DNA of 64,000 nt from an uncultured Cellulosilyticum sp. GTDB taxonomy: Bacteria; Bacillota; Clostridia; Lachnospirales; Cellulosilyticaceae. The stretch lies in NCBI GenBank assembly GCA_934725855.1, contig CAKVCL010000018.1:1-64000 (forward strand), written 5' to 3'. The notes under the pieces are model-generated. The model did not search any database and was not told the origin of the DNA. It saw only the letters and a program-made list of their open reading frames with translations. Shown piece by piece: positions 1 to 64,000 of this stretch. Each line of letters begins with the position of its first letter. Positions within the stretch are counted from its first letter, which is position 1. A program made the translations under genes and the position numbers.

Positions 1-56
1 CTATAACCCTTGAAGAACTTGTAAAAGACAATGAATTTAAAGATTTAGTTCAATAG
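1..56 (+). CDS. C-terminal end of an unidentified protein (partial)
   Basis: An open frame enters from the left edge and stops at TAG 54-56. Its last 17 residues read ITLEELVKDNEFKDLVQ, an acidic, helix-like tail typical of a real C-terminus. Nothing in this fragment identifies the protein. No clear terminator follows before the promoter of the first surface-protein gene. Confidence 0.45.
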   Translation, partial: ITLEELVKDNEFKDLVQ

Positions 57-130
57 TTTTCTTGTAAAGTGGTGTAATCTAGAATAAACGACATAAAATT
101 GCAATATAAGGAAAATATTTCAAGAAAGGG

Positions 131-159
131 TTGCTTTTTAATAAACTTATGGATATAAT
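131..159 (+). promoter_or_regulatory. Sigma-A-type promoter of the first surface-protein gene
   Basis: The -35 box TTGCTT (131-136) and -10 box TATAAT (154-159) are separated by exactly 17 bp. Transcription from here would give an untranslated leader of about 178 nt before the ATG at 344. A long leader is common for abundant, stable S-layer mRNAs. The rest of 57-343 is AT-rich and I see no other gene in it. Confidence 0.6.
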
Positions 160-343
160 AACTCTTGTAATAAAACTTTACATAAATGTAAAAAAATCAC
201 AGTAAACTACATATTAAAATTAAATAAAGATAAAATCAAAACATATTTTCGCATGTTATTTGAGTGTCCAATTTGTGAATTATATTTTTGTAAAGTCAAA
301 GATAAAAATGATAAATATAACTAACATCAGGAGGACATACATA

Positions 344-2668
344 ATGAAATTACGTCAAAAATTAGCAGCTGTTATGGCAGCAGCCATGGTAGTAACAGCA
401 GTACCAGTCATTACAACAGCTACAACAACAAACTCAATCTCAATTAGTTCGGTATCAATGGTAAAAGACGGTGCAATCGGCTTTGCTTTAACAGAAAACA
501 AAACAAACAATGTGACAACAAGTACAACATATAGCACAGCAAACTCAATGTTATCATTAGATTTAGAATCTAAGGGGGATTATAGCCTAGGACAAGACGG
601 TCAAACTTTCTTTGTTAAAATTGAAAATGCTAAATTCTCCAAACAAGCTTATCATGCACATCAAAATGGTGGAAGCATTGAAGTAGATACTAAAGGAAAT
701 GTAATTGTTTCTCCATCAGAAACAAAACCAGTTGAACCTACATATAAATCAGGAAACATGACAGTAACAGCTATTTCTGATTCAGAACTTAAAGTAACTG
801 TAACAGGAGATGTGAAATCAGGGGATGTACTTAATGTACCAGTATTTGCAATCGCTAAATCAGGTGAAGTTAAATTAACAGTAGACGGTACAGATTCATT
901 TGTAACAAGTGGGTCACACGTATTAGGAACAACTTCAGATAAAATGTTAACAGCTACAGCAGCAGATTCATCAAAAATATCTGTTGAAGGTGGTACATTA
1001 GGTAAAATCGTTGTTTCTGAAGCAACAAAAGGTGCATTTGCCAGCGCAGCAGCTGCAGATAAAACAATCGAATTAACATTACCAACAAGCTCAGATCTTG
1101 AATTTGCTGCAGCTTCTACTACAAGCGTAAAAGTAACACCAGCTAGAGGTTACAACGCAAACGCATTTGACGGATACAAAGTTTCAGTAGACGGACAAAA
1201 ACTTACAATTGACTTAAAAGATTGTTCATTTGCTCAATCAGCTACAGGTCAAATTGAGATCACAGGTGTACAAGTTGTACCAGAAGGTAAAACAGCAGCT
1301 AAAGGTGAAGTCGTTGTAACGGTTAAAAATCCAAATATGGATGCCACTAAACTTACAGTAGCTAAAATTGTTGATGAAGAAGTTTCATTAACCTGTGAAA
1401 AAGCAGCAGAACTTATCGGTGGTAAAGAAAATGCCTCAGTAACATTCAAATTAACTGAAACAACTAAAGATACCATCAACAAAGGACGTAAAGCTGATTT
1501 CACAATTGAAAATGGATTTATCTCAGTAAGAACTAAAACAAATGATACATACGCTACAGCTTTAGAAACCTTCAAATCACTTATCAAATCTGGTGATATC
1601 GAGTTACCAAAAGAAATCAAAGAAGAAGATATCGTTTCTGTTGAAGCAAACGTAGAAGGACAAATCACAGGATTTACAGTAGTATTCGATCACATCGATT
1701 CAACTAAAGCAAGCGAATTAGAATTCAAACTTCCAGTGCAAGCAGACATTAACACAACAGGTGATGTTAAAGTTAAAGTTGAAGGCCGCGCATTAAACGC
1801 AGCTAAAGAAATCGTAATCGCTACAGTTAAAGCACCATATGAAATTACTGCAGAAGCAGTAGACTTAAAAGTAGGTCTTAACGGACAAGCTGGTGGTAAA
1901 TTAACCATTACTGAAACAGCCCCAGCAATGCTTGAAAAAGGCCAAGTAAAAATCGCTATGGACCAATATGCAGGTATTTCATTCAAAAAAGGTCAAGACT
2001 TAAGCGTTAAAGCTGAAAACTTAAAAATCAAAGATGTAAAAGTTACAGCTGATGAAATCACATTCCAAGTAGAACGTACATCAGACGAAGCAGGAAAAGT
2101 AACAATCGAAAACATCGAATTCAATGTAGACCGTACAGCTCCAGAAGGTTCATTTGACTTAGAAATTTCTGGTGATGCTATTTCTAAAAACACTTATATC
2201 AAAGCAGGTTTAGAAGCATTAACAATTGAAAAATTCGTTACAATCGGTACAAAAAATACAGAAGATATCGCTACAGGTTCAAACGGACTTAAAAAAGGTA
2301 GTGCATCATTTGCAATTGGAAGTACAAAATACACAGTAAACGGTGTAGAAAAAACAATGGACGGTGCACCATACCTTGCAAACGGACGTACAATGATTCC
2401 AGTAAGATATGTATCAGAAGCATTCGGAATAGATGGACACAACATTGCATTTGAAAAAGGTGTTGTAACATTATTCGCTGGAAACAGAATCGTTCAACTT
2501 ACAAACGGAAGCAACATTGCACTTGTAAACGGCGTAAAATTCCCAATGGAACAAGCAGTAGCAATCAAAGAAGGAAGAACATACATCCCAGTTGGTGAAG
2601 TAGGAAGAATCCTTGGTGTAAACGTAAACTGGAATAACGAAACAAAAACAGCTACATTTACAAACTAA
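344..2668 (+). CDS. Secreted S-layer-like protein with C-terminal copper-amine-oxidase-like (stalk) domain
   Basis: Predicted 774-residue exported protein. An open frame extends upstream to 260, but the ATG at 344 is preferred: AGGAGGA lies 8 nt before it and it begins a signal peptide (MKLRQKLAAVMAAAMVVTAV, cleavage probably near VITTA). The middle is Thr/Ser/Lys-rich beta-sandwich-like sequence with weak internal duplication; the segments starting near KVGLNGQAGGK and in the preceding module match equivalent places in the next two genes. Residues about 652-774 form the stalk domain (PF07833 type), with NGRTMIPVRYVSEAFGI and EGRTYIPVGEVGRILGV as its paired signature segments. No SLH, LPXTG or CWB2 anchor is visible. 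A structural surface (S-layer-like) role is inferred from the strong promoter, low complexity and paralogy. It is the shortest and most divergent of the three paralogues. Confidence 0.85.
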   Translation: MKLRQKLAAVMAAAMVVTAVPVITTATTTNSISISSVSMVKDGAIGFALTENKTNNVTTSTTYSTANSMLSLDLESKGDYSLGQDGQTFFVKIENAKFSKQAYHAHQNGGSIEVDTKGNVIVSPSETKPVEPTYKSGNMTVTAISDSELKVTVTGDVKSGDVLNVPVFAIAKSGEVKLTVDGTDSFVTSGSHVLGTTSDKMLTATAADSSKISVEGGTLGKIVVSEATKGAFASAAAADKTIELTLPTSSDLEFAAASTTSVKVTPARGYNANAFDGYKVSVDGQKLTIDLKDCSFAQSATGQIEITGVQVVPEGKTAAKGEVVVTVKNPNMDATKLTVAKIVDEEVSLTCEKAAELIGGKENASVTFKLTETTKDTINKGRKADFTIENGFISVRTKTNDTYATALETFKSLIKSGDIELPKEIKEEDIVSVEANVEGQITGFTVVFDHIDSTKASELEFKLPVQADINTTGDVKVKVEGRALNAAKEIVIATVKAPYEITAEAVDLKVGLNGQAGGKLTITETAPAMLEKGQVKIAMDQYAGISFKKGQDLSVKAENLKIKDVKVTADEITFQVERTSDEAGKVTIENIEFNVDRTAPEGSFDLEISGDAISKNTYIKAGLEALTIEKFVTIGTKNTEDIATGSNGLKKGSASFAIGSTKYTVNGVEKTMDGAPYLANGRTMIPVRYVSEAFGIDGHNIAFEKGVVTLFAGNRIVQLTNGSNIALVNGVKFPMEQAVAIKEGRTYIPVGEVGRILGVNVNWNNETKTATFTN

Positions 2669-2679
2669 TATATAAGTGG

Positions 2680-2727
2680 CAGACCTGTCCCTGTATACAA
2701 ATAGGACTAAGAAGTCAGACCTGTCCC
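2680..2727. repeat. Pair of 12-bp direct repeats CAGACCTGTCCC
   Basis: CAGACCTGTCCC occurs at 2680-2691 and again at 2716-2727, 36 bp apart, between the first surface-protein stop codon and its terminator. The surrounding bases differ. It may be a relic of a REP-like or transposon end, or chance. The 2669-2991 gap otherwise holds the terminator at 2759 and the promoter at 2902. Confidence 0.6.
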
Positions 2728-2758
2728 CTACCATGGGCTAGTGTGAACAGAATATAGT

Positions 2759-2801
2759 AAAAAAAGCGTTAGAACTCAAAATGGATTCTAACGCTTTTTT
2801 T
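2759..2801 (+). terminator. Rho-independent terminator
   Basis: A near-perfect 16-bp stem (AAAAAGCGTTAGAA with TTCTAACGCTTTTT) encloses an 11-nt loop, and its 3' arm merges into a T run. It ends the transcript of the first surface-protein gene, about 90 nt after the stop, and the symmetrical A/T tracts could let it work in both directions. Confidence 0.85.
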
Positions 2802-2901
2802 ATCGTTGATAATCTAAGGCTAGGGGAATAGTCATTTATTATTTAGAAAATATGAAATTAATTATACTCATTACAATAATATTACAATAGTTTTTAAGAC
2901 G

Positions 2902-2930
2902 TTGACATAAAAAATGGCGGAAAGTATAAT
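2902..2930 (+). promoter_or_regulatory. Consensus sigma-A promoter of the second surface-protein gene
   Basis: TTGACA (2902-2907) and TATAAT (2925-2930) are both perfect consensus hexamers with the ideal 17-bp spacer. The start of transcription would fall near 2937, leaving a leader of about 55 nt. This is the strongest promoter-like sequence I found in the window and predicts very high expression. Confidence 0.85.
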
Positions 2931-2991
2931 CGGTTGAGTAAAAGGTAAATCTTTTAAACAATTAACTAATTAAAAGCAGGGGGAAAAGTAA

Positions 2992-5754
2992 ATGAAATTA
3001 CGTCAAAAATTAGTGGCTGTAATGGCTGCATCTATGGTTATTACATCGGTTCCTGTAGTTACAATGGCTGAATCATCAAATACACTTAGTGTATACAACT
3101 ACAATATTAAAGATACAACGATCGGATTTACAACAACAAAACATCATTACATAAATGCTTCTGGCAAATTAACAACAGGTTCTACATATTATACAAATGG
3201 TATTAACTTTAATGCAAAGGATAATAATTTACCAAAATTAGAAATTTCACCAGAATACAGATATGATTTAAGAAATGCTGTAAATGGAGTACAAACGAAC
3301 TTCTTATATTTAACAACAGATAGCTCATTTATTAAAGAAGCATATGTTTTATACATGGATGCTTTATACAGTCCAAATGGTGCTACAACTGCTTATTTTG
3401 ATGAGTTAGGGCAGTTAGTAACAACAACAACATGGTTAGATGAAAACAACAATCCATTATCAGTAAATGGTAAAACTGCAGAAGCAATCATCAATAATGG
3501 ATATATTCAAATTGGTTATAAAGTAACTGGTTCATATGCAGAGCCAGTAGCACCAAACACATCAGGTGTAACAGCGACTATTGCTATTAGACCAACAGAA
3601 ATTACAGAAACAAAATACAACGATAGAGAATACAAACAAGCTCTTAGATTAGACTATAGAGGAGTATATGAAAAAGGGACTACATATCCTATTCCATTCT
3701 TATCTAAAGTAGGAGGAGACAAAGAAGTATTAGCGTACTTAGATGGTAATGACTCTTTTGTATCTTCTAAAACATTTACTATTACAGGAGTATTAACAGA
3801 TAAGAAATTAGTTGCAACATCTGATACCAAAACGATTACAGTAGACAATATTGAAGAAATTGGTGAAATCAGATTAGACGAAAATACAATTGGTGCATTA
3901 GCAAATGCTGAGCATCGTTGGATTAAAGTTAAATTACCAAGTAGTACAGATTTGCAATTTAACTTAGCAAAAACAACTGCCAATATTAAAGCGACAGGTA
4001 AAAGAGGTTTCTTTAACACAACAGGAACTGTAGCAAGCGGCGACATTGAAGTGAAGTTTGCTGAAAAATCAAGAAGCTCAAAAGAGTTAGATGAACAAGT
4101 CATGCTGATTAAACTTCCAAGATTCACAGATCCATCAGCTAAAGGACAAGTGGTTCTTACAGGTATTTTCGTAGAACCAAAAGAAAAAACAGCAGCACTT
4201 GGAGATGTTAATGTAACAGTTAGCGAAGATTTTACACAAGGTGGAAATGGCGTTACAGATGCAAAACCATCTACAAACTTAATTGACTCTACAACACTTA
4301 AAGTAGCTACAGTGGCAAACTATGATGTAACACTTTCTTGTGAACCAGTAAGCATTAAAGCAGGTAGAAGCGGCGTAATTAATGATAAGTTAACGACATT
4401 TACACTTAAAGAAGCTGTAAAGGATTCATTAGTTTCTACAAGAAAAATTGAATTTTCATTAGAAAATGGTTATATTTTTGGACCAGCAGATATAGAAACT
4501 ACTAATTCAACTACTACATCAAAATATAAAGCAGCTGCAAAAGCACGTTTCCAAAAGTTAATTGATGATGAAACTATTAAATTTGAAAAAGATGCAGAAG
4601 CTAAAGACGGTAAAAAAGGATTTGAATTAACAGATATTGAAGTAAATGCAGATGGTTATGTAACAGGTTTTACAGGATACTTTGATAGATTAAGCAGCTC
4701 AGATTCTAACGAATTAAAAATTACTATGCCAGTAGCAACATCACTACAAGCTACAGGTGAGGTTAAATTAACAGCAAGCAATTTATTTACACGTACATAT
4801 AAAGAAGATGTAACTTGTGTAGTTGCTAAAATTGTTGAACCAATCACAGTTGAAGTAGAAAATGCTGCTATTAAAGTAGGACTTCAAGATCAAGCCGCTG
4901 GTAAAATAACAATTAAGGAAACAGATAAAGGGATGATTGAACGTGGATGGATGTTCTTATCAGCAGAAGACTTCCAAAACGGTATTACATTCGATGCAGC
5001 ACCATCCATTGAGGTAAAAGGTGATGACAACAAATCAACACTTAAGATTGAAAATGTTCAATTAAGCAAAGACAAAAAAGTAGTTGCATTTGAAGTAACA
5101 AGAACATCTGCCCAAGCTAGTAGCATTGAAATCACAGATATCAAATTTACAGCAGATCGTACTGTTCCAGAAGCCAACTATGATTTACAAATCTGGGGAG
5201 GGGCACTTACAGATGAGAACGTATTAGACGTCATCACAAATGCTAATCAAAATGCTCTTACTTCAGCATCATATAGAAATCAATATACAGATATGTATAT
5301 CGTAAAAGATTTTATTACAATGACTACTAAAAATACACAAGACATTACTGAATCAGGTCTTAAAGCAGCTACAGCATCATTTAAAATTGGCGAAAAACAA
5401 TTCACAGTAAATGGTGAGAAAGTAACGATGGATGTTGCTTCATATGTTAAAGACGGATATATAATGGTACCAGTAAAATATGTTGCTAAAGCATTTGGTA
5501 TTGAAGGAAATGCGATTCAATATGATAAAGCAACAAGTACAGCGACAATCATTGCTGGAAATAAAGTAATTTCTATTACATCTGGTAAAGCATACATTAT
5601 TGTTAATGGAACACAAATTCCAATGGCAACTAAAGCTGAAGTTAAAGAAGGAAGAATGTGTGTACCAATGGCATATATTGCAGCTGGACTTGGTGTAGAG
5701 AAATCTTGGGATGCTGATACAAAAACAGCAACATTCACAAACCAAGCTCAATAA
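2992..5754 (+). CDS. Secreted S-layer-like protein with C-terminal stalk domain, paralogue 2
   Basis: Predicted 920-residue exported protein. The ATG follows GCAGGGGGAAAAGTAA and starts a signal peptide (MKLRQKLVAVMAASMVITSV, cleavage probably after TMA at about 26). It is collinear with the gene at 6045 along its whole length; the segment DKEVLAYLDGNDSFVSSKTF is identical in both. Tandem beta-sandwich-type modules are followed from about residue 795 by the copper-amine-oxidase-like stalk domain (KDGYIMVPVKYVAKAFGIEG, then EGRMCVPMAYIAAGLGVEKS). The stalk domain lacks amine oxidase catalytic residues and is a structural or adhesion module. No anchoring motif is visible. Its own promoter (2902) and terminator (5767) make it monocistronic. 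An S-layer or main surface-coat role is inferred. Confidence 0.87.
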   Translation: MKLRQKLVAVMAASMVITSVPVVTMAESSNTLSVYNYNIKDTTIGFTTTKHHYINASGKLTTGSTYYTNGINFNAKDNNLPKLEISPEYRYDLRNAVNGVQTNFLYLTTDSSFIKEAYVLYMDALYSPNGATTAYFDELGQLVTTTTWLDENNNPLSVNGKTAEAIINNGYIQIGYKVTGSYAEPVAPNTSGVTATIAIRPTEITETKYNDREYKQALRLDYRGVYEKGTTYPIPFLSKVGGDKEVLAYLDGNDSFVSSKTFTITGVLTDKKLVATSDTKTITVDNIEEIGEIRLDENTIGALANAEHRWIKVKLPSSTDLQFNLAKTTANIKATGKRGFFNTTGTVASGDIEVKFAEKSRSSKELDEQVMLIKLPRFTDPSAKGQVVLTGIFVEPKEKTAALGDVNVTVSEDFTQGGNGVTDAKPSTNLIDSTTLKVATVANYDVTLSCEPVSIKAGRSGVINDKLTTFTLKEAVKDSLVSTRKIEFSLENGYIFGPADIETTNSTTTSKYKAAAKARFQKLIDDETIKFEKDAEAKDGKKGFELTDIEVNADGYVTGFTGYFDRLSSSDSNELKITMPVATSLQATGEVKLTASNLFTRTYKEDVTCVVAKIVEPITVEVENAAIKVGLQDQAAGKITIKETDKGMIERGWMFLSAEDFQNGITFDAAPSIEVKGDDNKSTLKIENVQLSKDKKVVAFEVTRTSAQASSIEITDIKFTADRTVPEANYDLQIWGGALTDENVLDVITNANQNALTSASYRNQYTDMYIVKDFITMTTKNTQDITESGLKAATASFKIGEKQFTVNGEKVTMDVASYVKDGYIMVPVKYVAKAFGIEGNAIQYDKATSTATIIAGNKVISITSGKAYIIVNGTQIPMATKAEVKEGRMCVPMAYIAAGLGVEKSWDADTKTATFTNQAQ

Positions 5755-5766
5755 TCAATAATTATG

Positions 5767-5803
5767 AAAAGAACTCATGAATAAAAAGACATGAGTTCTT
5801 TTT
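5767..5803 (+). terminator. Rho-independent terminator
   Basis: A 13-bp stem (AAAAGAACTCATG with CATGAGTTCTTTT) and a 10-nt loop end in a T run, 12 nt after the stop codon of the second surface-protein gene. Confidence 0.88.
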
Positions 5804-5955
5804 GATGTTATAAGATAAAAAGGTTGTAATGTAATAGAAATAATATGGAGATAGAAGATCGTGTAAAATACAAGAAAAGACCTATATTTTAAGTAGAAGC
5901 TAGGGAAATTGGTTTTAATGAAGATTACAGAAATGTTACAAATCAAAAAAAGATA

Positions 5956-5984
5956 TTGATTTAGGAAAAAAAATAAAATATATT
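5956..5984 (+). promoter_or_regulatory. Sigma-A-type promoter of the third surface-protein gene
   Basis: TTGATT (5956-5961) and TATATT (5979-5984) are spaced by 17 bp of A-rich DNA. The predicted leader to the ATG at 6045 is about 55 nt, the same length as for the second paralogue. The match is weaker than at 2902, but the layout is the same. Confidence 0.6.
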
Positions 5985-6044
5985 ATTAATGTAATATATC
6001 AAAGATATTATATTTAATGAAAATTTTAAGGGGGATACAATATA

Positions 6045-8828
6045 ATGAAACTTCGTAACAAATTAGTTGCAGTTTTAGCTGCTTCTATGGTCGTAACATC
6101 AGTTCCAGTTGTAACAATGGCTGATTCTTCAAACACATTAAGCGTATACAATTACAAAATTAAAGATAGCACAATCGGATTCACTACTACAGATCAAGGA
6201 ATTACAACACACTCTACTTATGTTACAAATGATGTAGACTTTGATGCTTATGATAGCAATTTACCAAAATTAGAAATTACACCAGAATACAGATATGATT
6301 TAACGAATAAAATTCAATCTAACTTCTTACATTTAACAAAAGATAGTGAATACATTAAAGAAGCATATGTATTATATGTAGATGCTCTTAACAATGCTGA
6401 TAACAAATCATCAGCATACTTTGATAAAGAAGGTAAATTCCATACTACTACAACATGGAAAGACACAGATGGAAGTACATTAACTGTTGATGGATTAAAA
6501 GCTTCAGAAATTATTGAAAGACAATATTTAAAAATCGGGTATCAAGTTACTGGAAATACATATGCGGATCCAGTGAAAGCAGATGGTGCAACAACATATG
6601 TTACACTTAGACCAACAGAAATTACAGAAACAAAATACAATGATAGAGATTACAAACAATCATTAAGAATGGATTACACAGGTGTATTTGAAAAAGGTGT
6701 TACATACCCAATCCCATTCTTAGCTAAAGTAGGTGGAGATAAAGAAGTATTAGCTTACTTAGATGGTAACGACTCTTTCGTATCTTCTAAAACATTCTCA
6801 CTTACAGGTGTTTTAACAGATAAAAAATTAGTTGCTACATCTGATTCTAATACTATTACAGTTGATAACATCGAAGAAATCGGTGAAATTAGATTAGATG
6901 AATCTCAAATTGGTGCTTTAGCTGGTGCAGATAATAGATGGATTAAACTTGAAATTCCATCAAGCATGGATTTACAATTCAACCTTAGCAAAACACAAGC
7001 TAATATTAAAGCAGAAGGTAAGAGAGGTTTCTTAAATCAAACAGCAACTATTCCTTCAACAGATGTAAAATATGGTAAAGACACAAGAACAAGATATAAT
7101 ACATCTATTTCAGCAGATGATAATGAGAGAGTTCTTCTTATCCAACTTCCAAAGATGAAAGATAGCAATAATAGTGCTTATGGTCAATTAGTTCTTAAAG
7201 GTATCTATGTTGAACCAAAAGATAAGAAAGCTGCTACAGGCGATGTTAAAATCACACTTAGTGAAGACCTTACACATGGTGATGGTAATATCAGCAACAA
7301 TACAAACAAATCTACAAACTTAGTTGCATCTACAGAACTTAAAGTTGCAACAGTTACAGATTATGATGTAACAATCGAAAGCACACCAGTTAAAGTTAAA
7401 GCTGGTAGAAGTGGTGTTGTTAATGGAACAAAAGCAACATTCACACTTAAAGAAGCTGTAAAAGATTCATTAGTAGATTCAAGAAAAATCGAATTTACAT
7501 TAGAAAATGGTTATTTCTTCGGACCAGCTGATGTAGCTTTCAGTTCAACAGCAACAAGTGTTGCTGGCAACTATAGTTCATCTTCTTATGCTCAAGCAGC
7601 TAAACAACGTTTCATTGATTACATCAATGATGAAACAATCAAATTAGAAGAAAAAGCTGAAATCAAAAAGGATGATGCTGGTAAATTAACTCAAGGTCTT
7701 GATGTAAATTCATTATCTCTTGACATTGATGCTAATGGATATGTAATTGGTTTTGCTGCTCGCTACGAAGGCCTTAAATCAGATGCAGATGATAAAATTA
7801 AAGTAACTATTCCAGTAGCTGCACCAGTAATGGCTACAGGTGATATTAAACTTAAAGCTGGTAACTTATTCACACGTTCTTATGAAAAAGACGTTGAAGC
7901 AGTAATTGCTAACATTGTTGAACCAGTTAAAGTTGAAGTTGAAAATGCTGCTATTAAAGTAGGTCTTCAAGATCAAAAAGCTGGTAAGATTACAATTAAG
8001 GAAACTGATAAAGGTATGCTTTCAACAGGTTGGGTATACTTATCTGCTGAAAACTTACAATCAGGTATTACATTTGATGAAGTTCCAGAAATCAAAGTAA
8101 CAGCTGGTAATATGAAGATTAAAAATCAACAAATTACTAGAGACAAAAAAGCAGTAGCATTTGAAATTGAAAGAACTTCTACAGAAGCTAGTACAATTGA
8201 AATTGCTAATATTAAATTTACTGCTGACCGTACAGTACCAGAAGCTAACTATGACTTAGAAATCTGGGGCGAAGGTCTTACAGATGAAAACGTATTAGAC
8301 GTTCTTACAACAGTAAGTACAAACGTATTAAATTCTAATAGCTACAGAAATCAATATACAGATAGATATGTAGTTAAAGACTTCATCACAATGACAACAA
8401 AGAATACACAAGATATCAGTGAATCAGGTCTTAAAGCTGCTACAGCATCATTTGTTGCTAATGAAAAGAAATTCACAGTAAATGGTGAAACTGTAAATAT
8501 GGATTCAGCTGCATATATTGATAATGGAAATATCATGGTTCCAATTAAATATGTTTCTCAAGCATTTGGTATTGTAGGAAATGCTCTTCAATATGATAAA
8601 GCTACAAGCACAGCTACAATTACAGCTGGTAACAAAGTGATTTCTATCACAGCTAACAAAGCACTTATGATTGTTAACGGTACTCCAGTACCAATGACAG
8701 CTAAAGCAGTAGTTAAAGAAGGTAGAATGTGTGTACCAATGGCTAACCTTGCTGCTGCACTTGGTGTAGAAAAATCTTGGGATGCATCAACAAAAACAGC
8801 TACATTTACAAATCAAGCTGCTAAATAA
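6045..8828 (+). CDS. Secreted S-layer-like protein with C-terminal stalk domain, paralogue 3
   Basis: Predicted 927-residue exported protein, a close paralogue of the gene at 2992. The ATG follows AAGGGGGATACAATATA and opens a signal peptide ending near VVTMA. The mature start SSNTLSVYNYKIKDSTIGFT is nearly identical to that of the second paralogue. Beta-rich modules repeat in the same order, with divergence concentrated in short loops such as around residues 340-365 and 500-520. The stalk domain occupies about residues 801-927 (GNIMVPIKYVSQAFGIVGNA, then EGRMCVPMANLAAALGVEKS). Own promoter and terminator; monocistronic. Codon use is biased toward a small set (ACA, GCT, GTT, AAA), as expected for a highly expressed gene. 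It may be one of several S-layer proteins or a phase or niche alternative to paralogue 2. Confidence 0.87.
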   Translation: MKLRNKLVAVLAASMVVTSVPVVTMADSSNTLSVYNYKIKDSTIGFTTTDQGITTHSTYVTNDVDFDAYDSNLPKLEITPEYRYDLTNKIQSNFLHLTKDSEYIKEAYVLYVDALNNADNKSSAYFDKEGKFHTTTTWKDTDGSTLTVDGLKASEIIERQYLKIGYQVTGNTYADPVKADGATTYVTLRPTEITETKYNDRDYKQSLRMDYTGVFEKGVTYPIPFLAKVGGDKEVLAYLDGNDSFVSSKTFSLTGVLTDKKLVATSDSNTITVDNIEEIGEIRLDESQIGALAGADNRWIKLEIPSSMDLQFNLSKTQANIKAEGKRGFLNQTATIPSTDVKYGKDTRTRYNTSISADDNERVLLIQLPKMKDSNNSAYGQLVLKGIYVEPKDKKAATGDVKITLSEDLTHGDGNISNNTNKSTNLVASTELKVATVTDYDVTIESTPVKVKAGRSGVVNGTKATFTLKEAVKDSLVDSRKIEFTLENGYFFGPADVAFSSTATSVAGNYSSSSYAQAAKQRFIDYINDETIKLEEKAEIKKDDAGKLTQGLDVNSLSLDIDANGYVIGFAARYEGLKSDADDKIKVTIPVAAPVMATGDIKLKAGNLFTRSYEKDVEAVIANIVEPVKVEVENAAIKVGLQDQKAGKITIKETDKGMLSTGWVYLSAENLQSGITFDEVPEIKVTAGNMKIKNQQITRDKKAVAFEIERTSTEASTIEIANIKFTADRTVPEANYDLEIWGEGLTDENVLDVLTTVSTNVLNSNSYRNQYTDRYVVKDFITMTTKNTQDISESGLKAATASFVANEKKFTVNGETVNMDSAAYIDNGNIMVPIKYVSQAFGIVGNALQYDKATSTATITAGNKVISITANKALMIVNGTPVPMTAKAVVKEGRMCVPMANLAAALGVEKSWDASTKTATFTNQAAK

Positions 8829-8852
8829 TTCATTCAAACATAATAGTTTGTG

Positions 8853-8890
8853 AAAAGAAAGAGGACATTTCGGTGTCCTCTTTTCTTTTT
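8853..8890 (+). terminator. Rho-independent terminator
   Basis: The core stem GAGGACA/TGTCCTC, extended by A-rich and T-rich arms with one bulge, has a 6-nt TTTCGG loop and runs into CTTTTCTTTTT. It ends the third surface-protein transcript. Confidence 0.85.
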
Positions 8891-8975
8891 GGATAGAAAT
8901 ACGATTGTGGTATAAAGAATGCTTTAATGGTATACTAGTTTAGAACGAGTGAGATAGAAAAGGAGGAAGAAGAGA

Positions 8976-10925
8976 ATGTCTGTTATTTCAACGGAACAAA
9001 AAATAAAACTAGAAAAAAAACGTAAAGTAATTAATCAAATTATGTTTATACCAATCATTTTATTACTTGCTGTTATTCCGTTAATCGTTAAACTTAACTA
9101 TGTATTACCTAAAGATCCAGCAGTGAATATGTTGTTTCAGAAGATTGATTTAGATGATTATTATTCACAATATAAAGCAACTGGGATTATTATATTGACG
9201 GTAATCATGCTAATCTTTTCGTATCTTTTTATAGAAAAAGAAGAGATTAAGCTAAATAAGGTTAGTAAAGTTTATCTTATTTGTAGTGGCATAATAATGA
9301 TAATGAGCATACTATCTACTATATTTTCTGAACATAAAAGTGTTGCAGTATGGGGCATCTACGATCGAGCTGAAGGGTTGGTTATGTGGGGAGCTTACTT
9401 AATCATGATGCTGTATACATTTTATATTGTTAGAAATGAAAAAAGTTACATATGGATTATTGCACCACTTATGTTTTTAGTGATAATGACGACAATAATA
9501 GGTGCATTTCAATATGTGGGATTTGATTTATTTACTAAGACAAAATGGGGATATAATTTAATTATTCCAAAGGAATTAAGAGAGCAGGCAGGAACAATTA
9601 GCTCAGATTATGAATCTCATAAGGTATTAGGGACGATGTATCACTATGATTATGTAGGTTCGTTAGGGGCAATGATTGTACCACTATTTATCGTATTAAC
9701 CTTAATCGTGAAGGGGAAAGTAAAGAAAATTGTTTTAGGCATCATGTCATTAGCATCATTGTTTATTCTATTTGGAAGCACAGCAAGGTCAGGCGTTGTC
9801 GGAGTGGTATGTGCAGCTATAGTAGGGATAATTATATTTGGAAAGCAAATATTAAAAAGATGGAAACAAAGTATAGTAGTACTAGTTTTATTGCTTTGTG
9901 CATTAGTAGGATTAAATGCTATTACCCATGGGCGCATATTTGAAAGAGTACCAGAGTTAATGAAAGATGTGATTCAGTTAACTAAAAAGGATGCTTCAGA
10001 TTTTGACTATAAGGATCATATTCCAGTGAGAAAAGTAATTAATGAGAATGGTGAAGTTACATTTGTATTGCAAAATAATCAAATAAAAATTTGTTATAAG
10101 GACGGAGAAATCCAACTATACGATGAAAATGGCAATCAAATAGAATATACCACTTCAGTTGATACAAATGTCGTAACAGATGCTAATGCCCAGCCACAAA
10201 AACAGTATACCATTCAAGATGATAGATTTAGTAATATTACAATTGTTAGGCAAGAAATAGCTGTCTTTACGGAGCAAAATGAAATAAGTGGTATGTTAGT
10301 TGTGATTGATGGAACGGGTTATTTTACATATAAGTTAGATGATATGCAAGGTATTACTGAAATAGATTCATTTTCAGGGTTACCACTACAAGAAATTGAA
10401 GCAGAGTCTATTGGATTTAAAGGTAAAGAAAAGCTAGGTTCAGCTAGAGGATATATTTGGTCAAGAAGTTTGCCTATTATGTTAAAAAGGAATGTACTTA
10501 TTGGAAGTGGGCCAGATACGTTTGGATTTGTTTTCCCACAAAATGATCGGTTAGCTAAATGGTGGGCTTATGGGCTTACCAATATGACAGTTGATAAGGT
10601 ACATAATTTATATTTACAGATTGGCATAGGACAAGGTTGCATTGCACTAATAGCCTTTCTGATAATGATGGTGACCTATTTAATTCAAAGCTTTAAGTTA
10701 TATGCATTTGGTGATTCATATAGTTATACAGATGGAATGGGAATTGGTATCATGCTTGCTATAATTGGATATTTAGGAGCTGGTTTCTTTAATGACTCAG
10801 TAGTTTCTGTAGCACCAATATTTTGGATTCTGTTAGGAACTGGATTTGCAGTAAACTATATCAAACAATGTAGCATAGAAAAACAAAATAAACAGGCGCC
10901 ACATCGAGTAATAAAAATGAAATAA
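8976..10925 (+). CDS. O-antigen ligase-like polytopic membrane protein (possible surface-glycan ligase or polymerase)
   Basis: Predicted 649-residue integral membrane protein; the ATG is preceded by AAAGGAGGAAGAAGAGA. About ten hydrophobic segments lie in residues 20-315 and two or three more after about 545. The Wzy_C-type (PF04932) core can be recognised around GSARGYIWSRSLPIMLKRNV, GSGPDTFGFVFPQ and the HNLYLQIGIGQG motif, where the invariant His-Asn lies. Between the two membrane halves, residues about 318-485 form a beta-rich hydrophilic insertion unusual for the family and presumably outside the cell. The family transfers or polymerises lipid-linked glycans at the outer membrane face. 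Its position straight after the S-layer-like genes suggests transfer of glycan to those proteins, like WsaB of Geobacillus; that is inference, and a Wzy polymerase is the alternative. A terminator follows at 10955. Confidence 0.75.
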   Translation: MSVISTEQKIKLEKKRKVINQIMFIPIILLLAVIPLIVKLNYVLPKDPAVNMLFQKIDLDDYYSQYKATGIIILTVIMLIFSYLFIEKEEIKLNKVSKVYLICSGIIMIMSILSTIFSEHKSVAVWGIYDRAEGLVMWGAYLIMMLYTFYIVRNEKSYIWIIAPLMFLVIMTTIIGAFQYVGFDLFTKTKWGYNLIIPKELREQAGTISSDYESHKVLGTMYHYDYVGSLGAMIVPLFIVLTLIVKGKVKKIVLGIMSLASLFILFGSTARSGVVGVVCAAIVGIIIFGKQILKRWKQSIVVLVLLLCALVGLNAITHGRIFERVPELMKDVIQLTKKDASDFDYKDHIPVRKVINENGEVTFVLQNNQIKICYKDGEIQLYDENGNQIEYTTSVDTNVVTDANAQPQKQYTIQDDRFSNITIVRQEIAVFTEQNEISGMLVVIDGTGYFTYKLDDMQGITEIDSFSGLPLQEIEAESIGFKGKEKLGSARGYIWSRSLPIMLKRNVLIGSGPDTFGFVFPQNDRLAKWWAYGLTNMTVDKVHNLYLQIGIGQGCIALIAFLIMMVTYLIQSFKLYAFGDSYSYTDGMGIGIMLAIIGYLGAGFFNDSVVSVAPIFWILLGTGFAVNYIKQCSIEKQNKQAPHRVIKMK

Positions 10926-10954
10926 TAAGTTGAAGAAAAAGTAATAACTTAATT

Positions 10955-10994
10955 AAAAGGCAAACGTATAATTCCATACTACGTTTGCCTTTTT
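10955..10994 (+). terminator. Rho-independent terminator
   Basis: A perfect 14-bp stem (AAAAGGCAAACGTA with TACGTTTGCCTTTT) with an 11-nt loop, ending in TTTTT, closes the ligase-like gene's transcript. Confidence 0.88.
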
Positions 10995-11091
10995 AGGCAA
11001 AGTAAAAATAATAAATAATTAATTAAATATTAATATTATGATTTGAATTAATGTATTATAATAAAGTAAACAGAGTGTAGGGGGAATGATG

Positions 11092-12663
11092 ATGAATCTT
11101 ATAAAAAAGATGGCAGTTTTTTCTGCGATATGTTTAGGAACAGTAATACCGATGTCTAATCTATATGCAACCGATAAGATAGACATAAAAGAAGCAATCA
11201 TGGAATATGGATTTTCAAATTACATAAATTATTCAACAACAGCTGGTGATATTGATTTTCAGCCAGAACTAAGACTTTATCAAGAAACTAGAAATTCAGT
11301 TGTTTATTTGATAATGAGTGTAAATGATACAGGGATGCATGCTACTGTAAACGGTTCACAAGATGGCATAATTCAAGATGACATATATCATTTTGCATAT
11401 AAAGTGACTAAATCAGATTGGTATCAAGTTGAAGTATGGGGAGCAAATGGCATACGAAAAAGAGATTCAATTCATATTAACTTAGCGCAAAGTGACACTA
11501 CCATTAATTTATCCAAAGAGTACAAGGATGGTAATTGCTATTTGGCTATGGATATAAAAGATAGTGATGGGATAAAAAAGGTAGCAGTTAATGACGTTAC
11601 TATTTCCTATAGCACATCTGGTGGTAAGGAAACTTATAGAGTCTACAATTCAGGAACTTATACAGTAACGGTAACTGATAATTATGATAATAGGCGCTCT
11701 GCAAGCTTGTACATTAATGTAAATGATAACCCACCCACACTTACATTATCTAAGAAGTATGAGAATGGAAAATGGTATTTAGTTATTAATGCTAATGCAG
11801 ATAATAAAATATCAAAAGTAACCGTTAATGGAGAGAAGATTTCTTTTCAGAGCAATGGCGGAACAGAAAAATATGAAATTCGTAGCACAGGAACATATAA
11901 AGTTGTTGTGACAGATCAATCAGGTTATACAAAAACAGATAGCCTATACATAGATACAAATGCTAAGGGAAATGCAGCACCTGAGGTAAAACTTGAGCAG
12001 AATTATAAAACTAATGAACAAAAAGGGTGGTATTTAATTATCAAAGCAAGTGATGATGGACGTATTGCTTCAGTAAAGGTAAATGATATAAATGTAGATT
12101 ATGATGCTTCAAAAGGCTATGCATTATACTATGTACCAGTAGATGGAAACTATACAGTTGTTGTAACTGATGATGAAGGAAATAGTACTACCAAAACAAC
12201 TTATGCAGCTGGGAATACAGGAAGTAGTGCCTATGATATAGCAGCGGCAGATGGTCTAGTAACTCAAGGAAATACAAAAATTGTGTTTAAGTTAAATAGT
12301 AAATCATGGACACAAAATGGGATTGCTCAAGAAAAAATGTCAGTTGCACCTAAAGTAATCAATTCTAGGACTTATTTACCTATTAGATATGTTGCCTATG
12401 CACTGGGTATAAGTCCTGAAAGTATTACTTGGAATGCTTCAACTAAATCAGTTGTTATCAAGAATGGTAGTGATACGATAAAGTTAAAAATAGGCTCAAA
12501 AACAATGGAGATTAATGGCGTAGGACAGAGTATAGAAGTTGCACCAAGAATGGTTGGGGATCGTGCTATGATACCAGTTTCTCAAATAAAATCGGCTTTC
12601 TCAAATAAGAGTATTCAATTAAATTGGGATAACAGAAGTAAAGAACTAACAATTATTAGATAA
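11092..12663 (+). CDS. Secreted protein with Ig-like repeats and C-terminal stalk domain
   Basis: Predicted 523-residue exported protein. Three successive ATG codons (11086, 11089, 11092) begin the frame; 11092 lies at the best distance from TAGGGGG and starts MNLIKKMAVFSAICLGTVIP, a signal peptide ending near LYA. Residues about 135-385 contain three or four repeated beta-sandwich modules, each built as L-[SE]-K-x-Y-x-x-G-x-W/C-Y-L-x-[IM], then a KVxVN segment, then Y-x-V-x-x-[ST]-G-x-Y-x-V-x-V-x-D, resembling bacterial Ig-like domains. Residues about 395-523 are a copper-amine-oxidase-like stalk domain (NSRTYLPIRYVAYALGI). The gene at 13857 has the same architecture. A cell-surface adhesion or wall-structural role is inferred; no substrate can be named. 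Confidence 0.82.
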   Translation: MNLIKKMAVFSAICLGTVIPMSNLYATDKIDIKEAIMEYGFSNYINYSTTAGDIDFQPELRLYQETRNSVVYLIMSVNDTGMHATVNGSQDGIIQDDIYHFAYKVTKSDWYQVEVWGANGIRKRDSIHINLAQSDTTINLSKEYKDGNCYLAMDIKDSDGIKKVAVNDVTISYSTSGGKETYRVYNSGTYTVTVTDNYDNRRSASLYINVNDNPPTLTLSKKYENGKWYLVINANADNKISKVTVNGEKISFQSNGGTEKYEIRSTGTYKVVVTDQSGYTKTDSLYIDTNAKGNAAPEVKLEQNYKTNEQKGWYLIIKASDDGRIASVKVNDINVDYDASKGYALYYVPVDGNYTVVVTDDEGNSTTKTTYAAGNTGSSAYDIAAADGLVTQGNTKIVFKLNSKSWTQNGIAQEKMSVAPKVINSRTYLPIRYVAYALGISPESITWNASTKSVVIKNGSDTIKLKIGSKTMEINGVGQSIEVAPRMVGDRAMIPVSQIKSAFSNKSIQLNWDNRSKELTIIR

Positions 12664-12687
12664 AATAAGGAATTGTGGAGGATTATA

Positions 12688-13731
12688 ATGAAATTAAGGG
12701 GAAAATTAGCAAAAGCAATTGTTATAGCAACAATAGGAATAATGTCTGTATCAACTACATTTGCAAGTGATTTACCAGTATTAACATTGGAGCAAGCAAT
12801 AAGTTCTGCATTAAGTGCTGATGCTGCTCAACAAGAAGTTTACAGGGCAGAAAGAGCAGCATCTACTCAAGTGATGCAAGACACAGATGATGTTGCAACC
12901 GTTAATTATCAAAGTAACTATTATAGTAAACTAGAGAGTGAACAGACAGAAAAGTATCATAAGGATGCTGTTGCTTATGAAGCAACTAAATTGTACAATG
13001 CAATTCCAGTATTAGAGAAGCAAGTAGCTTTTTGCGATGAAAAACTTGCTTTTCAAGAGAAACAATTTAGTCAGATGGAAGTAAAATATAGAAATGGGTT
13101 AGTAAGTAAGTTAGATTATGAGACGGCTGAAAGCACAATAAAGGAGCAACGTACAGCTAAGGAAAAACTACAAGCTCAATTAGATGAAAGTAGAGAAAAA
13201 TTTAAGCTAGTAGCAAAGTATGATACAACTAAATATTCTTTAGAAGAACATTTTGATGTAGAGTATTATGATTATACGGGAAACATTAAATACTTTTTTG
13301 ATTCTTGTGTAGATGATATGTTGCATTATCAAAAGAAACTTATTGAAGTTTCAGCAGATTATACTGTAAGTGATGGTATTAAGCGAGGCGATAATAGTGC
13401 TTTAACTTATTACAATAATAAATCAAGTGTAGCAAGTGCTAAAGCAGGACTTGAAAGTACAAAGGAATCACGGATTTCAACCTTAAATAGCTTATATAGC
13501 TCTCTTGCAACGATAAAGCAGAATATTAAGGAACTAGAAGTAAGCATCCAAGACAAAGAAAAGACATTAGAAGCTAATCGTTTGAAATTTTCAAAAGGCC
13601 TTATGAGTGAAATTGAAATTTCAAAGGCTGAGTTAGAATTAAAGGAAGCACAGCTTAATTTAATTAATTATAAAGTGCAATATAATGCGACAAAAGATGC
13701 AGTAAGAAAACCTTGGGTAAATTTCTATTAG
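12688..13731 (+). CDS. TolC/outer-membrane-efflux-protein-like secreted coiled-coil protein
   Basis: Predicted 347-residue protein. The ATG at 12688 follows TGTGGAGGATTATA and starts a signal peptide (MKLRGKLAKAIVIATIGIMS, cleavage near TFA) like those of the S-layer-like proteins. Mature residues open with LTLEQAISSAL, the classical TolC-family start, and carry two long helical hairpins: KYRNGLVSKLDYETAESTIK near 130-150, and LKFSKGLMSEIEISKAELEL near 300-320, the repeated G-x-[VIM]-[SD]-x-x-[DE] pattern of the OEP family (PF02321). It is shorter than a full TolC (about 430-490 residues) and comes from a genome that otherwise looks Gram-positive. It lies between two Ig/stalk-domain genes, 24 nt after the first. 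A wall-spanning structural helix bundle or partner of an exporter is possible; true efflux through an outer membrane is doubtful. Confidence 0.75.
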   Translation: MKLRGKLAKAIVIATIGIMSVSTTFASDLPVLTLEQAISSALSADAAQQEVYRAERAASTQVMQDTDDVATVNYQSNYYSKLESEQTEKYHKDAVAYEATKLYNAIPVLEKQVAFCDEKLAFQEKQFSQMEVKYRNGLVSKLDYETAESTIKEQRTAKEKLQAQLDESREKFKLVAKYDTTKYSLEEHFDVEYYDYTGNIKYFFDSCVDDMLHYQKKLIEVSADYTVSDGIKRGDNSALTYYNNKSSVASAKAGLESTKESRISTLNSLYSSLATIKQNIKELEVSIQDKEKTLEANRLKFSKGLMSEIEISKAELELKEAQLNLINYKVQYNATKDAVRKPWVNFY

Positions 13732-13856
13732 AATTAGAATGTTAAAGTAAAAGTTTAAAAGAATAATAAGGGCCTATCTAAGGTGGGCTTTTATTTTGTA
13801 GTTACTTTAAAATTATGAATGGAGTAATAAAAAAGAAGACGTTAGGGGGACGGAAA

Positions 13857-15464
13857 ATGAAATTATTAAAAAAAGTAGCTTATATTGTCGTAGTATGTAG
13901 TACAGTTACAAGCTGTTTATCTTGTATTTATGCTAATGAGCGTGTAGTATCACAAAAAAAGGGACAAATCATAAAGGAATTTACAGATGTTAAAGGTTTT
14001 AATGTAAAAGCAGGTCTTACTACACCAGATGTTTATGATTATAGACCTGTTGTAGATAATATGAGGGTAGTAACTATCGATTCAAAGCTTTGTATTATGG
14101 TACATGTGCAAGCATACAATTCGATAACTAGTGTTTATATAGATGGAAAATCTGCTACAAGAAGAAATGGTGGAAGCTTATCAGGGGATTATTATATTGA
14201 AGCAGATGGAACAAAGACATATAAAGCTGTTGTTAGAGATAGTGCGGGAAAAGAAGGTAGCTATGAAAATTATATGACAATTTCAGATTCAATTAAGCCA
14301 ACTGTTACACTATCTAAGATATATAAAAATGGTTATTGCTATTTACAGATAAAAGCAGAAGATAATAATGGAATTTCAAGTGTAAAGGTAGATAATAGCA
14401 GTATAAGTTTTAGTACATCAGGTGGAACAGAGACTTATCGAGTGACTCAATCAAGAACGTACACAGTAGAAGTAAAGGATGCAGCTGGAAATGTAACGAC
14501 AGAAAAGATAGATATTAATGTGGAGGAAGATAAGCCATCATTAACTTTGGAAAAGGTATATAAGGATGGAAAATGGTATATTAGAATTAAATCTTATCCA
14601 GCATCAGGTCAAAAAATATCAAAAGTTACAGTAAATAATAGCAGTATTTCATTTAGTAGTGGAGGTGAAGATAAGGATTATGCAGTTCCTAGTACAGGAA
14701 ATTATTCTGTAATAGTTACAGATAACTCTAATCAACAAAATTCACAGAGTATTTATGTAGATTGCAGTCTTACAAATGATTCATTAAAACCAACACTTAG
14801 TGCTGTGGCAAAAGATGTAGGATCATCTGGTATGATGGATATAGATATTACTGCTTATCCAAGTACGGCTATTGCAAATAACAAATTATCTCAAGTGTCA
14901 GTAAATGGGGTAGCAGTGGCTGTGCCAGCAACAGGAGGAAGAATCAGTTATTCTGTTACTGCATCTGGAAGCTATAATGTTGTGGCGACCGATGTAAATG
15001 GAAATACCATTACTCAAGTAGTTTATGTGAATTTACCAAATGCTTCAACACAGACAACTAATAATGTTGCAGTAGGTTCTTCAAAAGCAGTCTTTAAAAT
15101 TAAACAAAGTAGCTATACATTAAATGGGGTGACTCAAACCATGGATGGTGCACCAGCATTAAAGAATGGTCGCACAATGCTTCCTGTTCGCTATGTAGCT
15201 TATGCTTTAAATATTGAGCCAAATAAGATTATTTGGGATAAAGCTACTAAGACGGTTACCATTTATGATGGAAGCAATATCATCAAAGCACCTCTTAACT
15301 CAAAGAAAATTACTGTAAATGGTGTAGATCAAACCATGGAAGTTGCAGCTACTATGATTAATGGTAGAGTATACATTCCTATTTCACAAATTGCTAAAGC
15401 ATTCTCAGGTGTAAGCATTAATTGGAATTCTTCAACTAAAGAAGCAACGATTGCTAGAAATTAA
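13857..15464 (+). CDS. Secreted Ig-like repeat protein with C-terminal stalk domain
   Basis: Predicted 535-residue exported protein, paralogue of the gene at 11092. The frame opens at 13815, but the ATG at 13857 has a well-placed TAGGGGGACGGAAA and begins a signal sequence (MKLLKKVAYIVVVCSTVTSC). VTSC at residues 17-20 could be a lipobox, giving a membrane lipoprotein; cleavage after IYA at about 26 is the alternative. About four Ig-like beta modules with KVxVxxSxISFS and GTYTVEVKDAAGN-type strands span residues 65-390. The stalk domain fills about 410-535 (NGRTMLPVRYVAYALNI, then INGRVYIPISQIAKAF). Terminator at 15515. Role on the cell surface inferred only. Confidence 0.82.
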   Translation: MKLLKKVAYIVVVCSTVTSCLSCIYANERVVSQKKGQIIKEFTDVKGFNVKAGLTTPDVYDYRPVVDNMRVVTIDSKLCIMVHVQAYNSITSVYIDGKSATRRNGGSLSGDYYIEADGTKTYKAVVRDSAGKEGSYENYMTISDSIKPTVTLSKIYKNGYCYLQIKAEDNNGISSVKVDNSSISFSTSGGTETYRVTQSRTYTVEVKDAAGNVTTEKIDINVEEDKPSLTLEKVYKDGKWYIRIKSYPASGQKISKVTVNNSSISFSSGGEDKDYAVPSTGNYSVIVTDNSNQQNSQSIYVDCSLTNDSLKPTLSAVAKDVGSSGMMDIDITAYPSTAIANNKLSQVSVNGVAVAVPATGGRISYSVTASGSYNVVATDVNGNTITQVVYVNLPNASTQTTNNVAVGSSKAVFKIKQSSYTLNGVTQTMDGAPALKNGRTMLPVRYVAYALNIEPNKIIWDKATKTVTIYDGSNIIKAPLNSKKITVNGVDQTMEVAATMINGRVYIPISQIAKAFSGVSINWNSSTKEATIARN

Positions 15465-15514
15465 TGAGGTTATCTTTAGTAAGCAGCTTAAAGATATAAT
15501 GAAATAAAAAATCC

Positions 15515-15546
15515 AAATAGCTCCTCAAGTAAGAGGGGCTATTTTC
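15515..15546 (+). terminator. Rho-independent terminator
   Basis: AAATAGCTCCTC pairs with GAGGGGCTATTT (one G-U pair) across a 6-nt loop and is followed by a short T-rich stretch. Confidence 0.7.
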
Positions 15547-15719
15547 TATGATATAAATAAGCAAATTTTTAAAATTGTTGCAAGGTGGCAAAAGGTTTAC
15601 TATCGTTTTGAACTATCAAAAGGTGCTTTAGGAGGAATCGTTAATATGTTACAATGAAGTTAATTTTAGAATAAAAGCATAAAATAGTTTGTATTAAGAG
15701 AAAATAGGTTGGTGATTTT

Positions 15720-18719
15720 TTGAAGGACAATTATTTGGAAGAAGAAAAAACAAGAGATAATAAAATTAAAATTGAGGCTGGAAGAGTGCCTATGTCGACT
15801 ACTCTTGCCATGAAGGAGCTTTTAAGTCAGGAGCTTAGAAGAAATACTCTTGCTTTAACGGAGCAGGCAGTTAAGGAGCAAGTGGTATTAGAGCCTATCT
15901 TAACGATTGAGCATGATTTACAGATGGCTTTGTCTTTTAAGGTAGGACTGAGTAATGGCAAAATGTATGTTCTCAAAAATATTTTGGAGTTTCAAAAGGC
16001 AGTGGAAGAGGAAGGATATTATAGTTATAGCAAGAAATTTGGCTTTAGGCATACTTTAGATAGGTTTAGAGAGGAAGATAGGCAGCTTGTTAAGCTTATT
16101 TGTATTTGGGTGCAAGAGTACAAGCCGTTTATCGGACAAAGGTATTATTATAGTAATGATGTACCGTATTATTCAACAAGACATATTACCTTAAATCCTA
16201 GCTGGCTGGAGCGATTTATTTTACTTATAGGTGAAAGGCCATTTATGGGGGATATAAATGAAAAAGGCGAGAGGCTATGGCAGAGAACGGAGGATAAGCT
16301 AACAAGAGAGTTAATCATTAAGGGAGAGCGTGGAGGCATTAAAGTAAAAGTTAAAGACTTCTTTAGGGTGAGCTGTAGTCATCATGACATTTATTTTGAA
16401 GAGGGGAAAATTTATCTTAGTCCTAAGGAGCAAAACGTTACGATTCAGAACTTTTTAAGGTGTATGGAAAAGGAGCCTGACCGTTCTGTTTGTATTGCTC
16501 AGCAAGATGTGCCAGCCTTTTGTAGAGATTTATTGCCTAAACTTGAATCGGTTTATGTATGTCATAAGGAAGCATTTGAGCCAGAGGCGTATGGCGTAGT
16601 ACCTGTACGATTTGAAGTTTATTTGGATGCACCTCAAAAGGACTTACTTACTTGTAAGGCAGAAGCTGTTTATGGGAAGCAGCGTTATAGTGTTTTTGAA
16701 TCAGATATCGATGGGCTAAAAAGAGACAGTGTGAAGGAAATGGCTGTATCAAAGCTGCTGATTAGGTATATCACGGGCATTAATACTAAGGAAAATATAG
16801 GGATTATCTCAGATGAGTCCGATATTTATGAGCTTTTGACAGTGGGCATTCAACAAATAAAGGCTTTGGCTGAGGTTTTTATATCTGAAAAGTTAAAGCG
16901 ATTTACGATTAAACCTGCACCTAAAGTGGCAGTGGGCGTGAGCATTATGGGAGATTTATTAGAGTTATCGCTTACCTCTAATGAACTGGGGCATGAAGAG
17001 CTTATGGAGATGCTTGGTAAATATAAGCGTAAACAGAAGTTTTTTAGGCTTAAGGATGGGAGTTTTATTAGTTTAGAGGGAAAAGAAATAAGTGCGCTGG
17101 GAGAAATCAAGGAGAATCTGAATCTACCAGAAAATCAGTTTGCTAGTGGCAAAACGCAAGTGCCAAAGTATAGAGCCCTTTATCTAGATGCTCAGCTTAA
17201 AGAATATCCAAGCATTAAGGTGGCAAAAAATAAGGCGTTTAAAGAACTTATTCGCAATATGAAAACGGTTGAGGATAATGACTTTGAGATTCCAGCCACT
17301 TTGGAAGAGATTTTAAGAGAATATCAAAAAAGAGGCTTTTTATGGCTTAAAACCTTGAAGCATAATGGCTTTGGAGGTATTCTAGCCGATGATATGGGGC
17401 TTGGAAAGACCTTGCAGGTCATTGCTTTTCTACTTTCTGAGCAGTCTGAGCAAATGGAAGCAAGTGATTTGGAAAAAGAAATGAAAACGCTGATTGTTTG
17501 TCCTGCTTCTTTAGTTTTTAACTGGAAAGCAGAAATAGAGCGTTTTGCACCTTCGCTTTGTGTTAAATTAGCCACAGGAACCTTAAGGGAGCGTGAAAGG
17601 GTAATCGCATCATTAGAAAATGGAGATATTGTGATTACTTTATATGATTTATTAAAGCGTGACATAAGGTATTATGAAGACCTTTCTTTTGGCTATGAAG
17701 TAATTGATGAAGCTCAATATATCAAAAACATTAGCACTCAGGTAACTAAGGCAGTTAAAGCGGTTCATGCAGATTTTAAAATAGCCCTTACAGGAACGCC
17801 TATTGAAAATAGATTAAGTGAATTATGGAGTATTTTTGATTATTTGATGCCAGGCTTTCTCTATAACTATGCACGATTTAAACAGGAACTAGAACAACCG
17901 ATTACTCAAGAAAAAGATGAATATGCCACTTTAAGATTGCAGAAAATGATTCGTCCATTTGTTCTAAGACGCCTCAAAAAAGAAGTGCTTACTGATTTAC
18001 CAGATAAATTGGAGGAAAATCGATATGCTGTATTAACAGGTGAGCAGCAGAAGCTCTATGATGCCAATGTGCATAAGCTAAAGATGATGATTAGTGGGCA
18101 ATCTGAAAAGGACTTCAAACAGTCTAAGATTCAGATTTTAGCTGAGCTAACCAAGCTAAGAGAGATTTGCTGTGACCCGTCTTTAATTTATGAGGACTAT
18201 AAGAGCGGTTCAGCAAAACTAGATATGTGCATCGAAATGATTCAAAATGCCATTAGTGGTGGACATAAGATTTTATTATTTTCTCAGTTTACCACAATGC
18301 TTGAAATTATAGAGCAGCGCTTAAAGAAGGAAGACATTAGCTATTATCTACTAAATGGTGCAACTCCTAAAGAAAAACGCATCAATATGGTAGAGCAGTT
18401 TAATAAGGATGATACCTCTGTATTTTGCATTTCGCTAAAGGCAGGGGGGACAGGTCTTAACTTAACAGCAGCAGATATTGTGATTCACTATGACCCTTGG
18501 TGGAATGTGGCGGTTCAAGAGCAAGCCACCGATAGAGCCCACCGTATTGGGCAAGAAAATGTAGTTAATGTCTATAAGCTGATTGCTAAGGGAACTATTG
18601 AAGAAAATATTGTAAAGCTTCAGGAGCTTAAGAAGGAATTAGCCGAGCAAGTATTAAATGGAGAAGGCATGAATAAAGGTAGCTTTACTAAAGAAGAACT
18701 GATAGAATTGTTGATGTAA
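15720..18719 (+). CDS. SNF2-family helicase/ATPase lacking the SWIM zinc finger
   Basis: Predicted 999-residue cytoplasmic DNA translocase. The start is TTG at 15720 behind GGTTGGTGAT; an internal ATG at MSTTLAMKE is possible. An N-terminal region of about 500 residues typical of bacterial SNF2 proteins is followed by motif I (DDMGLGKTLQ, about 556-566), a DEAQ Walker B box (about 662), GTPIENRLSELWSIFDYLMP, and the C-terminal helicase half with LLFSQFTTML and AGGTGLNLTAADIVIHYDPW, ending in QATDRAHRIGQ. All catalytic motifs are intact. Compared with its paralogue at 23356 it lacks about 160 N-terminal residues carrying the SWIM zinc finger, and the upstream 250 bp contain no remnant. DNA remodelling or repair is the family role; the target is unknown. 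Confidence 0.9.
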   Translation: MKDNYLEEEKTRDNKIKIEAGRVPMSTTLAMKELLSQELRRNTLALTEQAVKEQVVLEPILTIEHDLQMALSFKVGLSNGKMYVLKNILEFQKAVEEEGYYSYSKKFGFRHTLDRFREEDRQLVKLICIWVQEYKPFIGQRYYYSNDVPYYSTRHITLNPSWLERFILLIGERPFMGDINEKGERLWQRTEDKLTRELIIKGERGGIKVKVKDFFRVSCSHHDIYFEEGKIYLSPKEQNVTIQNFLRCMEKEPDRSVCIAQQDVPAFCRDLLPKLESVYVCHKEAFEPEAYGVVPVRFEVYLDAPQKDLLTCKAEAVYGKQRYSVFESDIDGLKRDSVKEMAVSKLLIRYITGINTKENIGIISDESDIYELLTVGIQQIKALAEVFISEKLKRFTIKPAPKVAVGVSIMGDLLELSLTSNELGHEELMEMLGKYKRKQKFFRLKDGSFISLEGKEISALGEIKENLNLPENQFASGKTQVPKYRALYLDAQLKEYPSIKVAKNKAFKELIRNMKTVEDNDFEIPATLEEILREYQKRGFLWLKTLKHNGFGGILADDMGLGKTLQVIAFLLSEQSEQMEASDLEKEMKTLIVCPASLVFNWKAEIERFAPSLCVKLATGTLRERERVIASLENGDIVITLYDLLKRDIRYYEDLSFGYEVIDEAQYIKNISTQVTKAVKAVHADFKIALTGTPIENRLSELWSIFDYLMPGFLYNYARFKQELEQPITQEKDEYATLRLQKMIRPFVLRRLKKEVLTDLPDKLEENRYAVLTGEQQKLYDANVHKLKMMISGQSEKDFKQSKIQILAELTKLREICCDPSLIYEDYKSGSAKLDMCIEMIQNAISGGHKILLFSQFTTMLEIIEQRLKKEDISYYLLNGATPKEKRINMVEQFNKDDTSVFCISLKAGGTGLNLTAADIVIHYDPWWNVAVQEQATDRAHRIGQENVVNVYKLIAKGTIEENIVKLQELKKELAEQVLNGEGMNKGSFTKEELIELLM

Positions 18720-18767
18720 AATTTATTATAAATTTTATAGATTATTCATTTGAGAGGAGAAAAAAGT

Positions 18768-19814
18768 ATGTTTAAAATCAAGCCTATATTTAAAGATTAT
18801 ATTTGGGGAGGTAATAAACTTAAAACAGTATACGATAAACAAAGTGATTTAGAAGTGGTAGCAGAAAGTTGGGAGCTTTCTACCCATCCAGCAGGCGTAT
18901 GTAGTATTGCCACAGGTAAGTACGCAGGAATGCTTTTAAAGGATTATCTTAAACTTCAAGGCAAAAAGGTAATTGGCACAAAGGCTAGATTAGAAGATGA
19001 TATTCCAATTTTAATTAAACTCATTGATGCAAAAGATAATCTTTCTGTTCAAGTGCATCCTGATGATGCTTACGCTAAAGTCCATGAAAATGACCTAGGC
19101 AAAACAGAGATGTGGTATGTTCTAGAAGCTGATGAAGGTGCACAGCTCGTTTATGGGTTCAAGGAAGACTTAACCAAAGAAGCTTTTAGAGAGGCTATTG
19201 AAAGTAATACTTTAAGTGAGAAGTTAAACTATGTGGATGTGCATAAAGGAGATGTATTCTTCATCACACCAGGAACCATGCATGCTATAGGCAAAGGCAT
19301 TGTGATTGCAGAAATCCAAGAAAGCTCTAATGTGACCTATCGTGTATATGATTATGGCAGAGTAGGCGCAGATGGCAAACCAAGAGCGTTACATATTGAA
19401 AAGGCTATTGAAGTAGCCAATTTAACTAAAGCACCTGAGCTCATCAAGGCAGGAGCAAATAAACAAAGTAGTAATCGTACATATAATGAAAGTAACTCTA
19501 ATCATGAAGGCTTTGAAGTAAGAGAAACAGATGAAACAGCAAGCATTTATAAAGTAGATAACCATAAAGCACAAATAGAAACATTAGCAAGCTGTGAGTA
19601 TTTTAATGTGAAGCATATCGTATTACATCATGAAATAGAATTAGAAGCAGGTAAAGACTCCTTCCATCACCTTTTAGTTACAGAAGGCGCAGTAGAAATT
19701 GCAAGTGGAAATGAAACCTTAAAAGGAAAGAAAGGAGAAAGCTTCTTTATTCCAGCAGGCAGTGGAAAGTATACGGTATGCGGAGAAGGAGAATTTGTCT
19801 TATCTACTTTATAG
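18768..19814 (+). CDS. manA: Mannose-6-phosphate isomerase, class I
   Basis: Predicted 348-residue cytoplasmic enzyme interconverting fructose-6-phosphate and mannose-6-phosphate, supplying the mannose used by the ManC at 42638. The ATG at 18768 follows GAGAGGAGAAAAAAGT; the open frame starts 18 nt earlier without a better ribosome site. Type I PMI features: N-terminal FKDYIWGGNKLK, Zn ligands in the SVQVHPDD motif and the following KTEMWYVLEADEGA, and the catalytic-site stretch GTMHAIGKGIVIAEIQESSN with RVYDYGR. Length matches Bacillus ManA-type enzymes, slightly long through an inserted Ser/Asn-rich segment near residues 235-255. It lies 48 nt after the SNF2 gene and may be co-transcribed. 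Confidence 0.93.
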   Translation: MFKIKPIFKDYIWGGNKLKTVYDKQSDLEVVAESWELSTHPAGVCSIATGKYAGMLLKDYLKLQGKKVIGTKARLEDDIPILIKLIDAKDNLSVQVHPDDAYAKVHENDLGKTEMWYVLEADEGAQLVYGFKEDLTKEAFREAIESNTLSEKLNYVDVHKGDVFFITPGTMHAIGKGIVIAEIQESSNVTYRVYDYGRVGADGKPRALHIEKAIEVANLTKAPELIKAGANKQSSNRTYNESNSNHEGFEVRETDETASIYKVDNHKAQIETLASCEYFNVKHIVLHHEIELEAGKDSFHHLLVTEGAVEIASGNETLKGKKGESFFIPAGSGKYTVCGEGEFVLSTL

Positions 19815-19954
19815 GGAAAGTTATGGCTTTTTATAAGCTATGTGGTTTAACTTACAGTTTGAAATATGACTCTTTAAGCAGACCACAAAAAAAGGTTTGT
19901 GACCTAAGAATTGTATGGTATAATAAATCATTAGACATAAAAGAGGTGGCAAAT

Positions 19955-20410
19955 ATGGAAGAAAAAGTATTAAATATATTAGAGAAAATTCAAGAGCAAA
20001 TGGGGACAATGCAGACTCAAATAAATGGTATGCAAGTTCAGATGAATGACATGCAAGGTCAAATGAACAATATGCAAGGTCAAATGAACAATATGCAGGG
20101 TCAAATGAACGATATGCAGACAAAAATGACACATATTGAATCAAGAGTAGAGAATATTGAATCAAGAGTAGAGAATATTGAATCAAGAGTAGAGAATATT
20201 GAATCAAGGGTAGAGAATATTGAAAAGGATGTAAAGGAAGTTAATCGTAAGACAACTGTAATATTTGAGCAGACAGCTCATTTAACAGAGTTTACAACAG
20301 CAACAACCACTTCTTTAAATCGTATTGAAAAAGAAGTATATGGTATAGAACAAGTGACAGCTAGCAATTGTTATGATTTAACTTTGTTAAAGAGAATAGA
20401 CGTAAAATAG
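19955..20410 (+). CDS. Small coiled-coil protein built from heptad repeats
   Basis: Predicted 151-residue protein; the frame opens at 19778 inside manA, but the ATG at 19955 behind AAGAGGTGGCAAAT is much the better start. After MEEKVLNILEKIQEQMGTMQ come five near-identical seven-residue units of the form MQGQMNN, then four of IESRVEN, then IEKDVKEVNRKTTVIFEQ. The whole centre is therefore an ideal heptad coiled coil written in 21-nt tandem DNA repeats. No signal peptide or membrane segment, so it is probably cytoplasmic. I do not recognise a specific function; similar sequences occur in many Firmicutes as hypothetical proteins. Copy number of the repeats may vary between strains. A bidirectional-looking terminator follows. 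Confidence 0.75.
   Translation: MEEKVLNILEKIQEQMGTMQTQINGMQVQMNDMQGQMNNMQGQMNNMQGQMNDMQTKMTHIESRVENIESRVENIESRVENIESRVENIEKDVKEVNRKTTVIFEQTAHLTEFTTATTTSLNRIEKEVYGIEQVTASNCYDLTLLKRIDVK
20009..20218 (+). repeat. Two arrays of in-frame 21-nt tandem repeats
   Basis: Five units starting ATGCA at 20009, 20030, 20051, 20072 and 20093 (20051-20071 and 20072-20092 are identical) and four units starting ATTGAATCAAG at 20135, 20156, 20177 and 20198 (the first three identical). There are no spacers, so this is a coding minisatellite, not CRISPR. Length changes in multiples of 21 nt would keep the frame and extend the coiled coil by one heptad. Confidence 0.9.
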
Positions 20411-20440
20411 TAATACGTAGTGCGGTTAGTACGGTTAATT

Positions 20441-20492
20441 AAAAGCGGACTAGGTTGTGCATCGAAAAGATGACAACTTAGTCCGTTTTTTT
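20441..20492. terminator. Terminator shared by converging genes
   Basis: AAAAGCGGACTAGGTTGT pairs with ACAACTTAGTCCG plus a T run (one G-U pair in a 13-bp core). It lies between the stop codons of the converging coiled-coil gene (+) and sugar transferase gene (-), and the A/T flanks suit termination in both directions. Confidence 0.85.
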
Positions 20493-20493
20493 G

Positions 20494-21891
20494 TTAATAA
20501 GCATTTTTATTAATAAAGCCTTTGAAAATTGTTAAAAATACAATCTTCAAATCTAGTGAAAACGTCCAATTTTCTATGTAATATAAGTCATACTCAATGC
20601 GTCCTTCGATAGAAGTGTCCCCACGAAAGCCGTTGACTTGTGCCCAGCCTGTGATGCCTGGACGGACTTGATGTTTAATCATATAGCGGGGGATTTCTTC
20701 TCTAAATTTATCGACGAAGAAAGGTCTTTCAGGGCGAGGACCTATGACGGACATGTCCCCTTTTAAGACATTGAAAAATTGAGGAAATTCATCAATGCTC
20801 GTTTTTCTCATAAAGGTGCCCCACTTGGTTTTGCGGGGGTCATTTTCAGTGGTCCACTGCCCTTTTTCATCTTCTTCAGTTTGGACACGCATGGAGCGAA
20901 ATTTATACATATAAAAAGATTTTCGATTAAGCCCAACACGTTCTTGTTTAAATAAAATTGGTCCAGGAGAAGAGAGTTTAACCATCACTGCACTAAAGAT
21001 AAATAATGGACTAAAGACGATAATCACTAATAATGAAAAAATAATGTCAAAAGCTCTTTTAAGAAATGCTTTAAAGAAATTATCAAGTGGAATATGTCTG
21101 GTATCAATGATGGGCAGTCCATCTAAATCATCTATGTAAGGTCTAGCAGGAACATATTTATAGTAGTAAGGAATAATGTTAACTTTAACCCCTGCTTTTT
21201 CGCAAATCTTTAAAGTAGAACCTAGATTAGCAGCTTCTTTTTCATCCGTTGCAATCATGGCAATATCAATATGAAATTCATTAAAAATTTCTTCTAAGTC
21301 TTCTAAGTTGCCAAGAATACGATAGCCACAAAAAGCTCCTCTTTTACGGTCATCTGTACGCACACACCCTATAATATTATAGCCCCAAGACTTGTGAGCA
21401 CGAATTTTATAAATCAGCTCTGATGAAATGGGAGCAGTGCCAATCACAAGACAATGTCTTAGGTTATAGCCTTGTCTTCGATAATGACGAAGGATGTACC
21501 TAATAAATCCTCTATAAAGAATCGTAAATAAAGAACAAAGTGTAGGGAATAACCCAAGCACAGAACGCGCAAAATTCATTTCTTTAATTAAATATAAAAC
21601 AGAAACGAGTAACAAAATCGCTAGGATATTCGTTCCGATAATACACCAAACTTCATTGGCAAAAGCCTTTATCCGCCTAGAGGAATACAAATCAAACCAG
21701 TTATACAAAAATAAATAGACAGGCAGAAGCAAAGTAATAATGACAAGAGATTGTGAGAGTGTAAAGGAAGAACCGCCATCCTTAATCAGATAAAAACGAA
21801 TATAAAAAGTACAAATAAAAGAAAAATATATGACAAAAATATCTAGGAAAATTTGGAGTGTATTAAGATATTTTTGGTTCTCGCGAATCAT
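20494..21891 (-). CDS. Undecaprenyl-phosphate sugar phosphotransferase starting a surface glycan
   Basis: Predicted 465-residue membrane enzyme transferring a sugar-1-phosphate from a nucleotide sugar to undecaprenyl phosphate, the first committed step of a surface polysaccharide. Four to five N-terminal membrane helices, a Rossmann-like CoA-binding-type domain (about 140-245, VIGTAPISSELIYKIRAHK), one further helix near 285-305, and the C-terminal bacterial sugar transferase domain (PF02397) with FKQERVGLNRKSFYMYKFRS, RKTSIDEFPQFFNVLKGDMS, VIGPRPERP and the PGITGWAQVNGFRG signature. All are intact, making it WcaJ/WbaP/WsaP-like; the sugar cannot be told from sequence. Ribosome site AAAGGAGGTAAC lies 9 nt upstream of the start, slightly long. 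It is the only gene on this strand in the region and lies 22 kb before the main glycan cluster. Confidence 0.92.
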   Translation of the reverse strand: MIRENQKYLNTLQIFLDIFVIYFSFICTFYIRFYLIKDGGSSFTLSQSLVIITLLLPVYLFLYNWFDLYSSRRIKAFANEVWCIIGTNILAILLLVSVLYLIKEMNFARSVLGLFPTLCSLFTILYRGFIRYILRHYRRQGYNLRHCLVIGTAPISSELIYKIRAHKSWGYNIIGCVRTDDRKRGAFCGYRILGNLEDLEEIFNEFHIDIAMIATDEKEAANLGSTLKICEKAGVKVNIIPYYYKYVPARPYIDDLDGLPIIDTRHIPLDNFFKAFLKRAFDIIFSLLVIIVFSPLFIFSAVMVKLSSPGPILFKQERVGLNRKSFYMYKFRSMRVQTEEDEKGQWTTENDPRKTKWGTFMRKTSIDEFPQFFNVLKGDMSVIGPRPERPFFVDKFREEIPRYMIKHQVRPGITGWAQVNGFRGDTSIEGRIEYDLYYIENWTFSLDLKIVFLTIFKGFINKNAY

Positions 21892-22071
21892 AACACTATG
21901 TTACCTCCTTTAAAAATTCACCTTATTATAACATAGATTTCCTTTTTTTTAAGGAAGATTACAAAAAGATTTATATAGTAAAGGAAATCATATATAATAG
22001 ATACGAATGTAGGAATGTAGTAATTTAGGAATATAAGAAGTAAACCATAGAAAACAAGGAAGGTAAGCTAC

Positions 22072-22998
22072 ATGAAGTTATCTATTATTATTGTAAATTA
22101 TAATACTTACGGGCTGACAAAGCAGACGATAGAATCTGTTGTAGATAAGACGTATTCATTTACATATGAAATCATTCTGGTGGATAATGCTTCCGTAGAT
22201 GGTAGTATAGAAGCTCTAGGAAAAACTTTTTGTGAAGCCATAGATAAAGGCATCTTACATATCATAAAAAATTCGGCGAACTTAGGCTTTGCAAAAGCAA
22301 ACAATATCGGAATGAAGGCATCCAAAGGGGAGTACATCCTACTATTAAACTCAGATACGCAAATAATAGCAGATGGCTTAGAACTCTGTATGGAGCAAAT
22401 GGAAGCCGATCAAAGCATTGGTGCTCTAGGGTGTAAAGTGGTACTGCCAGATGGTAAATTAGATCATGCTTGTAAAAGAGGCTTTCCAACGCCAAAGGCT
22501 TCCTTATATTACTTCTTGAAATGGGACAAGAAAAATCCTAAGAAATATGGCTTATATGATGCACTGCATTTAAGTGAAGATGAAGTGGGAGAAGTCGATG
22601 CCCTAATGGGTGCTTTTATGCTTATGCCTAGAAGGGTTCTAGATCAAGTAGGACTTTTGGATGAGGATTTTTTTATGTATGGGGAAGATATTGATTTGTG
22701 TTTTAGAATCAAACAAGGCGGATATAAGATTTTATATTATCCTAAAGCAAAAATGATACATTATAAAGGCGGCAGCTCTAAGAAGCGTCGTCATAAGGTG
22801 ATTTTTGATTTTCATGAAGCAATGTGGATTTTCTATAAGAAGCACTATAAGAAAGAATATAGTGTGTTTGTAACAGCAATAGTGGCACTCGGTATAAGTG
22901 GTAAATGCTTATTAGAATTAATGAAGAATGCACTAAAGCCTAATCATGCTTCCAAGGGGGTTCAAACATCACCCTATAAGCAAAATATTGATGGGTAA
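22072..22998 (+). CDS. Family 2 glycosyltransferase (rhamnosyltransferase-like)
   Basis: Predicted 308-residue inverting GT-A glycosyltransferase with nucleotide-sugar site NYNTYGLTKQTIES and DNASVDGS, the metal-site region LLLNSDTQI, and the acceptor/base region EDFFMYGEDIDLCFRIKQGG, as in WbbL/RfbN-type rhamnosyltransferases. The C-terminal residues 255-308 hold one hydrophobic patch (VFVTAIVALGISGKCLLELM) that could anchor it to the membrane. ATG preceded by AGGAAGGTAAGCTAC. It is divergently oriented to the initiating sugar transferase, so the two likely form one functional pair in the same glycan pathway. Confidence 0.88.
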   Translation: MKLSIIIVNYNTYGLTKQTIESVVDKTYSFTYEIILVDNASVDGSIEALGKTFCEAIDKGILHIIKNSANLGFAKANNIGMKASKGEYILLLNSDTQIIADGLELCMEQMEADQSIGALGCKVVLPDGKLDHACKRGFPTPKASLYYFLKWDKKNPKKYGLYDALHLSEDEVGEVDALMGAFMLMPRRVLDQVGLLDEDFFMYGEDIDLCFRIKQGGYKILYYPKAKMIHYKGGSSKKRRHKVIFDFHEAMWIFYKKHYKKEYSVFVTAIVALGISGKCLLELMKNALKPNHASKGVQTSPYKQNIDG

Positions 22999-23217
22999 TT
23001 TACATAGAGTGTGAAATGCAGATTTGTATAGCATTATCAATAAGCTGAATAAATACATTGTTATATGGAAATACTAAAATATACTACATAATAGTGAAGC
23101 TAAAAGGCATAAGACAGAGGTTATAGTCAAAAAACTCAAGATATGATTAATAAAGACTTAAGATAGAGGCATAAAGAAAAGACAATCTAGAAGAGTGATG
23201 CATAGATAAAAATAGTA

Positions 23218-23280
23218 AACAAGAATAATAATGAACAAGAATAATAATGAACAAGAATAATAATGAACAAGAATAATAGA
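23218..23280 (+). repeat. 16-nt tandem repeat in a 357-bp gene-free stretch
   Basis: AACAAGAATAATAATG is repeated perfectly at 23218, 23234 and 23250, followed by degenerating copies to about 23350. The surrounding 22999-23355 is more than 70 percent A+T by eye, with no convincing gene, promoter or terminator. The A-rich repeat lies directly upstream of the GTG start of the SWIM/SNF2 gene, so it forms its leader or promoter region. Copy number could affect expression. Confidence 0.8.
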
Positions 23281-23355
23281 CAAGGATAATAAACAAGAAG
23301 AATAATAAATAAGAACAAAGAATGATAAATAAGAACAATAAATAAGGATGATGAG

Positions 23356-26300
23356 GTGGCAAAGGTGCTAACAAAGACTGAACTTCGTGAGTGGGCAGGA
23401 AGTGCTGCTTATAATAAAGGAAAGAATATATATGAGGATCAGAAGGTTTTAGAATTTGATGTAGATGAAGATGATGAAAAGTGTTATATTAACGCAGTGG
23501 TTAAGGGCAGTGGTAGAAATCGTTATGAGGTAGAAGTTGAGCATGATTTTATGGATGAAACGTTAGAAGCTAGATGTGAATGTCCCGCATATGAGAGTTG
23601 GGGAGGTATGTGTAAGCACTGTGTGGCTGTTATATTAGAGTATATGGATTATATAAAAGCATGCAGGAAAAATCCAGAAAAATATGGGCGAGGAATGAGT
23701 TATGAAGAGTGGTGTAATGTGACGGGACTACAAAATGAGCATTATAGCAGTAATGAAAACTTTAACAATGACGAGTATGACCAGTTTGTTGATACATTAT
23801 TGGGAATGATTCAAGGAAAGGGCGTACCTGAGGATTTTGTCAAATTAGGGCAGCAACTGGAAAAACACCAAGCAAATGATACTAAGAAAAATAAAGAGGT
23901 GTCAAGTAAACCCGTTCAAAAGAAGAAACCAGCCTTGCCTACCACCCCACTTATGAAACAGCTGCTAACTAAACAGGTGGAAAAGCGTACCTTGCCTATG
24001 TTAGAGGAAGACGTTAATGGTAAAGTAAAACTTGAACCCCATTTAAAAATTAGTAGCTCACAAATTTCTTTAACTTTTAAAATAGGAATCACTCAAATGT
24101 ATGTTTTAAAAAATATACGAGAGTTCTGTTTAAATTTACAGGAACATAAATTTTATACCTATGGTCAAAAGCTAAAGTTTACCCACTACTTAGAATCCTT
24201 TAGTGAAGAAGACCGTGCTTTGGTTAAGTTTGTTATGGACACTCAGCGTCAAAATGATGGGTCAAGGCAGCTGTTAAATTATTATGGTTATTATGGCAGC
24301 CCTCAGCGAGAATTATTTTTAACAACTGCTCAATTAGAAGAATTTGTTCTGGCAATGGGTAAAAACCCCTTTTTGGGTTCAATCAACTATGAGGAGGAGA
24401 AGTGGTGGCAGCTTACAGATGAGAAACTGCCACGTGAACTGACGATAAAAGGTGAAGCAGAAGGCATTTGGCTGGAGCTAAAGTCTTTCTTTGGGTTTGT
24501 TGGCAGAACACAAAATATTTACTTTTATAATAACAAGGTGTATTTATCACCTATTAATGTTCAAGGGCAGTTGCAGGATTTTATACAATGTATGGCTCAG
24601 TTAGATAATAGAAAGGCTTACATCCAAAAGCAAGATGTACCTGCCTTTTGCAGAGAATTACTGCCTATGTTAGAAGCAAATTATCAGTGTAATAAGTTAA
24701 ATTTCGTGCCAACGAGTTATGGGGTAGTTCCTGTAGAATTTGAGGTTTATTTAGATGCTCCTCAGTCAGATTGGGTGACTTGCAAGCTTGAAGCCATTTA
24801 TGAGGGCAAGCGTTATAATGTTTTTGAACATGATAAAGATAAAAACTTTAGGGATAGGGTCAGTGAAACGGCTATCGAGCAGCTGGTCATGGCTTATGCA
24901 ACCAGTTATGATAATAAGGAAAACTTAGCTGTGATTTCAGATGAAGAAAAAATTTATGAGTTTTTATCAAATGGCATAGAGAAATTAAGAGAGAAAGCAG
25001 AGGTTTATGTTTCAGATAAGTTAAAGCGACTGGTAATTAAACCAGCAGGAAAGGTATCTGTGGGCGTTTCAATTGAAGGTACAACCTTGCAGCTTTCAAT
25101 GCTTTCTGATGGAATGACCAATGAAGAACTTGTAGAGCTACTTAGTAAATATAAGCAAAAAAGAAAATTTTATCGCTTAAAGGATGGCAGTTTTATCAAT
25201 ATTGAGGGTGAGGACATTGAAATCTTAGCTGAGATGAGTCAAAGTCTAAATCTATCGGATAAAGAACTGAAAAATGGAATAGTAGAAGTGCCTAAATATA
25301 GAGCATTATACCTTAATGGTCAGCTTAAAGAACATCCTTCCATAAGAGCGGTTAAAAACAAAGCCTTTAAAGAACTGGTTCGTAATATGAAGACGGTAGA
25401 GGATAATGATTTTGAGGTGCCTGAAAGCCTAGATAACATACTAAGAGAGTATCAAAAAAGAGGTTTCCTATGGATGAAGACGCTAAAGCATAATGGCTTT
25501 GGTGGTATTTTGGCAGATGATATGGGCTTAGGAAAAACGCTTCAAGTGATCAGTTTCTTACTTTCCGAGCAGCAAGAAGCGGGGGAAGATGTGAATTTAA
25601 AAACGCTCATTGTATGCCCTGCTTCTTTAGTATTTAACTGGAAAACTGAGATTGAGAAATTTGCACCAGAGCTTTCTGTCAAAATGGCAGTCGGTACAGC
25701 TAAGCAAAGAGAGGGTATCCTTAATGAGCTAGAGAACAGGGACATTGTAGTAACTTCTTATGACTTATTAAAAAGAGATATAGCATTTTATGAGAAGATT
25801 ACTTTTGGCTATGAAGTAATTGATGAAGGGCAATATATCAAAAATCATACCACGCAAGCAGCTAAAGCGGTTAAAGACATTGAGGCAGGCTTTAAACTGG
25901 CACTCACTGGAACCCCGATTGAAAATAGATTAAGTGAACTATGGAGCATTTTTGATTACTTAATGCCAGGCTTTTTATATCCTTATACAAGATTTAAAGA
26001 GCAGTTAGAAATTCCGATTACGCAAGAAAAAGATGAAGCAGCCACCTTACGCTTGCAGAAAATGGTTCAGCCTTTCGTACTAAGACGTTTAAAGAAAGAA
26101 GTCCTCACGGATTTACCAGATAAGTTAGAGGAAAATAAATATGCAACCCTAGAAGGGGAGCAGCAAAAATTATACGATGCCCATGTAAAGAAATTAAAGA
26201 TGATGCTGGAAAAGGAAACTGAAGAGTCCTTTAAGAAGGCCAAAATCCAAGTTTTATCTGAACTCACTAGACTGAGACAAATCTGTTGTGAACCTTCTCT

Positions 26301-26835
26301 CGTATATGAAGATTATAAAAGTGGTTCCTCCAAAATGGAGATGTGTATGGAGCTTGTAGAAAATGCTATCAGCAGTGGACACAAGATATTACTCTTTTCT
26401 CAGTTTACAAGTATGCTAGACAAAATTGCAGCTAGATTTAAGAAAGAAGGCATTAGTTACTTCCTATTAACAGGTGCAACCTCTAAAGAAAAGCGCATGG
26501 AAATGGTAGAAAAGTTTAATACAGATGATACCTCTGTCTTTTGCATTTCCCTTAAAGCAGGCGGGACAGGTCTTAACTTGACCGCAGCAGATATTGTGAT
26601 TCATTTTGACCCTTGGTGGAATGTGGCGGTTCAAAATCAAGCCACAGACCGTGCACACCGTATAGGGCAAGAAAATGTGGTGACAGTTTATAAATTAATC
26701 GCCAAAGGCACCATAGAAGAAAAGATTGTAAATATACAAGAGCTTAAGAAGGAATTAGCCGATCAGATTTTAAGTGGAGAGGGCATGAATACAGGCAGCT
26801 TCACAAAGGAAGATTTGCTAGAACTTTTGGAATAA
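23356..26835 (+). CDS. SWIM zinc-finger SNF2-family helicase/ATPase
   Basis: Predicted 1159-residue cytoplasmic DNA translocase starting with GTG at 23356. The N-terminal SWIM finger reads CECPAYESWGGMCKHCVAVI at about residues 74-93, matching CxCx(n)CxH; a Lys/Gln-rich linker (about 165-195) leads to a bacterial SNF2 region collinear with the 15720 gene. Helicase motifs: DDMGLGKTLQ (about 719), a DEGQ variant of the DEAQ/DEAH box (about 823), TGTPIENRLSELWSIFDYL, LLFSQFTSMLDKI and the terminal QATDRAHRIGQENVVTVYKL. The G in DEGQ differs from DEAQ in the paralogue, and its effect on ATP hydrolysis is uncertain. Likely role is DNA remodelling or repair. The two copies are separated by glycan genes. 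Terminator at 26858. Confidence 0.92.
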   Translation: MAKVLTKTELREWAGSAAYNKGKNIYEDQKVLEFDVDEDDEKCYINAVVKGSGRNRYEVEVEHDFMDETLEARCECPAYESWGGMCKHCVAVILEYMDYIKACRKNPEKYGRGMSYEEWCNVTGLQNEHYSSNENFNNDEYDQFVDTLLGMIQGKGVPEDFVKLGQQLEKHQANDTKKNKEVSSKPVQKKKPALPTTPLMKQLLTKQVEKRTLPMLEEDVNGKVKLEPHLKISSSQISLTFKIGITQMYVLKNIREFCLNLQEHKFYTYGQKLKFTHYLESFSEEDRALVKFVMDTQRQNDGSRQLLNYYGYYGSPQRELFLTTAQLEEFVLAMGKNPFLGSINYEEEKWWQLTDEKLPRELTIKGEAEGIWLELKSFFGFVGRTQNIYFYNNKVYLSPINVQGQLQDFIQCMAQLDNRKAYIQKQDVPAFCRELLPMLEANYQCNKLNFVPTSYGVVPVEFEVYLDAPQSDWVTCKLEAIYEGKRYNVFEHDKDKNFRDRVSETAIEQLVMAYATSYDNKENLAVISDEEKIYEFLSNGIEKLREKAEVYVSDKLKRLVIKPAGKVSVGVSIEGTTLQLSMLSDGMTNEELVELLSKYKQKRKFYRLKDGSFINIEGEDIEILAEMSQSLNLSDKELKNGIVEVPKYRALYLNGQLKEHPSIRAVKNKAFKELVRNMKTVEDNDFEVPESLDNILREYQKRGFLWMKTLKHNGFGGILADDMGLGKTLQVISFLLSEQQEAGEDVNLKTLIVCPASLVFNWKTEIEKFAPELSVKMAVGTAKQREGILNELENRDIVVTSYDLLKRDIAFYEKITFGYEVIDEGQYIKNHTTQAAKAVKDIEAGFKLALTGTPIENRLSELWSIFDYLMPGFLYPYTRFKEQLEIPITQEKDEAATLRLQKMVQPFVLRRLKKEVLTDLPDKLEENKYATLEGEQQKLYDAHVKKLKMMLEKETEESFKKAKIQVLSELTRLRQICCEPSLVYEDYKSGSSKMEMCMELVENAISSGHKILLFSQFTSMLDKIAARFKKEGISYFLLTGATSKEKRMEMVEKFNTDDTSVFCISLKAGGTGLNLTAADIVIHFDPWWNVAVQNQATDRAHRIGQENVVTVYKLIAKGTIEEKIVNIQELKKELADQILSGEGMNTGSFTKEDLLELLE

Positions 26836-26857
26836 TAAAAATAACCATAAAGAAAAG

Positions 26858-26900
26858 ATAATCAGGTCATTTATAAAGAGATGATCTGATTGTTTTTTTT
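26858..26900 (+). terminator. Rho-independent terminator
   Basis: AATCAGGTCAT pairs with ATGATCTGATT (one G-U) with a 10-nt loop and is followed by GTTTTTTTT, 23 nt after the SNF2 stop. Confidence 0.85.
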
Positions 26901-26974
26901 GAGATTTTTTCTAGCCTTTTTCTCTAATAAAACTCTTTTGGTATAAAAAGTTTAAATTTTTTTCAAAAAACCGT

Positions 26975-27007
26975 AGGGTTTTTGATTTTTGAACACATAT
27001 ACATAAG
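26975..27007 (+). promoter_or_regulatory. Candidate alternative-sigma promoter, copy B of a shared motif
   Basis: AGGGTTTTT (26975-26983), a 10-nt T-rich spacer, then CACATATACATAAG (26994-27007). The same arrangement with the same spacing occurs at 31541-31573 before the DUF1659 gene. Neither looks like a sigma-A promoter. A non-housekeeping sigma factor, perhaps the one encoded at 30898, may use it. Distance to the ATG at 27082 is about 75 nt. Confidence 0.4.
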
Positions 27008-27081
27008 TAAGAAATTAAAATTTATGAGTTAAAACTTATGAGTCAATTAATCAAAAGATAAAAGAAATGGAGTGTGTTCAA

Positions 27082-28479
27082 ATGAGTAACTTAAAAACGA
27101 TTTATTATTATCCAGAGCTTAGAGAAGAAGTAGGCAGCATTAATGCAGTCATTATTATGGGGTACTTAGAAAATTGCTTTAGTGAGAGGGGACAGGTCTT
27201 CTACAAATTTATGGAGCCATGTAATCATAGGGATTATGTTAAGGGGCAAAGCTTTGTAGAAGAGCTTGGAATGACGGCAGCAGAGTTTCGTACCGCTTTT
27301 AAATACATAGGTGTGGTTTACAAATCAAAGAAAGCTTTTGAGTTAAGCAAAGATAAATTCCAAGGTAAGATGTATTTATCCTATTATGATCGTATGAGTA
27401 AGTTAACCTACTATATGAGAAATGATGATAAGATGAATGGCGTGCGTAAAGAAATGGATGAGGCAGAAGAGGCATGTAGTGCTGAGCAAGTCGCTAGAAT
27501 GAAGAAAATCAGAAATACTTATAGAGTGAGTGAAGCTAAAGAAGCGAATAGTGTTGAAGAAGTTATTAAAGTTGAAGAAAGCAATAAGGCTGAACAAGTT
27601 ATCGAAGCTAGAGAACAAGGGGTAATAGCTACTACAAATGGAGAATGCTTAGATGCAGTAAATGAGGAAAGTGGTAATGCTATAAATAATAAACCTATAT
27701 TTGCTCACTCTAATTTATTAAGTCTAGACAATCATAATACTACAAATGATTATAATACTACAAAATATAAAGACTATGAGTCTAAAGACTTAAGTCTTAG
27801 TGTAGATCATAAAAACAATTCTAAAGACTTAAATTCTAGTATAAATCATAAAAACAATTCTAAAGACTTAAGTCTTAGTGTAAATCATGAAAATCAATTT
27901 AAAGATTCAAGTCTTAGCACAAATGAGGACAATGGTTTTATAGATTCAAGTTTTAGTGCAAGTGAGGACAATGGTTTTATAGATACAAGTTTTGATGCAA
28001 ATGAGGATAACGGTTATACAGATGCAAGTTTTCATGCAAATGAGGACAATCGTTTTGTACAGACAAGAATGAATGGTGAAGTGCCTTATGATGCCATTAA
28101 GAAATTATTTAATCAAATTTGCAAGTCTTTTGAGGGGATTGTGGAATGGACGAGCTGGCAAAAGCAGAAGTTGGAGGTTATATGGACTAAGTATGAGCAG
28201 GATTTAGAAACTTTTAGGATTGCTTTTGAGCAGTTAGAGAGCAGTGATTTTTTATGTGGACGTAAGAAGTCATGGAAGGCTTATTTAGGCTGGATTTTAA
28301 AACCTCATCATTTTGCAGATATTTTAATGGGCAAATATAGAAACTTTAAGAAAACGGAAGAAAAAGTAAAAGACATGAATCTTGAAATGGATTCTCATGA
28401 TTGGGACTGGGATGAAATTGAGCGATTAGAGAGGAAACGCATTGATAGAATTTTAATGGAGCGTGGATATGCTTTATAA
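27082..28479 (+). CDS. Phage replisome-organiser/DnaD-like protein with a variable repeat linker
   Basis: Predicted 465-residue cytoplasmic protein; ATG 27082 lies 9 nt after GGAG, whereas the in-frame ATG at 27067 has no ribosome site. Residues 1-110 resemble the winged-helix N-terminus of phage replisome organisers (MGYLENCFSERGQVFYKFME, SFVEELGMTAAEFRTAFKYI). Residues about 330-410 match the C-terminal domain of the same group, with YDAIKKLFNQICKSFEGIVE, then LESSDFLCGRKKSWKAYLGW and ILKPHHFADILMGKYRNF. Between them is a charged, low-complexity linker with seven 13-residue repeats. These phage proteins load helicase at origins, but no other phage genes surround this one, so the role is unclear; it could be a domesticated regulator or replication factor. 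Confidence 0.65.
   Translation: MSNLKTIYYYPELREEVGSINAVIIMGYLENCFSERGQVFYKFMEPCNHRDYVKGQSFVEELGMTAAEFRTAFKYIGVVYKSKKAFELSKDKFQGKMYLSYYDRMSKLTYYMRNDDKMNGVRKEMDEAEEACSAEQVARMKKIRNTYRVSEAKEANSVEEVIKVEESNKAEQVIEAREQGVIATTNGECLDAVNEESGNAINNKPIFAHSNLLSLDNHNTTNDYNTTKYKDYESKDLSLSVDHKNNSKDLNSSINHKNNSKDLSLSVNHENQFKDSSLSTNEDNGFIDSSFSASEDNGFIDTSFDANEDNGYTDASFHANEDNRFVQTRMNGEVPYDAIKKLFNQICKSFEGIVEWTSWQKQKLEVIWTKYEQDLETFRIAFEQLESSDFLCGRKKSWKAYLGWILKPHHFADILMGKYRNFKKTEEKVKDMNLEMDSHDWDWDEIERLERKRIDRILMERGYAL
27781..28053 (+). repeat. Seven in-frame 39-nt tandem repeats
   Basis: Units begin at 27781, 27820, 27859, 27898, 27937, 27976 and 28015, each encoding 13 residues of the type SKDLSLSVDHKNN, drifting to FIDTSFDANEDNG. 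The first three are close copies, the later ones a second subtype, so the array appears to have grown twice. It encodes a flexible acidic/Asn/Ser linker between two folded domains. No spacers, so not CRISPR. Confidence 0.85.
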
Positions 28480-28552
28480 TTTATTTAAAAGGAAATGTAT
28501 AATAAAATTAAGGTAAAATATATAGGTGAGGATATAAATAGAGGTGAGAGAA

Positions 28553-29458
28553 ATGCTAAAGAAAGCGCTATTACTTTATAATGCTTATGCGGGACATAGA
28601 GTGATTGTCAATGAATTAGACTACATTACAGAAAAGCTTCAAGAGCTAGGGTATGAACTAAGGCTTCATAGAAGTCAGGCACCAGGGAATATTAAGGAAT
28701 ATATTTTAGAAGCAGTGGAGATGGATAATACAGATTTAGTGTTAATTTCAGGAGGGGATGGTACATTAAATGAGTGTATTAGCGGCATGTGCCAAAAGGA
28801 TTTAGATCTTCCACTACTCATTTTGCCACTGGGAACGGCTAATGATTTTGCCACATCAGCTGGGATTACTAATAATATAGAGGAATGTTTAGCACTTCTT
28901 AAAGAGGGCGAACCGACCTATGTGGATGTGGGTAAAGTCAATGATGGCTACTTTATTAATGTCTGCAATATGGGCTTATTTAGTGGTATCTCTCATTACA
29001 TAGACCCAGAGCTTAAGAAGAAGTTTGGAAAGCTCGCGTATTATGCTAAAGGCTTTGAAGAAATACAAAACTGTCAAGCAATGGATATTACATTAACCAC
29101 AGAAGATGAAGTACTTGAAGGAAAGTATTTACTCATATTAGTATTTAATGGAAAAGGCGCAGGCGGTATTTTGCAACTGGCTCGAAATGCGGAGATTACC
29201 GATGGGGTGTTTGACATTGTGTGCATTAAGGACTTAAAGCTCTTTGAAATGCCTGCTTTAATGTTTAAAGTCCTTCAAGGAGAACATTTAAAGGATGTGA
29301 ATGTAGATTATCTAACAGGAAGTTCTATAAAGATTGAATGCCACAATCAAGAAGGCAATCATTTTGTAACCGATGTGGATGGCGAGAAGGGGCCTAGTTT
29401 ACCAATGGAAATTCAAGTATTGACCCATAAAATAAGAACCTATTTACCAAAGCAATAA
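28553..29458 (+). CDS. Diacylglycerol/lipid kinase family protein (YegS/BmrU type)
   Basis: Predicted 301-residue kinase phosphorylating diacylglycerol or a related lipid at the membrane, returning it to phospholipid synthesis. Hallmarks: KALLLYNAYAGHR at the N-terminus, the nucleotide-binding GGDGTLNECISGM motif (about 65-77), LPLGTANDFATSAG, and the C-terminal beta domain with VTDVDGEKGPSLP. ATG 28553 is spaced 5-6 nt from GAGGTGAG; an in-frame GTG at 28544 would use a more distant site. No transmembrane segment, as in the family. It stands alone; no terminator is visible after it. Lipid specificity cannot be read from sequence. Confidence 0.9.
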   Translation: MLKKALLLYNAYAGHRVIVNELDYITEKLQELGYELRLHRSQAPGNIKEYILEAVEMDNTDLVLISGGDGTLNECISGMCQKDLDLPLLILPLGTANDFATSAGITNNIEECLALLKEGEPTYVDVGKVNDGYFINVCNMGLFSGISHYIDPELKKKFGKLAYYAKGFEEIQNCQAMDITLTTEDEVLEGKYLLILVFNGKGAGGILQLARNAEITDGVFDIVCIKDLKLFEMPALMFKVLQGEHLKDVNVDYLTGSSIKIECHNQEGNHFVTDVDGEKGPSLPMEIQVLTHKIRTYLPKQ

Positions 29459-29501
29459 TAATAAGTAACGGTTTATAAGCATTTATATAGTAGAGAAACA
29501 A

Positions 29502-29541
29502 ATAATAATTACATAGAACAGATAATAATTACATAGAACAG
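29502..29541 (+). repeat. 20-bp direct duplication in a gene-free stretch
   Basis: ATAATAATTACATAGAACAG occurs twice in perfect tandem (29502-29521, 29522-29541). The 29459-29787 interval holds this repeat and A/T-rich DNA with no convincing gene; a promoter for the small gene at 29788 probably lies in its second half but I cannot single one out. Confidence 0.8.
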
Positions 29542-29787
29542 ATATAAGCTCATCAGGTGAAAGTAATAAATGAGTGATGAGTCAAAAAGAGGCATCAAGT
29601 TAAAGTGAAAGATAAGTTTCAAGGCATTTAAAAAAATGTTTCAAAAAATTTTTCACTTCATCTTGCGTGCCTTATTTTTTTCCTGTATAACAATATTATC
29701 CCTTTGCAAATGGTAAAAATTTGAAATTTATACGAAAGAATCAAAGTATTGAAATTAACAAAGCTACATAAGAAATGGGGGAATCAT

Positions 29788-30081
29788 ATGTTATTGGAAG
29801 AATTGTTATTTTGCGTAGTCTTTATTGTGTTGCCCTTAGTAGGAATGGTTGGAGCAGGTATTAAAAAAGCTCTAAAAGCTTTAAATAGAGAGTGGGAAGA
29901 GCAAGAGGAAAAAGTTGCAAAAGAAGCTAGAAAACAGATTAGAAAAGAAGTTAGAGGCTTATCTTTAAAAATGTTCTTTAAAGAGGTAAGAGGTGAAAAA
30001 TCTCTAAACGGAGAGCGTGTCCATCTGGAGCCGCTAATATTACACCATCAAATAAGAACCCACCAAAGGGCGGGTCCTTAA
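29788..30081 (+). CDS. Small membrane-anchored charged protein, unknown function
   Basis: Predicted 97-residue protein, ATG at 29788 after GGGGGAATCAT; an upstream TTG at 29749 has no ribosome site. One N-terminal membrane segment (LLFCVVFIVLPLVGMVGAGI, about 5-24) is followed by a Lys/Glu/Arg-rich helix (about 28-75). The last 25 residues are encoded by DNA that includes the hairpin at 30054 and look unlike a natural C-terminus; another frame there reads through into the antisense of the next gene, so a frameshift near 30000 is possible. I do not recognise the family. Confidence 0.5.
   Translation: MLLEELLFCVVFIVLPLVGMVGAGIKKALKALNREWEEQEEKVAKEARKQIRKEVRGLSLKMFFKEVRGEKSLNGERVHLEPLILHHQIRTHQRAGP
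30054..30079 (-). terminator. Possible terminator of the minus-strand ComK-like gene
   Basis: AAGAACCC (30054-30061) pairs with GGGTCCTT (30072-30079, one G-U pair). It overlaps the end of the plus-strand small gene and lies 28 nt past the stop of the minus-strand gene at 30107, where on that strand ATTT follows the stem. The T run is short, so this is a weak call. Confidence 0.45.
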
Positions 30082-30106
30082 AAAAGCGTCAAGCTTTTAT
30101 AGAAAA

Positions 30107-30643
30107 CTACTTTATAGCATTTGAGACAGGTATGTTATTTAAAGAACTTGATGGATTTGCTGGACGCATAGGATTCACAGAAGGGTTCATAAACTCATAT
30201 TGCTTCTTATGGTCCAGATAGGCGTAGCTTAACAGTTTGGCGTCGTATTGCTTTTTTTGAAGGTAGGTCTTGGGAGATAAGGTGGAAAGCGTTTCACCAT
30301 TACATAGATGGATTACATAATCGTCATAGGAGGTGATCAAAGCGTTATTAACATAGCCGAAACAGCCGTCCTGTTTACTAATAGTCGGACGCATTTTAAC
30401 AGGGAGAAAGATGATGTCGTTACTAATGGTAAGGGGCGTATTAAGCTTGGAGCCGATGACTTCATAAGTCCAATGAGCAACGGCTCTTGGGTCGAGATGA
30501 AACTCATAAAGCATGTAGTGGAGATATTTTTTGACGGAGCAGGGTTTATAAATCTTTGAGCCATCATGAAGTAAAATACAAGTGGAATTCACACCTTCAT
30601 TGCTGTAAAAAGGAATAATTGCTGCAATTTCATAAAAATACAT
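30107..30643 (-). CDS. Putative ComK-like transcription factor, LexA-controlled
   Basis: Predicted 178-residue protein starting at 30643 behind AAGGAGGTCTGTCT. The middle (about 75-150) follows the layout I recall for the ComK family (PF06338): IIFLPVKMRP, then DGCFGYVNNALI, then VIHLCNGETLSTLSPKTYLQ and KKQYDAKLL. Bacillus and Staphylococcus ComK have [IL]-F-x-P, a W/G-[IV]-x-N segment, a [VI]-x-F-x-NG core, and an S-x-x-[SN]-x-x-x-Q segment at matching spacing. Similarity is by eye and weak at the residue level. ComK activates DNA-uptake genes. No membrane or signal sequence. The upstream region carries a consensus promoter (30725-30753) overlaid at its start site by a LexA box (30694), so it should be induced by DNA damage. 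If not ComK, it is an uncharacterised SOS gene. Confidence 0.6.
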   Translation of the reverse strand: MYFYEIAAIIPFYSNEGVNSTCILLHDGSKIYKPCSVKKYLHYMLYEFHLDPRAVAHWTYEVIGSKLNTPLTISNDIIFLPVKMRPTISKQDGCFGYVNNALITSYDDYVIHLCNGETLSTLSPKTYLQKKQYDAKLLSYAYLDHKKQYEFMNPSVNPMRPANPSSSLNNIPVSNAIK

Positions 30644-30693
30644 AGACAGACCTCCTTATAGTGAATAAATCTTAATGGAATAGGAAAGAAACT

Positions 30694-30707
30694 CGAACGA
30701 GCGTTCG
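30694..30707. promoter_or_regulatory. LexA (DinR/SOS) operator
   Basis: CGAACGAGCGTTCG fits the Firmicutes LexA consensus CGAACRNRYGTTYC at 13 of 14 positions; the one change makes the half-sites perfectly palindromic. It is placed at about +10 to +24 of the minus-strand promoter at 30725-30753 and 51 nt before the ComK-like start codon, the usual repressor position. Confidence 0.8.
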
Positions 30708-30724
30708 ATTTGTAACTTAAGAAG

Positions 30725-30753
30725 ATTATATTACTATAAGGAGAGTTTGGCAA
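30725..30753 (-). promoter_or_regulatory. Sigma-A-type promoter of the ComK-like gene
   Basis: Read on the minus strand: -35 TTGCCA (30753-30748), 17-bp spacer, perfect -10 TATAAT (30730-30725). The predicted start is near 30718, leaving a leader of about 75 nt that contains the LexA box. Confidence 0.7.
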
Positions 30754-30897
30754 GATGTTTTGTGAAAAAATGTAAAATAGTTAAATAATTACATAAACTC
30801 TACCAGAAGTTGTTAAAATCACTCATTTTTGTAAAAACAAAAAGTGTGCTACTTTTAAGTTGCGCAAATACAAAAGCTGCAGCGGAAAAGAGTACAT

Positions 30898-31419
30898 ATG
30901 AATAAGGAGCAAGGATTAATGGCTTATTGGTGGGAGAAGCTTTATCCTTTAAGACGCAAGTTTGTGAGAGAAACCATTATAAGTGGGATGGAAAAGGAAG
31001 ATTTAGAACAGGAATGTTATATACAATTAGAAAGTGCTTTAAGAAGGTATAATCCAGAGTTAGGAGTGCCTTTTGAGAGCTATTTTAAAGTAAGGTTATA
31101 CGGATGGCGAGCGAATCAAAATAGGGTAAAGGCTAGGACGGAGTTAGCCTTTGGAGAAGAAAGTTTGTTTTTCCTTATAGATGAACGGGTACAGATTGAG
31201 GAAGAAACAATAGTTAAAGACTTAATGCAGGAGGTTTATAAAATTTTAAAACAACTGGATGAAAAAGATCAGTTTATTATTACAGCGTATTATTTTCAGT
31301 ATAAAAGAATAGGAGATATTGCAGAGCGATTAGGCATGACTGTTAAGGGGGTAGAAAGTAGGAAGAAGAAAGCACTTGGTAAGATAAGAGCACTAATGAA
31401 TAACCCAAATAACCAATAA
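30898..31419 (+). CDS. Small sigma-70 family sigma factor
   Basis: Predicted 173-residue RNA polymerase sigma subunit. Region 2 covers about residues 25-80 (EKEDLEQECYIQLESALRRY, then PFESYFKVRLYGWRANQNR); region 4 covers about 110-165 (LDEKDQFIITAYYFQYKRIG, DIAERLGMTVKGVESRKKKA), a standard helix-turn-helix. Regions 1 and 3 are missing, as in ECF-type and phage/sporulation-like minor sigmas. No anti-sigma gene is adjacent. Short sigma factors of this type sit beside DUF1659/DUF2922 gene pairs in other Clostridia (family knowledge from recall), and the pair follows here. ATG 30898 has only a weak GGAAAAGAG upstream. Terminator at 31427 separates it from the pair. Target promoters may be the motifs at 26975 and 31541. 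Confidence 0.85.
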   Translation: MNKEQGLMAYWWEKLYPLRRKFVRETIISGMEKEDLEQECYIQLESALRRYNPELGVPFESYFKVRLYGWRANQNRVKARTELAFGEESLFFLIDERVQIEEETIVKDLMQEVYKILKQLDEKDQFIITAYYFQYKRIGDIAERLGMTVKGVESRKKKALGKIRALMNNPNNQ

Positions 31420-31426
31420 ATAAAGC

Positions 31427-31467
31427 AAAAACTGCGTTAAAAGGGGACACCTTTAGCGCAGTTTTTT
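31427..31467 (+). terminator. Rho-independent terminator
   Basis: AAAAACTGCG-TTAAAAGG pairs with CCTTTAGCGCAGTTTTTT, one mismatch and one bulge in about 16 bp, ending in a T run directly after the sigma factor gene. Confidence 0.85.
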
Positions 31468-31540
31468 ACGTGCGCCTAGTGTAGGGGACAACCTAAAAAA
31501 GGGTTTTCACAAAAAAATAAAAAAAGTAGGGGAAAAGTGC

Positions 31541-31573
31541 AGGGTTTTTCTTTTCTCGGCACATATATATTAG
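31541..31573 (+). promoter_or_regulatory. Candidate alternative-sigma promoter, copy A of a shared motif
   Basis: AGGGTTTTT (31541-31549), a 10-nt spacer, then CACATATATATTAG (31560-31573), the same layout as 26975-27007. It ends 30 nt before the DUF1659 ATG, so initiation just after the CACATATA element would give a short leader containing AAAGGAGGT. The housekeeping -35 TTGACA is absent. Confidence 0.5.
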
Positions 31574-31602
31574 TGTAAAAGCAAACAAAGGAGGTGATGA
31601 AA

Positions 31603-31797
31603 ATGGCAGTTAAAGAAGAGCTTAAAGGTGTAAAGGTTGTTTTAAAGCTTTCAGAAGGTAGTCAAACAATCCCAGATTGTAGACCAGATGCAACCAATGA
31701 CCAGCTTTACAAACTTGGCAGTGCAGTTGGCAAGTTAGAAGCCAAAACTGTAAAAACAATGACTAAAGTCGTTGAAAGTGCACTTATTAATGAATAG
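31603..31797 (+). CDS. DUF1659 family small protein
   Basis: Predicted 64-residue protein; ATG 31603 lies 7 nt after AAAGGAGGT. An in-frame GTG at 31594 overlaps that site and is unlikely. The segment DATNDQLYKLGSAVGKLEAK is characteristic of DUF1659, small proteins of unknown function usually found next to DUF2922. No signal or membrane segment. It is the first gene of a two-gene operon behind the motif at 31541. Spo-related or phage-sigma-linked roles have been guessed for the family, but none is established. Confidence 0.8.
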   Translation: MAVKEELKGVKVVLKLSEGSQTIPDCRPDATNDQLYKLGSAVGKLEAKTVKTMTKVVESALINE

Positions 31798-31837
31798 GCA
31801 CTAGGAGTTTAAGCCATAAGGAAGGGAGGTGTAAGGG

Positions 31838-32062
31838 ATGAAAGAGACAAAGAAGACACTCGTTCTTAGTTTTACAAATGAAGTAGGTAAAAGTGTTAAT
31901 TTAACCATTAACGACCCAGCTGAAGGACTTGAAGGGGAAGTTGTAGCTAGTGTGATGGAAGAAATCATTGCTTCAGCTGCGTTAGGTGAAGACAGTCTTG
32001 TAGCAAATAAAGTAGCCGCTAAATATGTCGTTCAACAAGTTGAAGAGATTACATTAGCTTAA
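31838..32062 (+). CDS. DUF2922 family small protein
   Basis: Predicted 74-residue protein, ATG after GGGAGGTGTAAGGG. KTLVLSFTNEVGKSVNLTIN with the DPAEGL turn and the alternating hydrophobic C-terminal helix match DUF2922, the normal partner of DUF1659. It follows by 40 nt and shares the operon, closed by the terminator at 32101. Function unknown; no YvrJ-like third partner was found nearby. Confidence 0.8.
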   Translation: MKETKKTLVLSFTNEVGKSVNLTINDPAEGLEGEVVASVMEEIIASAALGEDSLVANKVAAKYVVQQVEEITLA

Positions 32063-32100
32063 TGAAATCTCATTACATAGATTAGTTTATATAGAGTAGA

Positions 32101-32143
32101 CCAAAAGAGCCGTATGGTTAATAGAACTGTACGGCTCTTTTGG
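32101..32143 (+). terminator. Rho-independent terminator
   Basis: A perfect 14-bp stem (CCAAAAGAGCCGTA with TACGGCTCTTTTGG) with a 15-nt loop. The T run lies within the stem end, so symmetrical termination on both strands is possible. Confidence 0.8.
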
Positions 32144-32308
32144 CGTTTGAATTTTGTGTATTAAAAAGGTTATGTATTTTGTTACGAAAACTTAATTTGG
32201 AGGCTGTTGTATTTTGAAGCATTTTAACTTAGAATAAAGTTGAAGTTTATTAAATTTGTGAACAATACTTAATGATATAGAAAAAGCATTAAAAGGGGGA
32301 CTGTTTAA

Positions 32309-34438
32309 ATGAATTTTAGAAGATTTGGTAAATATATAGGGATAATGAGTTTAGCAGCAACGATGTCAATGAATGTAATGGGCGCAACGATTGCCGATGT
32401 AAATAACAAGCACTGGGCATATGAAGCCGTTAATGACCTTGAAGAAAGAGGCATTATGGTGCTAACAAGTAGTGGGCAGTTTTATCCAAACCAAACGATG
32501 ACCTACTTTGAATTAGCAGATGTTATTGCAAAGGCTACAGGTTATGTGGATGTGGATATTGCAACAAATGTAACAGATACCTTTAAACAGCAAGTTAAAG
32601 CAAACTATGAAAAGAAAATGAAAGAAGTCATTAATGACTATGCAGCAAAATATAAATCTTGGAATAACGCGTATAACCAACAAATTGCTTATGTACTAGG
32701 TAGAGGTTATATGAGTAAGTCTGATTTAGATAAATTTATTACAAAGACTGCAAAGGGTGAAACGAAAAATATTGCGACTAAAGAAGATCTTTGCGTTTAC
32801 CTTGTAAAGATGCTACAAAAAGCAGACACCGCTAAATCCACCTATAAAACAACGAATTTTAAAGATGATAGCACCTTACAAGCAGCGAATAAACCTTATG
32901 TTGCTTATTTAGCAAGTATAGGGGTTGTTACAGCCAATAATGAAGGCAAAGTGAATGGTACTATGAAAATGACCAAGGCATTATGTGCAAAGATGGTAAG
33001 TGATACCTTAAAAATTAAAGACACCACTCAAGTAGGTAGAATTACCAATACTACAGGGCAAGCAAATACCACCACAGATACGAATGGGCAAGCTAACACG
33101 ACTACAGGTGCTTCTTCAGGACAGGCTGAAAATACAAGTGGCTTATACACCGTTCAAAGAGTGGTTACAAAAAATACGACAGAGTATTATGTAGGCGTTA
33201 AAGATACTGCAGGTGTAGAGAAGTTCTATTCATTAAAGAATACGACTAAGATTTATGATGCTACGGGCGTAGAAATTCCGGTTACAAAACTTACATCAGG
33301 AACAATGGTCAATCTAACGATCGAACTTGAAGGGGAGACAAACTATATCACCAGCATTAAATTAGCAAGTGAAGTAACGGGCAATAACCAAACAACTGCA
33401 ACGGATGCAACAGATGCATTTGGTACTAATGTAAGTGGTTCATTAAGTAGTCCAATCTCTAATGGGATCATTCGTATGGTACTAAATGATGGGTCTTCAA
33501 AAGTTTACCTGATTAAAGAAGGATGCCTTGTGACATTAGATGGTGCAGCGGCAGCTTCAACAGACGTGCTTAAAGCAGGAGACCTTGTGACCGTAACGTT
33601 AGAAAACAACGCAGTGACTAAAATCACCGCTATAACAGGACAAGGATTAAATAATAACAATACTAGCAATACTAATAATACCAATGGAACAAACAATACA
33701 ACCAGTGGCAATACGACGTCAACCGTAGCAGCACCTGCTAATACGATGACGAGTGGTGAGATTACGTCTAAAAAATACACAGGCAATGGCTATGTATTAA
33801 ACCTTACAGAAGGCAATGTAGAAGGCCAAGTAACCGTTCCAACAAGTGCTAAAATCACTAGAAATGGCAAGACTGTCAATATGTCAGATATTCGAATTGG
33901 TGATGCGGTTAAATTAACAAGCAGTTCGGGTACGATAGCTAATGTAGCGGCTACAGGTGAAAGGAAAGTTGTAGATGGTACGATTAAAGCACTAAGCATA
34001 GGAGGTACTTCTAAGATCACACTTACCACAAAGGGAGAAGACGTAACTTATGTGTTAGGAAGTGATACCGAGTACTATGATAACAATACCAATAACTATA
34101 TCAATATTAGGGATTTACATATTGGACAAGAAGTAACACTTTCAGCAGAAAGCAAAGAAGTCATTACCTTAGATGTTGAGAAGAACAATGACAACTACAA
34201 ATATATGGGAACCATTACAAGTGTTAGTCGTGGTGGCGATTATATAGAAGTATTGGTAGATTATGATTATGTAACAGGTGAAAGCAGAGTGTATAAACGC
34301 ATTCAAACACCAAGCAATTTAGAGATTATGCAAAATGGACAACGCAAAAATAGAAGTTATTTAAGAGAAGATATGGATGTACTCATTTACTTTAAGTATT
34401 TAGACGATAGTGTACCAGTTAGTATTCACATTTTATAA
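32309..34438 (+). CDS. SLH-domain surface protein with five C-terminal beta-repeat modules
   Basis: Predicted 709-residue exported protein; ATG after AAAAGGGGGACTGTTTAA. Signal peptide MNFRRFGKYIGIMSLAATMS with cleavage near VMGA. Three SLH-like repeats follow: about 28-80 (ADVNNKHWAYEAVNDLEERG), about 120-170, and about 185-240 (PYVAYLASIGVVTANNEGKV); SLH domains bind pyruvylated secondary cell-wall polymer. An Asn/Thr/Gly-rich linker leads to roughly five 70-90-residue beta modules of repeating form, each with a T-x-[IV]-x-x-x-G-x-x-x-[KD] loop and [LI]-x-x-G-x-x-V-x-[LV] strand (e.g. DIRIGDAVKLTSSSGTIANV, LHIGQEVTLSAESKEVITLD), like DUF5666-type repeats. It is the only SLH protein in the window, so it may link the stalk-domain coat to the wall. 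Confidence 0.86.
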   Translation: MNFRRFGKYIGIMSLAATMSMNVMGATIADVNNKHWAYEAVNDLEERGIMVLTSSGQFYPNQTMTYFELADVIAKATGYVDVDIATNVTDTFKQQVKANYEKKMKEVINDYAAKYKSWNNAYNQQIAYVLGRGYMSKSDLDKFITKTAKGETKNIATKEDLCVYLVKMLQKADTAKSTYKTTNFKDDSTLQAANKPYVAYLASIGVVTANNEGKVNGTMKMTKALCAKMVSDTLKIKDTTQVGRITNTTGQANTTTDTNGQANTTTGASSGQAENTSGLYTVQRVVTKNTTEYYVGVKDTAGVEKFYSLKNTTKIYDATGVEIPVTKLTSGTMVNLTIELEGETNYITSIKLASEVTGNNQTTATDATDAFGTNVSGSLSSPISNGIIRMVLNDGSSKVYLIKEGCLVTLDGAAAASTDVLKAGDLVTVTLENNAVTKITAITGQGLNNNNTSNTNNTNGTNNTTSGNTTSTVAAPANTMTSGEITSKKYTGNGYVLNLTEGNVEGQVTVPTSAKITRNGKTVNMSDIRIGDAVKLTSSSGTIANVAATGERKVVDGTIKALSIGGTSKITLTTKGEDVTYVLGSDTEYYDNNTNNYINIRDLHIGQEVTLSAESKEVITLDVEKNNDNYKYMGTITSVSRGGDYIEVLVDYDYVTGESRVYKRIQTPSNLEIMQNGQRKNRSYLREDMDVLIYFKYLDDSVPVSIHIL

Positions 34439-34470
34439 GAAGAAATAACTTTTATAAGAAACAAATAACC

Positions 34471-34503
34471 AAAGGGGGCATATAAAAATGTCCCCTTTCT
34501 TAA
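34471..34503 (+). terminator. Rho-independent terminator
   Basis: AAGGGGGCAT pairs with ATGTCCCCTT (one G-U), a 6-nt loop and a T-rich tail, just after the SLH protein gene. Confidence 0.8.
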
Positions 34504-34604
34504 CTTTCTTAAAGGAATAGAAAGTTTTTATTGCTAAGAGTATGGTGAAATGAGTATGATAAATATGGAGCTATCTATGTGAAATTAAAAGAAAGGAGTA
34601 GAAA

Positions 34605-35411
34605 ATGGCATTAAAGAGAGATCACAAAGTCATTAAGCTAAGCAGTAAAAGAAAATTTGGATTTATTAATATGGATAAGATGACAATGACCATAGCAGTG
34701 ATTATAGCGGCGATTATAGGCGTCTTACTGGCTATGATGCCAAATGCATATAAGATATCGATTGATGGAAAGTTTATTGGGGCAATTAAAGATAAAAAGG
34801 TGATTGAGGGCGCAAAAGTAACCGTTATGACTCAATTACAAGGAATATATCACGCAGAAGTTAAGTTTGAAGATGAATTAAAAATTGAAAGATATCGAGC
34901 GAAGAAGAAAGACTATATTGATCAAAACTATTTGATCGCTTGCATGAGAAATCAAATGGACATCTTAATTGGATTTAAAGAAATTTTTGTGGAGGGGGAG
35001 TCTTTAGGGATTGTAGCTTCTCAAGATGATGTAGAAACCCTTAAAGAGGAACTTAAACAAAAATATTATGGGGATAAAGCAGTTAAAGTAGACTTTGATA
35101 AAAAGGTTGAAGTCAAAGATGTATTTGCTAAAGAAGAGGATTTAGTAAAGATGGACAAACTGGTTCAAAAATGTACAGCAACAACGCCAAAGTCCATTAA
35201 ATATACGGTGCAGCCAGGGGATTCATTATCTAGTATTGCTGACCGATATAATATTACAATGGATAGCATTATAAGTGCCAATGCTGGTTTTGAAAAAAGT
35301 GTTGTCTTGCAAGTAGGACAAGACATTAAACTTAATATTAACGAGCCTAAATTGCCACTTAAGGTGATAACAGGTGAAGTAAAAGACAGCCAAGAGGATT
35401 TAAAACAGTAA
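34605..35411 (+). CDS. Membrane-anchored LysM protein, truncated relative of an M23 peptidase
   Basis: Predicted 268-residue protein with one membrane segment (MTMTIAVIIAAIIGVLLAMM, about 26-46), an extracellular helical region, and one LysM domain at about 201-247 (YTVQPGDSLSSIADRYNITM, LQVGQDIKLNIN), which binds peptidoglycan. The N-terminal 200 residues look like the anchor region of clostridial M23 peptidases that go on with a G5 domain and LytM catalytic domain. Here the protein ends 20 residues after LysM, and no HxxxD or HxH zinc site follows. Thus it probably binds the wall without cutting it, or regulates another hydrolase. Position just ahead of the WalRK genes supports a wall-homeostasis role. 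ATG follows AAAGGAGTAGAAA. Confidence 0.8.
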   Translation: MALKRDHKVIKLSSKRKFGFINMDKMTMTIAVIIAAIIGVLLAMMPNAYKISIDGKFIGAIKDKKVIEGAKVTVMTQLQGIYHAEVKFEDELKIERYRAKKKDYIDQNYLIACMRNQMDILIGFKEIFVEGESLGIVASQDDVETLKEELKQKYYGDKAVKVDFDKKVEVKDVFAKEEDLVKMDKLVQKCTATTPKSIKYTVQPGDSLSSIADRYNITMDSIISANAGFEKSVVLQVGQDIKLNINEPKLPLKVITGEVKDSQEDLKQ

Positions 35412-35415
35412 AGAG

Positions 35416-35453
35416 GAGAAGATAGCTGCTGCATATTAGGCATCTATCTTCTC
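35416..35453 (+). terminator. Hairpin between the LysM and WalR-like genes
   Basis: A perfect 10-bp stem (GAGAAGATAG with CTATCTTCTC) with an 18-nt loop but no T run, so it could be an attenuator, an RNA processing site or a weak terminator. Confidence 0.4.
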
Positions 35454-35492
35454 ATATAATAATAGAAAAAGATCAATGTGGGAGGAAGTAAA

Positions 35493-36191
35493 ATGCCAAA
35501 GATAGGGATTATTGAAGATGAGAAAAACATATCGGATATGATAAAGTACAATCTTGAAAAAGAAGGCTATGAAGTCTTTACAGCTTATGATGGAAAAGAA
35601 GGACTTGAACTAGTGGAAAAAGAAACACTGGATTTGTTATTACTCGACATTATGCTGCCACATGTGGATGGGCTGGATATTTGTAAGAAGGTGCGTCAAA
35701 AAATGGATACACCGATTATGATTATTTCCGCTAAGGCAGATGAATTTGACAAAGTCCTTGCCCTTGAACTTGGAGCAGATGACTATGTGACCAAGCCTTT
35801 TAGTATGAGGGAAGTCATGGCAAGGGTCAAAGCAAGGCTAAGACGCAAGACGAGCGAAGAAAATAATGCGGGCAAAGAAGAAGATTTAGAAGATAAGCTC
35901 GTTGAAGGCAGCTTAAAGATGGACTTAAAGAAATATGAGGTGACCAAAGATGGTAAGCCGATTGAACTCACACTAAGAGAATTTGAACTTTTAAAATTCT
36001 TATGGCAGGATAAAGGCAATGTGTTTACTAGGGAAGACCTACTCACTAAAGTTTGGGGCTATGAATACTATGGAGATGTTCGAACCGTGGATGTAACTAT
36101 TAGAAGACTTAGAGAAAAAATTGAAGATGATGCGTCTAAGGCAAATTTTGTTTTGACTAAAAGAGGCGTAGGCTATTATTTTAGAGGCTAA
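35493..36191 (+). CDS. walR: WalR/YycF-like OmpR-family response regulator
   Basis: Predicted 232-residue cytoplasmic regulator, ATG at 35493 after GGGAGGAAGTAAA. Receiver domain (1-118) with phospho-acceptor Asp52 in LLLLDIMLPHVDG, conserved acidic pair EDE near 8-10, Thr/Ser (IISAKA) and Lys101 (YVTKPFSMREV); winged-helix OmpR-type domain (about 130-232) with LTLREFELLKFLWQDKGNVF and GYEYYGDVRTVDVTIRRLRE. It is the likely partner of the kinase 4 nt downstream, and the order regulator-kinase-YycH-YycI is that of the walRK operon. WalR controls cell-wall hydrolase genes and is often essential. The gene symbol rests mainly on synteny. Confidence 0.85.
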   Translation: MPKIGIIEDEKNISDMIKYNLEKEGYEVFTAYDGKEGLELVEKETLDLLLLDIMLPHVDGLDICKKVRQKMDTPIMIISAKADEFDKVLALELGADDYVTKPFSMREVMARVKARLRRKTSEENNAGKEEDLEDKLVEGSLKMDLKKYEVTKDGKPIELTLREFELLKFLWQDKGNVFTREDLLTKVWGYEYYGDVRTVDVTIRRLREKIEDDASKANFVLTKRGVGYYFRG

Positions 36192-36195
36192 GGTG

Positions 36196-37983
36196 ATGAA
36201 GATACATATGCAAAAAAGAAGTGCTGACGGGGTGCCTGTATGGACGAGCATTCAGATGAAAATCGTTTTGATTTACTTATGCACCATTATTATTATCATG
36301 CTGGTAAGTGGAACCTTTATTGTTTATCAAACAGAAGAAAATGACTTTAAAGAAATTCAGCAAACCATGGAAAACATGAGCCTTCATATTGCGAGTGGGA
36401 ATTTTGATATTAAAGAATCGGCAAGCACCATTAGTGAAAGTTATGAAATATATACGTTAGACCAAGAAGGTAAAGTCATTGATAGCACCACATCAGAGCT
36501 TAAAATAGGAGAAAAGGTGACTTCGGCAGTAGTTGTAGAAGCAATCGTCACAAAGTCAGAAGTGACCTCTGAGTTAAGACATTTTTCAAGTATGCTTAAT
36601 AAGGATGGGTATGTGGAGCATGCAAGACCCACCTTGGATGGCACCATTATTTACATAAGAACCAATACACATACAATTTATAATAAAATGCTTAATATTA
36701 TTCGAACCATTGTGATGGGGCTCGTTTTAGCGATGGTGATTACAGGCTTTTGCGGAATTACCTTTTCCAATATGATTACAGCCCCTATTAAAGCACTAAC
36801 AGCCAATTCAAAGAAACTGGCAGCAGGAAACACCATTAGCCGTATTCCAGTAGAGGCAGCCGATGAAATTGGTGAACTGACACAAAGCTTTAACTATATG
36901 GCGAGTCAATTGAGTGCCACCATGGAGGTGGTAACGAGCGAGAAAAATAAGCTAGAGAAAATCTTTGAGCATATGGCAGATGGGGTAATGGCATTTAATA
37001 GACAAGGCATTCTAATCCATGTGAACTCAGCGTGTTATGAGATGCTAGGAAATGATAAGATGGGGCCTAATTTTGAGATGATTTTTGAAAAACTAGGTAT
37101 CGCGGCAGATTTTGATAAACTTTTAGCGGGTGAACGCTATCAAAGTGCGGATGAATATGTGATTATTGACGATAAATATTTAAAGATGCAATTTGACGAA
37201 TATCTCAATGCTAAAGGGGAAGCCGATGGCTTAGTCGTGGTGATTCAAGATGTCACCAAACAGCAAAAGCTTGACCAAATGCGAAAAGAATTTGTAGCCA
37301 ATGTATCGCATGAACTTAGAACACCACTTACCACCGTAAAAATTTATACAGAAACGTTAATTGATGGCGCCATTGATGATCGGGAAAACGCCATGCATTT
37401 TTTAAGTGTCATGGAAAAAGAAGCCGACCGTATGACTGCGCTCGTTCAAGATCTGTTAGAACTGTCCCGCATAGACAACAAGCAGATTCAGCTGAAGTTT
37501 GTGCTCATTGAATTAAAAGATATCATAGAAGAAGTGGTGGAAGCACAACAAGTACATATTGCAAATAAAGGACATACACTGAAGGTGAACTTCGATGAAA
37601 CCACCTCGTATTTTATTCGAGGGGATGTCTTTAGAATTAGACAAATACTACATAACATATTATCCAATGCCATCAAGTATACGGTAGAAGAAGGCACGAT
37701 TACAATATCTATGCATAAATCAAATAGTAAAATCCAGATTGATGTTTCAGATACTGGTATGGGCATTCCACAAGAGGACATTCAGAGGATTTTCGAAAGA
37801 TTTTACCGCGTAGATAAAGCACGTTCTAGAAAGCTAGGAGGGACAGGTCTGGGGCTTTCTATTGCGAAGGAGCTGATGGCTTTGCATAATGGCGATATTT
37901 CGATTCAAAGTAAGGTGGGTGAAGGAACAACGGTTACACTCACATTTAATGAAGCAGAATATGCAGATGATGATTTTGAGTAG
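36196..37983 (+). CDS. walK: WalK/YycG-like sensor histidine kinase
   Basis: Predicted 595-residue membrane sensor; GTG 36193, ATG 36196 and ATG 36208 are all possible starts. Two membrane segments (about 17-40 and 170-190) flank an extracellular PAS-like sensor of about 130 residues. HAMP linker (about 195-245), PAS domain (about 255-360, AFNRQGILIHVNSACYEMLG), HisKA with phosphorylated His372 in NVSHELRTPLTTVKIY, and HATPase_c with NAIKYTVEEG, DTGMGIPQEDIQRIFERF and GGTGLGLSIAKE. This is the domain order of WalK. Overlap/spacing with the regulator indicates co-translation. The extracellular ligand is unknown; lipid II or wall fragments are proposed for relatives. Confidence 0.88.
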   Translation: MKIHMQKRSADGVPVWTSIQMKIVLIYLCTIIIIMLVSGTFIVYQTEENDFKEIQQTMENMSLHIASGNFDIKESASTISESYEIYTLDQEGKVIDSTTSELKIGEKVTSAVVVEAIVTKSEVTSELRHFSSMLNKDGYVEHARPTLDGTIIYIRTNTHTIYNKMLNIIRTIVMGLVLAMVITGFCGITFSNMITAPIKALTANSKKLAAGNTISRIPVEAADEIGELTQSFNYMASQLSATMEVVTSEKNKLEKIFEHMADGVMAFNRQGILIHVNSACYEMLGNDKMGPNFEMIFEKLGIAADFDKLLAGERYQSADEYVIIDDKYLKMQFDEYLNAKGEADGLVVVIQDVTKQQKLDQMRKEFVANVSHELRTPLTTVKIYTETLIDGAIDDRENAMHFLSVMEKEADRMTALVQDLLELSRIDNKQIQLKFVLIELKDIIEEVVEAQQVHIANKGHTLKVNFDETTSYFIRGDVFRIRQILHNILSNAIKYTVEEGTITISMHKSNSKIQIDVSDTGMGIPQEDIQRIFERFYRVDKARSRKLGGTGLGLSIAKELMALHNGDISIQSKVGEGTTVTLTFNEAEYADDDFE

Positions 37984-38104
37984 AAAAAATTCTGTAAATT
38001 TCTATTAATTTTCATTAGGATGTAATGCAATTGTAATATTTATTGAACCGTTTTGTACTATAATAATAGTAGTTAATGAGGTGTATGAAAGGAGGCGAGT
38101 AGTC

Positions 38105-38620
38105 GTGAAGAAGATCAGTATGAAGAAAATAATAATGGTATTAAGTATGATGTTAATAATGGGACTTTACTCAGGCGTTATTTATGCAAATGAATCTGGG
38201 GAAGGCTATAACATAGAGCAGGCCACAATGGTTACGAATGACAAAGAAGCTGAAGTATTACAAAGCAAGGATAATGGATACCTCAAAATTACACAAATTG
38301 GACAAAATAGTCAGAATGTAAAAGTGACTACTTCTACCTTCGATGACAAAATCTTAATTAGTGGTATAGTATGCAAAGGGACAGAACTTACAATTAATAT
38401 CTATCAAGATGAAGAGTGTAGAAACTCTTATAACACATTAGTTGGACTTACAGGAACTTTTAGTCAAACCGTTGATGTGGATGAAGGCAATAATAAAGTA
38501 TTTGTAGCGTATAAAAATAGCGAAGATGGTACAGATAATTATGTGGCATTCTTTATTAGAAGAGAAGATGCAGCAAGAATGGAACAGTTAAAAGCTTGGG
38601 TAGATGTACCAAGTTTATAG
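38105..38620 (+). CDS. Secreted 171-residue protein between WalK and YycH, unknown
   Basis: The start is GTG at 38105, 9 nt after AAAGGAGG; the open frame begins at 38081 but that start would place the ribosome site inside the gene. N-terminal signal sequence MKKISMKKIIMVLSMMLIMG ending near IYA. The mature part is beta-rich, with CKGTELTINIYQDEECRNSY and DVDEGNNKVFVAYKNSEDGT. I do not recognise a family. The next gene (YycH-like) starts 15 nt on, so it is part of the wal operon, and an envelope-sensing or WalK-modulating role is plausible but unproven. It has two cysteines (in CKGTEL and EECRNS) that may pair outside the cell. Confidence 0.7.
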   Translation: MKKISMKKIIMVLSMMLIMGLYSGVIYANESGEGYNIEQATMVTNDKEAEVLQSKDNGYLKITQIGQNSQNVKVTTSTFDDKILISGIVCKGTELTINIYQDEECRNSYNTLVGLTGTFSQTVDVDEGNNKVFVAYKNSEDGTDNYVAFFIRREDAARMEQLKAWVDVPSL

Positions 38621-38635
38621 AATGGTGGGGGTCAT

Positions 38636-40009
38636 TTGAAACAGAATATCGCACGTTTGGTGATATTAGGTGTACTCATCGGACTATGTTTAGGGCAAAC
38701 GATAAGGTTATGGCTTGGCGATGTGTCAGGCCATAATTTTTTTGCACCACAGGTCATAAATGATGAGATGAACCATACAGAACCTAAACAAATATGGTGT
38801 AACATAAGTAGCAAGATTTATAAGATTACTAGTAGTAGTGAGAAGGAGGACTTACTAGAAGAACTAATGGGAGGGCTTAGGCAATCTCATTTAAAGTTAG
38901 AAAAATTATCAAATGAGGAATATACAAAGCTTTTATATGAAACGCAGGGGATTATTTATGAATATGGCGAAGCCCTTGGTATAGGACAAATCATGGGACA
39001 GATAGTCAACGTCAATAGTGAGAAATACACGGATAAAGACATTAAAGAAATCTATATTGATTTAAGCCTTGCAGATGCTTCTAAAACATATATTTACTTT
39101 ATTGATGAGAAAGATCAGATTAAAAGTAAGTTTAGTATAAGTAGTCAATTAATAAATGGGACAGAAGTGGTGGATTTATATAAAGAAAATGGCGGGAGTT
39201 ATAAAGAATACCGAGCAAGCATGACTACGAATAACTTATCGGGATTGTTTGAAAGCAATGTTTTTTATCCTGTAGTAGATGAAAAAACACCCGTATCAGG
39301 AAAGTTGTTTAAATTTGTGCCAGTCATTGAGAACGGAGAAGAAATAAGTTTAGAAAATTACGTTAATGAGCTCTTTAAAAATCCAAATTATAAAACAAAG
39401 AGCATACTTTTAAATGGCGATATCGCTTTTAGTGATAACTTAAGTATCAGTGTCATTTATAGGAAACAAGGCGTATTAGAGTTTGAAAGAACCCTTTTAG
39501 ATGATGTTGATAAGTTAAATAGTGCTGAGCGCCTTAATAAAATCAATTATTTTATAAAGACGTCAGGGGCTATTCCAGAGCATTTAAAAAAAGGACTTTA
39601 CTTAGAAAACAGCCTATATAATGAAGAAACAGGTGAATATTGTTATCGTTTTGGATTTAGACATGAAAATGGAGAAATTATTTGGCTGAGTGCAGGGGTA
39701 AAAGCTCAATTAGGCATAGCGGCTTTCTTAGAATTAAAAATCAAAAATAGTGAGATTACAAGTGGAAAATGGCTGATGCGAATACCTGAAAACATAGAAG
39801 AAGAACAAGAAATCACAATGACCAGTCTAGAAGCTTACGAAGCAATCTATAAAAAAGCAGGTGTTAATGAAGAAAGTGGATTTTTGCTAAAAGATTTAGA
39901 ATGTGCCTATGTGGTCTCAGACATTAACAAAGCGGTAGATTTTAATTGGGTAGGGATTTATGAGGGACAGCCTATCTTAGCAATAGAAAAAAATGACAAT
40001 AGGGAATGA
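38636..40009 (+). CDS. yycH: YycH-like regulator of WalK
   Basis: Predicted 457-residue membrane-anchored protein starting with TTG at 38636, 5 nt after GGTGGGGG. One N-terminal membrane segment (IARLVILGVLIGLCLGQTIR) precedes a large extracellular part, as in YycH (about 455 residues in Bacillus subtilis), which with YycI binds and inhibits WalK. Recognition depends on position after walRK, topology and size; residue similarity to Bacillus YycH is low by eye. NGEEISLENYVNELFKNPNY and the following beta strands fit the YycH fold segment ENY-x-x-x-[LF]F. The terminator at 39994 overlaps its stop codon. Confidence 0.7.
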   Translation: MKQNIARLVILGVLIGLCLGQTIRLWLGDVSGHNFFAPQVINDEMNHTEPKQIWCNISSKIYKITSSSEKEDLLEELMGGLRQSHLKLEKLSNEEYTKLLYETQGIIYEYGEALGIGQIMGQIVNVNSEKYTDKDIKEIYIDLSLADASKTYIYFIDEKDQIKSKFSISSQLINGTEVVDLYKENGGSYKEYRASMTTNNLSGLFESNVFYPVVDEKTPVSGKLFKFVPVIENGEEISLENYVNELFKNPNYKTKSILLNGDIAFSDNLSISVIYRKQGVLEFERTLLDDVDKLNSAERLNKINYFIKTSGAIPEHLKKGLYLENSLYNEETGEYCYRFGFRHENGEIIWLSAGVKAQLGIAAFLELKIKNSEITSGKWLMRIPENIEEEQEITMTSLEAYEAIYKKAGVNEESGFLLKDLECAYVVSDINKAVDFNWVGIYEGQPILAIEKNDNRE

Positions 40010-40031
40010 CTTCCCATTGTCTTTTTTTTTT
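39994..40031 (+). terminator. Terminator or attenuator between yycH and yycI
   Basis: GACAATAGGGAA pairs with TTCCCATTGTC (one bulge), a 4-nt loop, then ten Ts. It overlaps the yycH stop codon and is followed 38 nt later by yycI, so it should lower yycI expression relative to walRK and yycH unless read through. Confidence 0.8.
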
Positions 40032-40068
40032 GTTATATTTATAGGAAGAATACCATGGGGGGAAAAGA

Positions 40069-40953
40069 ATGAATGGTAAAAAGATATTAAATGAACTGAT
40101 TAAGTTATTCGTTATAATTAATATCGTCCTTTTTGTAATTAACTATGCCTTTAGAGGAAACCAATATGTCATGAGCCAAGAACGGGTAAAAAACATAACG
40201 AAATTATTGGGAGAAAAAGGTATTCATATAAAAACAGAGTTAATGAGAGGGTTTGCCCCTAAAAGTTCTGGAAATTTAACTTTTATTGGAAGTGGTATAG
40301 CCGTTAGAGATGAGATAGGCAAGCACTTTTTTAAGGAGAACTGGGCAAATGTCAAACGTTCCACTACGCCTAGTGAGAAAAATATAGGAGGAACGATAAA
40401 CTATTATATGCTAGGAGATGAGGTGCTTAGTTTTGACTATAATGAGCTAAGTTATTCTAATAAAAAAGTCAGTTTGCTTGGAAAGAAGCCCACATTAGAA
40501 AAAGCAAAAGGGATGTGCAATAAACTCATTGAGCGTATCGGGGATAAGTGGAGTAAACAAGAATATTTTATTTTTGGAGAGTCCTATGAGAATTATTGGA
40601 AAATAACCTATTATCCATTATTAGAAGATCTGCCCGTTATGGATAGTTATCTAGAATTCTATGTAAATAGTGAAGGCGTTATGAAGGCACAAATGTACTT
40701 AGCAGATATTCAGCTGGAAAGTGAAATAAAAAAGGATATTTATGCAGTAGATTTGGTATTATTCGGAATAGAGGACGATATACTAGAAAGTGGCTACTTG
40801 GAAATTGAAAAAGTGACCCTATGCTATAAACAAGAAGAAAATGAAGAGAATGTTTTGGGACAGAAGATTATACCCGCATATAAAGTTGAAATTAAAGGTT
40901 TAGAAGAACCACTATTTGTTAATGCTTATACTAACAAACGATTAAATGGATAG
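40069..40953 (+). CDS. yycI: YycI-like regulator of WalK
   Basis: Predicted 294-residue membrane protein, ATG after GGGGGGAAAAGA. A single N-terminal membrane segment (LFVIINIVLFVINYAFRG, about 13-30) and an extracellular domain of 260 residues match YycI (about 280), partner of YycH in holding WalK inactive. C-terminal KIIPAYKVEIKGLEEPLFVNAYTNKRLNG resembles the conserved final strand of the YycH/YycI domain. Identification rests on order, topology and size. A strong hairpin separates it from yycH. Confidence 0.7.
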   Translation: MNGKKILNELIKLFVIINIVLFVINYAFRGNQYVMSQERVKNITKLLGEKGIHIKTELMRGFAPKSSGNLTFIGSGIAVRDEIGKHFFKENWANVKRSTTPSEKNIGGTINYYMLGDEVLSFDYNELSYSNKKVSLLGKKPTLEKAKGMCNKLIERIGDKWSKQEYFIFGESYENYWKITYYPLLEDLPVMDSYLEFYVNSEGVMKAQMYLADIQLESEIKKDIYAVDLVLFGIEDDILESGYLEIEKVTLCYKQEENEENVLGQKIIPAYKVEIKGLEEPLFVNAYTNKRLNG

Positions 40954-40981
40954 AAATATGCTTTTTATTTCCCAAGAGTGA

Positions 40982-40990
40982 TGTTATAAT
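40982..40990 (+). promoter_or_regulatory. Extended -10 promoter of murA
   Basis: TGTTATAAT is an extended -10 element (TGnTATAAT) 64 nt before the murA start, with no convincing -35. It sits in the only gap between yycI and murA. Confidence 0.45.
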
Positions 40991-41053
40991 ATACAGTGGT
41001 AAATAGTGAAATAAACAAGAGGTTGTTAAAATATAAATAAGAGGTGTTATAGG

Positions 41054-42304
41054 TTGAGTGAGTTGTATATAAGAGGTGGACGACGTCTGGTAGGCGATGT
41101 AACGATTAATGGAGCAAAAAATGCAGCAGTAGCCATTTTACCTGCAGCTCTTTTAGTAGATGGAATAAGTGAGATTGAGAATTTACCCGATATAGATGAT
41201 GTGGCAAAGTTAAAAAGAGCCATGGAGGACTTAGGTGCTGTGGTTCAGATGAAGGACAAACATACCCTTAAGGTGGATGGTTCTACGATTTATGACTATA
41301 AAGCAGTCAATGACTATGTGGGAAATATTAGGGCTTCTTACTACTTAATAGGTGCCCTTTTAGGACGCTTTAAAAAAGCAGAAGTAGCCATGCCAGGAGG
41401 CTGTAACTTTGGTGTCAGACCGATTGACCAGCATATTAAAGGCTTTGAAGCACTTGGTGCGACTGTTAAAGTCGAAAATGGTGTTATTAAAGCTTATGCA
41501 GAAAAGCTAGTAGGAACAAAGATTTATATGGACGTGGTGAGTGTGGGTGCCACTATCAATGTGATGCTAGCTGCCGTGCTTGCAGAAGGTACTACCATTA
41601 TTGAAAATGCAGCTAAAGAACCCCATGTAGTCGATGTGGCAAACTACTTAAATATGATGGGTGCTAATATTAAAGGTGCAGGAACCGATGTTATTCGTAT
41701 TAAAGGCGTAGAGCATTTAAAAGGTGGTAAATATGCCACAGTACCTGACCAAATCGAAGCAGGAACCTATATGATTGCCGCTGCGATTACAGCAGGCGAT
41801 GTGATTGTTAGAAATATTATTCCAGAACATATGTATTCTGTGACCTTAAAAATGATGGAAATGGGTGTTGGGATTGAAGAAGGCGATGACTACATCCGTG
41901 TAGTAGGTCCACAAGTCTTAAAGTGCGCCAATGTCAAAACCCTTCCACACCCAGGTTTTCCAACAGACCTTCAACCTCAAATGGCAGTCCTGTTAAGCGT
42001 GGCTGAAGGCACCAGCACCATGATTGAAGGCGTATGGGACAACCGCTTCCAATATGTGGACCAGCTCAAGAAAATAGGCGCTAAAATCAAAGTAGAGGGC
42101 CGCATGGCAGTCATCGAAGGCACCCCAAAACTAACAGGAGCCAAAGTAAGCGCCACCGACCTAAGAGCCGGAGCCGCTCTAGTAATAGCCGCCCTAAGAG
42201 CAGAAGGCGAAACCATCATCAAAAACGTGAAATATATCGATAGAGGCTATGAAGCCATCGAAGAAAAATTAACAGCATTAGGCGCAGATATTGTAAGAAA
42301 ATAG
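41054..42304 (+). CDS. murA: UDP-N-acetylglucosamine 1-carboxyvinyltransferase (MurA)
   Basis: Predicted 416-residue cytoplasmic enzyme joining phosphoenolpyruvate to UDP-GlcNAc, first committed step of peptidoglycan synthesis. Starts with TTG at 41054, 8 nt after GAGGTG. Conserved [16 protein letters not shown] at the N-terminus, the reactive-loop Cys at about 117 in [10 protein letters not shown] (target of fosfomycin), [33 protein letters not shown] and [15 protein letters not shown] are present. Length is usual. The Cys is intact, so fosfomycin sensitivity is expected. Placed after the WalRK group, in keeping with wall synthesis. Codon use becomes C/G-richer at 41900-42240 than in the neighbours. 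Confidence 0.96.
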
Positions 42305-42336
42305 AAATGTATAATGCAATAGAATAGAAGTATAAG

Positions 42337-42389
42337 AAGAAGGCCTTATGAATGATTGGTGTAAGCAATTATTCATAAGGCCTTCTTTT
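42337..42389 (+). terminator. Rho-independent terminator after murA
   Basis: A perfect 17-bp stem (AAGAAGGCCTTATGAAT with ATTCATAAGGCCTTCTT) with a 17-nt loop and TTTT. It closes the murA transcript. The 42305-42637 gap holds this terminator, the promoter at 42505 and nothing else I can support. Confidence 0.9.
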
Positions 42390-42504
42390 AGAAATAGAGT
42401 ATGGAGATATTTGAATCATAGAGTAAGTGAAATGTAATAAAAAAGAAATGTTATTTTATGGCTGTACAAGAAGAAAAATGTTATACTAATTATGAGATAA
42501 AATA

Positions 42505-42532
42505 TTGACAATCTTACTAAAAAGCTTATCCT
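42505..42532 (+). promoter_or_regulatory. Sigma-A-type promoter of the glycan cluster
   Basis: TTGACA (42505-42510) and TATCCT (42527-42532) spaced by 16 bp. It lies about 100 nt before manC and would start the long plus-strand glycan operon; no strong terminator is seen again before 61.7 kb. Confidence 0.5.
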
Positions 42533-42637
42533 TAGCAATATAGTTCTTATAAAAAGCACTAAGAAAATGCCTATGCATGAAAATGCTAAGTAAGATTATG
42601 CGTAAATAAGCATTAGATAATAAAAATGGAGGTTAGT

Positions 42638-43717
42638 ATGAAAATAGTAGCAGTTATTATGGCGGGTGGTAAAGGTGAACGTTTTTGGCCAAGAAGTAGA
42701 AAAAACATGCCAAAGCAATTTTTAAGTTTAACAGATGATGGAAAGACAATGATACAACATACTGTTGATAGATTAAAGAATATTGTTGCAGCAGAGGATG
42801 TATTTATAGTTACTAATAAGGATTATAGGGAGTTAGTAAAAGAACAGTTAAGTCAAATACCAGAAGAAAACATATTATTAGAACCTATGGCTAGAAATAC
42901 AGCTCCTTGTATTGGGCTTGCCGCAGTACATATTAGAAAAAAATATAAAGATGCAGTTATGGTAGTACTACCTTCAGATCATCTGATTAAATATAATGAA
43001 ATGTATATTGATACATTAAAGGATGCTATTCAAGTAGCCGAGGAAGGTAAAAATTTAGTGACTATTGGAATAACACCTACATATCCTGAAACTGGTTACG
43101 GATATATTAATTTCGGGAGTCGAAAAGAAGATAAAAATAATGTGGTGGCTTATAGTGTTCAACGTTTCGTTGAAAAACCCAATCTTGATTTAGCAAAGGA
43201 ATATTTAGCATCAGGCAAATATTTGTGGAACAGTGGAATGTTTTTATGGAAGGCATCAACAATATTAAGTGAGTTTGAAGAGTTTTTGCCAGATATGTAT
43301 AAGGGTATGGCGAAAATAGAAGAATCAATAGGGACAGATTTATTAGATACTGTAACGGAGCAAGTATTTAGTGAGATTGTAGGAGAATCTATTGATTATG
43401 GCATTATGGAGAAGGCAACTGATATTTATACATTACCAGGAAATTTTGGATGGGATGATGTAGGAAGTTGGCTAGCGTTGGAGAGAATCAATAAAACAAA
43501 TGAAAATGGCAATGTAATCCAAGGTAATGTTATTAGTATAGATACTAGTAAAAGTATTATACAGGGAAAAGACAAACTTATTGCAACAGTGGGAGTGGAA
43601 GACTTAATCATTGTAGATACAGAGGATGCACTGCTAATATGTAGCAAAGAAAGTACACAAGATGTAAAAAAAGTTATTGAAAATCTAAAAGTATGTAATA
43701 GGACACAGTACTTATAA
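42638..43717 (+). CDS. manC: Mannose-1-phosphate guanylyltransferase
   Basis: Predicted 359-residue enzyme making GDP-mannose from mannose-1-phosphate and GTP. ATG 42638 lies 4-5 nt after GGAGGT; an in-frame ATG at 42626 has no ribosome site. The pyrophosphorylase loop AGGKGERFWPRSRKNMPKQF, PSDHLIKYNE, ETGYGYINFG, FVEKPNLDLAKEYL and GNFGWDDVGSW are all present. It lacks the C-terminal isomerase domain of type II ManC/AlgA, so it depends on a separate ManA, found at 18768. The phosphomannomutase is not in this window. First gene of the large glycan cluster. Confidence 0.93.
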   Translation: MKIVAVIMAGGKGERFWPRSRKNMPKQFLSLTDDGKTMIQHTVDRLKNIVAAEDVFIVTNKDYRELVKEQLSQIPEENILLEPMARNTAPCIGLAAVHIRKKYKDAVMVVLPSDHLIKYNEMYIDTLKDAIQVAEEGKNLVTIGITPTYPETGYGYINFGSRKEDKNNVVAYSVQRFVEKPNLDLAKEYLASGKYLWNSGMFLWKASTILSEFEEFLPDMYKGMAKIEESIGTDLLDTVTEQVFSEIVGESIDYGIMEKATDIYTLPGNFGWDDVGSWLALERINKTNENGNVIQGNVISIDTSKSIIQGKDKLIATVGVEDLIIVDTEDALLICSKESTQDVKKVIENLKVCNRTQYL

Positions 43718-43733
43718 AAGTAAAGGAGAGATT

Positions 43734-44510
43734 ATGCAGACCATAAGTGAACTTTATAGTTATAGAGAAATGATAAGAAGCTTAGTACGTAAAGAACTAA
43801 GAGGGCGTTATAAAGGGTCTATTCTTGGGTTTTTATGGACATTTATTAATCCTTTACTTCAATTAATGGTATATACGGTTGTATTTGCAACTATTTTAAA
43901 ATCAGATATTGAAAAATATTACCTGTTCTTATTTGTAGCATTGATTCCTTGGATTTTTTTCTCTACATCATTAACAGGTGGATCAAGTTGTATTATTAAT
44001 CAGAAAGACATGGTAAAAAAAATATATTTTCCTAGACAGGTTATGCCTATAGCGTTTGTTTCTACTTGTTTTGTGAATATGTTATTATGTTTTATCGTTA
44101 TATTTATTGTAATTGGTTTTGCAGGCATAGGAATAAATGTTAAAGCGCTTTTATGTTTGCCTATTGTTATGTTTGTACAATTTATTTTAGCATTAGGTGT
44201 AGCAATGTTATCGTCTGCTATTACAGTTTATTTTAGGGATTTAGAACATATTTTGGGCATTGTAGCAATGGCATGGCAATATTTAACACCTGTTATGTAT
44301 TCTATAGATAATGTACCAGATCAGTATCTGCCTTTATTTATGACAAATCCTATGACACCAATTATTCAGGCTTATAGAGAAATACTTTATTATAAGCAAG
44401 TGCCAAAGTTAGGAACCTTAATACATGCTTTATTATTAGGAATCGTGGTTTTAATTATTGGGTGGCTTGTATTTCAAAGATTACAAAAGCACTTTGCGGA
44501 GGAGTTATAA
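43734..44510 (+). CDS. wzm: ABC-2 type glycan exporter permease (Wzm/TagG type)
   Basis: Predicted 258-residue membrane protein with six hydrophobic segments. LVRKELRGRYKGSILGFLWT, the conserved coupling region KELxxRYKxSxLGxLW of Wzm/TagG permeases, and FINPLLQLMVYTVVFATIL are clear, as is PVMYSIDNVPDQYLPLFMTN. It exports a lipid-linked glycan through the cytoplasmic membrane with the ATPase starting at its last base (TAATG overlap). Such ABC-exported glycans are completed inside the cell, unlike Wzx/Wzy routes. Confidence 0.93.
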   Translation: MQTISELYSYREMIRSLVRKELRGRYKGSILGFLWTFINPLLQLMVYTVVFATILKSDIEKYYLFLFVALIPWIFFSTSLTGGSSCIINQKDMVKKIYFPRQVMPIAFVSTCFVNMLLCFIVIFIVIGFAGIGINVKALLCLPIVMFVQFILALGVAMLSSAITVYFRDLEHILGIVAMAWQYLTPVMYSIDNVPDQYLPLFMTNPMTPIIQAYREILYYKQVPKLGTLIHALLLGIVVLIIGWLVFQRLQKHFAEEL

Positions 44511-45826
44511 TGTCAGTTATTAAGGTCGATAATATACATAAAAAGTTTAAAATTTATTATGACAAAGGGCAGAGTTTTAAAGAAAAGATTTTATTTAAAA
44601 ATCGAAATAGATATGAAGAAAGATGGGTTCTAAAAGGAATTAGTTTTGAAGTAGACAAAGGTGAAGCTATTGGACTTATAGGTGAAAATGGTTGCGGTAA
44701 AAGTACGTTATTAAAGCTTATGTCTAAAATTATGTATCCTGATGAAGGAACTATAGAAATCAATGGTCGAGTGTCTAGTTTGATTGAATTAGGAGCAGGT
44801 TTTCATCCAGATATGAGTGGACGTGAAAATATTTATACTAATGCAGCTATTTTTGGACTAACTAAAAAGGAAATTGATGAACGATTAGAGTCGATTATAG
44901 AGTTCTCTGAGTTAGAGGAGTTTATTGATAATCCAGTAAGAACTTATTCATCTGGAATGTATATGAGGTTAGCCTTTTCAGTAGCAATTAATGTAGATGC
45001 AGATGTTTTGCTTATTGATGAAATTCTAGCAGTGGGTGATGCAAATTTCCAAGCCAAATGCTTTGACAAGCTTCGTGAGTTAAAGGCATCAGGCGTAACG
45101 ATTGTTATCGTCACCCATGACACAGGGACTATTGAAAGATTCTGCTCTAAAGCAGTATGGATCAATGAGGGTGAAGTTAGGGCCTATGGCAATTGTTTAA
45201 TGGTGGTAGACTCTTATTTAAGCTATATGAATGAGAAGCGTATTGAAAGTATCGCAGCACTTAATGAAAAACACCATCATCAAGAAGAAAAAGTAGAGGA
45301 ACAAGTAAATGGTTCACAGACTCAGCTAGAAGAAAAACAAGATAAAGTTGAAGAGACATTAGAAGTTGCGGACTCTAGCGAAGAGGAAAAAATAGATTAT
45401 GATGCAAATCGTTTTGGGCTTAAATACATTGAGATTACAAAAGCGGTAATGAAAAACCAAAAAGATAAAGAGACAGGCGTATTTAGAGCAGGTGAAGACG
45501 TTACAGTAGAGATACATTATAAAGTAAATAAACCTTTGACAGAATATAATTTTGGAGTTGGTTTTTATACTTTAGAAAAGCAGTGTGTGACAGGTATTAA
45601 TACGGCATTAGATCAGGTGCGTGTACCACATACGAAGAATGAAGGCTGTGTTAAGTTCAAAATCCATGATTTAAATTTACTTACAGGAAAGTATATTTTG
45701 CATGTAGCTATTGTTGACATGAATGGAACACCTATGGATTTCTATAGAGATTACAGTCATTTTGATGTGATTTCAAGCGATCGTTCGATAGGAGTTATAT
45801 CAATGAATCATGAGTGGGAGATTTAG
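44510..45826 (+). CDS. wzt: ABC glycan exporter ATPase with C-terminal carbohydrate-binding domain (Wzt)
   Basis: Predicted 438-residue ATPase starting at 44510, overlapping the permease stop (TAATG); the open frame reaches back to 44462 inside it. Walker A GENGCGKSTLLKLM (about 63-76), signature YSSGMYMRLAFSVAINV, Walker B DVLLIDEILAVGD, and H-loop VTHDTGTI. A Glu/Lys-rich linker (about 250-295) joins a C-terminal beta-sandwich (about 300-438, FRAGEDVTVEIHYKVNKPLT, DMNGTPMDFYRDYSHFDVIS), the Wzt_C type that recognises the non-reducing-end cap of a finished chain. Methylated caps are the known ligands in Wzt systems, which fits the two methyltransferase genes that follow. Confidence 0.93.
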   Translation: MSVIKVDNIHKKFKIYYDKGQSFKEKILFKNRNRYEERWVLKGISFEVDKGEAIGLIGENGCGKSTLLKLMSKIMYPDEGTIEINGRVSSLIELGAGFHPDMSGRENIYTNAAIFGLTKKEIDERLESIIEFSELEEFIDNPVRTYSSGMYMRLAFSVAINVDADVLLIDEILAVGDANFQAKCFDKLRELKASGVTIVIVTHDTGTIERFCSKAVWINEGEVRAYGNCLMVVDSYLSYMNEKRIESIAALNEKHHHQEEKVEEQVNGSQTQLEEKQDKVEETLEVADSSEEEKIDYDANRFGLKYIEITKAVMKNQKDKETGVFRAGEDVTVEIHYKVNKPLTEYNFGVGFYTLEKQCVTGINTALDQVRVPHTKNEGCVKFKIHDLNLLTGKYILHVAIVDMNGTPMDFYRDYSHFDVISSDRSIGVISMNHEWEI

Positions 45827-45830
45827 AAAA

Positions 45831-47483
45831 ATGGATAAGGATTGGTTAAAAAAGGTAGATGCTATTGATGCCAAAATAATGTTTGATTCATTAGAAAATC
45901 AGAAACAAAAACATCACCTGATAAAGAAGATAATTAGAAAACTAATACAATGGTATATTGTACCAATGCTTAAGAAGCAAGAAGCATTGAATCAAGAAAT
46001 GAAGGAAGTACTCTTGATGCAGTATCATCAGATTCATGAACTTCAAGAGAAACTAGGAGAATACGAACGTCAAAGAGCAGATATTCAAGCGTTAGCAAGT
46101 AAGATTCAAGTGCTAGAAGACAAGATTCTAGGGTGTCAGGAGATAACTTCTGAACATAGAATGACCATCATGCAAGATACAGCTTCTTGTTTAAAGCGCA
46201 TTGAAGATATCGAGGGACGAGAAGAATGGACTAGGAATCGATTTGAGGAGCAACAAAAACGTATCGAAGATATTGAAGGTCGAGAAAGTTGGACGAGAAA
46301 TCGATTTGAGGAACAACAGAGGCGAATTGAAGATATTGAAGGTCGAGAAGAATGGACAAGAGAACGTTTTGACGAGCATTTAGACCAACTAAATCGTTTG
46401 AATACAGCCGTGGATTATTCAATGGAACAAGGCATAATGTGTTATCCACTAAAGGAAGATGAGGATAATCTAATTACAACTGTTAGTTTGAAGGGAAAAA
46501 ATATTAATTGGTCAGTTAATAAAGATGCAAAAGATAATATCAGTAGTAGTGCTAAGATGGGTAAATTGATTTGTGGCAGTGCAGAATTATTGAATCTATT
46601 TAAACAGTCAGGAACATTTATTGATATTGGTGCTAATATTGGAGCATTTACATTAACGTTTGCTTCACAAGGATGGAATGGGTATGCTATTGAAGCTGCA
46701 CCAATGAATGTTAAAGCATTGAGAAAGACAATCAATATGAATCATTTTGATGTTAAAGTTATTGATAAGGCAATTTATGATCATTCTGGTGAAATTTATT
46801 TTGTACAGAATGGACCTTGGGGCTTCGTAAAAAATGAAGTGTTTGATGAGGATTATGAGAAGCTTGATGCTATTTGCCTAGATGATTATAAAGAGACAGA
46901 ATTAAGAGATGTACAAAAAGTAGACTTTATCAAAATGGATATTGAAGGCTCTGAGGTTAGTGCATTAAGAGGAATGGAGCAATTTACTAAGAAATTCGGT
47001 TATCCACCTATATTAGTTGAAGCAAATGCTTATGCTTTAGCATTACAAGGGGAAACACCAAGTTCATTAGTAATGCAGGGACAAAAGCTTGGGTATATGG
47101 CTTATGAATTAAGGGATGGAAGATTATATCCGCATTCTAGTCGGAACTTCCCGATGGAATATTGCTCAGATTATATTTTTATCAAAGGGAACCCAGCAGC
47201 ATTCAATGTAGAAGTAAAAGAGCCAATTGTTCAAGAGGAACAAGAAGTAGTTGAATATGTTATTAAGACACTCGAGGATAGAAAAGAGTGGAATAAAGCT
47301 AAACACTATGGTCTAGCTCAAAGCGACAGAGAGTACGGTGCGTATGTATGTTATTGTTTAAAAGACTTTCCACAGTATTACAAAAATGAAAAGATAGCAA
47401 ATTTGTTAAAACAGGTTAAAGAAGAACTAAAAAATGAGTTTAAAGATGATGCATTTGTTCAAAATGCGATAAGCTGGTTTTAA
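45831..47483 (+). CDS. FkbM-family methyltransferase with tandem coiled-coil repeats
   Basis: Predicted 550-residue protein; ATG 45831 is preferred over 45810, which lies inside wzt, but the ribosome site (GGGAG) is 11 nt away. Residues about 31-55 carry a basic-aromatic segment (KKIIRKLIQWYIVPMLKKQE) shared with the genes at 48673 and 49911. Residues about 123-185 contain three 21-residue repeats starting RIEDIEGRE. The catalytic domain (about 240-420) has the SAM site FIDIGANIGAFTLTFASQG and IKMDIEGSEVSALRGM, typical of FkbM O-methyltransferases. A C-terminal extension of about 110 residues is unassigned. Likely transfers a methyl group to a sugar of the glycan, possibly as a chain cap read by Wzt. 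Cytoplasmic or membrane-associated. Confidence 0.88.
   Translation: MDKDWLKKVDAIDAKIMFDSLENQKQKHHLIKKIIRKLIQWYIVPMLKKQEALNQEMKEVLLMQYHQIHELQEKLGEYERQRADIQALASKIQVLEDKILGCQEITSEHRMTIMQDTASCLKRIEDIEGREEWTRNRFEEQQKRIEDIEGRESWTRNRFEEQQRRIEDIEGREEWTRERFDEHLDQLNRLNTAVDYSMEQGIMCYPLKEDEDNLITTVSLKGKNINWSVNKDAKDNISSSAKMGKLICGSAELLNLFKQSGTFIDIGANIGAFTLTFASQGWNGYAIEAAPMNVKALRKTINMNHFDVKVIDKAIYDHSGEIYFVQNGPWGFVKNEVFDEDYEKLDAICLDDYKETELRDVQKVDFIKMDIEGSEVSALRGMEQFTKKFGYPPILVEANAYALALQGETPSSLVMQGQKLGYMAYELRDGRLYPHSSRNFPMEYCSDYIFIKGNPAAFNVEVKEPIVQEEQEVVEYVIKTLEDRKEWNKAKHYGLAQSDREYGAYVCYCLKDFPQYYKNEKIANLLKQVKEELKNEFKDDAFVQNAISWF
46197..46385 (+). repeat. Three in-frame 63-nt repeats (21-residue coiled-coil unit)
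   Basis: Units at 46197, 46260 and 46323 encode RIEDIEGREEWTRNRFEEQQ-type sequence. The same unit occurs in the methyltransferase gene at 48673 (array 48943-49131). In-frame, no spacers. Confidence 0.88.
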
Positions 47484-47512
47484 CAAAAGCGTGGAAGAAT
47501 TACTTATATTAA

Positions 47513-48636
47513 TGGGTTGTGCTAGTTAAATTTACAAGTAGAATAAGCTTCAATCATGTGATATCGTTACCTTACTAAAATAATCATAAAACGGGGGACA
47601 TCACATGTTAGAGCTCAAATATTATTCTGTCCAAGAAATTCAAAATTTAAAAGATTTCTTTTTAGTTTCTTATGTTATTATTGATGACATTTACCATAAA
47701 ATCATTTCTGATCACATACGCTTTAGACGCAATTATTCACAATCTAACTTGTCAGATAGCGAAATTATAACTATTGCTATAGTTGGTGAAATTCATGGCA
47801 TTTCATCTGAAAAAGCTTGGTTTAACTACGTTTTCAAGAACTTTAAAGACTTATTTCCTAATCTAGGACACCGCACACGATTTAATAGAACAAGACGAAA
47901 TCTCGAGTCTATTATAAATGCCATAAGAAAAGAAATTGGAAATTATCTAGGATATAACAGGTCTGATATTTATATTGTAGATAGTATGCCTATTCCAGTC
48001 TGCGGCTTTGGAAGAGCTCATTTTAGTAAACGATTCAGAGAAATCTCATCTTATGGATACTGTGCATCTAAAAAAGAAACTTACTATGGTTTAAAATTTC
48101 ATGCTGCAGTTAATTTAGAAGGCTATGTTGTAGATTTTGAATTAACTGCTGCAAACGTGGATGATCGTGCTATTTTATGGGAATTATTATCTGATGCTTA
48201 TCAGCCCATTGTTCTAGCAAACAAAGGATATATTGGTGATGCCTTTGCTAAAGAACTTAAGGATGAAAAAGGTATTACCTTATTAGCTCTAAAACGAAAT
48301 AATAGCAAAAATCCTTACCCTAAAGACTTAAGAAATTGGATTAGTAAACATAGAAGACGTATAGAAACAACGTTTTCACAGCTTGCAGAACAATTTCATA
48401 TCAATGAAGTGTTAGCCAATTCAATAAGTGGCCTAAAAGCTAGGATTCAAAGTAAGATTTTAGGACACAATATTTCATACTTTATGAACAAATGTCTTGG
48501 TAATAGAGCAACTGGACAGATTAAACATCTAATATTTGGATAAATAAACCTTAGTTTAAATTTTGTAGAGAAAATGCGCCTTTATAAATTTCCATATTTA
48601 TCCTATATTATACTTAAATTAAACTAGCACATGCCG
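47513..48636 (+). mobile_element. Complete IS982-family insertion sequence
   Basis: A 1.12-kb element containing one transposase gene. The inverted repeats are clearest as GTGCTAGTTAAATTTA (47519-47534) and TAAATTAAACTAGCAC (48615-48630), matching at 15 of 16 positions. The 9-bp target duplication TTATATTAA flanks it at 47504-47512 and 48637-48645. Removing the element leaves an ordinary gap of about 70 bp between two FkbM genes. Perfect duplication and an intact transposase indicate a recent insertion. Confidence 0.88.
47605..48543 (+). CDS. IS982-family transposase
   Basis: Predicted 312-residue DDE transposase; ATG after ACGGGGGACATCAC. First catalytic Asp in YIVDSMPIPVCGFGRAHFSK, then SYGYCASKKETYYGLKFH; second Asp in LTAANVDDRAILWELL; catalytic Glu in RRRIETTFSQLAEQFHINEV. 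All three are present and no frameshift is seen, so it should be active. It runs in the same direction as the glycan genes and could either block or carry transcription to those downstream. Confidence 0.93.
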   Translation: MLELKYYSVQEIQNLKDFFLVSYVIIDDIYHKIISDHIRFRRNYSQSNLSDSEIITIAIVGEIHGISSEKAWFNYVFKNFKDLFPNLGHRTRFNRTRRNLESIINAIRKEIGNYLGYNRSDIYIVDSMPIPVCGFGRAHFSKRFREISSYGYCASKKETYYGLKFHAAVNLEGYVVDFELTAANVDDRAILWELLSDAYQPIVLANKGYIGDAFAKELKDEKGITLLALKRNNSKNPYPKDLRNWISKHRRRIETTFSQLAEQFHINEVLANSISGLKARIQSKILGHNISYFMNKCLGNRATGQIKHLIFG

Positions 48637-48672
48637 TTATATTAAAATAGTTAGAATAAAAGAGGGAGAAAA

Positions 48673-49896
48673 ATGGACGAGAAAGAAAATGGATTAGAAG
48701 ACAATGAAATAACTGGCTCTTTTAAATTTGTAAAAAAGGTAGTTAGAAAGTTAGTTGGCTGGTACGTTGAACCTATTATTGCTGAGCAAAGAGCTGTTTG
48801 CGAACAAATAAACAAATTAAAAGAAGAGCAGAATGCGTTAAATACTCAGCAGAAGACAGAGTTATCTGGAATAACAACAGAATTAGATGAAGTTAGAAGA
48901 AATCATGAATCAGCACTTGCTATGTTAAATGAATATCAACAAAGAATCGGGGATATTGAAACAAGAGAAGAGTGGACTAGAGAACAGTTTAAAGAGCATC
49001 TCCAAAGAATAGGAGATATAGAAGGCCGAGAAGAATGGACTAGGGAACAGTTCAAAGAACATCTTCAAAGAATAGAGGATATAGAAGGCCGAGAAGGATG
49101 GACTAGAAATCAATTTGAGGAACATCTTCAAAAGATTGAGCATCTGGAAAATATGATTACGCAACTTGTAGATCAAGATAGTAATTTTTATGAAAAAAGG
49201 ACCTATTCTCAAGCAGGTGAAGATACCATCAGTGCGTATATTATCAATTTCTTAAGAATTCCACTAAATGAAGTCACTTACTTAGATTTAGGAGCCAATC
49301 ATGCCAAAGAGATGAGTAATTCATATTTCTTTTATCAAAAAGGGGCAAGAGGGGTACTAGTTGAAGCCAATCCAGAATTGATTCCAGAATTACAGGCATA
49401 TAGAAATGAAGATACTATTTTAAATCGAGCTGTAGCATTGGATGAAAGGCAATCAATAGATTTCTATGCACTAAGTGGAGATGGACTAAGTACCATTAGC
49501 TATGAATCTGCTAAACATGCTTGTGAAGTAAATCCAGATATTTATATTAAGCAGAAGTATACGATTCCAACCATTACAGTTAATGAACTATTGAGCCAAT
49601 ATTTTGATAAAGCACCAACTATTTTATCTATTGACCTTGAAGGAATTGAAAGTGAAATATTAGAACAACTTGATTTTGAACAATCTAGACCATTGATCAT
49701 TATATTAGAGAATATTCCATATCGACCATATCTTGTGATTGAAATGAAACAGGATAAGGTACTTAATTTAATGAATCAAAATGATTATGTTGAATATGCA
49801 TTCACAGGCATCAATTCGATTTATGTGGATAAGCGCTATATAGAAAAATTCAATGATGAAGTAAAAGCTGAGAAAGAAGAAAAAGAGGGTAATTAA
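48673..49896 (+). CDS. FkbM-family methyltransferase with tandem coiled-coil repeats, second copy
   Basis: Predicted 407-residue protein; ATG after AGAGGGAGAAAA. Residues 18-42 carry the shared basic-aromatic segment (VKKVVRKLVGWYVEPIIAEQ). Residues about 91-153 hold three 21-residue repeats (RIGDIEGREEWTREQFKEHL type) of the same design as in the gene at 45831. The catalytic domain differs from that gene: SQAGEDTISAYIINFLRIPL, then TYLDLGANHAKEMSNSYFFY (SAM loop) and LSIDLEGIESEILEQLDF, as in the FkbM group with SxxGED N-terminal motifs. Glycan O-methylation is the likely function. It lies just downstream of the insertion sequence and 15 nt before the next gene. Confidence 0.87.
   Translation: MDEKENGLEDNEITGSFKFVKKVVRKLVGWYVEPIIAEQRAVCEQINKLKEEQNALNTQQKTELSGITTELDEVRRNHESALAMLNEYQQRIGDIETREEWTREQFKEHLQRIGDIEGREEWTREQFKEHLQRIEDIEGREGWTRNQFEEHLQKIEHLENMITQLVDQDSNFYEKRTYSQAGEDTISAYIINFLRIPLNEVTYLDLGANHAKEMSNSYFFYQKGARGVLVEANPELIPELQAYRNEDTILNRAVALDERQSIDFYALSGDGLSTISYESAKHACEVNPDIYIKQKYTIPTITVNELLSQYFDKAPTILSIDLEGIESEILEQLDFEQSRPLIIILENIPYRPYLVIEMKQDKVLNLMNQNDYVEYAFTGINSIYVDKRYIEKFNDEVKAEKEEKEGN
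48943..49131 (+). repeat. Three in-frame 63-nt repeats, second methyltransferase gene
   Basis: Units at 48943, 49006 and 49069 encode RIGDIETREEWTREQFKEHL-type sequence, and a partial fourth follows at 49132. Same heptad-triplet unit as 46197-46385, in the same orientation 2.7 kb upstream, on the other side of the insertion sequence. Confidence 0.88.
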
Positions 49897-49910
49897 GAGG
49901 AGGAAGATGA

Positions 49911-51329
49911 GTGGCAGATCAAGAAAGAAATATGGAAGAACTAATGCAGGATATTAATTATCTACGCGAAAATGTAGAAACAATGAATCATATATGGTCT
50001 ATTGAGGATGCGTATTTAAAAAGTAATTCTTTAGTAGGAAGTTTAAAAGTATTAATTAAAAGAGCTATAAGAAAGAGTATCTATTGGTTTATAAGACCAT
50101 ATTGGGACCAACAAGTTGCATTCAATAGTGCAGCAGCGAGAGCCGTATCAGATTTATATCGCATACAGTGCCGATTAGTTGAAGGAATGGAATCTGGTTT
50201 GGTAGGAGTACCTCAAGGGGAGAGTGTGCCAGAAGTTATTTTAGAAGAAACAGATGAACCAAGAGTTATTCAATTAGTATCCTCATTAAATTTTGGAGAT
50301 GCTGTAGGAAACGAAGTCATTGCTTTTAAGAATGCACTTAAAGAACAAGGCATTGTAACAGAAATCTTTACCAATAATATTCATAAACGAATCGCACCTG
50401 GTACAGCTAGATTCTTTAGAGATTTACCACCACTTAAAGAGAATGACATTGTGATTTATCATTTTGCTTCTGAATGTGGTATGGCTGAGACTGTAAAAAA
50501 ATTACCTTGTAAAAAAATTCTTAGGTATCATAATATTACGCCACCATCTTTCTTTAAAGGATATGATGCAAATGCTGAAAAGGCAACTAAAAATGGTTTA
50601 AAACAAGTAAAAGAGTTAATACCATATATTGATTTTTGCCTGCCAGTGTCAGAGTTTAACAAACACGACTTACAAGAAATGGGATATAAATGCCCGATGG
50701 AAGTTTTACCAATTCTTATTCAATTTGAAGACTATGCTCAAAAGCCAAGCAAAAAGATTATCAAGAAGTATAAAGATGGTATTACTAATGTTCTTTTTGT
50801 AGGTAGGATGGCACCTAACAAAAAGGTTGAGGATGTCATATCAGCATTTGATTATTACAAGACACATTTTGATCCAACAGCGAGATTATTCTTAGTTGGT
50901 TCTTTTAACGAAGAAGATAAATATTATCAGATGTTAGTGAAGCATATTGCAAAACTTGGGGTAAAAGACGTTATTTTCCCAGGACATATTCCTTTTGATG
51001 AAATTTTAGGGTATTACAGTGTGGCAGATGTCTTCTTGTGTATGAGTGAACATGAAGGATTCTGTGTGCCATTAGTAGAGGCTATGTACTTTAAAGTACC
51101 AATTGTAGCCTATAGCAGTTCAGCTATTCCTGATACTTTAGGTGGCAGTGGAGTATTAGTGGAAGAGAAAGATTATGAAGAGGTTTCCAAGAGAATGGAA
51201 AGAGTAGTACAAGATAAAAGTATATCAAAAAAGATTATAAATGAACAAACAATACGACTAGAAAGTTTTGATAATCAGATAATTAAAAATGGCTTAATGA
51301 ATGTAGTTGATAAAATAACTTGTAAGTAA
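49911..51329 (+). CDS. Family 4 glycosyltransferase with shared N-terminal segment
   Basis: Predicted 472-residue GT-B glycosyltransferase starting with GTG at 49911 after GAGGAGGAAGATGA. Residues about 46-72 carry the basic-aromatic segment (KRAIRKSIYWFIRPYWDQQV) seen in both methyltransferases, before the GT domain that begins near VIQLVSSLNFGDAVGNEVIA. Donor-site signature FVGRMAPNKKVEDVISAF and the acid/nucleotide motif SEHEGFCVPLVEAMYF with E-x7-E spacing are present. It is closely paralogous to the GT at 61869, which lacks the N-terminal extension. Donor sugar unknown; mannose-like donors are common for this family. Confidence 0.9.
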   Translation: MADQERNMEELMQDINYLRENVETMNHIWSIEDAYLKSNSLVGSLKVLIKRAIRKSIYWFIRPYWDQQVAFNSAAARAVSDLYRIQCRLVEGMESGLVGVPQGESVPEVILEETDEPRVIQLVSSLNFGDAVGNEVIAFKNALKEQGIVTEIFTNNIHKRIAPGTARFFRDLPPLKENDIVIYHFASECGMAETVKKLPCKKILRYHNITPPSFFKGYDANAEKATKNGLKQVKELIPYIDFCLPVSEFNKHDLQEMGYKCPMEVLPILIQFEDYAQKPSKKIIKKYKDGITNVLFVGRMAPNKKVEDVISAFDYYKTHFDPTARLFLVGSFNEEDKYYQMLVKHIAKLGVKDVIFPGHIPFDEILGYYSVADVFLCMSEHEGFCVPLVEAMYFKVPIVAYSSSAIPDTLGGSGVLVEEKDYEEVSKRMERVVQDKSISKKIINEQTIRLESFDNQIIKNGLMNVVDKITCK

Positions 51330-51367
51330 AATGAAGCGATTATCAATCTAAAAAAAGGAGTAAGTCG

Positions 51368-53362
51368 ATGCAAAAAGTAAGAAATTATATTAAAAATGAG
51401 TGGAAAACATATGAAATAGTATTGTTTGTTATAATGTGTTTAATGTTCTTTAATGTAATGTGTATTAATGTTTTTAAATTGGATGATTTCTTAAATTCAG
51501 ATATAGTAGCTGAGATGAGTTATGTAAAAACTGTGTGTGAACAAAAAAGTTTAATACCTTTTGATTGGGTGAACTCTCAAGAACTATTTATTAATAGACC
51601 AGTATACATTTCAGCACCGTTATATTTAATCACTGAGAATTTATTTTTATCATATAAGATAACTATTGTGATAACAACAATTCTTATAATTATAACTCTA
51701 GGATATTTCCTTAAACAAGTTGGCATAAGACGTAAGAATATATTATTAGCAATAATATGTTTGTTAGGATTGTTTTGTAATGAGATAACAAGAACAATAT
51801 TTATTTTTTTGAATGCTTATGCACTATTTCCAGTTGCTATATTTATAACGTTTGGATATTATATTAAGAACAATATTAAGCATGAAGAAATAAGAGGCTT
51901 TGTGATTAAAAGTATATTAATATATGTATTAGCATTTATTATGGGGATTAGTGGACCAAGAATGGCTATAGTTTTATACTTACCTATAGTAGGTATTGAG
52001 TTTTTTGAATCGATGTTAAGGACATGGAAAAATAAAAAGATTAGTGTAGAAGTGCATACCATATACAATGGATTAGGACTGCTCGTTATAAATTGTACTG
52101 GTTTTTTAACATATAAGATATTTATAAAGAACGCAATAGAACATAATGATATCAGTAACTTTCAAGTTCTAGATATAAAGCAGATAATATCAAATATACC
52201 TAACTTACTTGCAGCTATGCTTAACGCTATAGGGATATATGGAAATGTTGATTTACTTTCACTTAAAGGCATAGACTTTATAGCTAAAGGATTATTATTA
52301 ATTATAGTTATTTTACTTGGCTTTTATATCACGAAAAAATCAGATGAAGTTATAAAAAAAATTATGTTGTTTTTTGGAAGTTCATTAATGCTTGTTGGAA
52401 TATACACTCTTTTAACGAGTGATGTATTTAGTGAAAGATATTATTTTATGATATTATTCTTGGTCGTTACTATTATAGCTATTAGTATGCAAAAATTAGA
52501 AAAGACAAATAAGATATTTGAAGTACTAATTTCAAGTATATTGTTTATTATGGTAATGGTTAATTTGAAGGCCAATTTTATACCTTTATATAAAACAGAA
52601 GGAAATCAAATCCAAAAGCAAATTGCTAACTATTTAATAGAGAATGATTATAAAAGGGCGTATGCTACATATTGGAATGCAGATATTCTAAAAGGGCTAA
52701 CTAATGCTCAAGTGGAAACAGGCCATTTTACAGGTGAGGGATTTAATCCTTACTTATGGTTAACTAATAAAAGTTTATATAGTGAACAGAAAGAGTTTAT
52801 AAAAACTGCAATAGTATTAACAGATCAAGAAGAAAATGCTATATTAGCATTGGATAACTATGATAGTGTAGTATTGCAACATATGGATAAAGTTGCAAAA
52901 ATACAAGAATATAATATATATCATACGGAAAATAATCCAGCAGTACAGGCAGTGTTACCTAGAAAAAATGGTGAGTGCATATTTTATGACTTTACTAAGA
53001 GATATGCACAAAGAGATGATGCAATAGTAAAAGTTAATTATGAAGAAAAATATATTGAGGCTGATTCAATTGGAGGCTTTTTAGTTTGGGGACCGGGTAC
53101 TAATACTCATACTGGGACATATAGTTTTAAATTGAATTATAAAATAATTCAAAGTATAGGTGATGATGTAGGTTATTTTGAAGTTGCTTTAAATGGTGGA
53201 AGTATACAGAAGGCAGTAAAGAATATTGAAAGTGGAAATACATCTATAACAATAGATAATGTTACATTTGAAAATAACACGGATACAGTTGAATATAGAA
53301 TTTGGACTCAACCAGGTGTAACAATTCAATTACAATCAATCGAAATAGTAAAGGTAGGGTGA
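51368..53362 (+). CDS. Polytopic membrane protein, GT-C/Gtr-type glycosyltransferase candidate
   Basis: Predicted 664-residue protein with about ten to twelve hydrophobic segments in residues 15-400 and an extracellular-looking C-terminal domain of about 250 residues. ATG after AAAAAAGGAGTAAGTCG. The first loop contains LDDFLNSDIVAEMSYV, with acidic residues where GT-C enzymes place their catalytic DxD/ExD motif. It sits 6 nt before a GtrB-like gene and near a GtrA gene, the arrangement of three-component side-branch glycosylation systems, so it is the probable transferase that moves a sugar from undecaprenyl phosphate onto the glycan outside the cell. Family not recognised with certainty. 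Strongly AT-rich compared with neighbours. Confidence 0.65.
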   Translation: MQKVRNYIKNEWKTYEIVLFVIMCLMFFNVMCINVFKLDDFLNSDIVAEMSYVKTVCEQKSLIPFDWVNSQELFINRPVYISAPLYLITENLFLSYKITIVITTILIIITLGYFLKQVGIRRKNILLAIICLLGLFCNEITRTIFIFLNAYALFPVAIFITFGYYIKNNIKHEEIRGFVIKSILIYVLAFIMGISGPRMAIVLYLPIVGIEFFESMLRTWKNKKISVEVHTIYNGLGLLVINCTGFLTYKIFIKNAIEHNDISNFQVLDIKQIISNIPNLLAAMLNAIGIYGNVDLLSLKGIDFIAKGLLLIIVILLGFYITKKSDEVIKKIMLFFGSSLMLVGIYTLLTSDVFSERYYFMILFLVVTIIAISMQKLEKTNKIFEVLISSILFIMVMVNLKANFIPLYKTEGNQIQKQIANYLIENDYKRAYATYWNADILKGLTNAQVETGHFTGEGFNPYLWLTNKSLYSEQKEFIKTAIVLTDQEENAILALDNYDSVVLQHMDKVAKIQEYNIYHTENNPAVQAVLPRKNGECIFYDFTKRYAQRDDAIVKVNYEEKYIEADSIGGFLVWGPGTNTHTGTYSFKLNYKIIQSIGDDVGYFEVALNGGSIQKAVKNIESGNTSITIDNVTFENNTDTVEYRIWTQPGVTIQLQSIEIVKVG

Positions 53363-53367
53363 TAATA

Positions 53368-54324
53368 GTGAAAAAAATTAGTATAGTTATCCCGTGTTGG
53401 AGTGAAGAAAAAAGTATAGAATTAATGTATCAAAGAATTAAAAAAGTATTTGATGAAAAATTAGCTAATTATGATTATGAGATAATATTTGTAGATGACT
53501 GCTCTCCAGATAATACTTGGACAGAGATACAAAAGGTATGTAATATTGACAAGAGAGTAAAAGGAGTTCTCAATGCTAGGAACTTTGGATTTATCAGAAA
53601 TGTATATGCTACATTAAAATATGGTAGTGGGGATGCAACTTTTATGCTATTTGGGGATCTACAAGATCCACCAGAATTAATTCCAGAGTTTGTTAAAAAG
53701 TGGGAAGAAGGCTATAAAGTAGTTATAGGTCAAAAAACAAAAAGTGATGAGAGTAAAGTATTATATTTCTGCAGAAGTTTATATTACAAAGTAATTGGCA
53801 CATTATCTTCAACAAAGCAAATTCAACATTTTAATGGATATGGTTTATATGACAAAGCCTTTATCGAGGTGATAAGTCAATTGGATGATCCTTCACCATA
53901 TTTAAAAGGGATTGTTGCAGAATTTGCAATGAAACAATATATTATCCAATACGATCAAGCAGAGAGTAATAGAGGAAAGTCTGGTTCTAACTTCTTCAAA
54001 AACTATGATGTAGCAATGTTAGGAATCACATCTTATACAAAAACATTAATGAGAATAGCTACATTTATAGGTGCAATCTTAGGATTTGCAAGTATATTAT
54101 TTGCATTCTTTATATTCCTCAGTAAGGTCTTTCATTGGAATGATTATCCTATGGGAACTGCAACTATGATAATTGGTATATTCTTAATGGGGGCAATTCA
54201 AATGTTCTTTATAGGAATATTAGGTGAATACATATTAAGTATTAATACTAGAATGATGAAGAGACCACTAGTTGTAATAGAAAAAAAATTGAATTTTGAT
54301 GAGGAAACAGTAAATGAAAGATAA
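53368..54324 (+). CDS. Bactoprenol glycosyltransferase (GtrB/DPM1-like GT2)
   Basis: Predicted 318-residue membrane-attached GT2; start GTG at 53368 rather than the overlapping upstream ATG. GT-A motifs IVIPCWSEEKSIELMYQRIK, EIIFVDDCSPDNTWTE and FGDLQDPPELIPEFVKKWEE, the QDPP signature of dolichyl/undecaprenyl-phosphate sugar synthases. Two C-terminal membrane helices (about 230-255 and 267-292) and NGYGLYDKAFIEVISQLDDP complete the GtrB type. It transfers a sugar from a nucleotide donor to undecaprenyl phosphate inside the cell for flipping by GtrA (59358). Overlaps the next gene by 11 nt. Confidence 0.9.
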   Translation: MKKISIVIPCWSEEKSIELMYQRIKKVFDEKLANYDYEIIFVDDCSPDNTWTEIQKVCNIDKRVKGVLNARNFGFIRNVYATLKYGSGDATFMLFGDLQDPPELIPEFVKKWEEGYKVVIGQKTKSDESKVLYFCRSLYYKVIGTLSSTKQIQHFNGYGLYDKAFIEVISQLDDPSPYLKGIVAEFAMKQYIIQYDQAESNRGKSGSNFFKNYDVAMLGITSYTKTLMRIATFIGAILGFASILFAFFIFLSKVFHWNDYPMGTATMIIGIFLMGAIQMFFIGILGEYILSINTRMMKRPLVVIEKKLNFDEETVNER

Positions 54325-55705
54325 GGTAAAAGAAATTATCCATTCATGGGCTAAGAAAGAAGGAAATGTAAATACAATTCAAGAAATTCTTAGCTGGGTG
54401 GAACAGCTTAATCAATCATTAAAGGTTAATATTGTTCCTAATACATTAAGCGGAAGTAACTTTTGGTTTTATGATGAAGATAAAGGCTGTATAACTAATA
54501 AAAATAATAGCTTTTTTACAATAGAGGGGTTAAAGATAACAGGTAAAGATAGAAAGGTTATTGAACAGCCAGTTATTATGCAAAATGAAATTGGGTATCT
54601 TGGAATTATTTGCAAAGAAATCGATGGTGTTTTGAATTTTTTAATGCAGGCTAAAATTGAGCCAGGCAACGTAAATAAAATCCAGATATCTCCGACTATA
54701 CAAGCCACAAAAAGTAATTTTACGAGAAAGCATGGTGGTAAATCACCTGCTTATCTCGATTATTTTTTGAATGCAAATAAGCACACAATTATAGTAGACC
54801 AGATTCAGTCAGAGCAGTCATCAAGATTTTATAAAAAACGTAATCGTAATACGATCATAAAAGTAGATGAGAATATAGAAGTATTACCAAGTCATAAATG
54901 GATGACATTAGGACAAATTAAACAATTAATGAAGTATGAAAATCTTGTTAATATGGATACAAGAACAGTGCTTTCATGTATCCCTTTTGTTTATGATAAT
55001 TTATCAGAAAATGACTTAAAGGAAATAGAAGAATTATTTAATGATAAAGCCCTATTTAATTCTATTTTTAGAACGAAAGGAAAAAACAACTTTACACCTA
55101 TTTATAAATATATCAATGACTATAAGATGTTTAACGATAATCAAGTAGAGCTGGTACGCTTAGATGAATTAGAAACATGGGAAATGAATGATGAAGGGAT
55201 TAAGTGTAAATATTCTTATAGCTTTAGTGTTATTTATTGCGATATCGAAGTAGAAGGACGAGAAGTAACTAAATGGACACAACCTTTATTCAAGGCAGAG
55301 GGCCTTGCAACATTTGGTCTACTTACAACCGTGGAGCATAATATAAGAAAATTTTTGGTTAAATGCAGACATGAAGTAGGCTGTTTTGACCAAATGGAAT
55401 TAGGACCTTCTGTGCAACGAGAAGCGGTAGATGAAGAAAAAGTAATCGATTGTGTAACAGAAGTATTTGATAAGCATTTAGCTGAAAATAAAGGCGTTTT
55501 ATATAATGTTATTTTGTCCGAAGAGGGCGGACGATTTTATCATGAACAGAACCATAATATGATAGTTGAGATAGATCAAGCAGAAATCCTTGAATTGCCA
55601 GAAGGATATTTTTGGGTAGATTATAGAACGCTTAATCAACTAGTTCAAGTCAATAACTGTTTAAATATTCAACTTAGAAATTTATTATCTTTACTGGAGG
55701 TTTAA
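54314..55705 (+). CDS. NDP-hexose 2,3-dehydratase
   Basis: Predicted 463-residue enzyme of the EvaA/TylCVI/SpnO family (PF03559), which removes the C-2 hydroxyl of NDP-4-keto-6-deoxyglucose to give a 3,4-diketo-2,6-dideoxy sugar. Two homologous halves, as in the family: first half GSNFWFYDEDK, AKIEPGNVNKIQISPTIQAT, SNFTRKHGGKSPAYLDYF and IQSEQSSRFYKKRNRN; second half TTVEHNIRKFLVKCRHEVGC, FDQMELGPSVQRE and SEEGGRFYHEQNHNMIVEID. ATG 54314 overlaps the GtrB stop. Normally found in actinomycete antibiotic clusters; here in a surface-glycan operon. All key motifs are intact by eye. Product is used by the next gene. Confidence 0.92.
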   Translation: MKDKVKEIIHSWAKKEGNVNTIQEILSWVEQLNQSLKVNIVPNTLSGSNFWFYDEDKGCITNKNNSFFTIEGLKITGKDRKVIEQPVIMQNEIGYLGIICKEIDGVLNFLMQAKIEPGNVNKIQISPTIQATKSNFTRKHGGKSPAYLDYFLNANKHTIIVDQIQSEQSSRFYKKRNRNTIIKVDENIEVLPSHKWMTLGQIKQLMKYENLVNMDTRTVLSCIPFVYDNLSENDLKEIEELFNDKALFNSIFRTKGKNNFTPIYKYINDYKMFNDNQVELVRLDELETWEMNDEGIKCKYSYSFSVIYCDIEVEGREVTKWTQPLFKAEGLATFGLLTTVEHNIRKFLVKCRHEVGCFDQMELGPSVQREAVDEEKVIDCVTEVFDKHLAENKGVLYNVILSEEGGRFYHEQNHNMIVEIDQAEILELPEGYFWVDYRTLNQLVQVNNCLNIQLRNLLSLLEV

Positions 55706-56674
55706 TTGAAGATGAACAAATTAAGACTTGGTATATTAGGAACTTCCGATATTGCATTTAGAAGATTTTTACCTGCATTAAGTAAATCAGAGGATTTTGA
55801 GTATGCAGGAGTAGCATCAAGAAGTATAGAAAAAACGGAAAAATTTGTAGAAACTTATGGTGGAAAAGGCTATAGTAGTTATGATAAGCTTTTAGAAGAT
55901 CAAAACATTGATGTAGTTTACTTACCATTACCACCAAGCTTACATTTTGAGTGGGCTAAGAAAGCTCTAGAAAATGGTAAACATATTTTAATGGAAAAGC
56001 CTTTTACGACAAGTAAAGAAGAGACTTTCGAACTTATTAAAATAGCAAAAGAAAAAGGGTTAGCGGTATTTGAAAACTATATGTTTCAATATCATAGCCA
56101 GTTAAAGACTATATTAAAAATGATCAGTGATGGTGAAGTAGGAGAAATTAGGGAGTTTAGAATTGGATTTGGATTCCCTATGAGAAGTGCAGATGATTTT
56201 AGATATAACAAACAATTAGGTGGAGGAGCATTACTGGATTGTGGTGGTTATACTATCAAATTAGCCAATCTGTTACTAGGTGAAACAGCAAAGGTAATGT
56301 ATTCTAAGCTTAACCATAATTCACAATTTGATGTGGATTTATTTGGTTCAGCAACATTGCAGAATGAAGAGGGCATAGTAGCACAAGTTGGTTTTGGAAT
56401 GGATAATACCTACAAGTGTGAACTTGAAGTTTGGGGAAGTAAGGCAAGTATTATTGCATCAAGGATTTTCACAGCAGGGGCAGGTTTTGAGCCTGAATTA
56501 GTCATAAAAACTTCAACAGATAGTAAGAGCGTTAAATTAGCTGAAGATGATCAATTCCTTAATGCAATTACTGATTTTGCGAAATGTATTAAGGATGAGG
56601 AACATAGAAATCAAATCATGGAAGAAATAAAAATACAGTCTATTAATGTGGATAAGATTATTAAAAATAATTAA
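55706..56674 (+). CDS. Gfo/Idh/MocA oxidoreductase, probable NDP-hexose 3-ketoreductase
   Basis: Predicted 322-residue NAD(P)-dependent oxidoreductase, start TTG 55706 or ATG 55712 behind GGAGGT. Rossmann motif LGILGTSDIAFRRFLPAL, the family motif HILMEKPFTTSKEE, and the GGGALLDCGGYTIKLANLLL catalytic region (Gfo/Idh/MocA). It follows the 2,3-dehydratase by one base, the partner order seen in EvaA/EvaE-type and SpnO/SpnN pathways, where this family reduces the C-3 ketone. Substrate assignment therefore comes from context. Length is normal. Confidence 0.88.
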   Translation: MKMNKLRLGILGTSDIAFRRFLPALSKSEDFEYAGVASRSIEKTEKFVETYGGKGYSSYDKLLEDQNIDVVYLPLPPSLHFEWAKKALENGKHILMEKPFTTSKEETFELIKIAKEKGLAVFENYMFQYHSQLKTILKMISDGEVGEIREFRIGFGFPMRSADDFRYNKQLGGGALLDCGGYTIKLANLLLGETAKVMYSKLNHNSQFDVDLFGSATLQNEEGIVAQVGFGMDNTYKCELEVWGSKASIIASRIFTAGAGFEPELVIKTSTDSKSVKLAEDDQFLNAITDFAKCIKDEEHRNQIMEEIKIQSINVDKIIKNN

Positions 56675-56689
56675 GGAGACGATACGAAG

Positions 56690-57253
56690 ATGAAAATTAC
56701 AGAATTAGCATTAGAAGGAGCAAAAATAATTGAACCTAAAGTATTCACAGATAATCGTGGCTATAGCTGTGAAACTCATTCAAAGAAAACATTAATTGAG
56801 AATGGTATTCCTTTTGACTTTGTTTTAGATTATGAAGCAATGAATTTAAAAAAGAATACAATCAGAGGAATTCACTTCCAAAATAACCCTCATGCTCAAA
56901 CAAAATTGGTTAGAGTTTTACGTGGAGAAATCTATGATGTTATTGTAGACTTACGAAAAGATTCACCAACCTATAAAAAATGGATTGGTCATACAATTTC
57001 AGCTGAAAATCAAAAACAAATCCTTATTCCTAATGGTTTTGGACATGCCTTTATTACTAAAGAAGATAACACAGTTGTATTATATAAATTTGATGACTAT
57101 TATGATGGCAGCCTTGTTAGAGCAATTAGATGGGATGACCCAGAGATAGGGATTGATTGGGGTATTGAGAATCCAATTCTATCTCCATCAGATGAGAAAG
57201 CACCATTTTTAAAAGATAGTGATGTTAATTTTACTATGGAGTTGAATAAATAA
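56690..57253 (+). CDS. dTDP-4-dehydro-deoxyhexose 3,5- or 5-epimerase (RmlC-like)
   Basis: Predicted 187-residue cupin enzyme. Features of RmlC/EvaD: FTDNRGYSCETHSKK, catalytic His in NTIRGIHFQNNPHAQTKLVR, YDVIVDLRKDSPTYKKW, PNGFGHAFITKEDNTVV with YKFDDYYDGS, and RWDDPEIGIDWG carrying the catalytic Asp. Converts the D-series 4-keto sugar to the L-series. Whether it epimerises both C-3 and C-5 cannot be told. Located in the dideoxyhexose block, 15 nt after the 3-ketoreductase. Confidence 0.9.
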   Translation: MKITELALEGAKIIEPKVFTDNRGYSCETHSKKTLIENGIPFDFVLDYEAMNLKKNTIRGIHFQNNPHAQTKLVRVLRGEIYDVIVDLRKDSPTYKKWIGHTISAENQKQILIPNGFGHAFITKEDNTVVLYKFDDYYDGSLVRAIRWDDPEIGIDWGIENPILSPSDEKAPFLKDSDVNFTMELNK

Positions 57254-57254
57254 T

Positions 57255-58169
57255 ATGAAAAAGATAGTAGTAACTGGTGCTAGTGGATTTATTGGAAAAG
57301 CTCTCTGTGAAAGATTACTTTCAGAGGGAAATTATGTGTATGCAATTGTTAGGAATAAAGAGAAACTTAAAGATCTATCAAGATTTGAGAACTTAAACGT
57401 TATTGAATTAGAGATGAAAGATTATAACAACCTATCAAGTAAAGTTAATGATGAGATTGATACAATGTTTCATTTTGCTTGGCAGGATTCAGCTGGGCCT
57501 AATAGAATGAATTACGGTATTCAAATTCCTCAGATCCAATATACGTGTGATACTGTAATGCAAGCTCATGAAATGAAATGTAAAAAATTTATTTTTGCGG
57601 GATCCATATCATATTTTATGCATAAACATTACCTAAATAATAAGGAAAATGCTTGTAGACAGACTTGTTTATATGGGACTGCGAAAAATGCAGCAAATAT
57701 GTTTTGCAGAACAATATGTCATAATTTAAATATGAAATACAATGATGTTTTATTTACTAATATTTTTGGAGTTGGAGATTATAGTATGAGGTCTACCAAT
57801 GTCATTATTAATAAATTAATTAATAATGAGAAGCCAGTATTAGTAGAAGGAGAGTATAAATATGATTGGTTTTATATTGACAATGCAGTAGAAGCATTGC
57901 TTGCTGTTGAAAAGCAAGGGGTAGATTTTAAGAGCTATTATATTGGAAATAAAGAAATTACAACATTAAAAGAGATATTAATTAATGTTGGACAAATCTT
58001 AAATCCAGATATGGAATTAGAATTTGGTGGCTTTAATGATACTACTCATGCAGATTATACTCAAATAGATACAAGTGCATTGTATGAAGACACCAATTAT
58101 AAAGAAAAGGTTAGTTTTAAGGAAGCTATATTAAGAACGGCTGAATGGGTAAGAGGGCTAAAGATATAA
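57255..58169 (+). CDS. SDR-family NDP-sugar 4-ketoreductase or epimerase
   Basis: Predicted 304-residue NAD(P)-dependent enzyme with nucleotide-binding GASGFIGKALCERLL at the N-terminus and an active-site YGTAK (YxxxK) following FIFAGSISYFM. The C-terminal part (EYKYDWFYIDNAVEALLAVE, YYIGNKEITTLKEIL) fits extended SDRs acting on nucleotide sugars. No rmlD-type gene is elsewhere in the cluster, so this is the best candidate for the final C-4 reduction of the 2,6-dideoxyhexose. It is unusually Cys-rich (QTCLYG, MFCRTICHN). It starts 2 nt after the epimerase stop. Confidence 0.85.
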   Translation: MKKIVVTGASGFIGKALCERLLSEGNYVYAIVRNKEKLKDLSRFENLNVIELEMKDYNNLSSKVNDEIDTMFHFAWQDSAGPNRMNYGIQIPQIQYTCDTVMQAHEMKCKKFIFAGSISYFMHKHYLNNKENACRQTCLYGTAKNAANMFCRTICHNLNMKYNDVLFTNIFGVGDYSMRSTNVIINKLINNEKPVLVEGEYKYDWFYIDNAVEALLAVEKQGVDFKSYYIGNKEITTLKEILINVGQILNPDMELEFGGFNDTTHADYTQIDTSALYEDTNYKEKVSFKEAILRTAEWVRGLKI

Positions 58170-58183
58170 AGGAGAAATTTGAT

Positions 58184-59368
58184 ATGCAAGATATAGTAGT
58201 TGTCGGAAGTGGTTTTTCTGGAAGTATCTTAGCAAGAAGGATCGCTGAAGAGTTGGGACAAGAAGTGCTTGTAGTAGAGAAACGAAGTCACATCGCAGGA
58301 AATATGTATGATGAGATAGATGAAAATGGTATATTAGTACAAAAATATGGACCTCATTATCTTAATACTAATAAGTATTTTATCATTGAATATTTAATGA
58401 AGTATAGTGAACTATTTAAACATAGTGTAAAAATGTACAGTTATATTGATAACAATTATGTGCGATTACCATTTAACTTTGAAACTGTACAACAGTTAGT
58501 GGGAAGTAAAAAGGCTGAAAGTTTATTAGAAAAGCTTAGAAGTTCATTTTCAGGTCGTGATAGAGTTCCAGTTTTAGAACTTGTTAATCACACAGATTCA
58601 GATATTAAAGCATATGGAGAATTGTTATTTGAAAAGGCATATAAGACCTATACTTCAAAACAATGGGGAATAGGTGTTGATAAAATTGATAAGTATGTTC
58701 TTGATAGAGTTCCAATGGCAATGAATTATGATGAGAGATATCTAAATAAAGATTTTCAGTATTTGCCTAATGAAGGATTCACAAAACTCTTTGAAAAAAT
58801 GCTGGATCATCCTAATATTGAAATTCAGCTAAACACTGATGCACTTGAGCATATAGAGTTTGACGAAGATAAGGCTAAAATAAAATATCAAGGACATGAA
58901 ATTAAGTGCCTAATATACACTGGGGCAATTGATGAATTATTTGGTTTGAAATATGGAGATTTACCTTATCGCTCTTTAGATATTCAATATGAATATCTAC
59001 AAGTTGATAGTATACTTCCAGCAGAAATTGTGTCATATCCACAAGCAAAAGGATATACTAGAAAAACAGAGTATAAGAAATTGATGCTCGATAATAGTAA
59101 GGTTAAGGGGTCTGTAGTAGCTACAGAATATCCATTACAGTATGATAGAAATGCAGAGAGAGGCAATACACCATATTATCCAGTTGTAACAGAGGAAAGT
59201 AAGCAAATTTATAGTAAGTATATCGAAGAGGTAAAAAAATATAATAATATTTTCTTATGTGGTAGACTAGCTGAGTTTAAATATTATAATATGGATATTT
59301 GCATAGAACATGCTTTAGAATACTTTAATGATATTAAAAAATACTTGGAGCAACAAAATGCAATCTAA
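58184..59368 (+). CDS. glf: UDP-galactopyranose mutase
   Basis: Predicted 394-residue flavoenzyme converting UDP-galactopyranose to UDP-galactofuranose. ATG 58184 lies 8 nt after AAGGAGA; an earlier frame start at 58145 is inside the previous gene. FAD motif VVVGSGFSGSILARRIAEEL, VEKRSHIAGNMYDE, QKYGPHYLNT, YTSKQWGIGVDKIDKY, and the active-site ending FLCGRLAEFKYYNMDICIEH. Indicates galactofuranose in the surface glycan. The donor UDP-Gal must be supplied elsewhere in the genome. Overlaps the next gene by 11 nt. Confidence 0.93.
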   Translation: MQDIVVVGSGFSGSILARRIAEELGQEVLVVEKRSHIAGNMYDEIDENGILVQKYGPHYLNTNKYFIIEYLMKYSELFKHSVKMYSYIDNNYVRLPFNFETVQQLVGSKKAESLLEKLRSSFSGRDRVPVLELVNHTDSDIKAYGELLFEKAYKTYTSKQWGIGVDKIDKYVLDRVPMAMNYDERYLNKDFQYLPNEGFTKLFEKMLDHPNIEIQLNTDALEHIEFDEDKAKIKYQGHEIKCLIYTGAIDELFGLKYGDLPYRSLDIQYEYLQVDSILPAEIVSYPQAKGYTRKTEYKKLMLDNSKVKGSVVATEYPLQYDRNAERGNTPYYPVVTEESKQIYSKYIEEVKKYNNIFLCGRLAEFKYYNMDICIEHALEYFNDIKKYLEQQNAI

Positions 59369-59756
59369 AATAAGATTATTATTAACAAAGTACGAAGAAA
59401 CAATATTATATTTGTTTTTTGGGATGTTAACAGTTGCGGTTAATACAGTAATATATTTGGGACTAGCAAAATTAGAAATTAATGATTTAATAGCAAATAC
59501 GATAGCATTTTTTCTAGCTGTTCAATTTGCTTATATTACAAATACTAAATATGTATTTAAAGCTAGTTTTACAAAGAAAAATTTCTTCCAGTTTTGGGGG
59601 ATGCGTATTGGAACGATATTAATTGATAATTTAGGATTACTTATTTTGCTTAAAGTTGGATGTAGCCAATTTATTTCAAAAGTAGTAGTAAACATTATTA
59701 TTATTATAATTAATTATGTCTGTAGTAAATTTTATATATATAAAAAAAGGAGTTAA
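59358..59756 (+). CDS. GtrA-family lipid-linked sugar flippase
   Basis: Predicted 132-residue membrane protein with four membrane segments. ATG 59358 lies inside the end of glf, 8 nt after GGAG. Conserved [37 protein letters not shown] and the terminal [14 protein letters not shown] are typical of GtrA (PF04138), proposed to flip undecaprenyl-phosphate-linked sugar. It is the partner of the GtrB-like gene at 53368; here they are separated by six sugar-synthesis genes. Confidence 0.9.
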
Positions 59757-59761
59757 TTGGT

Positions 59762-60631
59762 ATGAAGGGAATTATTTTAGCAGGAGGATCTGGAACGAGA
59801 TTGTATCCTATAACAAAGTCTATTTCAAAACAGATTTTGCCAATATATGATAAGCCGATGATTTATTATCCATTATCTACTCTGATGTTATCTGGAATAA
59901 AAGATATCCTTATCATTTCTACGCCGAGAGACCTTCCTATATATGAAGAGTTATTGGGAACAGGGGAGGAAATTGGATTAAATATTCAATATGCTGTGCA
60001 AGAACAACCTAATGGATTAGCTGAGGCATTTATTATCGGCGAACACTTTATTGGAAAAGATAAAGTAGCTTTAGTCTTAGGTGATAATATTTTCTATGGC
60101 AGAGGATTTGGGCTTGTTTTAAATAATGCTGCATCATTAGAAGAAGGAGCAAGAATATTTGGCTACTATGTAAGTAATCCAACAGAATTCGGTGTAGTAG
60201 AATTTGATCGTGATGGCAATGTTTTATCATTAGAAGAGAAGCCAGCTCAGCCAAAATCAAATTATGCAATTCCAGGACTCTATTTCTATGATAATGATGT
60301 TGTTGAGATTGCAAAAACAATTGAGCCATCAGCTAGAGGAGAACTTGAGATTACTTCTGTGAATAATGAATATCTTAGAAGAAGCAAGCTTAAAGTTGAA
60401 CTTTTTGGACGTGGTATGGCGTGGTTAGATACTGGAACACATGAAGGTCTTATTGAAGCAGCAAACTTTGTGCAAACTGTGCAAAAGAGGCAAGGTCTTT
60501 ATGTGGCATGTCTTGAAGAGATTGCGTATAGAAAAGGGTACATAGATAAAGAACAACTACTTAAATTGGCACAACCAATGTTAAAAACAGATTATGGTAA
60601 ATATTTAATGCGTATTGCAAATGAGTACTAA
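59762..60631 (+). CDS. rfbA: Glucose-1-phosphate thymidylyltransferase
   Basis: Predicted 289-residue enzyme making dTDP-glucose. ATG after AAAAAAGGAGTTAATTGGT. Full RmlA signature: [70 protein letters not shown] and [20 protein letters not shown]. Family length. First step of the dTDP-sugar pathway in this cluster; the 4,6-dehydratase follows. Confidence 0.96.
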
Positions 60632-60650
60632 GAAGAGAAGAGGGAAGAAT

Positions 60651-61703
60651 ATGAAAAATATATTAGTTACAGGTGGAGCAGGATTTATTGGTTCAAACTT
60701 CGTAAGACATATGTTATCTACATATGAGTATCACATTATTAACTTGGATGCACTAACTTATGCAGGTAATTTAGAGAACTTAACAGATATTGAAGAACAT
60801 CCTAATTATACTTTTGTAAAAGGTGATATTAGAGATAGAGCTTTATTGGACGAGTTATTTACTAAATATGCGATCGATACAGTAGTAAATTTTGCAGCTG
60901 AATCTCATGTAGATAGAAGTATTGAAAATCCTGAGATTTTCTTAACGACTAATGTTTTAGGAACACAAGCGTTACTAGACACAGCAAAAAAGCATTGGAA
61001 AGTGGACCCAGAGGATAAATACTCTAGAGAATATAAAGAAGGTGTAAAGTACTTACAAGTATCAACTGATGAAGTTTATGGTTCATTAGGAAAAGAAGGA
61101 ATGTTTGAAGAAACAACTCCACTTGCTCCAAATAGTCCTTACTCAGCATCTAAGACAAGTGCTGATTTAGTAGTAAGAGCTTATTATGAAACATATGGAA
61201 TGCCAATTAATATTACACGTTGCTCTAATAATTATGGCCCTTATCAATTTCCTGAAAAATTAATCCCCTTAATGATTAACAATTGCTTAAATGATCATGA
61301 ACTTCCAGTTTATGGTGATGGTATGCAAATTCGTGACTGGTTACATGTAAAAGATCACTGTACAGGTATTGATACGGTTTTACATAAAGGCAAAGTTGGT
61401 GAAGTATATAATATTGGTGGAAACAATGAAAAGGCTAATATTGAAATCGTTAAATTGATTATCAAAGAATTAGGAAAATCAGAAGACCTTATAAAATATG
61501 TAAAAGATAGACCAGGCCATGATAGACGTTATGCAATCAATAATAGCAAAATTACAAGAGAGTTAGGATGGAGTCCATCTTATACTTTTGAACAAGGGAT
61601 TCAAGAAACGATTCAATGGTACCTTGAGCATAAAGAATGGATTGAGCATATCGTTACAGGTAATTATGAGAATTATTATAATGAAATGTATAAAAATGCG
61701 TAA
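60651..61703 (+). CDS. rfbB: dTDP-glucose 4,6-dehydratase
   Basis: Predicted 350-residue SDR enzyme producing dTDP-4-keto-6-deoxyglucose. ATG 60651 after AGAGGGAAGAAT; the frame overlaps rfbA upstream. GGAGFIGSNFVRHML (NAD site), NFAAESHVDRSIENPEIFL, STDEVYGSLGKEGMFEE with catalytic Asp-Glu, and YSASKTSADL (YxxxK). Typical length. Its product is the common entry to dTDP-rhamnose and to the 2,6-dideoxy route of the genes at 54314-58169. A terminator follows at 61724. Confidence 0.97.
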   Translation: MKNILVTGGAGFIGSNFVRHMLSTYEYHIINLDALTYAGNLENLTDIEEHPNYTFVKGDIRDRALLDELFTKYAIDTVVNFAAESHVDRSIENPEIFLTTNVLGTQALLDTAKKHWKVDPEDKYSREYKEGVKYLQVSTDEVYGSLGKEGMFEETTPLAPNSPYSASKTSADLVVRAYYETYGMPINITRCSNNYGPYQFPEKLIPLMINNCLNDHELPVYGDGMQIRDWLHVKDHCTGIDTVLHKGKVGEVYNIGGNNEKANIEIVKLIIKELGKSEDLIKYVKDRPGHDRRYAINNSKITRELGWSPSYTFEQGIQETIQWYLEHKEWIEHIVTGNYENYYNEMYKNA

Positions 61704-61723
61704 TCAAAGATAATACATATTTT

Positions 61724-61759
61724 AAAGGTGATAGTTCATAAACAGATTATCACCTTTTA
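61724..61759 (+). terminator. Rho-independent terminator after rfbB
   Basis: AAAGGTGATA pairs with TATCACCTTT around a 14-nt loop with a T-rich tail. First strong terminator since 42.4 kb, so 42.6-61.7 kb may be one long transcript apart from the insertion sequence. Confidence 0.78.
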
Positions 61760-61868
61760 TATTGGTGAAATAAATGACAGCCTATGATGAAGAATGATAT
61801 AATAAGAATGTAAATGTAATAATACAATATAAGTAATAAATTAGCTTATGAAAAATTGGAGCAGAATT

Positions 61869-62951
61869 ATGAATATATATCAAATTGTATCTTCATTATC
61901 CTATGGAGATGCTATAGGAAATGAAGCGGTTGCAATAAGTGAAGTAATTCAGAATATGGGATATGATACAAAAATTTATGCTAGTTATGTAGATCCACGT
62001 ATAAGTGCAGATGCAGACTATATTGAAAAAATAAATGTGCAAAAAGATGACATTGTCATTTATCATAAAGCGATTGGTACATATGTAACAGATATTTTTG
62101 CAGAATTAGGTTGTCATAGAATTATGTTATATCACAATATTACACCAGCAGAATTTATGCAAGCTTATAATAAAAAAACAACAAAATTACTTGTTCAAGG
62201 AAGAGTTCAGTTAGAAGCAATTAAAGATAAAGTAGAGTACTGTTTATCTACTTCTGAGTATAATAAAAAGGAATTAATAACCTATGGATATTCGAAAGAA
62301 CACATAGATGTATTACCACTAATCATTAAGTTTGAGGATTATAAAAAACAACCTAATCAGGAAATTATTGAGAGATATAAAGATGGTTGTACCAATATTC
62401 TTTTTGTAGGAAGATTATCACCAAATAAAAAGCAAGAAGATGTCATTAAGGCTTTTTATTATTACAAAACACAGATTGATTCAAGTGCAAGATTATTTTT
62501 GGTTGGAAGCTATGGTGGAACGGAAAAATATTATGCTAAGCTAAGAGGCTTTGTAGCAGATTTAAAGTTGAAGGATGTTTATTTTACAGGGCATATTCCA
62601 TTTCAGGATATTTTGGCCTATTACAAAATAGCAGATGTTTTTTTATGTATGAGTGAACATGAAGGCTTTTGCGTACCACTTGTGGAAAGTATGTACTTTA
62701 ATGTGCCTGTTATTGCTTATGATGCAGCAGCTATTAGTGGAACTTTGAATGGAAGTGGGATATTAATTAAAGAAAAGGATTATGCTCAAATTGCTAAGAA
62801 TATCCATGATTTAGTAAAGGATAATAGATTAAGACAAGAGGTTATTATCAAACAAAAGCAAGTATTAGAAGAATATAGTGAAAAAAGAACAAAAGAATTA
62901 TTTAAAGAGTATATTACTAAATTTATTAATCATTGTAATAGAGGACAATAA
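61869..62951 (+). CDS. Family 4 glycosyltransferase, paralogue of the one at 49911
   Basis: Predicted 360-residue GT-B glycosyltransferase; ATG 61869 is 8 nt after GGAG, while the in-frame ATG at 61848 has no ribosome site. Collinear with the GT domain of the gene at 49911: IYQIVSSLSYGDAIGNEAVA, YHNITPAEFMQAYN, FVGRLSPNKKQEDVIKAFYY, FLCMSEHEGFCVPLVES. Unlike that gene it lacks the N-terminal basic-aromatic extension. Donor unknown. Probably the first gene of a second glycan transcript behind the 61724 terminator. Confidence 0.92.
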   Translation: MNIYQIVSSLSYGDAIGNEAVAISEVIQNMGYDTKIYASYVDPRISADADYIEKINVQKDDIVIYHKAIGTYVTDIFAELGCHRIMLYHNITPAEFMQAYNKKTTKLLVQGRVQLEAIKDKVEYCLSTSEYNKKELITYGYSKEHIDVLPLIIKFEDYKKQPNQEIIERYKDGCTNILFVGRLSPNKKQEDVIKAFYYYKTQIDSSARLFLVGSYGGTEKYYAKLRGFVADLKLKDVYFTGHIPFQDILAYYKIADVFLCMSEHEGFCVPLVESMYFNVPVIAYDAAAISGTLNGSGILIKEKDYAQIAKNIHDLVKDNRLRQEVIIKQKQVLEEYSEKRTKELFKEYITKFINHCNRGQ

Positions 62952-62952
62952 A

Positions 62953-63105
62953 ATGAAGAATGAAGTGATCTTTAAGGATTTATCAGAGATTCATAATTGG
63001 GAATATAAGAAAGTTATGCTAGAATTGACTGTACAAAAAATAATAAAAAAAGCTAAGCGTATACCTAATAAAGTATCAAGATTAAAAAAGAAATGGCTAA
63101 ACTGA
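62953..63105 (+). CDS. Small basic protein in the glycosyltransferase operon
   Basis: Predicted 50-residue protein starting ATG 62953, 1 nt after the preceding stop, with GAGG upstream. The N-terminal half is acidic/aromatic (FKDLSEIHNWEYKKVMLELT); the C-terminal half is a basic amphipathic helix (VQKIIKKAKRIPNKVSRLKK, then KWLN). The end recalls the KKIIRK-x-I-x-W segment of the neighbouring enzymes, so it could be a detached version of that module or a truncated gene. No family recognised. Tight spacing supports translation. Confidence 0.55.
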   Translation: MKNEVIFKDLSEIHNWEYKKVMLELTVQKIIKKAKRIPNKVSRLKKKWLN

Positions 63106-63139
63106 TGATGAGATTGAAAGAGAAAAGTGAGGATATAAA

Positions 63140-64000
63140 ATGAAAGTAGCTCTTGAGATGAGACCTTGTACAAATAAAAGGTCAGGGGTAGGTACTTATG
63201 AATATGAGCTAAGTAAACGTTTGCAATATTCTTCAGATATTGAACTTATTGGTGATATGTATAATTTTTTAAACAGAAAAGATTATAGCTATGAGTTACA
63301 AGGGCTTAAATTTGAGATGGAGAACTGTGGTTGGATAGATTATGGAATCTATAGGCGAATTTGGCATATAGTGCCAATCTCATACCGTATGCTTTTTAAG
63401 AGGGAAGTAGATATAACTCATTTTTTTAATTTTATAGTTCCTCCGCGTATAGAAGGAAAAATTATTAATACCATTCATGACCTTACTTATTGTTATTATC
63501 CAGAAACTATGGATAAAAGAAATTTGAAGCGCATACAACAAAATATTAAATATAGTGTAGAACGTTCACAATGTATAGTAACAGTTTCTCAAAATTCGAA
63601 GAAAGATATTATGAAACAATTTGAGTTACCTGATGAAAAGGTACATGTTATTTATCCAGGAGTAGATATACAACAATTTAGTAATACATATAGTAATCTG
63701 CGAATGAATGAAGTAAGACAAAAATATAGATTACCACAAGATTTTATTTTATATATGGGGACGTTAGAACCTAGAAAAAATGTTACTTCAATCATTGAAG
63801 CCTTTTATAAATTAAAGCAAGAGGGGGACTATAAAATTAAGGAAGTAAAGCTTGTACTTGCAGGAAAAAAAGGATGGCTATGGGAAGAGGTCTTTAAACG
63901 AGCACAAGAATTAAAACTTGAAGAAGAAGTCATTTTTACTGACTATGTAAGAGAAGAAGACAAGGCGAGTTTATACAGACTTTCTCAAGGGTTTATTTTC
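63140..64000 (+). CDS. Family 4 glycosyltransferase (mannosyltransferase-like), partial
   Basis: Open frame running off the right edge; 287 codons visible. ATG 63140 after GTGAGGATATAAA. The N-terminus MKVALEMRPCTNKRSGVGTY is the classical GT4 start (G-x-GxY), followed by PRIEGKIINTIHDLTYCYYP, TVSQNSKKDIMKQF, VIYPGVDIQQFSNTY and YMGTLEPRKNVTSIIEAFYK, as in WbaZ/MtfA-type mannosyltransferases. The second half with the E-x7-E motif is beyond the window. GDP-mannose from ManC is a reasonable donor. Confidence 0.9.
   Translation, partial: MKVALEMRPCTNKRSGVGTYEYELSKRLQYSSDIELIGDMYNFLNRKDYSYELQGLKFEMENCGWIDYGIYRRIWHIVPISYRMLFKREVDITHFFNFIVPPRIEGKIINTIHDLTYCYYPETMDKRNLKRIQQNIKYSVERSQCIVTVSQNSKKDIMKQFELPDEKVHVIYPGVDIQQFSNTYSNLRMNEVRQKYRLPQDFILYMGTLEPRKNVTSIIEAFYKLKQEGDYKIKEVKLVLAGKKGWLWEEVFKRAQELKLEEEVIFTDYVREEDKASLYRLSQGFIF

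Follow-up and report, generated by a model that had tools for sequence, protein, structure and literature searches.

The dTDP-L-digitoxose pathway of kijanimicin biosynthesis, formed by KijB1, KijD10, KijD11, and KijC2, combines a 2,3-dehydratase, a 3-ketoreductase, a 5-epimerase, and a 4-ketoreductase, as does the locus described here. It differs in serving antibiotic tailoring in actinomycetes, and it is not known to include a Glf-type mutase or surface export genes. The dTDP-D-fucofuranose pathway of Escherichia coli O52 does employ a Glf-family dTDP-6-deoxysugar pyranose/furanose mutase, Fcf2, but it keeps the 2-OH and serves a Gram-negative O-antigen. A mycobacterial lipid-linked furanose, decaprenyl-phosphoryl-arabinofuranose, carries a pentose made on the lipid, and comparison with this system and its enzymes AftA, AftB, and AftD gave <10% sequence identity.

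Campylobacter jejuni HS:41 makes CDP-fucofuranose and CDP-6-deoxy-L-altrofuranose with a nucleotidyltransferase, a 4,6-dehydratase, an RmlC-like epimerase, a 4-reductase, and an FAD-dependent mutase; according to that study, the epimerase sets the D or L product and the mutase is indifferent to C5 (PMC12369002). This logic would be shared with our locus, likened by gene set and not by mutase sequence. However, as far as that source describes it, HS:41 uses CDP instead of dTDP, has no 2,3-dehydratase or 3-ketoreductase, and leaves the 2-OH in place. Digitoxose, a 2,6-dideoxyhexose, occurs in the S-layer O-glycan of Tannerella forsythia (PMC6120980). Such a sugar on a bacterial S-layer is thus not new in itself, although T. 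forsythia belongs to the Bacteroidota and the likeness lies in the sugar, not in digitoxose genes. An initial annotation of our locus did not count a 2-deoxy sugar among the described components of clostridial S-layer or wall glycans. Neither a clostridial 2,6-dideoxyhexose glycan nor a 2,6-dideoxyhexofuranose mutase was found among the matches listed from the open-licence literature, and the available text of a gut-polysaccharide review (PMC12413058) does not mention digitoxose.

Deoxysugar genes within a surface glycan cluster

Here, we analyzed a window of 64,000 nucleotides from an uncultured Cellulosilyticum sp. (contig CAKVCL010000018.1), in which every gene named in the initial annotation was found on the + strand at the coordinates given below. 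RmlA, a glucose-1-phosphate thymidylyltransferase (59762..60631; TIGR01207, 488.7 bits), and RmlB, a dTDP-glucose 4,6-dehydratase (60615..61703; TIGR01181, 509.3 bits), both scored above cut-off and would supply dTDP-4-keto-6-deoxyglucose. The protein encoded at 54314..55705 matched the two-copy PF03559 family in two stretches (421.6 bits; cut-off 25), matched EvaA (4j7g; E 1.5e-76) as its sole PDB sequence, and matched no NCBIfam model. Its E116 and E167 align with E139 and E190 of EvaA, the catalytic Glu pair of pocket A (PMC8987622), and are invariant in 25 of 25 aligned sequences, its own counted. The family assignment and the substrate-site residues, on which the initial annotation had made its proposal depend, thus both held, and they strongly support a predicted EvaA-type NDP-hexose 2,3-dehydratase that acts on dTDP-4-keto-6-deoxyglucose and would remove the 2-OH. 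The Gfo/Idh/MocA protein encoded at 55706..56674 had the sugar 3-ketoreductase KijD10 as top PDB match (E 4.9e-69), followed, as the next different protein, by another Gfo/Idh/MocA enzyme (E 1.5e-30). It retains Lys98 and Tyr182, which we take to correspond to K102 and Y186, the active Lys and Tyr of KijD10, and would reduce C3. Together, these four assignments strongly support a predicted dTDP-2,6-dideoxyhexose pathway.

The RmlC-like 5- or 3,5-epimerase (56690..57253; TIGR01221, 190.7 against a cut-off of 155.75; PDB 3ryk, E 1.9e-54) is predicted, with good support, to invert C5, pointing to an L-series product. A short-chain dehydrogenase/reductase (SDR; 57255..58169; PF01370, 95 bits), in which YxxxK and GxxGxxG were read, is, with similarly good support, the proposed 4-ketoreductase and would leave the free 4-OH required for ring contraction; among the best 25 of 52 models, it matched no equivalog above cut-off and no rmlD model. 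Profile and PDB scores of the block enzymes lie far above chance, and a sigma-70 promoter scan returned about the chance number of matches (88 against 77.2 expected). Family, PDB, and residue matches therefore bear out the earlier reading of the six enzymes as a dTDP-2,6-dideoxyhexose set; its olivose or digitoxose type of product stands as a 2,6-dideoxyhexose, to which the epimerase adds the pointer to the L-series.

An epimerase above the rmlC cut-off would also fit a scheme in which L-rhamnose is the product of RmlA, RmlB, and the RmlC-like enzyme, with the 2,3-dehydratase and 3-ketoreductase surviving as idle relics. Against this, the dehydratase retains both catalytic Glu residues, the 3-ketoreductase gene lies within 9 kb of the dehydratase gene in 78 of 80 kept loci, and, as noted initially, no separate rmlD was recognized in the stretch scanned. 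We rejected this scheme as barely credible.

The deoxysugar genes lie in a surface glycan cluster, as had been proposed. A Wzm/Wzt ABC exporter (43734..45826; Wzm, PF01061; Wzt, PF00005 and PF14524) has the C-terminal glycan-binding domain Wzt_C, and all three Gtr components are present: a GtrA-type flippase (59328..59756; PF04138, 59 bits, cut-off 26.1), a GtrB-like polyprenyl-phosphate glycosyltransferase of GT2 type (53302..54324; PF00535, 85 bits), and a membrane glycosyltransferase of GT-C fold with a GtrC-like role and a C-terminal carbohydrate-binding-like domain (51368..53362, + strand). The long form of gtrB begins within the upstream gene, and the gene overlaps that of the 2,3-dehydratase by 11 bases. 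The pathway had been framed as one of actinomycete antibiotic synthesis, and the characterized 2,3-dehydratases named in the available part of a review do belong to antibiotic pathways (PMC8987622), which would suit a secreted, antibiotic-like glycoside. However, besides the exporter and the Gtr components, the window contains GT4 enzymes and a ManC-type enzyme, and no polyketide or peptide synthase was present among the proteins family-scanned in 38636-62951, a scan that started at 38636 and left aside the two ORFs at 41054 and 63140. An antibiotic cluster was rejected as highly improbable, and a 2,6-dideoxyhexose destined for a surface glycan remains the preferred reading.

Distribution of the gene block

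The order 2,3-dehydratase (DH23), 3-ketoreductase (KR3), optional RmlC-like epimerase (EPI), 4-ketoreductase (4KR), Glf (GLF), optional GtrA, RmlA, and RmlB constitutes a conserved block. The DH23 system is not rare: 241 loci were present in one collection, dehydratase homologs accounted for 6360 of 7996 candidates scored, and the system is widespread in Bacillota, beyond the actinomycete antibiotic frame. A plasmid search returned 85 records, 84 of them with at least 80% query coverage and 75 from Streptomyces, all below 60% identity, and no clostridial plasmid copy.

Block composition was counted in the 55 loci left after dropping those with less than 6.5 kb downstream (25 of 80). Of the 22 loci with EPI and 4KR, 20 encoded Glf (>400 bits), as did 3 of the other 33. 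EPI and 4KR without Glf were seen in L070 and L071. At two of the three Glf-bearing loci of the other type (L029 and L039), and likewise at L015, outside the 6.5-kb filter, another SDR replaces EPI and 4KR, and these sister cassettes without an epimerase probably make a D-series sugar. The loci without Glf mostly contain an aminotransferase: Glf and a DegT aminotransferase occurred together in a single locus, Glf only in 22, DegT only in 25, and neither in 7. Such near-exclusion is expected if ring contraction needs a free 4-OH.

Genome draws pointed in the same direction. With at most 6 or 5 candidates scored in some genomes and matches below about 200 bits classed by score, PF03559 was found in 3 of 4 genomes with a cassette-type Glf versus 1 of 54 with another Glf, and in further draws in 7 of 7 versus 1 of 99; one G046 fragment, of 45 residues, was left untyped. 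Only G240, G264, and G484 among the drawn cassette-type genomes were not already known via the dehydratase; Glf and dehydratase lie on separate contigs in G240 and G484, and no dehydratase was found in G264.

The Glf clade and residues 74 and 297

Glf had been listed initially as a function separate from the deoxysugar pathway. It is encoded at 58184..59368 within a long ORF (58145-59368), to which the residue numbers used here refer; residues 1-10 of the long form have pLDDT <50 in the predicted structure and AGGAG precedes the ATG at 58184, so that 58184, not 58145, is likely to be the start. The protein passes TIGR00031, the NCBI UDP-galactopyranose mutase (UGM) model (356.9 against a cut-off of 303.75), has the UGM fold (TM 0.80 to 3hdq), and retains all of H60, Y155, W160, R174, Y185, R280, Y314, and Y349 (Kp numbering), which we take to be the UGM catalytic residues. 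These properties would also be expected of an ordinary UGM that is co-operonic because the glycan contains galactofuranose besides a 2,6-dideoxyhexose used as pyranose. We regard this bystander role as the main rival, albeit an unlikely one.

The linked Glf proteins form a separate clade tied to the 2-deoxysugar pathway, which speaks against that rival. The 29 copies scoring >450 bits to the window Glf (itself counted) were monophyletic with support 100/99, as is partly expected for a group picked by score; what counts is their cassette location, 27 being in DH23 loci and one beside 4KR genes. Five Glf from CDP-type clusters join them in a more inclusive clade (100/99). These clusters share the gene set of C. 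jejuni HS:41 described above: curated models recognized a CDP-glucose 4,6-dehydratase in them and, in three of four, a cytidylyltransferase as well. Such models identified the CDP genes in L155, L106, L157, and L156 (dehydratase only), those of L176, L177, and L181 being assigned by best match alone.

The nearly fixed Glf residues His63 and Asn270 (Kp chain positions) are Asn74 and Ser297 in the window protein. Both were chosen after a scan of all columns, twelve of which separated the groups. After identical or contained copies and sequences shorter than about 320 to 330 residues were dropped, 112 distinct complete Glf were compared. Among the 29 cassette copies, Asn74 was present in 26, Ser297 in 28, and the pair in 26; residue 74 is Ser, Thr, or Tyr in L044, L055, and L080, the last of which also has Ala at 297. 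The seven CDP-type proteins have His at 74 in six cases and Asn at 297 in none, L155 being Val/Val; L167, from a CDP-type cluster and a long branch in the tree, has the ordinary His/Asn pair. The His/Asn pair was found in 74 of the 76 other Glf, and Asn297 in all 76. Among the 120 best homologs of the window Glf, Asn74 occurred in 120 and Ser297 in 119. Within about 1.5 kb, with RmlA and RmlB not counted as deoxysugar genes, 62 of 64 Glf without a deoxysugar gene were His/Asn, the exceptions being a cassette-type fragment (L105) and L156, with its CDP-glucose dehydratase further off. These counts are not independent, because the changes, six at residue 74 by parsimony on an 85-row tree, were mostly single events at clade bases.

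Residue 74 reportedly meets C2, on the basis of work on Arg59 of the C. jejuni UDP-GalNAc mutase (4mo2), which is likewise a Glf-family enzyme changed in this column but has Arg instead of Asn, with Asn in the second column, and acts on a 2-acetamido sugar. A strict code relating residue 74 to the C2 substituent is weakened by L227 (Asn/Asn) and L225 (Val/Asn), in which the pattern is broken at residue 74 and no deoxysugar genes were seen nearby; because of them, Asn74 by itself is no proof of a 2-deoxy substrate, and this variation is in keeping with an ordinary UGM. Residue 297 is the cleaner mark in the sequences compared, and its distribution, Ser in nearly all cassette copies but Asn in every Glf belonging to neither the cassette nor the CDP-type group, argues against that alternative, as do the near absence of Glf from aminotransferase cassettes and a second Glf with His74 in at least four cassette genomes (L107-L110). 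Considering the CDP-6-deoxysugar sister clade, the cassette linkage, the residue changes, and the near-exclusion of DegT, we find it rather likely that Glf is part of the pathway, as a dTDP-2,6-dideoxyhexose pyranose/furanose mutase and not a UDP-galactose mutase, contracting the ring via reduced FAD with His74 changed to Asn and Asn297 to Ser.

Possible lipid-linked transfer of the predicted furanose

The block would supply a surface glycan with an activated 2,6-dideoxyhexose that has taken the furanose form. GtrB may transfer this sugar to undecaprenyl phosphate, GtrA may flip it, and the GT-C protein encoded at 51368 could add it outside the membrane to the Wzm/Wzt-exported polymer. It is tempting to speculate, if only tentatively, that an unrecognized Glf clade in gut Clostridia makes dTDP-2,6-dideoxyhexofuranoses; that in a subset GtrB links the labile furanose to undecaprenyl phosphate, from which a GT-C enzyme acting outside the cytoplasm takes it, as a clostridial parallel to decaprenyl-phosphoryl-arabinofuranose; and that one Glf position mostly reads C2 (His for 2-OH, Arg for 2-NHAc, Asn for 2-H) and the other C6 (Asn for 6-OH; Ala, Ser, Cys, or Val for 6-deoxy).

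If so, an acid-labile 2-deoxy furanose would decorate the cell surface of many gut Clostridia and could have been missed in routine sugar analysis, as strong-acid hydrolysis would destroy it. Named Glf homologs, among the matches listed, are labeled "UDP-galactopyranose mutase", and a prediction of galactofuranose based on such labels would be mistaken. Glf with deoxysugar substrates may be flagged by the residue pattern, chiefly by position 297.

GtrB is related to PgfS- and PRK10714-type enzymes, with scores below the equivalog cut-offs (PgfS, the best NCBIfam model, 190.1 bits against 500; PRK10714, 117.8 against 529). After loci without both flanks were dropped (37 of 80), no more than 7 of the 18 loci with Glf also encoded GtrB and GtrA, and the presence of these two agreed in 41 of 43 loci.

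A dTDP-2,6-dideoxyhexose pathway and its distribution

The initial annotation had read this part of the cluster as a dTDP-2,6-dideoxyhexose pathway. Its ORFs were scanned against Pfam and NCBIfam along with Glf, GtrA, GtrB, and the membrane protein encoded upstream, and five of the proteins also against PDB sequences. The product of the gene at 54314 matched PF03559 with 421.6 bits in two repeats, placing it in the proposed family, and EvaA was the sole PDB sequence it matched; judged by sequence, its assignment as a 2,3-dehydratase is unambiguous. A review reports that EvaA becomes inactive when E139 and E190 are mutated (PMC8987622). These residues align with E116 and E167 of the 54314 protein, which are invariant in 25 of 25 aligned sequences, its own included, so that the substrate-site residues are kept. 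The 55706 protein was closest, by a wide margin, to the 3-ketoreductase KijD10 in the PDB sequence search, and RmlA, RmlB, and the RmlC-like epimerase passed curated cut-offs. The pathway reading holds; the SDR encoded at 57255 probably acts as a reductase.

Dehydratase homologs made up 6,360 of 7,996 scored candidates, and a scan of GTDB genomes yielded 241 dehydratase loci. The 80 loci kept for comparison are almost all from Bacillota, judged by titles that in some cases carry no group name; Bacteroides (L032) and Succinivibrio (L078) are the non-Bacillota titles. PF03559 was found in 5/291 genomes of a class draw, 10/345 of an order draw, and 3/87 of a family draw, each draw being centered on a genome reached via these dehydratase loci or their relatives. 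Given these counts and low frequencies, the distribution of the 2,3-dehydratase is patchy, yet widespread. Two homologs with 59% identity (P0051 and P0055) carry the names Clostridioides difficile and Clostridioides sp. From its best named matches, the host organism is a likely relative of the Oscillospiraceae and other Clostridia.

Association of Glf with the dideoxyhexose block

When the window proteins were used as queries over the 80 loci, the 3-ketoreductase lay within 9 kb of the dehydratase in 78, and two locus types emerged. The first has an almost fixed order of dehydratase, 3-ketoreductase, epimerase, proposed 4-ketoreductase SDR, Glf, (GtrA), RmlA, and RmlB. For 55 loci the downstream sequence extends over 6.5 kb or more; Glf was present in 20/22 of these with the epimerase and 4-ketoreductase pair versus 3/33 others (Fisher p = 6.8e-10, ignoring kinship of the loci). 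Two of these three (L029 and L039) and the shorter L015 have a single SDR and no epimerase between the 3-ketoreductase and Glf, so that Glf is retained where the epimerase is missing. L070, which carries a C-methyltransferase, and L071 possess the pair, yet no Glf. The second type, without Glf, mostly encodes a DegT aminotransferase: DegT alone occurred in 25 of the 55 loci, Glf alone in 22, both in one (L067), and neither in 7. Closure of the five-membered ring by a mutase depends on an unsubstituted 4-OH, and thus this split matches the prediction of a ring-contracting role.

The genome draws linked cassette-type Glf to the dehydratase, although the majority of drawn cassette genomes had first been reached through the dehydratase and are not independent. 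In the class draw, such a Glf occurred in four genomes, G006, G020, G240, and G264. The G264 copy is a fragment at the edge of its contig and adjoins a 4-ketoreductase-epimerase-4-ketoreductase run; PF03559 was found in the other three and in 1/54 other Glf-matching genomes (G113). In the order draw, it was present in 7/7 genomes with cassette-type Glf, one copy being broken (G010), and in 1/99 with other Glf only (G618, a fragment). In the family draw, PF03559 and cassette-type Glf coincided in the same three genomes and occurred in no others, and no PF03559 was detected in the nine with other Glf. G475 and G478 coincide by coordinates with L063 and L075, and G006, G010, G011, G012, G015, and G020 were already in the set, leaving only G240, G264, and G484 as new cassette genomes; in G240 and G484 dehydratase and Glf lie on separate contigs. 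Contig 26 of G010 (the L019 genome) carries at 7385-8227 a cassette-type Glf with a two-part match and an internal gap; a gene for a 2,3-dehydratase lies about 2.5 kb away, and this is probably a decayed second cassette.

The initial annotation had given Glf a function separate from the pathway. Glf may indeed be a bystander, an ordinary UDP-galactopyranose mutase (UGM), with the 2,6-dideoxyhexose used as a pyranose; the catalytic residues of UGM, against which Glf copies were checked, are retained in it, and His71, Tyr169, Trp174, Arg188, Tyr199, Arg306, Tyr345, and Tyr380 are invariant in 120/120 of its best homologs. We consider this unlikely, as the block and the clade described below tie Glf to the pathway. 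This Glf-family "galactose mutase" probably catalyzes the final step in deoxysugar synthesis, and the best explanation overall, held with moderate confidence, is that the block makes a dTDP-2,6-dideoxyhexofuranose via Glf for a surface glycan. The two exceptions at residue 74 described below and the small number of independent genomes lower this confidence slightly and make the bystander reading a little more likely.

The Glf clade and residues 74 and 297

A tree built from 85 Glf sequences placed the 29 selected by a score of >450 bits to the window Glf in one clade (support 100/99). Besides the window Glf, 27 of the 28 other members reside in dehydratase loci, and the last, L111, adjoins 4-ketoreductase genes. 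A larger clade (100/99) adds L155, L106, L156, L157, and L167 (long branch). All four contigs of the L155/L106/L156/L157 group encode a CDP-glucose 4,6-dehydratase (TIGR02622) and SDRs, and three a glucose-1-phosphate cytidylyltransferase by curated model (TIGR02623). This is the gene set of Campylobacter jejuni HS:41; there, purified enzymes gave CDP-fucofuranose or, when the epimerase was included, CDP-6-deoxy-L-altrofuranose, one mutase serving both products (PMC12369002). The clostridial dTDP block extends this scheme by two enzymes, the 2,3-dehydratase and the 3-ketoreductase. Clostridial operons for CDP-6-deoxysugars that include a Glf-family gene (L168, L170, and L171) resemble the C. 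jejuni fucofuranose pathway. A CDP-type glycan cluster on contig 48 of G358 (L169) has two neighboring Glf genes, one with the ordinary His/Asn at residues 74/297 in an 812-residue ORF and the other with His/Ala, and its glycan possibly contains two furanoses.

Twelve alignment columns separate cassette-type from other Glf, two of them being Klebsiella pneumoniae chain positions 63 and 270 (74 and 297 in the window Glf). Among 112 distinct complete Glf, the 29 scoring >450 bits have Asn/Ser (26), Thr/Ser, Ser/Ser, or Tyr/Ala (one each); the seven CDP-type Glf have His/Ala (5), His/Cys (1), or Val/Val (1); and the remaining 76 have His/Asn (74), Val/Asn (L225), or Asn/Asn (L227). Ser at 74 is found in L044, which bears the title Pseudoflavonifractor sp. 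524-17 without a MAG label and is a candidate cultured relative with the cassette. No deoxysugar gene was found among the scanned neighbors of L225 and L227 (the L227 contig spans only 7.6 kb), which include glycosyltransferases and a polymerase-like protein. Hence, Asn74 is not exclusive to cassette Glf, whereas residues other than Asn at 297 have to date been seen only in the deoxysugar-linked groups. L225 and L227 (also listed as L237 and L236, respectively) lie in glycan clusters, and their substrates may also be other than UDP-galactose. The UDP-GalNAc mutase of C. jejuni has Arg at 74, which is reported to govern its C2 acetamido preference, and Asn at 297. The pattern fits a position of residue 74 near C2 and of 297 near C6, a fit based on few evolutionary events. 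It is possible, though less likely than not, that an unrecognized Glf clade in gut Clostridia makes dTDP-2,6-dideoxyhexofuranoses, which in a subset GtrB would transfer to undecaprenyl phosphate for use by a GT-C enzyme, with residues 74/297 reflecting the substrate.

Other features of the glycan cluster

Two proteins encoded at 38636-40953 had no Pfam match, and the gene downstream, at 41054, appears murA-like by eye. Two FkbM methyltransferase genes (PF05050; 45810-47483 and 48673-49896) flank a DDE transposase gene (PF01609, PF13612; 47605-48543) inside the cluster. Both methyltransferase genes contain tandem repeats of 63 bases, in 2.8 and 3.3 copies; the encoded 21-residue units precede the methyltransferase domain, are similar in both genes, and possibly form a length-variable coiled coil.
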